In this document: positions 1 to 48,088 of the stretch, piece by piece
Layout: every line of letters starts with the position of its first letter
How positions within the stretch are numbered: the stretch's first letter is position 1
NCBI RefSeq assembly: GCF_037860755.1
Contig: NZ_JBBEOI010000008.1
Location: 1-48,088 of the forward strand
Reading direction: 5' to 3'
Source of the DNA: Aquipuribacter hungaricus
Lineage (GTDB): Bacteria; Actinomycetota; Actinomycetes; Actinomycetales; JBBAYJ01
Length of the DNA stretch: 48,088 bases
Notes under the pieces: model-generated
Database searches by the model: none
The model's input: the letters and a program-made list of their open reading frames with translations, nothing else
Told to the model about the DNA's origin: nothing
Position numbers and translations under genes: made by a program

Positions 1-1927
1 GGCCGGGCGGTCGTCGGCCGGGCAGACCCCCGCCGGGGGCGGGGTCGGGCGGGCCGGGGCGACCGGCGCGCGCGGCGGGCACGGAGCCGCCGGCCAGGTC
101 GACCGCCAGCACCCGGAAGCTGTACGAGGTGCCGTGGCGCAGCCGCGGCAGGGAGCCGGGCTCCACCCGTGAGGTGGTCCGCGCGCCGTCGCCCGGGGCG
201 TCGGGCACCGTCTCGACGACGGCCTCGGTCTCGCCGTCCGGTCCGGGCGGCTCCACGTGCACGACGGTCAGCCCCGGTCGCGGCGCGGACAGGCTCCAGC
301 CGTCCCACCCGGCGACCACCTCGTGCAGGTAGTAGCCGACCACTGAGCCCGAGGACGCCCGGTTGAGCGCCGACAGCTGGAGGAACCCGACGTCCGGCTC
401 GTCGGTGAGGACGGGCACGTCACCCGGTCCGCCGGTGACGGTCACCCGCCGCCGGTGCAGGCTGTGCCAGCGGCGGGTCGCGTCGTCCCAGACCTCGACG
501 CGGATCCCGCGGACCAGGTCGTCCAGGAGCAGCTCGCGGGTGCCGTCGTCCGCCGCGAGCGCCTCGGCCCGCTGCACCCGCGCGAGCACCTCGGTCGAGC
601 GCTCCCGCCGCGCCAGGGCGAAGCCGGTCGAGCGGAGGGTGGCCGGGGCCGAGGTGGCCGGGTCGCCGTTGGCCTCGCTGGCGTAGTGCCGGGCCAGGGT
701 GCGCGCGTGCTGCTCCAGCTTGAGGCCGGCGGCGTCCGGGTCCGCGTCCAGGACCACCCAGTCCTCGTCGCCCAGCGGCAGCAGTCCCGAGACCCACGCC
801 TCGCTCGACCGGGCGGCGAACAGGTCGCCGTCGACGACGACCGCGGTCCGGCGCGGGGGCAGCACCTGCAGGTCCTCGGCGGGGGACGTCATGGTGACGC
901 TCACCCAGGTCGCCCCGGCCAGCGCCGCCCGCGCCGCCGCCCCGCCCCCCGCGCCGCCGTCGTCGGTCTCCAGGACGACGTCGACGGCCAGCCCGAGCCG
1001 GCGCAGCAACGACGGCGTGGACCCGAAGCCGGCCACCCGGGCGTGGAAGTCCTGCTCGGGCCTCTCGGGCCGGGGCGTGGGCACCGCGTCCGGGTCGGGC
1101 AGCCGGCGCGGCGGCTCCTGCGGCTGCTCGGGGCGTTCGTAGTAGCGGCGGACCGCGTGCGCGTCCACGACCAGCTGCAGCCCGGGGTCGTCGAACCGGC
1201 CCTCGCCGGCCAGCCGGTCGAGCCTCTCGCTGGTGCGGGTGTCGGCCCCGGGGTCCTCCAGCAGCAGCTGCACCGGGGAGGGCCGGTCCTCGACCTGGCG
1301 CTGGTACGGCGGCAGCGGCGGAAGCTCACGGCCGTCCCGGGGGCCCTTCTCCTCGTCGTCGTCCGCGGTCAGCGGGCCCAGCGTCGTCACGGCGTCCTGC
1401 AGCCGGCGGGCGAGGCGCTCCTGGTCGCGCCGGGCGCGGACGGGCGCCTCCTCGAGCAGACGGCCCAGCGCGCCCTGGCGGTCCAGGCTGGCCATGGTGT
1501 GCAGCAGTGCGCCCGCGACGGGGTCGCCCTCCAGCCCGGGTCGCCGGGCGGGCGCGGCGGTGACGGCCGCCAGGTGCAGGTCGACGGCGTGGTCGCTCAT
1601 CCGGCTCGCCGGCAGGGTGCGCCAGGTCTCCTGCGACAGCGTCGGGGCGGGGAACCCGGCCACCGGCATGGTGGGGGGCAGCACGGCGGCCCACGAGGCG
1701 GCGTCGGCCACGGACACCACCCGCAGCGGGATGCTGCCCGCCGGGTCGAGCGACGTGGTGAGGGAGAAGGTGCAGCCGGCGAGCGTCGTGGGCCAGTCCA
1801 CGGCGGCGGGGAAGTCGGACAGGACCGTGCCGTCCACCAGCTTGTGGGTGAGGAACACGGTCAGGTGGGCGGCGGCCTCGTCGTCGAGCGAGCGGGGCAG
1901 CGCGGTCGCCAGGACGGTGGTGGGCAT
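1..1927 (-). CDS. large uncharacterised protein, 3' end beyond the window
   Basis: The frame starts at an ATG at 1927 (MPTTVLATALPRSLDDEAAA) and I read it open on the minus strand to the left edge, about 642 codons, so the C-terminus is missing. A strong ribosome-binding site (AGGAGG) lies six bases before the ATG and fixes the start. The stop of the preceding large gene is about 13 bp upstream, so the two form an operon. The middle (roughly residues 130-200) is charged and helical. Later parts are beta-rich with a fibronectin-like feel (about residues 520-610). I see no signal peptide, membrane segment or catalytic motif, and I do not recognise the family. Codon use is typical of the host. 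Confidence 0.7.
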   Translation of the reverse strand, partial: MPTTVLATALPRSLDDEAAAHLTVFLTHKLVDGTVLSDFPAAVDWPTTLAGCTFSLTTSLDPAGSIPLRVVSVADAASWAAVLPPTMPVAGFPAPTLSQETWRTLPASRMSDHAVDLHLAAVTAAPARRPGLEGDPVAGALLHTMASLDRQGALGRLLEEAPVRARRDQERLARRLQDAVTTLGPLTADDDEEKGPRDGRELPPLPPYQRQVEDRPSPVQLLLEDPGADTRTSERLDRLAGEGRFDDPGLQLVVDAHAVRRYYERPEQPQEPPRRLPDPDAVPTPRPERPEQDFHARVAGFGSTPSLLRRLGLAVDVVLETDDGGAGGGAAARAALAGATWVSVTMTSPAEDLQVLPPRRTAVVVDGDLFAARSSEAWVSGLLPLGDEDWVVLDADPDAAGLKLEQHARTLARHYASEANGDPATSAPATLRSTGFALARRERSTEVLARVQRAEALAADDGTRELLLDDLVRGIRVEVWDDATRRWHSLHRRRVTVTGGPGDVPVLTDEPDVGFLQLSALNRASSGSVVGYYLHEVVAGWDGWSLSAPRPGLTVVHVEPPGPDGETEAVVETVPDAPGDGARTTSRVEPGSLPRLRHGTSYSFRVLAVDLAGGSVPAARAGRPGPPDPAPGGGLPGRRPPG

Positions 1928-1940
1928 CGGGTCCTCCTGC

Positions 1941-4900
1941 TCAGGCCGGGACCGGGGCGAAGGCGTCGCAGTACGCCACCCAGTCCGCGTTGAGGCCGTC
2001 GTCGTCGTCGGGCGGCATGACCTGCGCCATCGTCGGGTCGCCCGTGGAGCCCGCGAGCTTGCGCTCGACCGTGATCTCCACCGAGGCGGAGAAGAACAGG
2101 ACCTCGACCTCCACGACCAGCGACGCCCGGCCGACGAGCTTGCCGGTCTGGAACTGGTAGGTCAGCGACAGCTCCAGCGTGATCGAGGCACTGACGAGCC
2201 CCAGCACGTCGACCTCGCCGCGGATGCGGAAGTACGCGGTCAGCAGGCCGGCGTCGGCCTCGAGCCGCAGGTACACCCCGACCGAGACCGACACGGAGCC
2301 GGACGCGACACCGAGGTCGACCGACAGGCTGGCCGCCGCCTCCAGGCCGAGCTCGAGCAGCACCAGGCCCTTGGGCGCGGCCCGCAGGCCCAGCCACCCG
2401 CCGCCGCCGACCATCATCACGGTGAGCCGGAACGGGGCGTCCTTGGAGCAGAACCGGAACCCGACCGTCATCGCGTCGCCGAGGAACGGCACCCGCGCGT
2501 CCGCGCCGAGCGCGATGTTCTCCAGGCTGAAGACGCCGACGGACACGTTGGGCAGCGCCAGGTCGAAGCCGGCGGTCACCCCGGTCGGCGCGACGTCGAC
2601 GTAGGGCGGGTCCGAGAAGCCGTCGAAGGGGATGAGCCCGCGCAGCCGGTCGACGAACGACAGCGGCCCCAGGAAGCCGATCCCGCCGAACACCACGTCG
2701 ACCTCGGGCTTGCCGGTCGACCCGGCGTGGAACGCGATGCGCCGGAACATCAGCTTCATGAGCGCCGTCCCGCCGGTGCCGACGAGGTTGAGGTCGACGT
2801 CGGAGATCTCCGCCAGCACGTCGACCGCCGGGGGTGCGCTCGCCGACGCCCGCACCACCACCTCGACGAGCAGCGGGTGCGCGTCCTTCGGCAGGAAGAT
2901 GCCCGGAGCACCCGGGAGCAGGCCCCACGGCGTGATGGCCGGGCGCCACGACAGCCGCGCCGTCACCTGCCCGGCCGCGAGCCCCTGCAGCATCTCGGCA
3001 ACACCCTCGGCCTCCGAGGCGAGGGCGGTGAGGGTCCGGAGGGTCCGCACCGGCCCGTCGAGCGAGGACCGCACCGCGGCGGGCACTCCCGGCACCCCGA
3101 CCGCCACCAGGAGCGGGTCCAGGTCGCCGGCCAGGGCGACGGCGGCGGGGCTCAGGGCGTCGGCGGTCCCGGGCAGGCCCTCGACGGCGTCGACCAGGTC
3201 GTCCAGGTGGGTGCGGGCGGTGGCCAGGCGGGCGTCCAGGGCGTCCTTCGCGGTCTGGGCGACCGCCCTCGCGCCGGCGTGGGCGGCCCCGGTGACCTCG
3301 GCGCCCAGTCGTCGCTCGGCCTCGTCGAGCGCCGCCCGGAGGCGCTGCGCCTCGCCGAGCATGCTCGCGAGCGCGTCGAGGGAGTCGGACACGAACGCGG
3401 GCGCCTCGGCCAGGTCGCCGTCCGGCTCCAGCAGCTCGAGCAGGCTGAACAGCCCGAACAGCTTGGGGAACGCGCCGGCGAGGAAGACGGCCGGGTCGAA
3501 CCTGCCGTCGACCGACGGCGACGGGCCGGTGCCGTCCTCGCCGACCGCCCCCAGCACCCGCGAGATGCCGCGGACCGTGAGGTTGGGCGCGACGAAGCCG
3601 CCCGAGCGGTCGGACCCGCCGGTGAAGTCCACGACGGGCGCGGTGCCCGGCTTGAGCGCCAGGACCAGCTCGCCGGTGTTCGGTGCACCGGGGACCGGTG
3701 GGGCGTCGACGCCGCGCACCGGCAGGCCGTCCGCGAGGTACGGCTGGGCGAAGACCAGGTCGACGGCGGGTGCCTGCGGGGACAGGTGCCGCATCGAGGG
3801 GACGACGGCGCGGGCCTCGAGGAGGAACGGTCGCGAGGTGACGGCCTCGGCATCGACGACGCCGTCGAAGAGCAGGTGGCCGACCTCGACAGAGGTGTCC
3901 CCGGCCTTGACCGGCGGCGCGACGGCGAGGGTCTGCCCGCGCCCGAGGATCTGCCGGACGGGGGTGTACAGGCCCGAGGCGAGCTCCGGCCGGACCACGA
4001 CCGTCCGTCCTTCCCGGCTGAGGGCCTGGACGAAGACGAGCGGCGCGGCCCAGCTGCGGTCCTGGCCGCCGCGGTCGACCGTCGTCAGGGTGAACGGGAA
4101 CGGCACCCCGCCCCGGGTGGGGACGAACGGCTGACGGTCCTCCGGTGGTGCGTCGATGTCGGGGGTGACCAGCGGGCTGAGGGTGACCTGCGCGAACGGG
4201 TTGTCGCGGTCGGTGGCGGGGTAGGTGCGGGTGGGCTGCCGGACGACGATGAACCAGCGCTTCCACAGGTACGCCACCGGCGTCTCGCGGTGCTTGATCT
4301 CGCGCTCGGTCACCTCGACCAGGAAGCAGCGGTGCCCGAAGGGGAACAGGAACCCGGGGTAGGCGACGCGGACATAGCCGTCGCGGCCCATGAACGCCTG
4401 GTGCCGGTAGTCGACGACGCTCCCGGACTCCCACGACTGCTTCCAGTCGAACCAGGCCCCCAGGCTGGACAGGGCGAGGTGGCGCACCTCCAGGGGAGTG
4501 TCTGCGTTCCGGGGGTCGGCGCCGGTGGTCTGGTCGACGACCGCGCCACGCGAGAAGGCATCGAGCGACATCTCGAAGCCGGGCTGGGGCGGGTCGACGC
4601 GGCCGTCCCGGTCCCGGTTCCACAGGGCGCGGACGACGCGCTGCCCGTCGTCCGGGTCCGCCCCGCCCCGGGCGGCGCCCTCGTCTCGTGGTCCCTCGGC
4701 TGCCGGTCCCTCGGGCTCGCCGTCCGGGCGCTCCTGGCCGTCGGACCGGCGGACGCCGAGGGCGGTGCGCCACAGCTCGCTGCGCCCGGCCGGCCCGACC
4801 GGGTCGCCGGAGTGGCGGAACACCCCGCGGGCGCTGGGCGAGACGACCAGCCGGTAGGGCGCCTCGATCGCCGTCTCGCGGTCGGTCGGCGGCTCGAGCG

Positions 4901-5318
4901 ACCCCTCGCCCGCCGTGCCCGCGGGCGTCGCCGCCGGGGCGACCCGCAGCTGCAGGCGTTGCAGCGCCTCGAGCACGTCGCGCAGGGTCCACGTGATCCG
5001 GGTGCCCTCCGGCAGCTCGTAGACCAGGCGGCTGGGCTCCGCTGCCCGGTGCGCCGACGGCCGGGTCGGGGGGAGGGTGGGACCGGGGACCCCCACCGGC
5101 CAGGTCTCCTCACCCAGGTGCTGCGGCGGGAAGTGCACGACGAGCAGCGCGTCCGGACCGGCGACGAGCTCCGCCGAGCCGTCGGTCGGCTCGATCGTGC
5201 AGCCCGGTGCCTCCAGCCGGAGGTCGATCAGGTCCTCGGTTCGCAGCAGGCGCACCTCGACCGGCTCGCGCCCGTCGCGGCCGAGCTCGTCGGGCTCGCG
5301 GTCGTCGGGCTGCCCCAT
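1941..5318 (-). CDS. large beta-rich protein of unknown function (~1,125 aa)
   Basis: I chose the ATG at 5318 (MGQPDDREPDEL), which has GAGG about 11 bases upstream; a GTG at 5342 would add eight residues. No signal peptide is visible. The N-terminal third has alternating beta-type segments. Residues about 600-700 form a long helical, probably coiled-coil stretch rich in Ala, Glu and Arg (around MLGEAQRLRAALDEAERRL). From about 780 to the end the chain alternates hydrophobic and polar residues in the manner of an extended beta sheet, with a Gly-rich turn and a final segment near VLFFSASVEITVERKLAG. I have the impression that this C-terminal part is shared with large uncharacterised proteins of other bacteria, but I cannot assign a function. 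It is the first gene of an operon with the truncated gene that follows. Confidence 0.8.
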   Translation of the reverse strand: MGQPDDREPDELGRDGREPVEVRLLRTEDLIDLRLEAPGCTIEPTDGSAELVAGPDALLVVHFPPQHLGEETWPVGVPGPTLPPTRPSAHRAAEPSRLVYELPEGTRITWTLRDVLEALQRLQLRVAPAATPAGTAGEGSLEPPTDRETAIEAPYRLVVSPSARGVFRHSGDPVGPAGRSELWRTALGVRRSDGQERPDGEPEGPAAEGPRDEGAARGGADPDDGQRVVRALWNRDRDGRVDPPQPGFEMSLDAFSRGAVVDQTTGADPRNADTPLEVRHLALSSLGAWFDWKQSWESGSVVDYRHQAFMGRDGYVRVAYPGFLFPFGHRCFLVEVTEREIKHRETPVAYLWKRWFIVVRQPTRTYPATDRDNPFAQVTLSPLVTPDIDAPPEDRQPFVPTRGGVPFPFTLTTVDRGGQDRSWAAPLVFVQALSREGRTVVVRPELASGLYTPVRQILGRGQTLAVAPPVKAGDTSVEVGHLLFDGVVDAEAVTSRPFLLEARAVVPSMRHLSPQAPAVDLVFAQPYLADGLPVRGVDAPPVPGAPNTGELVLALKPGTAPVVDFTGGSDRSGGFVAPNLTVRGISRVLGAVGEDGTGPSPSVDGRFDPAVFLAGAFPKLFGLFSLLELLEPDGDLAEAPAFVSDSLDALASMLGEAQRLRAALDEAERRLGAEVTGAAHAGARAVAQTAKDALDARLATARTHLDDLVDAVEGLPGTADALSPAAVALAGDLDPLLVAVGVPGVPAAVRSSLDGPVRTLRTLTALASEAEGVAEMLQGLAAGQVTARLSWRPAITPWGLLPGAPGIFLPKDAHPLLVEVVVRASASAPPAVDVLAEISDVDLNLVGTGGTALMKLMFRRIAFHAGSTGKPEVDVVFGGIGFLGPLSFVDRLRGLIPFDGFSDPPYVDVAPTGVTAGFDLALPNVSVGVFSLENIALGADARVPFLGDAMTVGFRFCSKDAPFRLTVMMVGGGGWLGLRAAPKGLVLLELGLEAAASLSVDLGVASGSVSVSVGVYLRLEADAGLLTAYFRIRGEVDVLGLVSASITLELSLTYQFQTGKLVGRASLVVEVEVLFFSASVEITVERKLAGSTGDPTMAQVMPPDDDDGLNADWVAYCDAFAPVPA

Positions 5319-5342
5319 GAAGCACCGTTCCTCGCTCGTCAC

Positions 5343-5725
5343 CCCGCTGGCAGGCAGCGCGGCGGGTGGTCCTGCGCCGAGGCGCGACGGCCGACGGCGA
5401 GGTGCGAGAGGCGGCCTGCGGGAGTGCGCGTCGCGGGTGGGGTCGACCCTGCCGCGGCGGCCCGGCCTCGCACCGGCCCGGTCGTCGACGGCAGGAGTGA
5501 CGCTACTCAGCGTGAGGACGGTGTCAACGGTGATGGGTCGGCGTCCTCCAGTCCTGTCCGTCCGTGACCGCCCCTGAGGTCGTCCCCCGCGTCCGGGGTA
5601 CCGGGCTCGTCGTAGACCGGGCCCGTCGTCACTCCTAGTCTCCGTCCGAGTCAGGACGGCAGACCACGGCCTGCTGAGGCGCGGGTGCTGGCGAGGCCGC
5701 GTCGACCGAGCCAGCGGGGGACGAG
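5343..5725. other. non-coding stretch between the left-flank operon and the element
   Basis: I see no convincing gene here. The open frames are GC-driven and have no family-like features. The region should carry the promoter of the leftward operon. Before the element inserted it would have been the 3' flank of tRNA-Lys. A short hairpin, CCCCG-CGTC-CGGGG near 5585-5599, could be a remnant of the tRNA terminator, but it is weak and has no T-run. Confidence 0.4.
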
Positions 5726-5762
5726 GGTGGGCCCCGTGGGGCTCGAACCCACAACCCGCGGA
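5726..5762. repeat. left attachment site (37-bp direct repeat, tRNA-Lys 3' fragment)
   Basis: Identical to 38677-38713. It contains the T-arm, acceptor 3' strand and the 3' side of the anticodon stem of tRNA-Lys in minus-strand orientation. Identity stops at both ends (5725 and 5763 differ from their counterparts). The rest of the tRNA is absent, so this is not a functional tRNA gene. Confidence 0.9.
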
Positions 5763-6472
5763 GTGATCCCGGGGTGTCCCGGCGCGTTCGCTCGCGTGCA
5801 GTTTGTGCAGGTCAGGGGGCTAGCGGGTCCGGTTGTTCTCGGCGGTCGAGGGACGCTGAGACCGCGGGCGTAACCGCATCCTGACCGCTCCTGCGGGTCA
5901 CCATGGCTGTCGCGATGACGCTGGCTCAGCCCTCCCGCCGCGTCGTGGGCTTCCCCGGCGTCGTGTCCTTCGGCACGGGTCCATCCTCGTTTCCAAGGTC
6001 ATGAACCTCCACCGAACCCAGGGCGCTTCAACCGAACAGTCATGTGTCGGTATGGCGGCGCCGTGCTAGCGCGTGCCCTTGCTTCTGGCACCTATCTGGC
6101 ACGGTCGCTCGGGGGCGGCGCCTCCCGGCGGGCTGTTGCCGAGCGGCCCCACATTGCCGTGAGCCAGGTCTGGGCCGAAGTGCCCAGCCCGCCGCTTCGT
6201 AGGCAGCCGCACCTCCGACCGCAAGGTTCGTCACCTGTGCGGATGATTTGCGTGCCATCGTCGATGTGCTCCGACGCCCCCGGCACTACAGCGCAGCGGT
6301 CGACCGGGGCTGGCGCCAGGCCAGCGTCGCGACGAGCGAGCACCCAGAAAATATTCAGGCAAGCGGACTGGACAACGGTCGGCGCGGGCGGAGCACCACG
6401 GCGCACGACCTTGGTGGCCCGACTGGCGGAGCCGCCTAGTGAGTGCGCCGCTGTCTTCGACCGATGAGGTCG
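5763..6472. other. ~700 bp without a recognisable gene
   Basis: Two overlapping open frames on opposite strands (about 6042-6467 plus, 6092-6484 minus) encode Arg/Ala/Pro-rich peptides with no hydrophobic core, no ribosome-binding site and no family resemblance; I do not accept either. The stretch is element DNA just inside the left attachment site. Confidence 0.4.
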
Positions 6473-6485
6473 TAAGGTCCTCAAG
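6473..6485 (+). promoter_or_regulatory. candidate leaderless promoter -10 of the DUF262 gene
   Basis: TAAGGT at 6473-6478 matches the actinobacterial TANNNT -10 and ends seven bases before the ATG at 6486, so transcription would begin at or next to the start codon. No Shine-Dalgarno sequence is present, as expected for a leaderless mRNA. The same spacing occurs at the PIN gene at 8996. The -35 region is not clear. Confidence 0.4.
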
Positions 6486-7547
6486 ATGTCGACCTACTCC
6501 GCAATGGAACGCTTCGCAGAGGCGCAGCGTCGCCTCGTGACGCAGGCGAGTGACTTCTCACTGGAGACCGTCGCGGCCATGGTCGACACCCAGGCGATCG
6601 ACCCCTCGCCGGCCTACCAGCGACGTGCAAGATGGAGTGTGTCGAAGCAGTCGGCGCTGATCGAGTCGTTTCTGCTCAATGTCCCGGTTCCTCCGGTGTA
6701 CCTCGCCGAGGAAGAGTTCGGCTATTACAGCGTCATCGACGGCCAACAACGCATTACGGCTGTTCATGATTTTATGCGAGGTCGGCTTGAACTGCGAGGG
6801 CTTAAAGAACTACCCGAGCTCAATAACGCCAGGATTGACGCACTGCCAGAAGCAATGAGGAACGCGCTACGCATGCGCCCGTATATCAGGGCGGTGACGC
6901 TCCTGCGCCAATCAGACCCGGACCTGAAGTATGAAGTCTTTATCCGCCTTAACCGTGGCGGCGAACGGTTGACTGATCAAGAAGTGCGCAACAGCGCGAT
7001 GCGAGGCCCGCTGAACGATCTGCTCATTGAGCTTGGGTCGAATCCATTCCTCTGGCAGCAATTCAATATCACCCCGAGCTCAGAGCGGTTTGCTCAGATG
7101 GCCGACGTGGAGTACGTTCTACGCTTTCTGACGTTGCTGCATAGTTGGCCATCCTTCACTGGCGACTTGTCTCCGTCCATGGACCATTTCATGCTTGAAA
7201 ACGCACACGCGGGCCGGCAGGGTCTGGAACAGTTCGCGCTTGAGTTCAATAGCGCCCTTGTCCGGTGCGAGGAAATATGGGGCGTAAACGCCTTTCGTCG
7301 AGCAGAGCAAGACACCTGGCGGGGGCGAGGGCTCTTAGGTATGTACGACGCCGAGATGCTCTCTGTGGCGCTTCTGTCCGAGGCAGAAGTCAATAAGGCA
7401 GCAGCACGAAGCGACAATGTGTTGCGCATGACGAACAACCTCTTTGACGACCCAGAGTTTGTCAAGGCCGTTACGGTCTCGACCAATACGTCGGCGAGAC
7501 TGAGGTTTCGCGTCGAGGCCCTTATGCATCTCTTGCGAAACGCATAG
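6486..7547 (+). CDS. DUF262 domain protein (ParB/GmrS-like)
   Basis: A 353-aa protein. Residues about 25-110 carry the DUF262 signature: a PSPAYQRRARW segment, then SALIESFLLNVPVPPVYL, then VIDGQQRITAV (DGQQR is the ParB/sulfiredoxin-like NTP-binding motif). RLNRGGERLTDQEVRNSAM near residue 155-175 is also typical. The DUF1524 HNH nuclease domain of GmrSD-type enzymes is absent. DUF262 proteins of type IV restriction systems hydrolyse NTPs and control a nuclease; here the partner would be the HEPN gene seven bases downstream. The -10 box next to the ATG suggests a leaderless transcript. Codon use is less GC-biased than in the flanks and indicates horizontal origin. The family call is firm, the function inferred. 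Confidence 0.88.
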   Translation: MSTYSAMERFAEAQRRLVTQASDFSLETVAAMVDTQAIDPSPAYQRRARWSVSKQSALIESFLLNVPVPPVYLAEEEFGYYSVIDGQQRITAVHDFMRGRLELRGLKELPELNNARIDALPEAMRNALRMRPYIRAVTLLRQSDPDLKYEVFIRLNRGGERLTDQEVRNSAMRGPLNDLLIELGSNPFLWQQFNITPSSERFAQMADVEYVLRFLTLLHSWPSFTGDLSPSMDHFMLENAHAGRQGLEQFALEFNSALVRCEEIWGVNAFRRAEQDTWRGRGLLGMYDAEMLSVALLSEAEVNKAAARSDNVLRMTNNLFDDPEFVKAVTVSTNTSARLRFRVEALMHLLRNA

Positions 7548-7554
7548 TCGGGCA

Positions 7555-8500
7555 GTGTCAGCAAGAGAGCGGCTGGTTCGGAGTCTGCGGGCGCTTCTGA
7601 ACCACATCGACTCAGGGGGCATACAAGACATGGCCTTACCTGGGACCGATGCGTCTGAGGCGACGCGCCTTAAAGAACGGCCTGTCTGTCACCGCCTTCG
7701 CCTGTTTCGAAGTCTTCATTCGGGAACGCCTGGACGAACTACTTGTCGAGTTAACGAAATGTCCTACGCTGCCCGATTTCGATCAACTCCCAGAAGCCCT
7801 TCAGATGGCCGCTACGAAAGGCGTCGTGGATGCCTTACGCTTTCAACTAAACCAGCGGCGTGAGAACCTCGATACACAGACGGTCGTGGCGCTATCACAG
7901 CGACATGCTGGAATGATCGCATCGACGGCCGGCAGGCCCTTCGAATTGTCGGATTGGTCGTTTGGCTGGGCGAGCAGCAATGTGGGCCCTGGAGTCTTGG
8001 TCGATTTTCTCAATGCCCTCAAGGCGCCGAAACTTTACAGCGAAATCCCCAAGGTCCTACAAGATGTCGACTTCGACTACGCAGCCGCAGGTCTTGCGGA
8101 CGGCAACAAGTTCGCGTTAGCGCGCCTCGGTGGGTGGCGTCATGCTGCAGCCCACGACGCCACGGCGTCGGTCGATCTCGCACTGCTGCGAACTCGAATC
8201 ACAAGCTATTTATCTGTGGCGTTCGCTTTCGACCTGCTCGCATCCTTCGCGATGCGCGTGCTCGTAGATGAGTTCTCGGGTTATGGGGAGGTTGCGCCGG
8301 ATAGGAACTGTCTTCTCCTGCGGCAATTTGTGCCAGTGGTGCCAGCATTTGAATTGCAGGACATCTCTGGAGGTCGATTGCAGTCCTACTACGCCTGGGC
8401 GCAATGTCGCGCAGACATCGGCGAATTGCCGACGCCTCTGACTGGCGCAGTATTCGAGCGGGATGTACAGGGTCAGATCGTCGATTGGTTCTTCCACTGA
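7555..8500 (+). pseudogene. HEPN-family putative RNase, one-base frameshift near its N-terminus
   Basis: The N-terminus reads from a GTG at 7555 (MSARERLVRSLRALLNHIDS) to about 7670. The rest of the protein continues in another frame as NGLSVTAFACFEVFIRERLD to the stop at 8500. Removing one A from the AAA at about 7670-7675 joins them as TRLKNGLSVTAF and gives a 314-aa protein. The HEPN catalytic motif R-x4-H is visible as WRHAAAHD near residue 195-200; HEPN RNases use this Arg and His to cut RNA. The gene follows the DUF262 gene by seven bases, and HEPN genes next to DUF262 genes recur in defence loci, so the pair is likely one functional unit. As read, translation from 7555 is aborted; an internal start near 7649 would give 283 aa that keep the motif. 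The indel may be a sequencing error. Confidence 0.7.
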
Positions 8501-8982
8501 TCTAGAGGTGTGGCGGCAGTTCAGTGGATGGGCGTCCGTCGTCTTGCCTCTTTCTCGTCGTTGTAGCGGAGTGCCACCGGATGCGCGATTGGTACGGTTT
8601 GGGGGGCGGGGCACCGAAAGGCTGGAGCTCCTAACGCCCCGAGACAATAGCGAGGCGGTAGTTCGATGTGAACGGTCGCGTCGAAGTCGTGACGGTGATT
8701 AGAGACCGACGACGCACCGTACATATGGTGCTATCAGGAGAGACTATGCTTATGCAAAGCGGCGTCATAGCGAGGCGAGGGTGGTAGCTCGCTGCCTTTA
8801 AGCAGTATCTTGCGCTCGGCCTTTTCAGGAGGGGTAAGCCGTCGGTCTCCACAGGCGCAGGGATGCGAGCAGCGCTGCGCCGCACTCGCAGGCCGCCGTG
8901 CCCGTCGCTGCGCGCAGGCGAACCCGTGGATTGCTGAAGGCGCGCGCCGCCCGAAGCGATCTCCCCCATTGCCAGTCCACGG
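8501..8982. other. ~480 bp without a recognisable gene
   Basis: No frame here has coding character. A small inverted repeat, CACC-GTACATAT-GGTG at about 8716-8731, is the only structure I noticed; it could be an operator or a chance palindrome. The 3' end of the stretch carries the promoter of the PIN gene. Confidence 0.35.
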
Positions 8983-8995
8983 TAGAGTGTGAAGC
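8983..8995 (+). promoter_or_regulatory. candidate leaderless promoter -10 of the PIN gene
   Basis: TAGAGT at 8983-8988 fits TANNNT and ends seven bases before the ATG at 8996, the same geometry as at 6473. There is no Shine-Dalgarno sequence before the ATG. Confidence 0.4.
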
Positions 8996-10087
8996 ATGGC
9001 AAAGTTGGTCGTGGTGCTGGACACCAACGTCCTGAAAGAAGACCCCGTCCTGAATGGCCCCGCGGTGAAGCGGCTGTTCGCGTTGAGTCGGCGCCAGATG
9101 CTGCACGTTGCCATCCCCGAGGTGGTGCTCCTGGAGCTGAGGCGTCAGTACACAGACGTCGTCGAGGGGAAGGTCGCGCAATTGCGCGGGATGCCCTACA
9201 AGGCCAAGGAAGCATTAGCAGAGTTGCGTATACCCTTGGATCACGAAGAGGTGAAATTGCCCTCGTTCCCGGACCTCGACTTGGCTGCGATGATGGAGAG
9301 TTACTCCGATACCGTGACGCTCCGCCTCAGTGAAGCGGGGGTAAGCCGTCTCTCGCTCCCGCGAGTCTCGCACGCTGATGTCTTGCGGCGCGACCTGGAG
9401 CGCCGGTCCCCTTTCAAGGCGAATGGCCGCGGTTATCGCGATACGTTGATTTGGGAGAGCATTCGCGAACTATTCACTGAGGCGCTCGCCCTCGTGTTCA
9501 TCACCCGCGACGGTGACTTCGTCGCTGGCGGCAGCCTGAAGGATGACCTAAGCCCGGATGTGCCAGGGTACGTCCAGGTTACTTGCGCCGAGGACATCGA
9601 CTCTGCTTTAGCCCTGGCGACCATACAGGACTTGGTCTCTTCAGTCGAAGCCGACTATGCCGAGTCTTTCGCTTCGGCCGAAGACATCGCCGTGGCATTC
9701 CTTGAGTCGGCAGTTGAGCAATTGCAGGATGTCGACGTGCCGGAAGATGTGTTGCGTAGTCAAGGAATCGACCGAAGCGTCTACGATGCGACTATCGAGG
9801 CGGCGGAGGGTCTTCATGCCGTCATCTGGTCCCCTTACGACGAATTCGATGGCACTACTGTGTTGGGCGAAGCCTCACTTTTGATCGCGGCCACCGCTGT
9901 CGGTTATGTTGATAAGGCGGATTCTGCTGCACTGGCAGATGAAGATTTGGCGGTCGTCAGTTGGGACACGGAGGATCGAGCACAGGTTCAGTTCCAGGTC
10001 CGAGCCCGAGCGGAGTTCGATCTCCGGATCGAGGTATCGGGTGAGTCCGTTGAGGATTGGACATTCGGCGGCTTGTCGCCGGAGTAG
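8996..10087 (+). CDS. PIN-domain (DUF4935-like) putative ribonuclease
   Basis: A 363-aa protein with an N-terminal PIN-like domain of about 185 residues. The acidic residues expected at the metal site are present: VVLDTNV (Asp9, Asn11), IPEVVLLELRRQ (Glu42, Glu47), GYRDTLIWE (Asp near 149) and FITRDGDF (Asp171, Asp173). PIN domains are Mg/Mn-dependent RNases; longer forms of the DUF4935 type occur in defence and toxin-antitoxin contexts. Residues about 200-363 are an acidic C-terminal region that I do not recognise. No small antitoxin-like gene is adjacent, so this is not a simple VapBC pair. A leaderless-type -10 precedes the ATG. Codon use is lower-GC than the flanks, like the DUF262 gene upstream. 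Confidence 0.85.
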   Translation: MAKLVVVLDTNVLKEDPVLNGPAVKRLFALSRRQMLHVAIPEVVLLELRRQYTDVVEGKVAQLRGMPYKAKEALAELRIPLDHEEVKLPSFPDLDLAAMMESYSDTVTLRLSEAGVSRLSLPRVSHADVLRRDLERRSPFKANGRGYRDTLIWESIRELFTEALALVFITRDGDFVAGGSLKDDLSPDVPGYVQVTCAEDIDSALALATIQDLVSSVEADYAESFASAEDIAVAFLESAVEQLQDVDVPEDVLRSQGIDRSVYDATIEAAEGLHAVIWSPYDEFDGTTVLGEASLLIAATAVGYVDKADSAALADEDLAVVSWDTEDRAQVQFQVRARAEFDLRIEVSGESVEDWTFGGLSPE

Positions 10088-10660
10088 TGCTCGACGGGAC
10101 TGTAATCAGCCGGGCGCCCATTGCCATACCTTTTTTACATCCGCGCCCGCAGAGGAGCTTGAGTTTCTATCCATAACCTCAAAGACTCGTTGGGCGGTGG
10201 TCCAAGCGGCCTCGACGTAAACCGGTGATGCGTCCGCTGAACGAGCAAGAGGCTGACCTTGTGTCAAGGGAGACAGATGTTTCCATGTGTTTCGGCTCTG
10301 CTGGGACTTCGGGCCCGAGCGCCGGAAAAGTAGATGACTGCGGCAGTGCGGTTATTCTGTGCGGGTGTCGCCAAGGACAAAACTTCTGTTTCTCGTCCGT
10401 TTTCGTTCCCATGGAAATCCTCAATCGTATGGTCGGGGCCGCGACCATTGCTTCGGCAGTTGCGCCGTGGTGCACGACTTCAGCGGTTGCCGACGTCGGT
10501 GCGGTCCAGGTCGCGCCGCGCGGGGCAGCCGCCGTGCCAGGGTCACGCTGCGCGCGAACCGGGTAAGAACCCGGGCGAGGACCCTCTACGGCATCGACTC
10601 GGTCCGGGAGTGTTGGCACTTCCTGTCGTGAAAGGCCCAGGAACTGGCGAACGATCTTCT
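10088..10660. other. ~570 bp between convergent genes, no gene called
   Basis: Lies between the ends of the PIN gene (plus) and the relaxase gene (minus). A 113-codon frame at 10225-10566 has an irregular, Cys- and Gly-rich composition and no ribosome-binding site; I regard it as noise. A T-run at 10132-10137 follows GGGCGCCC at about 10113-10120 and could act as a weak terminator for the PIN gene. Confidence 0.35.
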
Positions 10661-13600
10661 TTAGCGCCGAGGTGCCGTATCAGCCGCCGGTGAGACCCGC
10701 GGGGGGACGTCCATGGGCACGGTCCTCGGCCGGAGCGGGTTTGAGATGCCTGATTGCCAAGGCGAGGGCGGGGGCAGGGCTGTGCGGCGGCCTGGGGTTC
10801 GCCACTCCTCGGTCTTGGTCGCGGGGACGGCTCCGGCGGGGGAGCTGCTGGCGTTCCAAGCATGCGCGGGCGGGGAGTCGTCAGTGACGTAGCGAATCTC
10901 TTGGGACGGGTCGGGGTCGGTGAGCAGCGTGGCCCGCCACAGCATCTCGAACCACGGATCGGCGACCCTGTCGTCGGTGCGCTCCGCCCGTGTCCTACTG
11001 GCGGCAAGAGGCCCGCTCGCTTCGGTAGGTCGCACGGCTGAGGCGAGAATTGCGTCGACCGGCCATCCTCGCTGCACGCCTCGCTCGACGGCGTGGCCGA
11101 GGGCCGGCCACCAGGGGCTGTCCTCCACGGTCTGGGCGTGCTCCGCACCCAGGACGGCGATTGCGGCTGCCGGCCACGCGGTTGGACATGGGCGCGTGGC
11201 GCTGGCGCCGGGGGTCGTGGGTGTGTTGCGGGTGACGCGCCACCACAGGGCGGCGGCGTGGTCGTCGGGCACCTGCCCTTGTGCGGCCGCGTCGACGAGC
11301 ACGGCGCGGGCGTCCACGCCTGCGCGGGACAGTCCTGCGAGCCGGTCCGCGAGGTCGGTGCGGAACGGGTCGTGGCCGGCACTGGGTGCGAGGCGTTCCA
11401 CCAGGTGGCCCCATTCCTGCCATGCCGGTGAGGGGCCGCCCTCGATCCTGCGCTGCAGGCTCTGCTGCCAGGTGCGGGCGGCCTTCTGCAGCTGGGGCGC
11501 GCCGGTGGGGCGCCGGTCTGCGGGGTCTACCTGGACGGCGGCCCGCCACACGCGCAGGTCCGCAACGACGTCCGGCGGCGGGCCCGCAGCACCCGCCGGC
11601 ACCCACCCCGGGGACCCGTCGACGTCGGAGCGGACCTGCTGAGCCAGGTCGACTACGCGGGCGGCGCGGTCGGCGAGGTAGACCCCCCAAGTGTCGTCTT
11701 GAGCGAGGCGGGCCGGGACGGCGGGCAGCCAGGGCAGCGGCCCGGGACTGGTGCTGCGCAGGCCGGTGTCGTCCAGTCGCCAGTCGAGGACCGCGGCCGG
11801 GTCGACGGCGTCACCCAGGGGTCCTCTCTCCGCGTCCGCCCGCAGCGCCTCGGCGGGGTTCGCCCCGCTGGCGGTCAGGAGCAGCAGGTGGGCCCGCAGC
11901 ACCGGCCAGGCGGGTGTCTGGTTGATGCCCGGCACCAGGTCGTCCGCCGCGTCCTCGACGGCGGACACGACTTCGGGGCCGGTGATGTCTTCGGCGGCGA
12001 GGCCGAGGGCGTCGAGGTAGCGGGCGGTGGCGTACCCGAGCTGGACGGCGGGGTCCGCCTGGTCGCGCTGCAGGGTGGCCGCCGAGGTCGGGCTGCCGTC
12101 GCGGGCGAGGATGGCCTCGAGGTGCTCGGTCGCGGTGCGAGGGTGCACCACCTCGGGGCGCACGACGCCGTGGGGGTCGCCGTCCCCGACGACGGGCAGG
12201 TAGACGTGGTTGGCGAGGCGGCCGCGAGTGAGCATCGTGTACAGCTGCTGCCGAGACAACGTTCCCCCCCGCCCTCCGTCGTCCCCCCCCGCCGACGAGG
12301 CCGTGCATGGTGTCCACGGACAGGCCCTGGGCGCTGTGGACGGTGGTGGCGTACCCGAGCTCGGTGCTGGTCCGGACGTAATCCGCGGGCAGGCGCACGC
12401 TGCGCCCGCTCCCGAGATGCCTCGCGGTGACTGCGCCGTCGTCGTGGGTGGCGGTGAGGGTCCAACGGTCGCCGTTCTTCACCCAGTCCGTCGCCGTCGT
12501 CCGCAGCGACCGGTCGTTGGTGCGGGTGAGGAGCAGGTCGCCCTCGCTGGCCTCGTTCCCGTCCGCCAGCCTCACCATTGCCAGCCTCACGACCGTAGGC
12601 CCGTTCCCTTGCTGGGTGGCGAGGCGGTGGGCGCGGGTTCGCTGGTTCAGGTCGCTGACCAGCTCCCTGGTTGGGGCCAGCATGATCGAGTCCAGACCGG
12701 CGGCGCGGTCGTGCTGCCAGGCCTGCAGCACCTGCGCGGTCATGGTGGTGAGGTCGCCGACGTGGACGCGGTCGTTGTCGAGGTAGAACCCGAGGGCCTC
12801 GGGTCGGCCTTCGCGCAGCGCCAGGCTCGCGGCGGCCTCAGCCCGGTCAGCGAACCGGAGGAGTTCGTCGAGGCGGAGTGCGCCGTGGCTGGCCTGGATG
12901 TCGCGCAAGACGCCGCCGGCGCCGATCGCGGCGAGCTGCTGGTCGTCCCCGACGAGGCGGACGCTGCCGCCCCGCCCGGCGACGAACTCCACCGCGGCGT
13001 GCAGGGAGATGGTGTCTGCCATGCCCGCCTCGTCGATCACCACCAGCGTGCCGGCATCGATGCCGCGGACCCAGTCCGGTGCGGACGCCATTGTGGCTTC
13101 GCCCTGTGCCACGCCCCTCGCATGCGAGTCGTGCGCGGTCTCGTGGGTCAGTGACCAGGTGAGCTTGGCCAGGGTGTCGGTGCGGGTGCCGGTCGACTCC
13201 CGCAGCGCGGCCGCCGCGGCAGCGGACGGTGCAAGCCCGACGACGTTCCCCCCACCCTCGGCCCAGGCGGCGGCCAGCACGCTCATGGCCGTCGTCTTTC
13301 CCGCCCCGGCCGGGGCGATCGCGAGCTGGACCCGCGCGCCGGAGGTGGCCATCTCCCGCACCAGGGCGGCCTGCCCGGCGTTGAGGGTGGTGCCGTTGGC
13401 GGTGGCCTCGAGCAGCGCCACGTCCACGGCCCGGGCGTCGACCGCGTGTCCGTCCCGCTGCCCCGCGAGCTCCACGAGCCGCCGCTCCGCCGCGAGGACC
13501 GCGGCCGAGGTGTAGAGGTCGCTGCCGGCGACCCGGTAGACGCTGCTGCCGTCCGCCCGCCGCAGCCGTCCAGGCTCGCCGAGGAGCCGCCCGTCCACCC

Positions 13601-15209
13601 TGCGCTCGGCGGTGCTCAGGGCGACCGACCGTCGGTGGAGGACTTCTGCGACGAGGGCCTCGACGGCCTGCTCGCTAGCTGGCACCGAGGCCCCGGCGGC
13701 GCGGACCTGGCGTTGTGCCTCGGCGCGGACGTGCCACACCTGCCACGTCGACCGGTTCTGCTGCAGCGCAGCCAGGGCCCGCTCGGCCGCGCTGTCCAGC
13801 CAAGCGGCGTCCCCCGCCGGGTTTGCGTGAGTCCGGCAAAAGGCGGGGGCGAGGACCTTGCCCAGCATCCGGTGCAACCCGCCGCCCTGACCGAGCACCT
13901 CATCCGCTTCCACCCGCCACACGGTTCGCTGCTCGGCGAGGGTGCGGGGTTCGTGCTTCGCGGCGCGGGTCTCCAGATTGGCCTGCTGCGCCAGGTGCAG
14001 CGTCTCCACCGGGGTCGGGGGCCGACCGTGGTCGCGCTGGAACTGGGCGGCGAGCTCGCCGCGGCGGGCGTCGATGTCCCCACGGCGCGTGGCCCACCGC
14101 TGCAGCAGGACGGTGTCGATCCCCACCACCTCCCGGACGGGCCTCTTGCCCGCCTCCGACCGAGAGGTCACCGCGCGGGGCTCGAACTGCAGCCCCAGGT
14201 CGTCGCGAAGCCTGGCCTCCAGGGCGGTGTTGTACGTCTCCGACGCCGCGACGACGGCCTTGAGCAGGACCCGCCCGTCGATCGACAACCACCGACCGTC
14301 CGTCCCCCCGGAGCTCGTTCCCCCGGGATTTGTCCCGCCGGAACCTGTGCCGCGGGTCTGGACCTTGTTGGCGACGGCTACGTGGGTGTGGAGGTCGGGG
14401 TCCCCGGCCCGGCTGTCCCGGTGGGTGAACGCCGTCGCGACCAGGCCAGTGACGTCGACCTGCCTCACCCCGTTCGTGCCGGTCCGCGTGTACAGGGCGT
14501 GGGTCTCGATGAACCGCAGCGCGTCGGCCACGGCGCCCTGGTGGGCGCGTTCGATCTGGGCGGCGACGTCGGGTGGGGCGACCGCCCAGAGGGCGCTGAC
14601 CGACTTCACGGGGGAGAAGGCCAGGTCGTACCCGGCCACGGCGGTGGCCCGCGGCCGCGACAGCCGTGCGATCGTCCCGGCTAGTTCCCGGGCGTCGCGG
14701 GGTGAGCGGCCGTGCTCCTCGGCGAAGATCTCCCGCGCCACCTCGGTCCGGACCCGGGCCCGCTCGTCGGCGGAGACCGGCTGCCCGGCCGTGAGACCGG
14801 AGTCGCCGATCGCGGCCACGCGTCGGGCGACCTCCATGCGGAACGAGCTCACGTCAGCGGCGTAGACCTTGAAAGGAGCTCCCAACCGAGTCGCGGTTTG
14901 CCGGTCCCGTGCACCCGGCCCACGTGCATCGGCGTCGTGCTTCGCCTCGAGGGCGGCGAGACGGTCCGCGGCCAAGGGGTGGTGCCCGAAGCCGAACAGG
15001 GCGTGCATCTGCTGCTGTGTCACCGGGTCCCCGGCGGCCAGGCCGTCGATGCCAGCCAGACCGGACCCGATCCACTGCCCGGGCGCCTCGCCCCGCTCGG
15101 TGTAGTAGCTCGCCAGGCCGACGTGGCCCTTCTCCGTGGCGTCCAGGGCTGCGACCTGCCGGGTCAGGTAGTCGTACCCCGACCCGGCCGTCAGCTTGTG
15201 GACGCTCAT
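10661..15209 (-). pseudogene. mobF: MobF-type relaxase-helicase (TraA/TrwC-like), frameshifted at a G8 tract
   Basis: Starts at the ATG at 15209 (MSVHKLTAGSGYDYLTRQVA). Tyr12 and Tyr14 are in the usual place for the nicking tyrosines. The metal-binding segment THRDSRAGDPDLHTHVAVA is near residues 255-275. The helicase half has Walker A (APAGAGKTTAMS, about residue 633) and Walker B (LVVIDEAGMAD). MobF relaxases nick one strand at oriT and unwind the plasmid or element for transfer. The frame breaks after TTVHSAQGLSVDTMHGLVGG, at 12283-12290, where eight G occur on the coding strand. With seven G it continues as DDGGRGGTLSRQQLYTMLTRGR to 10661, giving 1,515 aa, a normal length. As read, the C-terminal motif (YTMLTRGR) is cut off, and the first frame runs on to 11811 in nonsense. 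Causes could be slippage, decay or an error in the run. Confidence 0.85.
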
Positions 15210-15724
15210 CACAATCACACAAGCCGGGCCCTCTGCCCAGGCGCTCAGCCTGGAGCCCCGTACCCCCCGACAATGCAAGAGGTGTGTGGCAGATGATCTT
15301 TCGCCCTCGAACCAGGGGGGAACGAAGGGACCGTGCCGGCGTCCCGAGCCTGCGGCGGGGCTAGGCGACCGGGGGCTAGGGGAGCGGGGGCTAGGGGAGC
15401 GGGGGCTAGGGGAGCGCTGCGTATGGCTCGGAGCGGGATGCCAGCTCGGGCTGCGACGGGACGCAGCCGGGCCGGAGGGCCGCAGCCGGCACCAGGAGCG
15501 CCTGCTGCTGATCGACGCGACACCTGGTTACAGGCGACGCACCCTGAAGCCTCGCGGCGCGTCCCCTGCCCGCAACAGCCTCACAGGACTGTCGGCGACT
15601 AAGCTGGGTCGGTGGCCCGGTCGGATGTGGGGCAGGCGGCCTGTGTCCCTCAAGGCCGCCACCCTGCCTCCTTCTCGTCGCCTTGCCAAGGAGCGCGACG
15701 TTGAGCGAGGCAAGAAGGAGAAGA
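15210..15724. other. divergent control region between relaxase and methyltransferase (candidate oriT)
   Basis: This ~515-bp gap lies upstream of both the leftward relaxase and the rightward methyltransferase operon, so it must hold promoters for both. It contains a 3x15-bp tandem repeat (15371-15415). Transfer origins commonly lie beside the relaxase gene and often carry iterated relaxase-binding sites, which makes this the best oriT candidate in the element. I did not find a clear nic consensus. No gene is apparent. Confidence 0.4.
15371..15415. repeat. three perfect tandem copies of a 15-bp unit
   Basis: Unit GGGGGCTAGGGGAGC at 15371-15385, 15386-15400 and 15401-15415, with a degenerate half-copy just before (about 15357-15370, GGGGCTAGGCGACC). 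CTAG is rare in GC-rich DNA, so three exact copies are unlikely to be chance. It may be a set of protein-binding iterons. Confidence 0.85.
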
Positions 15725-17068
15725 GTGAGCAGTCCCGATCGAGCCTTCACGTTCGTCGACTTGTTCGCCGGGATTGGCGGCTTCGCCGTCGCCCTCAGGG
15801 ACCTCGGCGGCGAGTGCGTCGGTTCGGTCGAGCTCGACCGTCAAGCAGCTGCGGTCTACGCCCTCAACCACGGCACAAACCCCTTTGGTGACATCACGGA
15901 GATGGCGAACGAGGATCGAGTCGCCTTCGACGAGCACACGGTCCTCGCTGCGGGATTCCCGTGCCAACCTTTCTCGAAGTCCGGCTCCCAGAAGGGCATG
16001 GACGAGGTGCGCGGCACGCTCTTCTGGAACATCCTTAAGATCGTCGAGGCGCGTCGCCCTGCCGTGCTGCTGCTCGAGAATGTCCGAAACCTGGCCGGAC
16101 CGAGACACCGCCACGAGTGGGACGTGATCGTCAAGTCGCTACGACAGGCCGGATACCACGTGTCTTCCCGTCCGGCGGTCTTCTCGCCCCACCTGCTGCC
16201 CTCCGAGCAGGGCGGCCAGCCACAAATTCGTGAGCGAGTGTTCATCACGGCCACGTACTGGCCCGAGCGATCCTGGGAAGATCCCGTTCCTGCGGTCCAG
16301 AACCGCATGGTCCGCACGGACCCTTGGGACCTCGAGAACGACCTGCCTCTAGACTCCCGTCGGCACATTCCAGGCTGCGACCTGTCCGCAGACGAGCGTC
16401 GTTGGATCGATGCCTGGGAGAACTTCCGACAGCTTGTCGTCGCCAGCCTTATGCACACCGCGCCCAACCGCCTCCTCGACGAAGTGCGACTGCCGGGCTT
16501 CCCGATCTGGGTCGACGCGTGGGAGGACGACGCCGATCTGGAAATCCCGGAGGGCACCCCCCGCTGGAAGCAGGTCTTCCTCCGGAAGAACGCGACGTTC
16601 TACACACAGCACCGGTCAGTCCTCGATCCTTGGATCAAGCAGCACGGCGTGATGGCGTTCCCGCCGTCGCGGCGGAAGTTCGAGTGGCAGGCACAGCAGG
16701 AGTCCTCCCTGTGGAACTGTGCAATCCAGCTTCGGCCGTCGGGTATCCGGGCCAAGCGAATGACTCACCTGCCGGCCCTCGTCGCCATGTCGCAGACGCC
16801 GATCCTCGGGCCGAAGCGGCGGCGCCTGTCGGTCGCCGAGGCTGCTGCCCTACAGGGCCTTCCCTCCGACTTCACCTTCGGTGATCAGCCCGACTCCGCT
16901 TCGTACAAGCAACTTGGCAACGGTGTGAACGTGGGCGTCGTGCAACATGTTCTCCGTCAGCACGTCTCGCGGGACATCGAGCGCATCCGGCTGATCGCGC
17001 CAGACCTGCTGGCTGCTGTGGGAGTTGTGCCGGTAGCTCCCGTGGAAGCCCAGCTTTCCTTGGTGTGA
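15725..17068 (+). CDS. DNA (cytosine-5) methyltransferase
   Basis: A 447-aa enzyme that transfers a methyl group from SAM to C5 of cytosine. Motif I FVDLFAGIGGF (residues 10-20), motif IV GFPCQPFSKSG with catalytic Cys about 80, motif VI LLENVRNL (about 116-123), motif VIII QIRERVF (about 166-172) and motif X YKQLGNGVNVGVV (about 393-405) are all visible. The target-recognition region lies between about 190 and 370, so the specificity is unknown. I chose the GTG at 15725 because AAGGAG lies six bases upstream and motif I follows closely; a longer start at 15683 lacks a ribosome-binding site. Its stop overlaps the next start (GTGA), making it the first gene of the four-gene Z1 operon. It should protect the host DNA from the nuclease encoded downstream. 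Confidence 0.95.
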   Translation: MSSPDRAFTFVDLFAGIGGFAVALRDLGGECVGSVELDRQAAAVYALNHGTNPFGDITEMANEDRVAFDEHTVLAAGFPCQPFSKSGSQKGMDEVRGTLFWNILKIVEARRPAVLLLENVRNLAGPRHRHEWDVIVKSLRQAGYHVSSRPAVFSPHLLPSEQGGQPQIRERVFITATYWPERSWEDPVPAVQNRMVRTDPWDLENDLPLDSRRHIPGCDLSADERRWIDAWENFRQLVVASLMHTAPNRLLDEVRLPGFPIWVDAWEDDADLEIPEGTPRWKQVFLRKNATFYTQHRSVLDPWIKQHGVMAFPPSRRKFEWQAQQESSLWNCAIQLRPSGIRAKRMTHLPALVAMSQTPILGPKRRRLSVAEAAALQGLPSDFTFGDQPDSASYKQLGNGVNVGVVQHVLRQHVSRDIERIRLIAPDLLAAVGVVPVAPVEAQLSLV

Positions 17069-19335
17069 GGGACCGACGCGAGATGAGGTACGAGAGCGCG
17101 CGGACGAAGGCCGAGGTCGTCGCCCGGATGTACTTCCTGGGCAACCGCGTCGCGGAGCCGCTTGGCCCGGGCAGCAAGGAGAAGAAGTCGGCACTCGTTG
17201 CCCTTGGGCGCCATCTTCAGATGGACCTCGAGCCCGTCGCAGGCAAGCACGAGTGCGCGCGCCTCATCGCAAGCGCGTTGGGCGTGCCATGGGACGACAC
17301 GTGCATCTCCGCTGGTGACACGATCACTCTGACAGGGCTGAACCGACTGGTCGACGGAGCCGTCATGGCACACATCACGGCCGGCACCAGCCCTGTACGT
17401 TCGCTGATACGGGAACTGGCCGGCGTGAACCCGGCACCGCGCTGGGACGAACGGGAGGCCGACAACGTGGCAGCAGATTTCAGCGAGATCGAGCAGAACA
17501 TTGCTGAGGCCCTCGCCGAGCTCGCCTCAGGCGGTGCGACACCGCTGAAGGTCGACGTCGCATGGTCTGATCCGTCTTCCGGCACGGACATCTCGCTCGA
17601 GGACGGAAGCTGGCGGACGCCACTCGCGGCCGTACAGGGCTGGCTGGCGCTTCCTGCGTCGATCGACGCGACGGACTCACAGTCGTTCGACCGTTCCCTC
17701 GGTCAACTTCTCGGAGTCAGTGGCTCGACCGTCGCCCCGGGGCCTGAGCTCTTCGAGCGGCTTCAGCAAAGGCTGGAGCGGGCGGTCGCGATCAGGCAGT
17801 CGTTTCACGAGGCGCTCGAGTCCGATTCGGACAGCTCAGCCACGCTCGAGTCAGCGTCCATCTCGTGGGAAGCCGCGTGGGGAGAGGTCGAGGAGGTAGA
17901 GGAGGCCGAGGCGAGCGGCCCGATCAAGGCGGAGGCGTCGACGTGGCCGATCGCGCAGTTCCGACAGTACGCCATGGACGGCGAGATGGACCTCAACCCT
18001 TCCTACCAGCGGGCAGACGTCTGGCAGACGGCGGATGCCCAGATCTTGATCGAGTCCGTGTTGCGAGGCATCCCCCTCCCGTCGGTGATCCTGCTACAGC
18101 GCAACACAGAGGACGGGGACCGCTACGAGATTGTCGACGGCAAGCAGCGGCTCACCTCGTTGCTCCGCTTCACGGGCGCGCACCCCAGGGCCCTTGCCAC
18201 AGTCCGAGCCAAAGCAGCGGAGTGGGGCGAGACCCCGGATGAAATGCTCGGCCTCTTCACCACCGACTACCCCCGGTTCAAGAAGATATGGCGCAAGCAC
18301 GAGGCGACGAACCTCAGCGCCAAAAAAGAGAAGGAACTCTACTTCCCGTTTGCACTGCGGTCGACGAACGCCCCCGCACTCAGCGGGGATCTCGATCAGC
18401 TCCGCGGGCGCTACTACTCCGAGATCAGGTCCCTTGCGATCCAAGTGGGAAACGCGAAGAAGAAGATTCGAGCCCTCTTCGAGGAAGTGTCCGACTACCG
18501 GATCCCGGTAATCGTCTACTTCGAAGCCACAAGCCGTCAGATCCACGAGGTGTTCAGTCTCTACAACAAGCAGGGCAAGCACCTGAACGCAGAGGAGATC
18601 CGGAACGCCGCGTTCCACGAGCTCGACTTCATGCGAGCATTGCTCGCGATTGCCGGCGACGCCGACGGGTTTGATCGGGTCGCCCCGTTCCTGGCGCCCG
18701 TGTGGAACGACGTGAGTTCGACGGGCGTGGCACTGGCCGACCCCACTGGCCCCTATGCCTTGCCCGACGCGGGCTACAAGCGGACGAAGGCGCTGTCTTG
18801 GGTCGCCGCTGCGCTCCTGATGGAGGATGAGAGCGCGTCCACCCGCTCCACCACAGCGCACATCAACGACCTCCTGAAGCGGATCGAGACGCACGCTGAC
18901 GACCCCCTCCGGAGCCAGCAGGCGGTCACGGAGGCGATGAGTTGGCTCGGCGCGGCCATGGATGCGCACCAGGCAGCACCCATGCAGATCTGGGGATCGA
19001 AGTTCCGGGGAACTCAGCCCCGGTGGCAGGAGCTCCAGCTGGTTGCGTCCCTGGTGGCGCTCGCCGCAGCCAGCACGCTGCTCGGCAACGATCTCTCCGA
19101 TCGCATCGACGAGCGCGCTGACGAGCTCCGGGCTGCGTCCGATCGGTGGGCTCGTCCGAAGAAGTCCCAGTCGAGGGAGCAGTGGCAGTTCATCGGTGGG
19201 GTCGTGCGAGAGTTTCTTGACGTGCTCGGGGTGAGCGCTGAGGCAGCCGACGGCGAGATCCGCTCCCGATACGGGACCTCCGGGCTCCGCGAGCTGGTCT
19301 CTCTCCCCCAGCTCACGGAGTGGTCTGACCAATGA
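17065..19335 (+). CDS. DUF262 fusion protein of the Z1 restriction operon
   Basis: 756 aa from a GTG at 17065 that overlaps the methyltransferase stop by four bases; an ATG at 17083 is an alternative. Residues 1-110 are a compact helical domain that I do not recognise. Residues 110-290 include an acidic linker (GEVEEVEEAEAS). DUF262 begins at about 293: PSYQRADVWQ, then ILIESVLRGIPLPSVIL, then IVDGKQRLTSLL (about 355-366). YNKQGKHLNAEEIRNAAFHE near 510-530 is also characteristic. There is no C-terminal DUF1524 HNH. DUF262 proteins are NTP-dependent regulators or motors of restriction systems. In known Z1 restriction operons this position is commonly filled by a MORC/MutL-like HATPase, and I see no HATPase motif here. 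It ends in an ATGA overlap with the Z1 gene, indicating translational coupling. Confidence 0.88.
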   Translation: MRDRREMRYESARTKAEVVARMYFLGNRVAEPLGPGSKEKKSALVALGRHLQMDLEPVAGKHECARLIASALGVPWDDTCISAGDTITLTGLNRLVDGAVMAHITAGTSPVRSLIRELAGVNPAPRWDEREADNVAADFSEIEQNIAEALAELASGGATPLKVDVAWSDPSSGTDISLEDGSWRTPLAAVQGWLALPASIDATDSQSFDRSLGQLLGVSGSTVAPGPELFERLQQRLERAVAIRQSFHEALESDSDSSATLESASISWEAAWGEVEEVEEAEASGPIKAEASTWPIAQFRQYAMDGEMDLNPSYQRADVWQTADAQILIESVLRGIPLPSVILLQRNTEDGDRYEIVDGKQRLTSLLRFTGAHPRALATVRAKAAEWGETPDEMLGLFTTDYPRFKKIWRKHEATNLSAKKEKELYFPFALRSTNAPALSGDLDQLRGRYYSEIRSLAIQVGNAKKKIRALFEEVSDYRIPVIVYFEATSRQIHEVFSLYNKQGKHLNAEEIRNAAFHELDFMRALLAIAGDADGFDRVAPFLAPVWNDVSSTGVALADPTGPYALPDAGYKRTKALSWVAAALLMEDESASTRSTTAHINDLLKRIETHADDPLRSQQAVTEAMSWLGAAMDAHQAAPMQIWGSKFRGTQPRWQELQLVASLVALAAASTLLGNDLSDRIDERADELRAASDRWARPKKSQSREQWQFIGGVVREFLDVLGVSAEAADGEIRSRYGTSGLRELVSLPQLTEWSDQ

Positions 19336-22133
19336 CCCTCGGCGGGCACGAGGTAATTCGCCTCGCCTCGTCGACGACCGGATGGCTCGCCGACTACGAG
19401 CGGGCGCTCACCTCGACCGCTCTGGTCGAGACAAGTCGGCAGGTCGTGCTCGAAGACTCACAGTTCATCGCTGACCGCGCAGCGCTCGACGTGGATGATG
19501 CTCGCTGGGGTTCATCGCGCGTTCGCACCGGGGTCGTCATGGGTGCCGTCCAATCGGGCAAGACCGCATCGATGATCGGAGTGGTCGCGCGAAGCCTCGA
19601 CAACGGCGTAAATGTCGTGGTGGTCCTCGCGGGGACCCAGGTGTCGTTGTGGCAGCAGAGCATGGGCAGGATCCAGTCGCAGCTCGATGGGGGCGTCAAG
19701 CCCTTGCTTCGCCGCGTCTTCCTGCCGAACCCCGACGACATGACCTCCTCACGTCGAGCGGGCCCGGCGGCGGCCTACGGCCTCCCCGCGGGCCAAGCCA
19801 GTCGGGCGCTCGAGCGGGGACGGCCGATCATCTTCGTTGCCATGAAGCAGGTCGATCACCTCCTGCATCTCGGGCAGGTACTTCACAAGGTCGTCTTCCC
19901 AGCGGCAGCGTCTGTAGGTGTTCCGGTGCGGCTGCTCGTCGTCGACGACGAGGCGGATGACTCCTCGATCGCGGACGACGGGCTTCAATGGGGAGCCCTC
20001 GACCTCGACGCGTACAAGCAGACCCCCCGCCGGATCGTCGACCTGTGGGAGAGCAGGAGTCAGCCCGGCCAGACCGTGTCGGAGCATGTCTTCGCGACGT
20101 ACCTCGCCTACACGGCGACCCCGCAGGCCAACTTTCTCCAGGATCCGGAGAACCCGCTGTCGCCGCGAGACTTCGTCGGGTCCCTCCGGACTCCGGGGCC
20201 GAGCGGCGCCGTCACACCCCGCACCCTCACCTACCGAGTTCCTGAAGGCCTTCGAGGGTGGTACACGGGTGCGGACACCTTCTACGGAGAGCTCGCCCCG
20301 GAACTATGCGTTGCGAGTGGTGCCGCCAAGATGGGCGACGAGGCCACGGCCAACAGTGCCGACGCCGAGAACGCCGACTCGGCCTCCGGGGAGCTCGACA
20401 TCGCGGAGATTGTCGACGCGACCCGCGCGTACCTCGTTGCCGCTGCGATCAGGGTGAGCAGGGCTTCGGGGTGTCTGGGACCGACGTCGGCCCGAGCGAG
20501 CACGTTCGCCTCCCCGGGAGACGTCGAGCGCCGCATCACCCCCATCTGCTCGATGCTGATCCACCCGTCGTCCGCGATGGAGTCGCACTTCGAAGTTGCC
20601 GACGCGCTCCAGGGCTGGTGGAACCTTGGGACGGGGCAGCACGGCGACGGGGTCCTCGCCGACATGGCCGACAACGAGCAGGAGTGGGTCGCATGGGTGG
20701 AGCGGTACCGAAACTCCAGCAAGGCAGTCTCCGCCGCTCACCACATCCCGGGGGGCTTTGCCGACGACCGTCATGTGCCGGAATGGGACGCGTTGCGCCA
20801 GCTGATCGTGGACGAGGTCGTGCCGGGCACAACGATCGCGGTCGTCAACAGCGACCCGAACGCAGACGATCGTCCGTCGTACCTTCCGTGGTGCGACGCG
20901 GACGGCTGGCACCCACCTCGCAACCATTCGACGATCTTCGTGTCAGGCAACGTGATGTCCCGAGGACTCACCCTGGAGGGGCTGCTGACCACGCTCTTCA
21001 CGCGCAGATCGTCGGCACCGTTGGCGGACACACAGATGCAGATGCAGCGGTGGTTCGGCTACCGCGGCGCCTACATCGACCTGTGCCGCGTCTTCCTCTC
21101 TCCTGAGCAACTCATGCTGTTCGCGCGCTACGCGGATGCCGACCATGCCCTCAGGTCACAGGTCCTAGCCGCCATGGAGTCGTCGGAGTCACTCCCCGAC
21201 TTCACGGTGCTCCAGGGCCACGCGTTCCAGGCCACCGGCAAGGTAACCGGCCTCGTGGGGCGACAGTTGCGGCCCGGATCACGCCCTTTCGTTCGGCACC
21301 TCAATCCGCCAGGTCAGGACACCACCAACCTCGCAGTCGTGAGCAGACACTTCGCGACCGCCCATCGGTCCGGCCGCTTGAAGACGGATCCGCGAGGACT
21401 TCTCGCCCTCGACGATCTGTCGCTCATCGAGTGCGCGGCCCTTCTCGACCAGATGCGCTACAGCGACCACGGACTCGTACCACTCGAGTCGGATCGGTGG
21501 CGCGCCCTCGAGCGGCAGGCGGCACTCCAAGAGGGCGACCCCGAGTACCCGCTCTATCGTGCCCCACCCGTTGGCGATCAGGGTCTCGACCTGGGAAGCC
21601 GCTCCCCCTTCGTCATCGCGGCGTACCTGCGGTTCTGGGCAGCGTGCCTGGACCGAGACGTCCGCGGGGTGTTCACCGACGATTCCCCTCCCCAACGCTG
21701 GTCGCTCTTGAACCGCGACGCAAAACGCCTGAGCCAACCGCGGTTCCGTGTCGCGGTGCGGTTCGGTGCGGGTCTACCGGTGTCGGCTGGTCCGTTCGTC
21801 GACCTCAGCAAGTCGATCGGACTCGACATCCGGGCCATGGCGCGCGACACGACGGAGGAGGGTCTCGCCGCCCTGTGGGGTTCCCGCGAGGCGACCGCAA
21901 CGGGCTATGTCGGTGACGACCTCTTTGACGCCTCCCTACTAGGTGAGGCCCCGCCCCTGCACGCCGATGGCACGAGAACGGAGGGGGCCCCTGGGCTTGT
22001 CCTCTTCCACCTCATTGAGCGCTCTGACGCCGGAGGAATCGCGATCGGACTCAGCATCCCGAGTGGTGGCCCCGACCATGTGGAAGCCGTGAGCACGCTC
22101 CGTCGGAGGGGGACGAAGACCCGTGCCGAGTGA
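19332..22133 (+). CDS. Z1-domain SF2-type ATPase/helicase
   Basis: 933 aa, ATG overlapping the previous stop (ATGA). Walker A is GAVQSGKTASM (residues 71-81), Walker B is LLVVDDEADDSS (about 201-212). The Z1 core has FVSGNVMSRGLTLEGLLTTL (about 535-555) and the motif VI-like QMQRWFGYRGAYIDLCR (about 569-586). Z1 proteins are a helicase group found next to cytosine methyltransferases and PD-(D/E)XK nucleases in restriction operons, where they are thought to translocate on or remodel DNA for cleavage. Length is typical for the family. The last 11 bases overlap the start of the DUF4420 gene. Confidence 0.93.
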   Translation: MTLGGHEVIRLASSTTGWLADYERALTSTALVETSRQVVLEDSQFIADRAALDVDDARWGSSRVRTGVVMGAVQSGKTASMIGVVARSLDNGVNVVVVLAGTQVSLWQQSMGRIQSQLDGGVKPLLRRVFLPNPDDMTSSRRAGPAAAYGLPAGQASRALERGRPIIFVAMKQVDHLLHLGQVLHKVVFPAAASVGVPVRLLVVDDEADDSSIADDGLQWGALDLDAYKQTPRRIVDLWESRSQPGQTVSEHVFATYLAYTATPQANFLQDPENPLSPRDFVGSLRTPGPSGAVTPRTLTYRVPEGLRGWYTGADTFYGELAPELCVASGAAKMGDEATANSADAENADSASGELDIAEIVDATRAYLVAAAIRVSRASGCLGPTSARASTFASPGDVERRITPICSMLIHPSSAMESHFEVADALQGWWNLGTGQHGDGVLADMADNEQEWVAWVERYRNSSKAVSAAHHIPGGFADDRHVPEWDALRQLIVDEVVPGTTIAVVNSDPNADDRPSYLPWCDADGWHPPRNHSTIFVSGNVMSRGLTLEGLLTTLFTRRSSAPLADTQMQMQRWFGYRGAYIDLCRVFLSPEQLMLFARYADADHALRSQVLAAMESSESLPDFTVLQGHAFQATGKVTGLVGRQLRPGSRPFVRHLNPPGQDTTNLAVVSRHFATAHRSGRLKTDPRGLLALDDLSLIECAALLDQMRYSDHGLVPLESDRWRALERQAALQEGDPEYPLYRAPPVGDQGLDLGSRSPFVIAAYLRFWAACLDRDVRGVFTDDSPPQRWSLLNRDAKRLSQPRFRVAVRFGAGLPVSAGPFVDLSKSIGLDIRAMARDTTEEGLAALWGSREATATGYVGDDLFDASLLGEAPPLHADGTRTEGAPGLVLFHLIERSDAGGIAIGLSIPSGGPDHVEAVSTLRRRGTKTRAE

Positions 22134-23178
22134 CAGCACTACCTTCGAGACGTTGCGGCACGCCCTCAAGTCGGCCTTGCCAGCCCCATCTGCCCAGGAG
22201 CGGCGCATCCAGTGGGTAGGGGGCGGGCACCGGATTGGCTTCGCCCGGGACAGCAAGGGTCGGCTGGAGGTGTTCCTCCTGGGGGCTCCCCTTGATGCTC
22301 GAGAACCCTCCGTGCGGGAGCGTCTCGTGCATGACACGTGGAACACCGTGGGGGGCGAGCAACTCGCCGCCACCCGCTTCCGGCTGCCCGACGATGACCA
22401 CCACGACGCGATCGCGGCCACAATCCTCCTTGAGCTCCTCGACAAGGGGTATGAGCACGACAGGGACGAGGCCTTCCGGCTCACGGAACCGCTGATCGCG
22501 TTGGCGTTGGATTCAGCGCGCACTGAGAACGCTGCGCTCACTGGACTCGCAGGCGAGCTCCTGACACTCGCCTCGATGGTCCGGCTGCACCCCGCCTCGG
22601 CCCAGGACTTCCTCGACGCCTGGCAAGGCTGGCGCAGGTCTAGCCGAGACTTCCAGCTCGGCTCTACAGGGATCGAGGTGAAGACGACCACGACCAGCGC
22701 CAGCCGTCACCACATCCAAGGGTGGTACCAGGTGGAGTGCGGGGTGGCCGCCGACGGGACCGTCGAGACAGACCTGCACCTGCTCTCGATCGGCATCCGA
22801 TGGCTCCCGATGGACAGTCCGGGTGCGTCGATCGAGTCGCTCGTGAAGGAGGTTTCCAGCGCGTTGCCCGCACCGCGCCGACCGGGCTTCATCGGGGCCG
22901 TGCGGGGGTACGGCGGGGTGGGCTTCGCAATCGACGAGGACGGCACAGCCGGTCAGGTGTCACTTCGACGGCCGTTCATCTCCACCTACGAACGCCTGTA
23001 CGACCTCCGGGACGATCGGATTCGATTGCCGACCGCAGCCGACTTCGCCCGCTTTACCGACCTCGTGTCCGATACCGTGAGTTTCGAGATCGAACTGCAC
23101 GAGCGGGTACGGGGTGACCGGAACCCAGTCGTGGGCCTTGGTGCGGCTCTCTCGGCCCTCCTAGCGCGGCCTGGATAG
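22123..23178 (+). CDS. DUF4420 PD-(D/E)XK-motif putative restriction nuclease
   Basis: 351 aa from a GTG at 22123, overlapping the Z1 gene by 11 bases. The PD-(D/E)XK core is visible as SSRDFQLGSTGIEVKTTTT (residues about 173-191), where Glu and Lys of IEVK are the expected metal-binding and catalytic residues. DUF4420 (PD-(D/E)XK motif) proteins are the likely endonuclease of Z1-methyltransferase restriction operons. Being last in an overlapping operon led by the methyltransferase fits production of the nuclease after the protecting enzyme. No AIPR-type gene follows, although some related operons have one. Confidence 0.9.
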   Translation: MPSDSTTFETLRHALKSALPAPSAQERRIQWVGGGHRIGFARDSKGRLEVFLLGAPLDAREPSVRERLVHDTWNTVGGEQLAATRFRLPDDDHHDAIAATILLELLDKGYEHDRDEAFRLTEPLIALALDSARTENAALTGLAGELLTLASMVRLHPASAQDFLDAWQGWRRSSRDFQLGSTGIEVKTTTTSASRHHIQGWYQVECGVAADGTVETDLHLLSIGIRWLPMDSPGASIESLVKEVSSALPAPRRPGFIGAVRGYGGVGFAIDEDGTAGQVSLRRPFISTYERLYDLRDDRIRLPTAADFARFTDLVSDTVSFEIELHERVRGDRNPVVGLGAALSALLARPG

Positions 23179-23565
23179 CTCGAAGTCAAATGCGATCACT
23201 GACCAGACCTGGCAGTGGTTGCAAGTGATGCAAAGTCGGGTGTCCGGGGAGGGGACCTCATCACCGGACACAGCGTGCCACCGTGCCCCGGCTCGTCGAT
23301 GGGTGCTATCTGCCGCCATATGTGCAGCCCGTCGTGGGACACCAAGTTCGAAATCCCGCCCCGGCGCGAGTCAACACACTCCGGGGGCGTCATTTCCGCG
23401 TCGCTTTGCGGGTGACCGGGGAACGACCGACGCGCGGTTGACGCTGCGTTCGCCCGCCACAAGCTCGCCTGTTTTATCGACGCTGCTGGTGGCCCTGATG
23501 GGCCAGACGGCGGGCTTGGGCGGGGTCTGCTGACGGTGGACCTGCATTGATGCTAAGCATGGCGG
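23179..23565. other. ~390-bp gap between the Z1 operon and the HNH gene
   Basis: No gene is apparent. The frames are short, run on both strands and have no family features. The gap separates the Z1 operon from the SRA-like/HNH gene, which therefore probably has its own promoter. Confidence 0.4.
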
Positions 23566-24524
23566 ATGACTGTGCCAGTGCATCTGCCGGAGAACCACCG
23601 TGTCCGCCTGGACTGGTTCGCCAGCCGTGCGGGTCAGACGACCTACTTCCCGGAGCAGCTGCCCGACGGGTCGTTTTTGGTCAGTCGGCCGAAGGGTATT
23701 TTCAAGCCGCAAGGCTTCGAGCACGCAGTGAGCGTCCGTATCAACCTACACAGCCCCTACAAGGACGGAAGGTTCGGAGCCGCTCGGACGGCAGCTGGTA
23801 TTTTGACTATCATCAGGAGAACCCAGACCCGGACCAGCGCGACACCGCGTACACCAACCGGGCACTTGTCGCCTGCATGAAAGATTCCGTGCCTGTGGGT
23901 GTTCTTCGCGAGCGAAGTGTCTCGAAAGGCAGACGTCCCGAGTACGACGTCCTCGGTCTGGCGGTGCCGGTTGACTGGAGAGATGGTTACTTCTTCTTCG
24001 AGAGCGTGACCGGATCCGCCGGGCCGCGGGGGGACACCGCCGGGCAGGTGCTGACGGCGTCCGCTGAGGACGAGTTCTCCGCCCAGCTGATCGAAACGTC
24101 CCCACCCGAGGACGACTACGACGCCCGTCGTCGCGTATACCGGCAGATCGTGGCCCGGCGCGGCCAGGTGAGTTTTCGGCGGGAACTGCTCGATGCTTAT
24201 CAAGCGCGATGCGCGATCACGGGCTCATCTACGACGATGGTCTTGGAGGCAGCCCACCTTCGACCCTATCGAGGTCCCCGCTCGAACTCGGTCTCGAACG
24301 GTCTACTCTTGAGGAGCGATCTGCACACGCTTCTCGACCTTCAATTGCTTGCTTTTGACCCGACGTCAAGAAGGGTGCTCTTGTCGAGGGTTCTGTCCGG
24401 TGGGGACTACGCAGACCTGGCGGGCCGTGCCATGCGAGAGCCGACCAAGCCCCACCAGCGACCAGCCGACGACGTGCTGGCAGCGGTGCATGCGGCATTC
24501 CAGCACGCGGAGGGGCGACGCTAG
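23566..24524 (+). pseudogene. SRA/YDG-like + HNH endonuclease (type IV-like), frameshifted
   Basis: The N-terminus reads from the ATG at 23566 (MTVPVHLPENHRVRLDWFAS) to SPYKDG at about 23766. The rest reads in another frame as KVRSRSDGSWYFDYHQENPD to the stop at 24524. One missing A at GGAAGG (about 23768-23775) would restore a 319-aa protein. Residues about 10-145 resemble an SRA/YDG domain, which flips and reads modified cytosine: DTAYTNRALVACM, VPVGVLRE and PEYDVLGLAVPVDW match the spacing of YDG proteins. The HNH nuclease follows: CAITG (about 215), LEAAHLRPY, SNGLLLRSDLHTLLD. This layout is that of McrA-like type IV enzymes that cut DNA carrying modified cytosine. As read, the protein is split and probably inactive, unless the indel is a sequencing error. 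Confidence 0.75.
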
Positions 24525-24728
24525 CGAGTCCGTACGTCCTCGCTGTCAGACCGGTGGGCGCACACGTGCTCATTGCCCCAGCCTTGGCACAGGAGTCCGC
24601 GGCTTGTCAGGTTGAACCGCGTGGACGGGGCAAGGCGACGTGAAGACAAACGTTCAGCCAATCTGCCGTTGAGGCCACCCGGAGGCCAGTTCACCGGATA
24701 GCGTCTGCCGGAACGACCAAGGGGGGTT

Positions 24729-27700
24729 GTGTCGGCGGCCACCGCAAGAGTCCTTTCGCTGTTCCAAGTTGACGACAGAGAGGTGGAGGCTGTGATGCGC
24801 GGGGACTATCGGCGTTGGAACGCTGCTGTTGCGGACGTCCTGTACCCCGAGCTGACGGAGACGAGCCCCGCATACCTCGACATCGAGAGCGACGCGCTGG
24901 GCAAGATGGCAGCCGACGTCGGCTGTCCTCCCGAGCGAGCCCGGGAGGCGCTCGTCGAAGCGGTTCGTGAAGCGGCCATTCCCGACGGCCGCTGCGATCT
25001 CCGAGGGCTCGCACGCGAGCTCGCTCGTTGGCGCCGTGACGACCGGCTCGGCCCCCCACCGGTGCTGGGCTTCCTCGCCGTGACCGTCATGGCCGCTGAA
25101 GAGATGGGCCGCAGCGACGGGGACCTCCCTTCCCATGCCTACTACGCCCGGCTTGCACGGATCTTCGGGCTGCCGGACGCGGACGAGGGTCTAAAGACCC
25201 ACTACAGGAGTTATGCGGAGGAGTTCTGGTCAGCCGTCAACGGGTGGCTAGAACGACTGGACGGTCGACGCGGCCTACCGACCGCCTACGCCCTGAGCCA
25301 TCGGTACGTCAGTCTTCCGATCTCTCAGGCGCTGGTGAACCGCGGGGACAGGGCCCGCCTGCCGCTCGTCTTCGACGACTTGGGTCTCGCCGCCGGGATG
25401 CAGTTGTCGACCTCTGACATCGAGCGCCACCTCGAGCAGTACCTCGCCTCTTCGCACCCGAGTCTGTCGGCGGCGTTCCGCCGGCTCTGGGCGAGGCCGG
25501 CCAGCAAGGAGCGGCTTGCGTCACTCGTGTCGGTAGAGCTGGCGCACTGGGATGGCACGCTTCCCGGGACCTCCGAAATCAGGGCCCAGGGTCGTCGTGC
25601 CGTTCTCGTAGTCGACGTCCGGCGACACTTTCGTGGCACCTCCGTCGACATCGGTATGGCCATGAGGACCGCCAGCGACTTCGACGGCAAGGCCACGGCC
25701 CTGGCGGAGGACGCCTCCTGGGTGCCAGTGACCCTGGTCCCCGCGACGGCCGGGCTCTGGCGGACGATGTCCGGTGCTGGCATCGACGTCGCTTCGTTGC
25801 TGGACTCGATCGTCCGCCTCCGGGCTGACGGGGAGGTCGAGTTCATCCACCGCCCACGGAGCATCGTCCCTCTCGTGTATGACGAGCTCCAAGCCTCGTT
25901 CGTCGAGCAGGAGCGGGCGCAGCTGGCCGCTGACTCCGTGCTGCTCGTTCGCACCGAGGGTGGCAGTCGCGTGCTGGACAGGGTCCGACGCGTGCTCGAC
26001 AGCTGTGCACGCCCAGGGTGGGACGTCGTCGAGGGCACGGGCGTCCCGTCTGGCTGGGTCCTGGTCGAGGGTGTCCAGCTGTTCGCGACACCAGCCGATG
26101 GAGCGCCGCAGGAGCTGGTGCCGATGTCCAGCACCCAGCTCACGCTCGCGGGCGGCGTCAGGATTCCTTCCCGGGTGCGGAAGTGGGTCGTCTCGGCTCC
26201 GCCAGAGGCCAGGGCGGTGGCCGAGGACGCGGGTGAGCTGCACGTCGTGCTTCGAGAACGGGACTCGCAGGCCGAGGTCCACCGCTGGGCCGGCGAAGGG
26301 GGGGTCCTGGTCGCTCCCCTCGGGGAGGCCGGGCTTGAGCAAGGCGACTTCGATCTAGAGCTTTACACAGCGCGCAAGAGTGCCCCTGTCCAGAGGGTGT
26401 CGGTGCGGCTTCGATCGGCAGACGAGCCAGACGCGAGCTTCGAGGACGTGGCGACGCTCGTCTACAGCACCGGTTCGACAGCGGCGGGCGCGTTGTCCGC
26501 GACGCCGTTCGACGAGGAGTCGGACACCGTTTACGTCGACGGGTCGGTGGCTGCTGGGGCCATCGATCTAGGTCTCGAGCCCCTGGTAGCACCGCGGGGC
26601 GCGCCATGGACGGCCCGTGAGAGCGCGGTGCTTGCGCGCCCGGTCGTGCGGCTCGGGTCCGTCGACCCCACGTCGTGCGTCGTCACCGGAGCACACCGGT
26701 TCGAGCTCCCTCCCTTTCACGGTGGCCGGGCGCAGCGCTACGTGGAGGGCGAGTGCTCCTCCTGCGGGCTCGTGAAGCGGTGGCCCGGATGGCTGCGTCG
26801 GGGCCAGGCTCACCAAGCGCCCGCTCGTCTTGCCGAAGGGGTCAGCGTGGCCGACCTGCCACCGGCGAGCATCGACAGGGTCTACGACTGGCCGGCGGCC
26901 CTCGGGGCGTTGGGCCACCTCGGGGGAGGCGGCATCCGGCAGCTCGAGGCGGTCGCCACCCAGCTGGAGGGCACTCCTCTGTTCGTCGGGCAGTTCATCC
27001 GGGCCATCGAGGCGCTGGGGCATGTCGACATCCAGCGCGACAGCCGGCTCGTGCCCGTCAGCTGGGCGGTGGCGGCGACCGCGGTGGCCGAGGACTCGAC
27101 TGGTCGGTGGCACCTCACTGGTTATTGGCCGGACATCCTCGTCCACGAGGTCGGTGTGGCGGCGGCAGCGACCGGGGGGTTGCTGATCTTCCTAGAGCGG
27201 GGTGAGGACCCCGGCGGGTGGGTGCTCACCGGCCTGTCCGAGAAGGCGCTGAGGCAGGTTCTACCGGAGGACGTGAGCGTTGTGCCCGACGCCGGTACGG
27301 CGGTTGCCAACACGCTCCCCCCGCTGAGCCAGGTAGCGGCCGCTCTGGACAAGATTCCGATGCCGGGGTACGACGAGGCGTTCCGGTTCGACGTCCCGGC
27401 GGCCTCTTGGGTGCTGGTGCACGACACGAGCGGTCCGGGTGCCTACCGGTTGCGGCGCGGCTACGAGACGGTCGACGTGTTCCGCGACGAGGCAGATGCG
27501 CGGGCGGGGACGGCCAGCAGGGTGGACGTCTACCTGGCCAAGCACCTCGCCGCCAACCTGGAGGGCACCGTCCTCTTCGCGCACCTACGTGAGGCGGAGC
27601 AGCTCGTTCTCCCGCGCGGGTGCCATCTCCCCGGGCTTTATGGCCGCTCGGTCGCACTCGCGTCTGGCGCGCTGGGTGTCGAGTCCCGCTTGAGCAGCGG

Positions 27701-27779
27701 CAACCGCCGCTACTGCCACCGGTACGCCGACGTGCCCGCCGGGCTCGCCGACCGCCTCGCGACCGTCATGAGCAACTAG
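24729..27779 (+). CDS. 1,016-aa protein of unknown function, first gene of the DUF1998-helicase operon
   Basis: Starts at a GTG at 24729 preceded by a G-rich AAGGGGGG stretch; a later ATG at residue 23 is possible. The first ~280 residues are helical and charged. The middle (about 280-600) mixes strands and helices. Near residue 640-690 there is a possible metal-binding patch (SCVVTG, then [15 protein letters not shown]). I see no nuclease, ATPase or membrane motif and do not recognise the family. It ends seven bases before the helicase gene, so the two are co-transcribed and probably act together. In Druantia type III, a large protein (DruH) is paired with a DUF1998 helicase (DruE); this gene holds the same position, but I cannot show homology to DruH by eye. 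Confidence 0.8.
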
Positions 27780-27786
27780 GAGACCC

Positions 27787-30700
27787 ATGGACCAGCCGCT
27801 GACACCGATGGGCCTCGCGCAGGACCTGCGTGACGCCTACCTCCGGTACTTCGACACGGCGTTCTGGCTCGCAGACGAGTCGTTGATGCGCGAGCGTCGT
27901 GATCTGCTGGAGGCCCCCGGGGCGCTGGTAGGCGAGACGATGATCGAGCCGGTGGTGCCCTACCCCGGGACGGAAGACTTCTCACAGGCCTTGGACCTGG
28001 TCGGTGCAAGCCGCCGGACCGGTGCAGCCGTGGCCAAGGCGTTGTTCCCGTGGGAAGAGCGGCTCGAGCACCTCAAGCTCCGTTATCACCAGGCGGTCGC
28101 GCTACGAGGCAGCCTGAAGGACGGTGCCGCTGATGGCCGCAACGTCGTGATCACCTCTGGAACGGGCTCCGGGAAGACGGAGTCGTTCCTGCTCCCGATC
28201 TTGCTGCGGCTCGCTGAAGAGGCGACCACCTGGACTTCTCAGCCATCCCAGGACGAGTGGTGGGCCTCGTCCGATCCTCAGTGGCGGCCAGCGCGGCACG
28301 GGGAGACGAGGCCGCCGGCAATGAGAGCCATGGTCCTGTACCCGACCAACGCCCTGGTCGAGGACCAGATGACCCGCCTGCGCCGGGCGGTGGGCGTGCT
28401 CCGCACAGAGCTCGGGCAGCCGCTGTGGTTCGGCCGGTACACGAGCGGAACGATGGGCACGGGAGCGACTCCCTCACGGGCCGCGGCCCGCGAGGTCGGG
28501 GCTGACATCCGAGCACTCGCCGCCGAACGCGTGAGCCTTGAAGCAGCACGCTCGGAGAGCATCGACCTGAGCCAGTTCGTCGACCCCCGCGGCGGTGAGG
28601 TGCTGACCCGCTGGGACATGATCGCCCACGCACCGGACGTGCTGGTCACCAACTACTCGATGCTCAACACCGTCATGATGCGTGGGTTCGAGGCGCCCAT
28701 GTTCGAGCAGACTCGCAGGTACCTGGCGGACGACCCGGCCCGAACGTTCACCCTCGTCGTCGATGAGCTCCACCTCTACCGGGGCACGCAGGGGAGCGAG
28801 GTGGCGATGATCGTCCGCTCGTTGCTGCGCCGGTTGGGCCTTGCTCCCGACTCGCCCCAGATCCGGGTCATGGCTACCTCCGCCTCGCTAGAGGCCGACA
28901 CGAAGGGCCTCGCCTACCTCGAGCAGTTCTTCGGTCTGCCGCGGGAGTCATTCGTCGTCGAACCTGGCAGGCCGCGGCCGCTGCCCGAGCGGCCGTCGCT
29001 GGACCGGGAAGCGGTCCGGAACGGGACTGCGTCCCCCGCGACCGTGTCCGCCGCCGTAGCCGCAGCCTGCTCCGACGCCGGTCGACTCCGCGCCACCAGC
29101 CCTGCTGCGTTGGCCGCCCGGCTCTTCGGTGATGAGGATGACGGCGCCGAGCTGTTCGCTCACGCCCTGCGGATCCTCGCGGCTGCCGGGAGCGAGGACA
29201 CGGCTGAGCTCGTCCCCCTGCGCGGACATGTCTTCGTCAGGAGTCCGCGGGGGCTGTGGGCCTGCTCGAACCCTCATTGTTCCGGGGCACCCGCCGACAG
29301 GTCTGCGGCCGTGGGGCGCTTGTTCTCCGCGCCGACCTCCTCGTGCTCGGACTGCGGCTCGCGCGTGCTGGAGCTGCTCTACTGCTACGAGTGCGGTGAC
29401 GCCAGCCTCGGTGGCTTCGTGCTGGGCCCGGTGGGCGATGACCTGCTTATCGGACCGGGGCCGGTGGACGAGAAGCAGGCGGGCAAGCAGGTCTTCCAGC
29501 GTTCCAGCACGGAGTACGTCTGGTACCGGCCTGGGCTGCTCCCTACCGGCGAGACCTGGACGAGGGAGGGCGTGACCCTCGCTTTCGCACCCGTGACCTT
29601 CGACCCGGTTCTGGGACACGTCCAGCGTGGCGGGGCGGCCGCAACCGGCCTGGCGCTCGTGCACTCCGGTGCCACTGAGGGCGACCGCATCCCGTCGCTG
29701 CCGACCCGCTGCCCCGCCTGCCGGTTCGACTCACCGGCACAGAGCCGCAACGGTGCCAAGTTCCGCGACGGGCAGGTGCGCTCGCCGATCCGGGCTCACA
29801 CCTCCGGCCTTGGAGCGACAACACAACTGTTCCTCTCCCAGCTGGTCCGGTCGTTGGCCGCAGGCAAGGCAGGCCGTGCCGCTGTCGAGGACAGCCGTAC
29901 GATCGTTTTCACCGACAGCCGTGACGACGCCGCCCGCACCGCCGCGGGCGTGGCGCTGAACCACCACCGCGACGTCGTCCGGCAGCTGCTCAGGCGCTCG
30001 GTCCTGGACCAGGACGACCCGCTAAAGGGGCTCGACACGATGGACGTGCTCGAGGCCGCGTCCAAGGGGCTGGTGGAAGCGTTCATCGCGCGGCAGAAGC
30101 AGCGCGGCGGGCTGGCGTTGGACGCCTCGGACGAGGCGGCTCTCAGTGCTGCTGGGGAGCTGCTGGGCCTAGACCCGGCCGTGCCCTTGTCGGGTGTCAT
30201 CGACCGGGTGGCAGAGGAGCTGGTCGCGCTGGGCATGAACCCGGCCGGCCCGAACCCGTACGAGCAGTACCTCGAGGCCGAGAGGGCCACACCTTGGTTC
30301 CGGGCGTTCGCTCCACCGCGGCCAGGGCTGTGGGAGACGCCCCCCATCCACACGGGGCGGGAGCGACTGCTCAGCAGCCTTCGCCAGGCGGTGACTGACG
30401 CCGTCTTCGACCGCGCTCGGCGTGACCTCGAATCGGTGGGCATCGCTTACGCGGTTGCGAAGGGGTGGCGGCCTGTCGAGGGGCCGATGTCACCCGAAGA
30501 GCAGGAGCAACTGCTCGGATCGGTCCTCCGGCTGCTGGGGCTCCGGGGCCGTTGGGAAGGTTCGCGCCGCGGTGGGGTGGAGCCGCAGGCCGCCGTCCCC
30601 GCGTTCGTGCGCCGCTACGTGGAGCGGTCCGTCGGCACAGCCGAGGAGGTGCTGGAGCAACTGGAACGCCTCATGGCCGGGGCGGAGGTCAACCGCGCGG

Positions 30701-33030
30701 TCTCGGGCTGGCTGCTGCGGCCGGCCGCGCTCGACACCACCCTCGCGCTGCAGCCCGCGGGTGGGCGCCGCTGGCGCTGCAGGAACTGCCGGTTCGTGCA
30801 TCTCCAACCCAGCCTCGGGACATGCGTGAACCCGCAGTGCCATGGCAGGGACTTGGAGGCGCTGGACGGCGCGCCCGAGGTCGACTACTACGCGTGGCTC
30901 GCCGGCGAGGAGCCCCGCCGACTCGCAATCGCAGAGCTCACAGGACAGACGAAGCCGCTCGCGTTGCAGCGAGACCGCCAGAGATGGTTCAAGGGAGCAC
31001 TGACCCTGTCCGAGAACGAGCTCACCCACGAGCTTGACGTCCTGTCGGTGACGACGACCATGGAGGTGGGCGTCGACATCGGCACCCTGCGCGCCACCAT
31101 GATGGCGAACATGCCGCCGCAGCGGTTCAACTATCAGCAACGGGTGGGTCGGGCCGGTCGCGCGGGGCAGGCGCTGAGCTTTGCCGTGACGATCTGCAGG
31201 GACCGGACGCACGACGAGTACTACTTCGGCAGGACCAGCCGCATCACGGGGGACGTCCCCCCTCAACCGTTCCTCGACCTTGCCCGTCGGCGGATCGTGC
31301 AGCGGGTGGTCGCCGCGCTGTGCCTTCGCGCCGCTTTCCTTTCCCTGCCGACGGCCGACCGGCCCCGGTGGACCGGGGCGAGCAACCACGGGACCTTCGG
31401 CCAGCTGGTTGACTGGTCGACCGTCGCTCCGGCCGTCCGGGCCTGGCTGGCGCACGACCCGGAGGTCGAGGACATCGTGGTCCGGCTCAGCCATGGGACC
31501 GAGCTCACGGAAGCGGACACCCGCGGCATCACGAGCTGGGTCCGTGAAGAGCTGGTAGACCAGGTCACGGCGGTGGTCAGTTCGGAGCAGGGAACGGTAG
31601 ACACCGAACTGAGCGCGGCACTCGCCCGCAACGGCATCCTGCCGATGTTCGGTTTCCCCACGCGCGTCCGCCAGCTGTGGGACGCCCCGATCCGATCCAA
31701 GCAGTGGCTCGAAGAGAGGGTGGTCGCCGACCGGCCCCTTCACATGGCCGTGTCCTCGTTCGCGCCGGGCGCGCAAGTTGTCAAGGATGGTTTGGTGCAC
31801 GTGGTCGACGGGTTCGTCGCCTATCGGCCCAAAGGCAAGGCCGTCGAGGCGGTCAACCCTCTCGGACCCGGTCATCCTCTCTCGCGCTGTCCGTCGTGCG
31901 GGCGGAGCGAGCTGCGTCAGACCACGTCTTGCCCGGAGTGCCACGCCGAGATGGACTCACTCGTCCTCTATGAGCCGCGCGGGTTCAAGACTGACTACAA
32001 GGCGCGTCCGTTCGACGACGTGGTGGACCTGTCGTCGTCAGCCGGGATGCCGGTGCTGAGCCCACCGACCCGACCGCACGCGACCGTGCAGCTGCCCCAC
32101 GCGGACCTCGCCGTGTTCGAGCAGAGCCGGCTCGTGACGATCAACGACGGCAATGGCCGCGGCTTCGAGATGGTGCCGTCGCAGCATGGTGGGTTGGAGG
32201 CCCGGCCCGGGCGCCCGGGTGCGGCTGAGGTGAGCGTGATCGGAGAGGTCCGAGTCACCGACGCGCTGGTGGTCACCCCAGCGCGCCTCGACCTCCCCAC
32301 AGGCGCTGTCGCGCTGTACGACAGTTCCCAACCGGCTGGTCGAGCCTGCTACACCTCCTTGGCCGAGGTCATTCGCCGGGGAGCGCAGTCCTTGCTGGAC
32401 CTGGACCCGTCAGAGCTCACCGTCGGCCTGTTGCCCAGGCGCGTTCCGGTCATCGGTGCTGCGGAGCCAGACGTGCAGGCCCAGGTCGCGGCCGCGGTGT
32501 TCCTGGCTGACACGGCGGAGAACGGCGCGGGCTACGCGGTGGAGCTCGGTGAGGAAGCAACGTTCCGTAAGCTCATCGAGACCACTTTCGACGATCTCAC
32601 CGAGCGCTGGGAGGGTGATGGTGGGCACTCTGCGAGGTGCGAGGTGTCCTGCCCGGACTGCCTGCGTTCCTACGACAACAGCCGGCAGCACCCGAGCTTG
32701 GACTGGCGTCTGGCCCTCGACATGCTGGAGGTGCTTGGTGGGCGACAACTTTCCCTTGCGCGTTCGCTGCGGGCCGGGGAGCGCGGAGTGGCCGCGGCAG
32801 CCAAGGAGCTTGGCTGCACGTTCGAGGAGGTTCACGGGGTGTGGATGCTCGCTCGCGGACAAAGCGCTGTCCTGCTGTCGCACCCGCTGTGGCGTACCGA
32901 CGAGCGCTACCTCGACGAGGTGCAAGCCGAAGCGCACGTGGTCGCCGAGTCGCGGTACGGCCGGGTGAGTTGGGTGGATGCCAGGTCGTTCCGTCTCAAC
33001 CCGCTCGTGGCATGGCCGTTCCTACAGTGA
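27787..33030 (+). CDS. giant DEAD/DEAH helicase with DUF1998-type C-terminus (DruE-like)
   Basis: 1,747 aa, ATG with AGGAG a few bases upstream. Walker A is [11 protein letters not shown] (residues 124-134). The DEAH-type box is [10 protein letters not shown] (about 323-332) and motif III is MATSASL (about 361). Helicase C motifs are [11 protein letters not shown] and [11 protein letters not shown] (about 1118-1128). Three Cys pairs form a zinc-binding insert at about 492-540 (CSNPHC, CSDCG, CYECG); another pair is CPACRF near 641 and a further knuckle is at about 1368 (CPSCGR, CPEC). The end has the DUF1998 hallmark [18 protein letters not shown] (about 1618-1635). The size and the N-terminal [12 protein letters not shown] segment resemble Druantia DruE and related phage-defence helicases. 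It overlaps the nuclease gene that follows. The helicase call is firm, the defence role inferred from context. Confidence 0.93.
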
Positions 33031-34061
33031 CCATCACGGTTCCCGAGCCTGCGGCTCGACCTCTCGCCAAGATGTCACCGTCGAGGGTGAGCGAGGTCGA
33101 GGCCTGTCCTCGCAAGGTCGGGTACGGCCAGGACCCCGTCTTTCGGGGCCTGCGGAGAGGAACGCCGTCGTCAGCGTTGGGGCAGGTGGTGCATGCCGTC
33201 CTCACCACGGAACCCGGCGACAGCTTTGAGGAGTCGTGGCGGTCGGCTGAAGCGACGGCACTCGATCGCTTGCGGCGGGCTTGGTCGCCCGCCACCCCTC
33301 CCGCCCCACATCGGTGGCCGGGCTGGGCGCTCGCCAGGGCCAGGGCCAGAGCGCGTTGGATGCCGATCACAGCGCGACGCGGGGGTGGTGAGGCTGGTGA
33401 CGTCAGGGTGGGCGCTCCACCCCTGCCCTGGGTTGAGCGACGCCTCGACCACCCCGACCTGCCGCTTTTTGGCCAGCCGGATGTTGTGGAGCAGATCGAC
33501 GGCGAGCTGCTGGTCCGTGACTACAAGACCGGCAAGGTGGATGCAGGGCCCGGAGGCAGCAGCTGGCGGCAGTTGCTCCTGTACTGCGCACTGGTCGAGG
33601 CCGTTCTTGGTCGACTGCCCGACGTCATGGTGATCGACACGCTGGGCGCTCGACATCGCGCTGATGTCCACAGGCCGGCTGTCGACGACACGGTTGCGGC
33701 CGCCCTGGCTCTGCGGGCCTCGTACAACGCGTCAGTTGGGGACGGTCCGGTCGCGGGGGCTCCAGGACCCGAAACTTGTCGCTTTTGCCCTTTCCGCCTT
33801 GTGTGTGAACCGTTCCTGTCCACGGTGCAGGCCGACTGGGGCGTCGGGTTGCCGCTCGTGGGGACGGTCGACGCCGTCGACGAAGCGGTGACCCTTCGAC
33901 TGGAATGGCCAAGCTGGTCTAGAGGTCAGCTTGTGACGCTCATCGGTCTCCCCTTCCCCGACGGTGTCGCGCGCGGGCAGAGATGGGGTGTGCTGGGAGC
34001 TGCACCCCGAGGTGCCGCCGCCGTGGCCGGCTGGAGCAGCGTCGTGCACCGCTGGTCGTGA
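33027..34061 (+). CDS. Cas4/AddB-like PD-(D/E)XK nuclease with predicted iron-sulfur cluster
   Basis: About 344 aa from the GTG at 33027, which overlaps the helicase stop as GTGA; an ATG at 33012 would add five residues. The nuclease core shows GQVVHAVL (His near 57), [11 protein letters not shown] (Asp near 151) and [11 protein letters not shown] (Asp and Lys near 164-166), then a QxxxY-like LLLYCALVE. Four cysteines match the Fe-S pattern of Cas4 and AddB: one N-terminal ([11 protein letters not shown], near 27) and C-x2-C-x5-C at the C-terminal side ([10 protein letters not shown]). Such enzymes are 5'-3' or bidirectional exonucleases working with helicases. Here the partner would be the 1,747-aa helicase, giving a helicase-nuclease machine analogous in parts to AddAB. 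The region after the cluster (about 80 residues) is beta-rich and unassigned. Confidence 0.9.
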
Positions 34062-34345
34062 GCCCAGACCAACGACCAGCCCCAGGGCGCTGACCCCCGA
34101 CCGAAGTCGCCGTGACCACGGAGGTGCGCCAGGTCAGCCTGGGACGGCCGGCGCACGCACGATCGGTGAACGTTCCAAGGCGGCTGAACGGCTGGAGGTC
34201 CCACGAAGCGCCAGTGGGCATAAGTCCGGCGTAGCTTGTCGAAGTGAGCGAACGCTGGCCTCGACGTGCGCCGCAGTCACCCAGGATCACGAAAAGTGCG
34301 GTCCGCAGACAAGCATGAACGGTCGCATCCAAGACGGGAGCCAGA

Positions 34346-34993
34346 ATGAGTCACCTTGTCGCCTATTACGACGAGAAGCCGGTTGAACTCAAGGGTCAGG
34401 TCGAACTACAGCAGATGCCGATCGTCTCCGCCTCAGCCTTGCGCTCAGCCGAAGGCGTTATCCGAACCTCACTCGTCTACGTTTGTGTGCCTAAAGAGAC
34501 TGGCCCCTTCCTAGTTCCGTTCGGCGAGTTCGACGATTCGTCGCTGCGTGACCGCTACAACGAGGCGATCCGAATCATGAACACACTCGGGGCGTCCTCC
34601 ATCATCTGCGAGACCTTCCGCGAGGTGGTCGCCCGTCGCGGTTTGCGCGCTCGGGTGTTCACGCGTGGCGGCGTTGAGCCGGTCCAGCAGCGGATCGGCA
34701 ACACGGGGTTCGACTTTCGGCACAGCGGTGCAGGAAGCACGCCACGTGATCCGCGGCCACTCCGTTGGCCGAACGAGTCTGGCTTCGCTGCCGCAGTCAG
34801 CAGCGTGCTGGAGAACGGGGCAAGCGAGGTCAGTTTGAACATCAAGAACAACCGGATCTACTCCCTCGAGGGGGAGTTGGGAATGAAACTAAAGAAGATT
34901 GGGTTTGACCTCGGCGCCGGGACTCAGCACTCTGGGGCCACGAGCCTTCACATCCGCGCAGAGTTTCCTGCCGCCCGACGTACGTGGAGATAA
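34346..34993 (+). CDS. hypothetical protein, 215 aa
   Basis: ATG at 34346 (MSHLVAYYDEKPVELKGQ) with GGGAG eight bases upstream. Globular composition with a regular alternation of helices and strands, and no signal peptide or membrane segment. A conserved-looking stretch is FRHSGAGSTPRDPRPLRWPN (about 130-150), and the C-terminal third (SLNIKNNRIYSLEGELGMKL) looks well ordered. I do not recognise the family. It lies 284 bp after the helicase-nuclease operon, so it is probably a separate cargo gene. The intervening 34062-34345 holds no gene that I can support. Confidence 0.65.
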   Translation: MSHLVAYYDEKPVELKGQVELQQMPIVSASALRSAEGVIRTSLVYVCVPKETGPFLVPFGEFDDSSLRDRYNEAIRIMNTLGASSIICETFREVVARRGLRARVFTRGGVEPVQQRIGNTGFDFRHSGAGSTPRDPRPLRWPNESGFAAAVSSVLENGASEVSLNIKNNRIYSLEGELGMKLKKIGFDLGAGTQHSGATSLHIRAEFPAARRTWR

Positions 34994-35321
34994 TCAGTTG
35001 TGCACGAAAGTCGTGACGGGGTGTCGGCAACGGGTCTATGCGCAGGTCCGTACCCCGTCGTAGGCTGGGTGTCCGATAGGGGGGTTCGCGGCATGACGCC
35101 GTCCCGGTCCATATCTGGCGGTTGCGTGCAGTGACGCTTCGAGGCCGTGCTCGATCGTGATTGCACAGCCCGATTGACTAGCTTAGGCGTCTGGCAAACC
35201 TCTAGGGGCTGTCGGCCACCCGTCGGGCGTGCGTGTCCAGAGCGGCGACATGCGCCCGGCGTCCACTTAGGGCTGATCGCCCGGACCGCAGAGGCCCCCG
35301 TCGGCGATGTCAATGACGGCC
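34994..35321. other. ~330 bp between convergent genes, nothing recognised
   Basis: Separates the 215-aa gene (plus) from the membrane protein gene (minus). No open frame shows coding character, and no hairpin with a T-run was evident. Confidence 0.35.
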
Positions 35322-36260
35322 TCATTCATTGACCCCATAACGCACGTCTGCGGAAATGTCTCCCGCGAGCAGTCCGTTAACTGCTTGGTTCGACCATCTC
35401 TCCTGACGTGCGCTCGCCGGCCGGGGCACATGGAGCGCCTCGTAGAGGCCGAATCTATTCAAGTCGACCACGGTGCCCATCGCCACCCCGTAGCTTGCGG
35501 CCGCGATGACTGAGCCACGATAGAACAGGTACGCCATGGAATATGGCAGCAGAGTGATCAGAGCCCAGCTGCCGGAGTTCCACAAGAATGCGACGGCGGC
35601 CAGGCTGGCGAGTTGGCAAACGAAGCTTAGCCGCACGGCGAGGTCGAGCAGCGTGCGCTGGTCATTTAGGTATGCGATGTGGGCCGGGGGTGCCACGAGA
35701 GCCACGTGCGGCAGCACTCTGGGTGCGTCCAGCCCATAAGACGACCCAACTGTTGTCTCGTAGTGACGCAGGACGTTGCCCAATCGCGTGGGCATTAGGA
35801 GGTCCGCCCGCCGAGGCATGTAATTCAGCAACCGTTGAGACTCAGCAATTTCGATGGCCTGGCGCAGACTGGGCTGCTCGCTCTCAGTGCCGCTTTCGAA
35901 CATCTCCTGCAGCCGCATGCGCCGCTTGCGATGGAACTCGGTGCGCGCCTCTCTCAACGCGACGGCGGGGCGAGATACCCCCCAGTACCCTTCGAACAAC
36001 TGCACCAGCGTGAACTGCAGTGGATGAAATAAGAGACCGAGGGCGACTGAAGCTGCGAGTAGTGCGGCAACGCCGCCCACGTCTAACTGCAGGATGGACG
36101 CTAGGCCTGCGTGCCAGTCCGGTGGCGACGTGGGTGCACCCGTGCCGGTGAGAAATACAAGCCAGAACATTAGAAGAGCCGACGGCACCAGACTGATGAC
36201 GTTGAAGTAACCGCCAATCGTCCGAGTAACCTCCGATGCGAACTGGTCCACCGAGGCCAT
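35322..36260 (-). CDS. uncharacterised membrane protein, 312 aa
   Basis: ATG at 36260 (MASVDQFASEVTRTIGGYFN). Membrane segments are predicted at about residues 20-42 (VISLVPSALLMFWLVFL) and 62-88 (VAALLAASVALGLLFHPLQF), then a long polar region (about 95-205, rich in Arg and Glu, with HRKRRMRLQEMFESG), then two or more segments at about 210-262 (LASLAAVAFLWNSGSWALI and following). There is no signal peptidase site. It starts two bases after the stop of the zinc-ribbon gene, so the two are co-transcribed. I do not know the family. A soluble loop between paired membrane segments could fit a membrane-acting effector, but nothing in the sequence shows this. Confidence 0.75.
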   Translation of the reverse strand: MASVDQFASEVTRTIGGYFNVISLVPSALLMFWLVFLTGTGAPTSPPDWHAGLASILQLDVGGVAALLAASVALGLLFHPLQFTLVQLFEGYWGVSRPAVALREARTEFHRKRRMRLQEMFESGTESEQPSLRQAIEIAESQRLLNYMPRRADLLMPTRLGNVLRHYETTVGSSYGLDAPRVLPHVALVAPPAHIAYLNDQRTLLDLAVRLSFVCQLASLAAVAFLWNSGSWALITLLPYSMAYLFYRGSVIAAASYGVAMGTVVDLNRFGLYEALHVPRPASARQERWSNQAVNGLLAGDISADVRYGVNE

Positions 36261-36262
36261 TG

Positions 36263-36514
36263 CTACGACCGCCGGCGGCGGCGATTCTCACAACTAGAGC
36301 ACTGCATGCCAGGGGCGGGGACCTGCTTCTTCCCGCAGCTAGCGCAGACTGAGCCGCGACCAGGGTTGTGCCCCGGGGGCTGCAGCGGGGGCCCGATGGT
36401 GGACCTCACGACACCAGCACCTGGAGGCCTAACGATGAACACGGCCCCTCCTTGCTGCAGCGCAGGAGAGGAAGCATGTCGACTATCGGGCTGAAGCACA
36501 AGACGCCGGGACAC
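36263..36514 (-). CDS. small zinc-ribbon-like protein upstream of the membrane protein
   Basis: 83 codons from the ATG at 36514, though a GTG further in (at VFIVRPPGAGVV, about 36439) may be the true start and give about 58 aa. The C-terminal half has two Cys pairs, CASCGKKQVPAPGMQCSSC, a compact C-x2-C/C-x2-C zinc-ribbon knuckle, followed by a basic tail (ENRRRRRS). The stop lies two bases before the start of the 312-aa membrane protein gene, which supports a real gene in the same operon. Confidence 0.5.
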   Translation of the reverse strand: MSRRLVLQPDSRHASSPALQQGGAVFIVRPPGAGVVRSTIGPPLQPPGHNPGRGSVCASCGKKQVPAPGMQCSSCENRRRRRS

Positions 36515-36562
36515 GCCGAGATGGATGGAGGGGCTCGCCCCACCCCCTGAGAGGCTCTAAGG

Positions 36563-36907
36563 GTGTCTGCCGCCGACGCTCCACCGGACGCAGCGCTCGG
36601 CGGTCCTGGGGGCGCAGCGCGCCTCCCGTCGCGAATCTGGGCGTGGCCCGCAGTGTTCGTCTTCGTACTAGCGGTCGCTGGTCGGCTGCAGGGTCCGTAC
36701 GGTGCCGCCCTGGGAGGCTTGGCGGCGTTCTGGACTGTGGTCCTTCTGTTTGGTCGAGACGTCGTTGCCCGACGGGCCCTGCTAGCGCTGTCCGCACTAT
36801 GTGTGGTTGCAGCAGCTTGCGTTGTCTACGGAGAAGCGGTGGGGATCCCACAACTCAGTACCGAGCCGCTGCGGCCTCCGCCCTCTGTCTCCACCAGTAC
36901 TCCTTGA
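36563..36907 (+). CDS. small hydrophobic membrane protein, 114 aa
   Basis: GTG start at 36563 (MSAADAPPDAALGGPGG) without a clear ribosome-binding site. Three hydrophobic segments follow closely: IWAWPAVFVFVLAVAG (about 25-40), YGAALGGLAAFWTVVLLF (about 46-63) and ALLALSALCVVAAACVV (about 72-88). The C-terminal tail is Pro/Ser/Thr-rich. The pattern suggests a three-pass inner-membrane protein. No family recognised. The next ~245 bp (36908-37152) hold no gene apart from the leader of the excisionase gene. Confidence 0.55.
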   Translation: MSAADAPPDAALGGPGGAARLPSRIWAWPAVFVFVLAVAGRLQGPYGAALGGLAAFWTVVLLFGRDVVARRALLALSALCVVAAACVVYGEAVGIPQLSTEPLRPPPSVSTSTP

Positions 36908-37152
36908 GGGCCTTCGGTCCCAAGTTGGCGTGACCTCGGACCGGCTCAACGTTCGTACCACCATGGCAAGAGGCCAGCGCGCGGCATCATCCGCGACTGA
37001 CCGCCTGGGCCCTGTATCCGCCTTGGGTAAGTGAAGGCAGATGTAACCGGGCCCCCGTCGGTGGTGCACAGGGGACACGGTCGTCGGCCTCGTTGTGGAC
37101 GACCGCCGCGCGACCCCGCGCAGCGGTCAGGCTGATCGAGGAGGTGGGCAGC

Positions 37153-37413
37153 ATGGAGCAGAACATGATCGGGGCGCGGGGCGTGAGCCCGTCGGTGAAG
37201 CGGATTCCGACGGGTCCGACGTCACCGGAGGACCGGCTCTGGACGGTGCACGACGTGTCGGCGTTCCTGGGCGTGCCGGTGTCGACGCTGTACCAGTGGC
37301 GGGTGCAAAGCCGGGGTCCGGCCTGCCGGCGGATGGGTCGGCACCTGCGGTACCGGCCGGAGGACGTGCGGGAGTGGGTTGCGGGGCTGGGTGATGCCCG
37401 GGTGGCCTGGTGA
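37153..37413 (+). CDS. excisionase-like helix-turn-helix protein
   Basis: 86 aa from the ATG at 37153 (MEQNMIGARGVSPSVKR), with GAGGAGGT eight bases upstream fixing this start over an earlier in-frame one. Residues about 32-80 form a MerR/AlpA-type winged HTH: LWTVHDVSAFLGVPVSTLYQ, then a wing with RHLRYRPEDVREWV. Proteins of this kind beside a tyrosine integrase act as excisionase or regulate it. It overlaps the integrase start (GTGA), indicating coupled expression. Confidence 0.85.
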   Translation: MEQNMIGARGVSPSVKRIPTGPTSPEDRLWTVHDVSAFLGVPVSTLYQWRVQSRGPACRRMGRHLRYRPEDVREWVAGLGDARVAW

Positions 37414-38587
37414 GCGCCCGGAGGCTCACGATTGGGGAGCACGGCACCATCGGCTTCCGGGAGCGTCCCGGGGGTGGCTTCACGGCCGCGACGTACTACC
37501 GGGACCTCCGCGGGCTGCGCCGTCGCCTCGAGGCGTCCGCACCCTCGAAGTCGGTGGCCCGGCGTCGGCTGCTGGCGCGGTTCGAGGAGACGATGCGCCT
37601 CGGTGGCTCGGCCGGTTTCGACCCGCGCACGACGCTCAAGGACGTGGCCGAGGAGTGGCACGCGGGCATCGTCGAGCGGGTCGATGCGGGACGCCGGTCG
37701 CCGACGACGGCAGCGCTCTACCGGCACGCGTTGAACCGGCACCTGCTGCCCGAGCTGGGGGCGCTGCGGCTGTCGGAGCTGACGACCGCCCGGCTGGACT
37801 ACTGGTTGCACGACGTCCGTCGCCGGAAGGGCCACTCGACGGCGAAGCTGTGCCGGTCGGTGCTGTCCGGCGTCTGCGGGTACGCCGCGCGCCGAGACGC
37901 GATGCGGGTCAACCCGGTCCGAGACGTGTCACCGCTGGAGAGCGACCTCGGCGAGCCGGCGCGGGCGCTGACGAAGGCCGAGGCGGTGGAGTGGCTGGCG
38001 CTGTTGGAGGGCGACGAGTACGCGCGTCGGATGGACTTACCGGACTTCGTGCGCTTCCTGCTCGGGACGGGGCTGCGGATCGGGGAGGCGGTCGGGGCCC
38101 GCTGGGACGACGTCGACCTCGACCGAGGGACGTTGTCGGTGCAGCGGACTATCGTCCGGGTGGCCGGCGCAGGGCTCGTCGCGCGCAAGCCCAAGAGCCG
38201 CGCCGGGGTGAGGGTGCTCGGTCTTCCCGGTTGGCTCGTCGACCTGCTCCGTGAGCGGCAGGTGTCGGCCCGCTCCGTCGAGGAGCCGCTGTTCCCGGAC
38301 GCGTTGGGTGGCTACCGGGACCGGAACAACGTCGAGGCCGCATTCCGCGCGGTGCGGTCCGGGACGGCGTTCGAGTGGGTGGTGCCGCACACGTACCGCA
38401 AGACGGTCGCGACGTGGATGGACGCGGAGGCCTGAGCGCGCGGACGATCGCGGACCAGCTGGGGCACTCGCGCATCTCGATGACGCAGGACGTCTACATG
38501 GGCCGGCGCGCCGTCGACGCGTCTGCGGCGAGGGTGCTCCAGGCGGTCGAGCTACCTCCTCGGATCGCTGCGAAGGAGTCGGCGTGA
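37410..38587 (+). pseudogene. tyrosine recombinase (integrase) frameshifted before its catalytic Tyr
   Basis: GTG at 37410. The N-terminal arm-type domain (GTIGFRERPGGGFTAATYY) is followed by a core-binding SAM-like domain (about 70-160) and the catalytic domain. Catalytic residues visible in the first frame are Arg in TGLRIGEAVGARW, Lys in ARKPKSRAG and His-x-x-Arg in PHTYRK. That frame ends at a TGA at 38433-38435. The rest, LSARTIADQLGHSRISMTQD and then VYMGRR with the nucleophile Tyr, lies in another frame to 38587. Adding one C at GCCTGAGC (about 38429-38432) would restore a 392-aa protein of normal length. As read, the protein lacks its His/Trp-box and Tyr and cannot recombine. The gene points at the tRNA attachment site 90 bp further on. 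Confidence 0.9.
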
Positions 38588-38675
38588 CCGCGTCAGGGCC
38601 GCGTGACCGCATGGTGACGGCCGGGTCCAGCCGAGGTGGGAGGAGAGGGCCAGTATGGCCCCTGACCTGCGATAA

Positions 38676-38751
38676 TGGTGGGCCCCGTGGGGCTCGAACC
38701 CACAACCCGCGGATTAAAAGTCCGCTGCTCTACCGATTGAGCTAGAGGCCC
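38676..38751 (-). tRNA. tRNA-Lys(UUU)
   Basis: Minus strand. The 5' acceptor GGGCCTC at 38751 pairs with GGGGCCC, followed by discriminator A and an encoded CCA (38676-38678). The D-arm contains AGCTCAATCGGTAGAGC. The anticodon stem GCGGA/TCCGC closes the loop CTTTTAA with anticodon TTT. The T-arm is GTGGGTTCGAGCCCCAC. 73 nt plus CCA. It is the intact integration target of the element, whose insertion regenerated the 3' half. Confidence 0.97.
38677..38713. repeat. right attachment site (37-bp direct repeat within tRNA-Lys)
   Basis: Perfect copy of 5726-5762, located in the 3' half of the intact tRNA-Lys gene. Identity ends inside the anticodon stem-loop, the usual crossover zone for integrases that use tRNA genes. 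Confidence 0.9.
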
Positions 38752-38936
38752 GACAGTGCGCAGGCCACCGACAGGGAAGGACCAGTCAGGACTGCGCGCG
38801 CCTGACGAGGCTAGCGTCGTGGGTACCGGAGCGCTCCGGGCCCCACCGGTCCGCAGCCAGCCTGGAGCGCGCGACGTCCGGCTCTCCGCTCGTGACACCC
38901 CAGCCCCAGGCCGTGACGGGCCGAGCGGTACGAGGT

Positions 38937-40433
38937 TCAGAACCGAGTGGTCGCCCGGGTGCGGTACTCGAGCGAGCGGATCAGCTGGTCACGCACCCAG
39001 TCGTCGCCCTCCACCTGTGCTGCAGCGGTCCAGCCTGCGAGGCCTGCCGGCTCAGCGTGCCGGCCGAGCAGGTCGCAGTAGAGGTCGTCGACCCGGCGGG
39101 CGGTCGCCTCGTGCGAGTCCCAGACGCCGAGGACGGCGGCGCGACGGCCCTGCGACCGGACGACGCCGACCCAGCCCTGCAGCCCGCTCGGCTCGACGTC
39201 CCGGCCGAGGACCTTCCGGTAGAGGTCGCTGACGAACGCCTCGTCGTTGCCGCCCGCCCTGAGGTAGAACTCGTGGCTGCCGAGCAGGTCGACCGGGAGG
39301 TCCTCGAGCCGCACACGCCCGCGCTCCGCCTCGGTGCGCCAGCCGACGAGCCCCACCTGGTCGACGTCGCGGCCGAATGCGAACCGGTACGCGTCGTTGA
39401 TCTCGCGGTGGCGGTACTCGGTGCTGGTCGTGATGCCGGCCGTCATGGCCGTCGGGTCGCCGCCGTCCCGCAGCACGAGCTCGGTCCAGCTCTGCAGCCC
39501 GCCGGCGTCCGGGGCCCGCCCGAGCAGGTGCGCGTAGAGGGCGGCGACGTGCGCCCTGACCGGGGCTGCCTGCGGGGGATGGATGACGGTCGTCGGCAGC
39601 GGGCGCCCGGCCGGGTCCGTGAAGACGTACCCACGAGACGCGTAGCTGTCGATGATCTGCGGCAGGGCTGCGACGGTATTCGAGCGGTTGCTCGTCACCT
39701 GCGCCTCGGGTTCCGGTGAGGCCTTGCCGTCGTGCAGCAGGACGATCGGGTGCTCGTGGGTGCTGACGGACCGCGTGACGATGGCCTGGGTGGAGGCACT
39801 GGTCGTCGTCGCCGCCTGGGCGGCGTCCTCGCCGGAGACGGTCCAGTGGGCGATCGTCAGGCCGCGGTCGCGCGTGATCTCCGAGGTGAGGGCTGTGCTG
39901 TGCCAGCCTCCGGGGCCGCGGAAGAAGCACGGCGAGACGCCGGTGACCGCGCGGATGGTGTCGGTCGTCCGCGTGATCTCGTCGATCTGCACCGCGACCG
40001 GCAGGGCATCGAACCTCCCGTACACCGCTGCCCCGGGCACGGCCTGCGGGTGCGACCAGGTGTGGTTCGCGATGACGTGGCCCTCACGGACGATCCGGCG
40101 GGCGATGTCAGGGTGAGCCTGGACCGCGGCCCCGGTCACGAAGAAGACCCCCCGCACGCCGCGGGCGCCCAGCGCGTCCAGGACGGCCGGGGTGTGCAGG
40201 GACGGACCGTCGTCGAAGGTCAGGGACACCGTCCGGGCAGAGGTCGCAGGCGACGTCACGAGCTTCTGGCCCGCGCTGGCGGGGCAGCTGCTCGCGGCAG
40301 CGCTCGCCACCGGTGCTCCGCCGGGGCCGACCGGGAGGGTCGGCGCGACGAGTGCGAGGGCGAAGGCGCCGACGGCCAGAGCCAGGACGTGCGGGCGGAG
40401 GGCATGCGGTGCGCGTCGACGGCCGGAGAGCAT
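38937..40433 (-). CDS. secreted NodB-type polysaccharide deacetylase with DUF4214 repeats
   Basis: 498 aa from the ATG at 40433; longer in-frame starts would run into the divergent gene and lack a signal. Residues 1-45 are a signal peptide (LALAVGAFALALVA core, cleavage near ASA-AA). The NodB domain has motif 1 SLTFDDGPS (Asp74-Asp75), motif 2 HTWSHP (His124, His128), motif 3 FRGPGG and motif 5 IVLLHDG. Such metalloenzymes remove acetyl groups from cell-wall or exopolysaccharide sugars. From about residue 300 there are four DUF4214-type repeats, each with LYxxxLGRxxxxxGLxxW (e.g. LYAHLLGRAPDAGGLQSW), likely carbohydrate- or wall-associated. The 185 bp between this stop and tRNA-Lys hold no gene. 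Confidence 0.92.
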   Translation of the reverse strand: MLSGRRRAPHALRPHVLALAVGAFALALVAPTLPVGPGGAPVASAAASSCPASAGQKLVTSPATSARTVSLTFDDGPSLHTPAVLDALGARGVRGVFFVTGAAVQAHPDIARRIVREGHVIANHTWSHPQAVPGAAVYGRFDALPVAVQIDEITRTTDTIRAVTGVSPCFFRGPGGWHSTALTSEITRDRGLTIAHWTVSGEDAAQAATTTSASTQAIVTRSVSTHEHPIVLLHDGKASPEPEAQVTSNRSNTVAALPQIIDSYASRGYVFTDPAGRPLPTTVIHPPQAAPVRAHVAALYAHLLGRAPDAGGLQSWTELVLRDGGDPTAMTAGITTSTEYRHREINDAYRFAFGRDVDQVGLVGWRTEAERGRVRLEDLPVDLLGSHEFYLRAGGNDEAFVSDLYRKVLGRDVEPSGLQGWVGVVRSQGRRAAVLGVWDSHEATARRVDDLYCDLLGRHAEPAGLAGWTAAAQVEGDDWVRDQLIRSLEYRTRATTRF

Positions 40434-40563
40434 GGTCTCTCGTCGGCTCCTGGCACCGGCTCGCTGAGCGACGTGAGCGCGCGTGGCCCGGATGGATGCA
40501 CGCGGTCCGTCGTGGCTGGAGGGGGCGCCTGCACCGGCGTCGGTGGACCGCGAGAATGACCTC

Positions 40564-40980
40564 GTGGGCGGCGACTGGACCGACGAGCGCAGTCGCATCG
40601 TCGCCGCCCAGGCCGCGGCCGCCGAGCGCGCTGCGGCCAAGGAGGCGGCGCAGGCGCAGGTGCTCATCGACGCCTTCGTCGCCGAGGCAGCGCGTCGAGG
40701 CATCGAGCCGCACCCGCTGCTGGCGCCCGGGAAGGACCTGCGTCGCCGTCGCTACCGCACCGGCCTCGTCGGCTGGTACCTGTCGCGGGACGAGCGCGTG
40801 GCCGTGGACACCGACGGGCGGTACTACGTGCTGCGCGCGCAGGGCACCCTGCGTGAGCGGCTGACCGGGGCGCAGGTCGAGCCGATGGACCCGCCTCTGG
40901 TGGTGGGCCGGGGCGCGCGGGACGGCGAGTCGATCGACCTGCAGCGGCTGCTGAACCGTCGGCTCGGCGACCCGGAGTGA
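40564..40980 (+). CDS. small conserved-type protein, 138 aa, unknown function
   Basis: I place the start at the GTG at 40564 (MGGDWTDERSRIVAAQ), since the preceding in-frame stretch to 40483 looks non-coding; no strong ribosome-binding site helps. Residues about 8-45 form an Ala/Glu-rich helix, followed by a beta-rich domain with RRRYRTGLVGWYLSRDERVA and DTDGRYYVL. No membrane segment or catalytic motif. It is divergent from the deacetylase, with about 130 bp between them. Confidence 0.7.
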   Translation: MGGDWTDERSRIVAAQAAAAERAAAKEAAQAQVLIDAFVAEAARRGIEPHPLLAPGKDLRRRRYRTGLVGWYLSRDERVAVDTDGRYYVLRAQGTLRERLTGAQVEPMDPPLVVGRGARDGESIDLQRLLNRRLGDPE

Positions 40981-41023
40981 CCGGTCCGTAGAGGTACGGA
41001 TCGCACGACGACGCTGGGGCCGG

Positions 41024-42118
41024 TCAGCGCACGGACGCCGGCAGCGGCTCGACCCGAGCGGCCCACGCCCGGAGCGTCGCGTCGGCCCCGGTGCGGCACG
41101 CCACGAGCGCGCAGGCGATGGCGCAGGTGGTGTCCCGGTCGCCCAGGCCGGCGACGGTGCGCCAGAACGTCGCCTCCAGGTCGTCGGCGGACTGCACCAG
41201 CGACCACAGGACGAACGGCACGGTGTCCCACGCGGACCCCTCGCGCCCGGTGCCCAGCACCGACGCGGCGTGCGCGATGCTCGCCGGGTCGTCGCCGACG
41301 GCGCCTCGCTCGACCAGGTCGACGACTGAGCGGACGCCGTCCTGGACCTTGCCGGGCGGGCAGACCGACTGGGCCGCGTCGAGCAGCACCCGCCATGACG
41401 GCAGCGGCCCGCCGCGGGAGCCGGCGAGCATCGAGGCGACGGCTGCCACCGCGGCGGCGCCGGTCCGACCTTCCTGCTGGTGATGGGTGACGGCGGCCTG
41501 CTGCGCGGCGAGCGCGCCGGCCCGGTCGGGGTCGCCGGCGTGCCAGGCGCCGACGACCGCCGCCCGCATGGCGGCGCCGTTGCCGTACGACCCGGCGCCG
41601 AACAGCGTCGCCGACTCGTGCCGCCAGTCCGCGCCGTGCCGGACCGCCCACAGCAGCTCGCGGGAGCCGTGCCCGTAGCCGCGGTCCATGTCCATGCTCC
41701 GCGCCAGGTGCTGCACGAGCGCGTCCTGCGGCAGGTCGCCGTCGTACCGCTCGAGCACCGCGACCACGCTGGCCGACTGGAGCGTGTCATCGGTCCACCG
41801 CAGGCCGCCGGCGGGCACGTCGGGCAGGCGGCGCTCCTGGATCCTGCGGGACGCCACCTCCGGGGGACCGAAGTACCGCTCGCCGTGGGCGTCGCCGATC
41901 GCGCAGCCGAGAAGAGCCTCCATCGCCCTGCCACGAGGGTCGACGACGACGGGAGCCGCGAGGCCCGGGCCACCGCGAGTGCAGGGCGCGCCGGTAGTGC
42001 CCGTCGAGTCGGTTGCGCCCGTTGCGCCCGTTGCGCCCGTTGCGCCCGTCGAGCCGGTCGCGCCGGTCGACCCGGCGCCGCGGTCACGCGCGTGGCCGGT
42101 CGTGCTGTCGTCGGTCAC
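41024..42118 (-). CDS. ADP-ribosylglycohydrolase (DraG/ARH) family protein
   Basis: 364 aa from a GTG at 42118; an internal ATG at residue 66 (MEALLGCAIGDAHGERYFG) is a possible later start. Residues 14-45 are a Gly-Ala-Thr collagen-like tract. The catalytic domain shows the DraG pattern: GCAIGDAHGE near 71-80, LRWTDDTLQS near 106-115 (metal-binding Thr-Asp-Asp), YGNGAAMR, VTHHQQEG, and GLGDRDTTCAIACALVA near the end in the second metal site. These enzymes remove ADP-ribose from proteins or small molecules. In most family members the last motif is DTD; here it is DTT, which could weaken binuclear metal binding. Confidence 0.87.
   Translation of the reverse strand: MTDDSTTGHARDRGAGSTGATGSTGATGATGATGATDSTGTTGAPCTRGGPGLAAPVVVDPRGRAMEALLGCAIGDAHGERYFGPPEVASRRIQERRLPDVPAGGLRWTDDTLQSASVVAVLERYDGDLPQDALVQHLARSMDMDRGYGHGSRELLWAVRHGADWRHESATLFGAGSYGNGAAMRAAVVGAWHAGDPDRAGALAAQQAAVTHHQQEGRTGAAAVAAVASMLAGSRGGPLPSWRVLLDAAQSVCPPGKVQDGVRSVVDLVERGAVGDDPASIAHAASVLGTGREGSAWDTVPFVLWSLVQSADDLEATFWRTVAGLGDRDTTCAIACALVACRTGADATLRAWAARVEPLPASVR
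42012..42047. repeat. 9-bp tandem repeat encoding Gly-Ala-Thr units
   Basis: Four exact copies of GTTGCGCCC, with degenerate copies on both sides (about 42003-42074). On the coding (minus) strand they give a Gly-Ala-Thr collagen-like run near the N-terminus of the ADP-ribosylglycohydrolase. The copy number is likely to vary between strains. Confidence 0.85.
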
Positions 42119-42196
42119 CGGTCGATCATGGCCGCCCGGGCCGCTGAAGGGGCTCGGCCGGAGGAGCGAACCGCTCGCGCGCCTACGCTCGCCGCC

Positions 42197-42472
42197 GTGA
42201 CGACGGAGGCAGCCGGACCGGGCGTCGCCGACCTCCTCGCCCGGCTCCCCGTCGGGCACTCCGAGGTGCGCTACCGCGGCCGCCGGTGGTCCGTGACGCG
42301 GACGGTGCAGCAGCACGGGCGCGTCGAGAAGCTGTGGGCCGAAGAGCTCGGCGGGCGGGGCGTGGTCAGCGCGAACCTGTACCGGGGGGCGACCGGCGAC
42401 CGGTTCCGGCCCTGCGAGATGCCCGCCGCGGTCGTGCTCGACTTCCTCACCGGGTGGTCGCCGACGGACTGA
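42197..42472 (+). CDS. small conserved-type protein, 91 aa
   Basis: GTG at 42197 (MTTEAAGPGVADLLARLP). The body (VRYRGRRWSVTRTVQQHGR, then LWAEELGG, VSANLY, FRPCEMPAAVVLDFLTGW) resembles a family of ~90-aa actinobacterial proteins of unknown role. I see no catalytic pattern beyond one Cys in RPCEMP. Divergent from the ADP-ribosylglycohydrolase, with about 80 bp between the starts. Confidence 0.7.
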   Translation: MTTEAAGPGVADLLARLPVGHSEVRYRGRRWSVTRTVQQHGRVEKLWAEELGGRGVVSANLYRGATGDRFRPCEMPAAVVLDFLTGWSPTD

Positions 42473-42549
42473 CTCACCGCCCGGTCGGCCCACCGACGGC
42501 GCGTGTCCTGGACGCGCCCCGCACGCCGTGCGACCGTCGGGACGTGACG

Positions 42550-42681
42550 ATGACCGACGAGGCAGCACGCCAGGGCTCGACCTGTGTCGGGTGCGGCAAC
42601 CCGGTGCCCACCGCCGGGGCCTGCGACGCCGGTTGTCCGCCGGAGCCCGCCGTGCAGGGTCCGCCCGCCACGCAGGACTGA
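42550..42681 (+). CDS. possible 43-aa zinc-knuckle peptide
   Basis: ATG at 42550 (MTDEAARQGSTCVGCGNP); a GTG at 42544 would add two residues. Four Cys in CVGCGNPVPTAGACDAGC could bind one zinc ion. No clear ribosome-binding site. Small Cys-rich peptides of this type occur in actinobacteria, but the call is weak. Confidence 0.35.
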   Translation: MTDEAARQGSTCVGCGNPVPTAGACDAGCPPEPAVQGPPATQD

Positions 42682-42826
42682 CGCCCGGGCCGAGCAGCGC
42701 CCATGCCACGGCCGCCGTGACGAGGACCGAGCTCTCCTGACGGGGCCGCAGGTGTCACCGGACGCCTGGCCGGCGACCGGCGCCGCCCTGGATTGCGGCC
42801 GCCCGTCCGCCGACGGAGGGTGAGAC

Positions 42827-44377
42827 GTGCCAGACGTCTCCGCCCGCGACCGCCCAGCGGCCGACAGCCCCGACCGCGACAGCCACGACGACGGCAGACC
42901 TGGTGGCGGCAGTCCCGGCGACGGGAGCGACGGCAGCCCCGACCCGCGCCGCTGGCGCGCGCTCGCCGTCACGCTGCTCGCGGGCTTCATCGTGCTCTTG
43001 GACGTCACCATCGTCGCCGTGGCGCTGCCGTCGCTCCAGCGGGACCTCGACGCGAGCGCCTCGCAGGTGCAGTGGGTGGTGTCCGGCTACACCCTGACCT
43101 CCGCGCTCATGCTCGTCACCGGCGGGCGGATGGGCGACGCCTGGGGTCGTAAGCGGATGTTCGTCGTCTCGCTGGCCGCGTTCGTCGCGTGCAGCGCGCT
43201 CGCCGGCCTGGCGCCCAGCGTGGAGTGGCTCGTCGCCGCCCGGCTGCTCCAGGGCGTCGCGGGCGGCGCGCTCACCCCACAGAGCAGCGGGCTCATCCAG
43301 CAGATGTTCTCGCGCGCCGAGCGGGGCCGTGCCTTCGGCATGTTCGGCGCCACGGTCGGCCTGGCCACCGCGCTCGGGCCGGTGGTCGGCGGCGGGATCC
43401 TGGCCGTGGCCTCCGGCGAGGACGGCTGGCGCTGGATCTTCTACGTCAACGTGCCCGTGGGGGTGCTCGCCCTGGTGCTGGCCATGCGGCTGCTGCCCCG
43501 CGACACCCAGCGAGGCGGGCTGCGGCTCGACGTGGTCGGCACGCTGCTGCTCGGGCTGGCGACGTTCGCGGCGCTGCTGCCCCTGGTGACCGCCGAGGAC
43601 GGCGGGCTGCATCGGCTGTGGTGGCTGTTCGCCGTGGCGGCGGTCCTCGGGGTGGCGTTCGTCCGGTGGGAGCACCGCGTCGTCGCCCGGGGCGGGGCGC
43701 CGCTGCTCGACCCGCGCCTGGTGAGCAGCACCCCCGGCTACGCGGCCGGCGTCGCGCTCATCAGCGTGTACTTCGTCGGGTTCAGCGGCGTGTTCCTCGT
43801 CCTCGCCCTGTTCTTCCAGACCGGCCTGGACTACACGCCGCTGGCCTCGGGGCTCGCTGTGACGCCGTTCTCGATCGGCGCGGCGGTGTCGGCGGTGGTC
43901 GCCGGGCGGCTGGTGGGCCGGTTCGGCCGGACGCTGACGGTGCTCGGCCTGGCCGGCGTCGCCACCGGGTTCGGGGCGACCGGTCTGCTGCTCATGCTCG
44001 CGCCGGCGTCCCAGGCGGGGTGGTGGGCGGCGCCCGCGCTGCTGCTCGCCGGGCTCGGCGGCGGGTTCGTCATCTCGCCCAACACGACCATGACCCTGTC
44101 GTCGGTGCCGGTCGAGGCGGGCGGGGTGGCCAGCGGCACCCTGCAGACCGGGCAGCGGGTCGGCGGGGCGATCGGCACCGCGCTGCTGCCCGGCGTGTTC
44201 TACCTGGTGCTCGCCGAGGACAACGCGCCGCACGCCGTCGCGGTCGCCCTCGGCGGCGCCACGGCCGTCGTCCTCGTCGCGCTCGTCGTCGCTGTCCTCG
44301 ACCGGCGGGCGGGCCGGCGCCGTGACGAGGCGACCCGGACGGAGGACGAGGAGCCGGTCGCCGCCGGGCGCGGCTGA
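42827..44377 (+). CDS. MFS exporter, DHA2 (14-TMS) family
   Basis: 516 aa, GTG start at 42827. The first ~42 residues are a polar Asp/Gly/Ser-rich tail. Membrane segments follow from LAVTLLAGFIVLLDVTIVAV. Family signs are LDVTIVAVALPSLQRDL in TM1, GGRMGDAWGRKRMF (motif A) after TM2, and the motif C-like GPVVGGGILA in TM5. The length and hydrophobic periodicity fit 14 segments, as in drug:proton antiporters of the EmrB/QacA group. The substrate cannot be read from sequence. The 3' end is duplicated outside the gene (see repeat at 44360). Confidence 0.92.
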   Translation: MPDVSARDRPAADSPDRDSHDDGRPGGGSPGDGSDGSPDPRRWRALAVTLLAGFIVLLDVTIVAVALPSLQRDLDASASQVQWVVSGYTLTSALMLVTGGRMGDAWGRKRMFVVSLAAFVACSALAGLAPSVEWLVAARLLQGVAGGALTPQSSGLIQQMFSRAERGRAFGMFGATVGLATALGPVVGGGILAVASGEDGWRWIFYVNVPVGVLALVLAMRLLPRDTQRGGLRLDVVGTLLLGLATFAALLPLVTAEDGGLHRLWWLFAVAAVLGVAFVRWEHRVVARGGAPLLDPRLVSSTPGYAAGVALISVYFVGFSGVFLVLALFFQTGLDYTPLASGLAVTPFSIGAAVSAVVAGRLVGRFGRTLTVLGLAGVATGFGATGLLLMLAPASQAGWWAAPALLLAGLGGGFVISPNTTMTLSSVPVEAGGVASGTLQTGQRVGGAIGTALLPGVFYLVLAEDNAPHAVAVALGGATAVVLVALVVAVLDRRAGRRRDEATRTEDEEPVAAGRG

Positions 44378-44423
44378 GCCTGGCCGGACCTGGATGCCGC
44401 CGGGCGCGGCTGAGCCCGGCCGG
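44360..44423. repeat. 28-bp direct repeat spanning the MFS stop codon
   Basis: 44360-44387 and 44396-44423 match at 27 of 28 bases with a 36-bp period. Each contains the last codons and a TGA. This looks like a 36-bp tandem duplication of the gene tail. Just beyond, GGGCC and GGCCC around 44437-44460 could form a bidirectional terminator hairpin between the convergent MFS and APH genes, but it lacks a T-run. Confidence 0.6.
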
Positions 44424-44462
44424 GCCCCACCAGCGGAGGGCCCACCGAGAGCGAAGGCCCGC

Positions 44463-45443
44463 TCAGCCCGGCGCGACCACCCGCAGCAGGTGCTCCGGCA
44501 AGAGCGGCGTCGGCACGCCGAGCCGGTCGGCTGGCACGTGGTCGAGCAGGCGGCGCCACGACTCGCAGCGGTGGGCTTGCGCCAGCCGCAGCGCCGCGCC
44601 GACGAGCCGGTGCAGGTGCGGCCCGCCCCACGCGTCGAGGTAGGGCGCGACCAAACGACGGACGTACGGGTCGTCGGCGGAGGGGCCGTCGGGCCACGTC
44701 CCGGTCGCCATCGCCAGCGGCACCTGGAGCACGGCGAACGGGTGCGACCAGAACGCGTCGCCGACGTCGAAGCACACCGGCCCGCGCGGGCCGCGGGCGA
44801 CGTTCCACGGGTTGAGGTCGTCGTGCTGGAACGTGCTCGGCAGCCCGGCGCCTGCCAGCTCGTCGCACCAGCCGCGGACCGCAGGCAGGCCGTCGCGCAC
44901 CGCCCGCCAGCCGTCGGCGTCCAGGTGCTGCGGGTCGCCCGGCGGCAGGGCGGCGAGCCGGTCGGCGAGGGCCTCCACCCAGCCCGGGAGCTCCTCCACC
45001 GTCAGCGACGGCAGCCCCGCCGCCCGCAGCCGGTCACCGGCCCCGGCCAGGCGCTGCTGCACCCCGGCGTGGTGGGCGAGCAGGCCGGCGAGCTCCGCCT
45101 CGGAGATGTCCCGGTCGCCGCGGGGACGCACCGCGCCGGCGTCGGGCAGCAGGAAGCGGCCGCGGGGGGCGTCGACGGCCAGCGGCGCCGGGAAGTCGTC
45201 CGGCGCCAGCGCCGCCAGGGCGGCGAGCACGGGCCCCTCGAACGCTTGGCCGGGGTTGCACTCCTTGGCCCAGACGGTGCCGGTCGTGCTGGGGTAGCGG
45301 CGCACGGCCGACCAGAACCGGGTCTTGACCTCGGTGCCGGGGCCGGTCAGCGCGGCGCCGCGGTCGGCGAGGACCTCGGCGACCCAGGCGTCGGTCTCCT
45401 GCTGCCAGGCGCGGCCCTGCCACCGGGCGAGCAGGTCCTCCAC
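44463..45443 (-). CDS. aminoglycoside-phosphotransferase (APH) fold protein
   Basis: 326 aa from the ATG at 45443. The kinase-like catalytic loop is FQHDDLNPWNVA (about 202-213: His-x-Asp with Asn five residues later), and the metal-binding segment is VCFDVGDAFW (about 218-227). These are the conserved features of APH/choline-kinase-fold phosphotransferases. The N-terminal lobe has an unusual ATP-binding region (VWAKECNPGQAFEGPVLAAL, supplying Lys and Glu). The substrate is unknown and resistance should not be assumed. It is nine bases downstream of the monooxygenase stop, so the two are co-transcribed. Confidence 0.87.
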   Translation of the reverse strand: MEDLLARWQGRAWQQETDAWVAEVLADRGAALTGPGTEVKTRFWSAVRRYPSTTGTVWAKECNPGQAFEGPVLAALAALAPDDFPAPLAVDAPRGRFLLPDAGAVRPRGDRDISEAELAGLLAHHAGVQQRLAGAGDRLRAAGLPSLTVEELPGWVEALADRLAALPPGDPQHLDADGWRAVRDGLPAVRGWCDELAGAGLPSTFQHDDLNPWNVARGPRGPVCFDVGDAFWSHPFAVLQVPLAMATGTWPDGPSADDPYVRRLVAPYLDAWGGPHLHRLVGAALRLAQAHRCESWRRLLDHVPADRLGVPTPLLPEHLLRVVAPG

Positions 45444-45452
45444 GGCGGCAGG

Positions 45453-47087
45453 CTAGGCGCGCGCCACCGACCGGGGCACCCGTACGGCGGGCCGACGGCG
45501 GGCGCCGGGGGGACCCGCGCCCTCGGGCACCAGCAGGCTGCTGCGGGGCGGGCCGACGGGCACGAGCGTCTCGTCCAGGTCGGCGCGAAGGGTGGTGAGC
45601 GCGTCGAGCAGGTAGTTCTGCCGCACCTGCCAGGGACGGCGGTCGCCCTGGCGCGGGAACGCGTGCACCGAGCGCTGCACGTACCCCGCGGCCAGGTCGA
45701 GCAGCGGTCTCGGTGACAGCCCGGGCGCGGCGACCGGCACCACGGCCGCGGCGTCGTGCCGGTCGGCCCAGCGCAGCACCTTGACGACGAGCCGGTGCGT
45801 GAGGTCGGCGCGCAGGGTCCACGAGGCGTTGGTGTAGCCGATGCAGACCGCGAAGCTCGGCACCCCGGTGACCATCGCTCCGTTCCACACGTACTGCTGC
45901 GACAGGTCGACCTCGGTGCCGTCGACCCGGGGACGCAGCCCGCCGAAGGCGCGCAGCCGCAGCCCCGTGGCCGTGACCAGCACGTCCGCCTCGACCAGCC
46001 GGCCGGACTGCGTGAGCACGCCCTCGGGCACCACGCGCTCGATCCGGTCGGTGACCATCGTCGCCCGGCCGTCCCGGACCACCCGGAACAGGTCCCCGCC
46101 GGGGCTGGAGCACAGCCGCTGGTCCCAGGGGTCGTAGGCCGGCGTGAAGTGCTCGGCGACCAGGGCGGGGTCGCCGAGCGCACGGGTCGCGAACCGGGTG
46201 AGCAGGCGGCGTGCGGCCTGGGGGCGGCGCCGGCAGTACTGGTAGAAGCCGGTGGTGGTGGCGATGTTCTTGGCCCGGACCAGCCGGTGCGCCAGGCCGG
46301 CCGGCAGCACCGCCTGCAGCCGCTGGGCGGTGCGGTCGCGGCTCGGCACAGCACCCACCCACGTGGGGGAGCGCTGGAGCATGGTGACGTGCGCGGCGGC
46401 ACCGTCGCCGCGCAGCAGGGCCGGCACCAGGGTGACCGCGGTGGCGCCCGAGCCGACGACGACCACCCGGGCGCCGGCGTGGTCGAGGTCCGCGGGCCAG
46501 GACTGCGGGTGCACGACCCGGCCGGCGAAGCTGTCGACGCCGGGCAGCTGCGGGTCGTGCGGGCTGTCGTAGTCGTAGTACCCGGCGCAGCTGTAGAGGA
46601 AGCCGCACGTCATCCGGTGCGTCGCCCCGCTGCGGGGGTCCTCGACGGTGAGGGTCCAGCGCGCGTCGGCGGTGCTGAAGTCGGCGCCGACGACCTTCGA
46701 GGAGTACCGGACGTGCTCCCCGACGCCGGTCTCGGCGGCGGTCGCGCGGATGTAGTCGAGGATCGCGGGCCCGTTGGCGAGCGCCTTGCCGTCCGGGTCG
46801 CGCCACGGCCGGAACGAGTAGCCGAGGGTCGCCATGTCGGAGTCGGAGCGGACGCCGGGGTAGCGGAACAGGTCCCACGTGCCGCCCAGGTCCTCGCGTG
46901 CCTCCAGCACCGCGTACGTCGTCCCGGGCCGCCCGGTCTGCAGCCGGTAGCCGGCCCCCACCCCCGACAGGCCCGCCCCGACGACGACCACGTCGACGTG
47001 CTCGAGCCCGCGGTCCTCGTCGCCCCCGGAGCCGTCCTCCGGGCCGGCATCCCCGTCCTGGCGCACGTCCGCGCCCCCCGTCGTCAC
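45453..47087 (-). CDS. flavin-dependent monooxygenase, FMO/Baeyer-Villiger type
   Basis: 544 aa from a GTG at 47087 (MTTGGADVRQDGDAG); an upstream in-frame extension reads into the divergent promoter and is not coding-like. FAD site VVVVGAGLSGVGAG is near residues 32-45, followed by ARED and LGGTWDLFRYPGVRSDSDM typical of FMO-like enzymes. The class fingerprint F-x-G-x3-H-x3-W-P is intact as FAGRVVHPQSWP, directly before the NADPH-binding VVVVGSGATAVTLVPAL. Such enzymes insert one oxygen into ketones or hydroxylate hydrophobic substrates using NADPH and O2. It is divergent from a short-chain dehydrogenase, a combination seen in actinobacterial ketone or lipid catabolism (mymA-type loci). Confidence 0.92.
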   Translation of the reverse strand: MTTGGADVRQDGDAGPEDGSGGDEDRGLEHVDVVVVGAGLSGVGAGYRLQTGRPGTTYAVLEAREDLGGTWDLFRYPGVRSDSDMATLGYSFRPWRDPDGKALANGPAILDYIRATAAETGVGEHVRYSSKVVGADFSTADARWTLTVEDPRSGATHRMTCGFLYSCAGYYDYDSPHDPQLPGVDSFAGRVVHPQSWPADLDHAGARVVVVGSGATAVTLVPALLRGDGAAAHVTMLQRSPTWVGAVPSRDRTAQRLQAVLPAGLAHRLVRAKNIATTTGFYQYCRRRPQAARRLLTRFATRALGDPALVAEHFTPAYDPWDQRLCSSPGGDLFRVVRDGRATMVTDRIERVVPEGVLTQSGRLVEADVLVTATGLRLRAFGGLRPRVDGTEVDLSQQYVWNGAMVTGVPSFAVCIGYTNASWTLRADLTHRLVVKVLRWADRHDAAAVVPVAAPGLSPRPLLDLAAGYVQRSVHAFPRQGDRRPWQVRQNYLLDALTTLRADLDETLVPVGPPRSSLLVPEGAGPPGARRRPAVRVPRSVARA

Positions 47088-47200
47088 CACGGCACCACGA
47101 TGCCTCCTCTGTCCGGTCGCCCGCCGCCCGGGGTGGGCGGGGCACGCCCGGGAGGGACGGGCCACGATGGGCACCCCGCCCGCCCCGAGAGGACCCGCCG

Positions 47201-48076
47201 ATGCCGCTGCCCCCGTTCGAGTTCGCCGGTGCGCGCGCCGTGCTCACCGGTGCCGCCAGCGGCATGGGGGAGCAGATGGCCTACCAGCTGGCCGCGCGCG
47301 GCACCGCCCTGGTCCTCGTCGACCGGGACGCCGACCGGCTCGCGGCCGTCGCCGGCCGCATCCGGCAGGAGCACCCGGACCTGGAGGTGCGGACCGAGGT
47401 GGTGGACCTCGCCGACGCCGCGGCGGTCGACGCCCTGGTCGAGCGGGTCGTCGCGGCCGTGCCGTCGGTCGAGCTGCTGGTCAACAACGCCGGGGTCGCG
47501 CTCGGCGGGGCGTTCCTCGACCTCACCGCCGAGGAGTTCGACTGGGTGCAGGCGATCAACTTCCGCGCGCCGGTCGCGCTGTGCCGGGGCTTCCTCGCCT
47601 CCGGTGCGCTGGGCCCGGGCGGGCACGTGGTCAACGTGTCGAGCCTGTTCGGGCTCATCGGCCCGCCCGGTCAGTCGGCGTACTCCGCGTCAAAGTTCGC
47701 GCTGCGCGGGTTCAGCGAGGTGCTGCGGCACGAGCTCGCCCCGCTCGGCACCGGCGTCACGGTGGTCCACCCCGGCGGCATCCGGACCCGGATCGCCGAG
47801 AGCGCCCGCGTCGCGGCGAGCGCCGAGCCCGAGGAGGCCGAGCGCGGGAAGGCGGCCTTCGAGAAGCTGCTCACGTACCCGGCGGACAGGGCGGCGACGG
47901 TGATCCTCGACGCCGTGCAGCGGCGCCGGGGGCGCGTGCTCGTCGCGTTCTCCGCGGTCGCGCCCGACCTGCTCGCCCGGCTCGCGCCGTCCCGCTACAT
48001 GCGCGTCCTCGCGCTGCTCACCCCCCGCGCGGCCCGCCAGGCCGGCGGCCTCGGCCGCGCCCGGGCACGCCGGTGA
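47201..48076 (+). CDS. short-chain dehydrogenase/reductase (classical SDR)
   Basis: 291 aa from the ATG at 47201, with GAGAGGA nine bases upstream. Cofactor motif TGAASGMG (residues 16-23), acidic Asp in VLVDRDADR after beta-2 favouring NAD(H), NNAG (about 98-101), catalytic Ser in VNVSSLFG (about 147) and YSASKFALRG with Tyr and Lys (about 160-164). The C-terminal extension (PSRYMRVLALLTPRAAR) is basic and may be membrane-proximal. SDRs oxidise alcohols or reduce ketones; here the partner is probably the divergent monooxygenase. The 113 bp between the two starts should carry both promoters. Confidence 0.93.
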   Translation: MPLPPFEFAGARAVLTGAASGMGEQMAYQLAARGTALVLVDRDADRLAAVAGRIRQEHPDLEVRTEVVDLADAAAVDALVERVVAAVPSVELLVNNAGVALGGAFLDLTAEEFDWVQAINFRAPVALCRGFLASGALGPGGHVVNVSSLFGLIGPPGQSAYSASKFALRGFSEVLRHELAPLGTGVTVVHPGGIRTRIAESARVAASAEPEEAERGKAAFEKLLTYPADRAATVILDAVQRRRGRVLVAFSAVAPDLLARLAPSRYMRVLALLTPRAARQAGGLGRARARR

Positions 48077-48088
48077 GCGCCGACGGCC

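Follow-up and report, generated by a model that had tools for sequence, protein, structure and literature searches.

A Druantia variant between published types II and IV: the druF(L)-druE-druK operon of Aquipuribacter hungaricus

Gene content and mobile element context

The window, by which we mean the whole stretch of 48,088 nucleotides analysed here (Aquipuribacter hungaricus, contig NZ_JBBEOI010000008.1), carries a three-gene operon, whose coordinates we verified on the sequence, and the features of a putative mobile element:

5726-5762 (left) and 38677-38713 (right), no strand: two exact 37-bp copies of the tRNA-Lys 3' end, which likely served as attachment sites and bound a ~33-kb element
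11811-15278, minus strand: TrwC relaxase, within the ~33-kb element
15683-17068, plus strand: druM, C5-cytosine methyltransferase (PADLOC DruM2, 657 bits; PF00145)
17065-19335, plus strand: DUF262/GmrSD_N protein, accessory cassette (PF03235)
19332-22133, plus strand: Z1-domain protein, accessory cassette (PF10593)
22123-23178, plus strand: DUF4420 protein, a putative PD-(D/E)XK protein, accessory cassette (PF14390)
23547-24524, plus strand: HNH endonuclease (PF13391)
24729-27779, plus strand: druF-druL fusion, 1,016 aa, GTG start (PADLOC DruF2)
27787-33030, plus strand: druE, YprA-family SF2 helicase, 1,747 aa (PADLOC DruE2; Pfam; solved homologue 9wae)
33027-34061, plus strand: druK, PD-(D/E)XK nuclease, 344 aa (PADLOC DruK; PDDEXK_1)
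37410-38435, plus strand: tyrosine integrase (Pfam Phage_integrase), beside the tRNA at the element's right end

The layout of the trio was as the initial annotation had described it: 7 bases (27780-27786) separate druF from druE, and druK starts at GTG 33027, within a GTGA overlap with the druE stop. A longer druK reading frame from 32637 was rejected as a mechanical over-extension within druE. Upstream, druM and the DUF262, Z1 and DUF4420 genes overlap one another and are followed by the HNH gene and, after ~200 bp, by druF, which places druM 7.7 kb from the trio. An HNH endonuclease also adjoins the system in G062, a same-order genome; the homologue in locus L034, 42% identical, lies beside DruK and DruM. 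Downstream of druK, a co-directional frame of 215 aa (34346-34993) has no family match.

When the 18 window proteins were scanned against PADLOC-DB, the trio scored 1,120 bits with DruF2, 1,656 bits with DruE2 (residues 5-1745, a DruE-type YprA-family helicase as found in Druantia of any type) and 299 bits with DruK. Three family scores of this strength mean that the match of the operon is not a chance one, and druF(L)-druE-druK almost certainly belongs to the Druantia family. Two earlier claims thus had to be given up. The 1,016-aa protein, which had been called unrecognised, is covered end to end by the DruF2 model (residues 26-1015); it has no match in Pfam or NCBIfam, which explains its unknown look. 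Nor is the system undescribed: PADLOC has a named family for each of the three proteins.

The flanking repeats, the integrase, the TrwC relaxase and the absence of the DruE helicase from both congeners compared indicate that the druF-E-K island is probably cargo of a ~33-kb integrated mobilisable element at tRNA-Lys. An empty integration site was sought in the two congeners, and their flanks were too diverged to align. More likely defence cargo lies at 6486-10087, namely a GmrSD_N gene (PADLOC NsnA, 211 bits), a weak-HEPN protein and a PIN_12-domain protein.

A DruF-DruL fusion, a helicase and a separate nuclease

The evidence throughout is comparative. The sample comprised the best 80 of 449 DruE-relative loci (one-genome-per-species contigs), 4 whole-genome loci and the window, and was searched with profiles grown from the window proteins. 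Gene calls were mechanical open reading frames, and position was the sole criterion for calling a gene "directly downstream". Because these are the best 80 of 449, the frequencies below describe the neighbourhood of this DruE, not all Druantia.

Within the DruF protein, the PADLOC DruL4 model matched residues 752-1012, and the DruL-like part occupies approximately residues 715-1016, the last ~300 residues. In this sample, 80 loci had the N-terminal part of DruF together with DruE, and 79 had the C-terminal part; the two parts formed one reading frame in 39 loci and separate frames in 41. The free-standing C-terminal partners are PADLOC DruL and fall in the same profile group as the fused domain. 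By these sequence matches, DruF and DruL are naturally fused in the 1,016-aa protein. Gene order was nearly constant as well, with DruF upstream of DruE in 79 of the 80 sampled loci having both; in the exception, L117, both DruF parts lie downstream of DruE on the opposite strand.

The AlphaFold model of DruF (pLDDT 90) consists of a helical N-terminal region, two beta-sandwich regions and the DruL-like C-terminal domain, which modelled alone reached pLDDT 95. The second beta-sandwich (residues 467-564) is Ig/FN3-like (VIA-align Z up to 8.9, rmsd 2.9 over 86 residues), and the DruL-like domain may open with a winged helix, a weak resemblance in the model (VIA-align Z about 5-6.5); neither likeness is informative about the function of DruF. 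A candidate zinc knuckle (C650, H656, C676, C679) is invariant in 16 relatives. Searches of the PDB by sequence and with Foldseek (under E 0.001) returned no known fold. In type III, the likely sensor DruH contains Ig-like domains and evolves faster than its DruE (PMC13192584), and by analogy DruF may be a sensor too: median identity among relatives was 0.38 for DruF and 0.49 for DruE. However, the median for DruK is lower still (0.30), and rapid divergence by itself is thus no mark of a sensor.

DruE is the DUF1998-type helicase that had been proposed. Pfam finds DEAD and Helicase_C domains and, just over the cut-off (24.8 vs. 24.2 bits), MZB/DUF1998, and the protein carries a Walker A motif (GTGSGKT, 125-131), DELH at 326-329, a further motif at 1118-1125 and the DUF1998/MZB zinc module. 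Some 120 aa remain past the last DUF1998 cysteine; this tail has a conserved HPLW motif, and across the relatives it showed no conserved acidic pair or catalytic site. Independently, Bell et al. predicted that the Vsr nuclease domain which DruE carries in types I and II is inactive (PMC12458937). Given a C-terminal domain of this kind, cleavage is probably supplied in trans by DruK. A solved helicase of 1,970 aa (PDB 9wae and six further entries) matches the DruE profile over its whole length (938 bits) and offers a structural template.

The assignment of the third protein as a Cas4/AddB-like PD-(D/E)XK nuclease also held. DruK matches PDDEXK_1 (2e-17), with a likely active site of H56, D152 and D165-x-K167 and with cysteines at C27 and at C251-x2-C254-x5-C260, the pattern of an N-terminal Cys plus C-x2-C-x5-C that is shared with Cas4 and AddB. 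At each of these catalytic and cysteine sites the residue was kept in 30 of 31 aligned relatives, the remainder being gaps, and DruK probably carries an Fe-S cluster, to judge from these residues. It is not itself a Cas4 (NCBIfam cas4, 28.3 bits vs. a cut-off of 65), and its partner is an SF2 YprA helicase rather than AddA or Cas1. A search by sequence found no solved relative of DruK.

Inherited and exchanged genes around DruE

Pairwise divergences, taken without correction for shared phylogeny and with the methyltransferase as the contrast, correlated with those of DruE at r = 0.91 (31 loci) and 0.93 (clade of 18) for DruK and at r = 0.97 (clade) for DruF, in contrast to r = 0.20 (p = 0.054, clade) for DruM. 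DruE, DruF and DruK are co-inherited. DruM is associated with the system and exchangeable, and the M cassette moves independently of the core.

The comparison of loci illustrates this. In Cellulomonas terrae (L116), the cassette is 77-85% identical to that of the window, yet DruE is only 43% identical. A DUF262 gene lies beside DruF-E-K in L044, L045, L046, L050 and L116; the Z1 gene recurs in L046, L050, L116 and G436, and the DUF4420 gene in L050, G436 and G548. G436 has DUF262-Z1-DUF4420 directly downstream of a distant F-E pair that lacks K, and G548 has M-DUF262-Z1-DUF4420 with no F or E within the 36 kb read. Thus, the METHYLTRANSFERASE module moves by itself.

As an observation in its own right, DruM-DUF262-Z1-DUF4420 (15683-23178) behaves as a mobile restriction-modification-like cassette. 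Among 394 other genomes of the class, only two had a Z1 gene of the window type; in one of them it adjoins a distant Druantia F-E pair, and in the other it stands alone. Known Z1/DUF4420/Dcm modules, such as MZA and an island of Corynebacterium diphtheriae BH8 (PMC5379612), likewise cluster a Z1 helicase-like protein, DUF4420 and a Dcm-like methylase; the cassette differs from them in including DUF262, in standing beside Druantia and in scoring far under the cut-off for MzaC and MzaD.

Could all these genes nevertheless form one larger unit? DruM, DUF262, Z1, DUF4420, HNH, DruF, DruE and DruK would then be parts of a single restriction-modification super-system: DruM would mark self at a specific site, the other proteins would restrict unmethylated DNA, and DruF-E-K would be one effector arm. 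All of the genes are co-directional and several overlap, the DUF262-Z1 cassette stands beside DruF-E in the six loci L044, L045, L046, L050, L116 and G436, and C5 methyltransferases occurred near DruE in 50 of 85 loci (the best 80 of 449 plus 5), whereas 18 of 60 sampled actinobacterial genomes had any; DruM is the only C5 methyltransferase that a genome search found in A. hungaricus. A review names methylation as the specificity determinant of Druantia and states that Druad1 evades type I by promoting phage methylation (PMC12904381). Against this stand the divergence of DruM, which does not track that of DruE in the clade, the mismatch between cassette and DruE in L116, the free-standing cassette of G548, and a gene order and strand of DruM that vary among loci. 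We therefore regard the larger unit as unlikely, although it fares best among the alternatives.

The bond between DruK and DruE is closer. In 12 of the 14 nearest loci, DruK is the gene immediately 3' of DruE, and the initial annotation, which would have been refuted by a nuclease not kept beside the helicase in other genomes, was not refuted on this count. The same placement is seen in 18 of 24 loci of the wider actinobacterial clade and in 29 of 71 loci with enough downstream sequence in the best-80-of-449 sample. The two genes usually overlap, in fused and in split systems and in several phyla. DruE and DruK may form a physical complex, of which co-inheritance is no proof. DruK is not always required: two Nocardia loci (L043 and L070) among the nearest 14 lack it, with no replacement and no remnants where these were looked for, L049 has a frame-disrupted copy, and no obvious gene stands directly 3' of druE in 18 of 71 loci in the best-80-of-449 sample.

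Such losses from complete F-E loci, the resemblance to Cas4 and to the AddB nuclease domain, and the other potential nucleases next door would suit a lesser role for DruK, that of an accessory exonuclease or end-processor that clears or resects cut DNA while DruE-DruF themselves, or else the HNH or DUF4420 proteins, inflict the damage. We find this distinctly improbable, because the divergence of DruK follows that of DruE as closely as the divergence of DruF does, because the druK and druE reading frames mostly overlap, and because DruK is commoner than the HNH and DUF4420 genes.

Other genes occupy the position 3' of druE in other lineages. In a proteobacterial sister clade, DruE is followed by a protein of ~650 aa with an invariant D57 and E99-x-K101 before a UvrD-type ATPase, and loci with this protein have no DruK. 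The PD-(D/E)XK-like/UvrD protein is found at L059:15406-17370, with relatives in L057, L060, L061, L062, L063, L065, L067 and L069. Streptomyces L082 and its relatives have a PtuA-like ATPase after DruE, in L082 with an HNH protein beside it, and single loci have McrBC (L056), a PLD-helicase (L064), HNH (L054) or a UvrD-type protein (L110). Nuclease and ATPase genes of this kind abound in defence islands, so for the single cases an exchange of function is only a hypothesis.

Type assignment and a proposed mechanism

Published Druantia type II consists of M, F, G and E, and type IV of E, F and L (PMC8565338). The locus described here contains M, F-L, E and K. DruM2, DruF2 and DruE2 are its best-matching families, as in type II, but DruG has no match among the 18 window proteins scanned, a DruL-like domain sits on DruF, DruK is added, and four other genes lie between DruM and DruF. 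In the genome as a whole, the DruG model PDLC00024 gave 0 matches, a search that was also silent in every control genome. The DruF, DruL and DruE parts of type IV are likewise all present, DruL as the C-terminal domain of DruF, and DruK recurs in split systems too. In contrast to type IV, however, which supposes neither DruM nor DruG, DruF and DruL share one gene, DruM2 is present (15683-17068), and DruE is nearer to DruE2 (1,656 bits) than to DruE4 (1,290 bits). Thus, druF(L)-druE-druK is a variant between published types II and IV: its parts were already named, and as a set they match neither type, so that a match to a named system with an identical gene set, which would have refuted the initial annotation, is only half there. 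Since free DruL partners match the C-terminal end of long DruF2 models, the two types are not cleanly separate here.

One of the readings in the initial annotation took the trio for a relative of Druantia type III with an added Fe-S exonuclease, of which the Druantia part stands (PADLOC) and the type does not: a YprA-family DruE is shared, and DruF resembles DruH in being large, Ig-like and faster to diverge than its DruE, but no DruH model matched any scanned protein, the best type III DruE model reached 363 bits against 1,656 for DruE2, and the nuclease is a gene of its own, with no Pfam match at the DruE C-terminus to the PLD nuclease domains of type III DruE (PMC13192584), so that this reading is scarcely credible. 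For DISARM, DrmA matched on the helicase core only (42 bits), and no DrmB or DrmC match was found. Scores for membership of type III Druantia, DISARM, Dpd and Cas4 were all far under the DruE2, DruF2 and DruK matches, and these assignments were rejected.

For types II and IV of Druantia, we came across no published mechanism. From the domains and neighbourhoods described above, we infer that DruF senses, that DruK cleaves DNA opened by DruE and that DruM marks self. DruF-DruL, with its zinc knuckle, Ig-like domain and possible winged helix, would recognise the invader and/or load DruE. DruE would unwind phage DNA or track along it, and its likeliest substrates would be replication intermediates bearing 3' single strands, in line with type III DruE, a helicase that prefers 3' single-stranded tails (PMC13192584). 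DruK, RecB/Cas4-like and with a probable Fe-S cluster, would then cut where the degenerate C-terminal nuclease domain of DruE cannot. DruM and DUF262-Z1-DUF4420 would form a modification/restriction module open to exchange, by which self may be told from non-self. Taken as a whole, we consider this mechanism reasonably probable.

A broader and more tentative reading, which we put at rather less than even, is that Druantia II/IV is one modular machine. It would have an invariant DruF(L)-DruE core with a dead nuclease, a "nuclease socket" 3' of druE that accepts DruK, NERD-UvrD, McrBC, PLD-helicase or HNH modules, and, for recognising self, a methylation/Z1 module that is exchanged independently. 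The division into types II and IV would then merely reflect whether genes have fused or split and which module is docked.

That the long "type II" DruF amounts to DruF plus DruL would unite the two published types. The separate movement of DruM bears on whether methylation guides Druantia. Finally, if DruE in this branch acts as a helicase whose nuclease domain is dead, with DruK doing the cutting, the system would be testable by a few point mutations.
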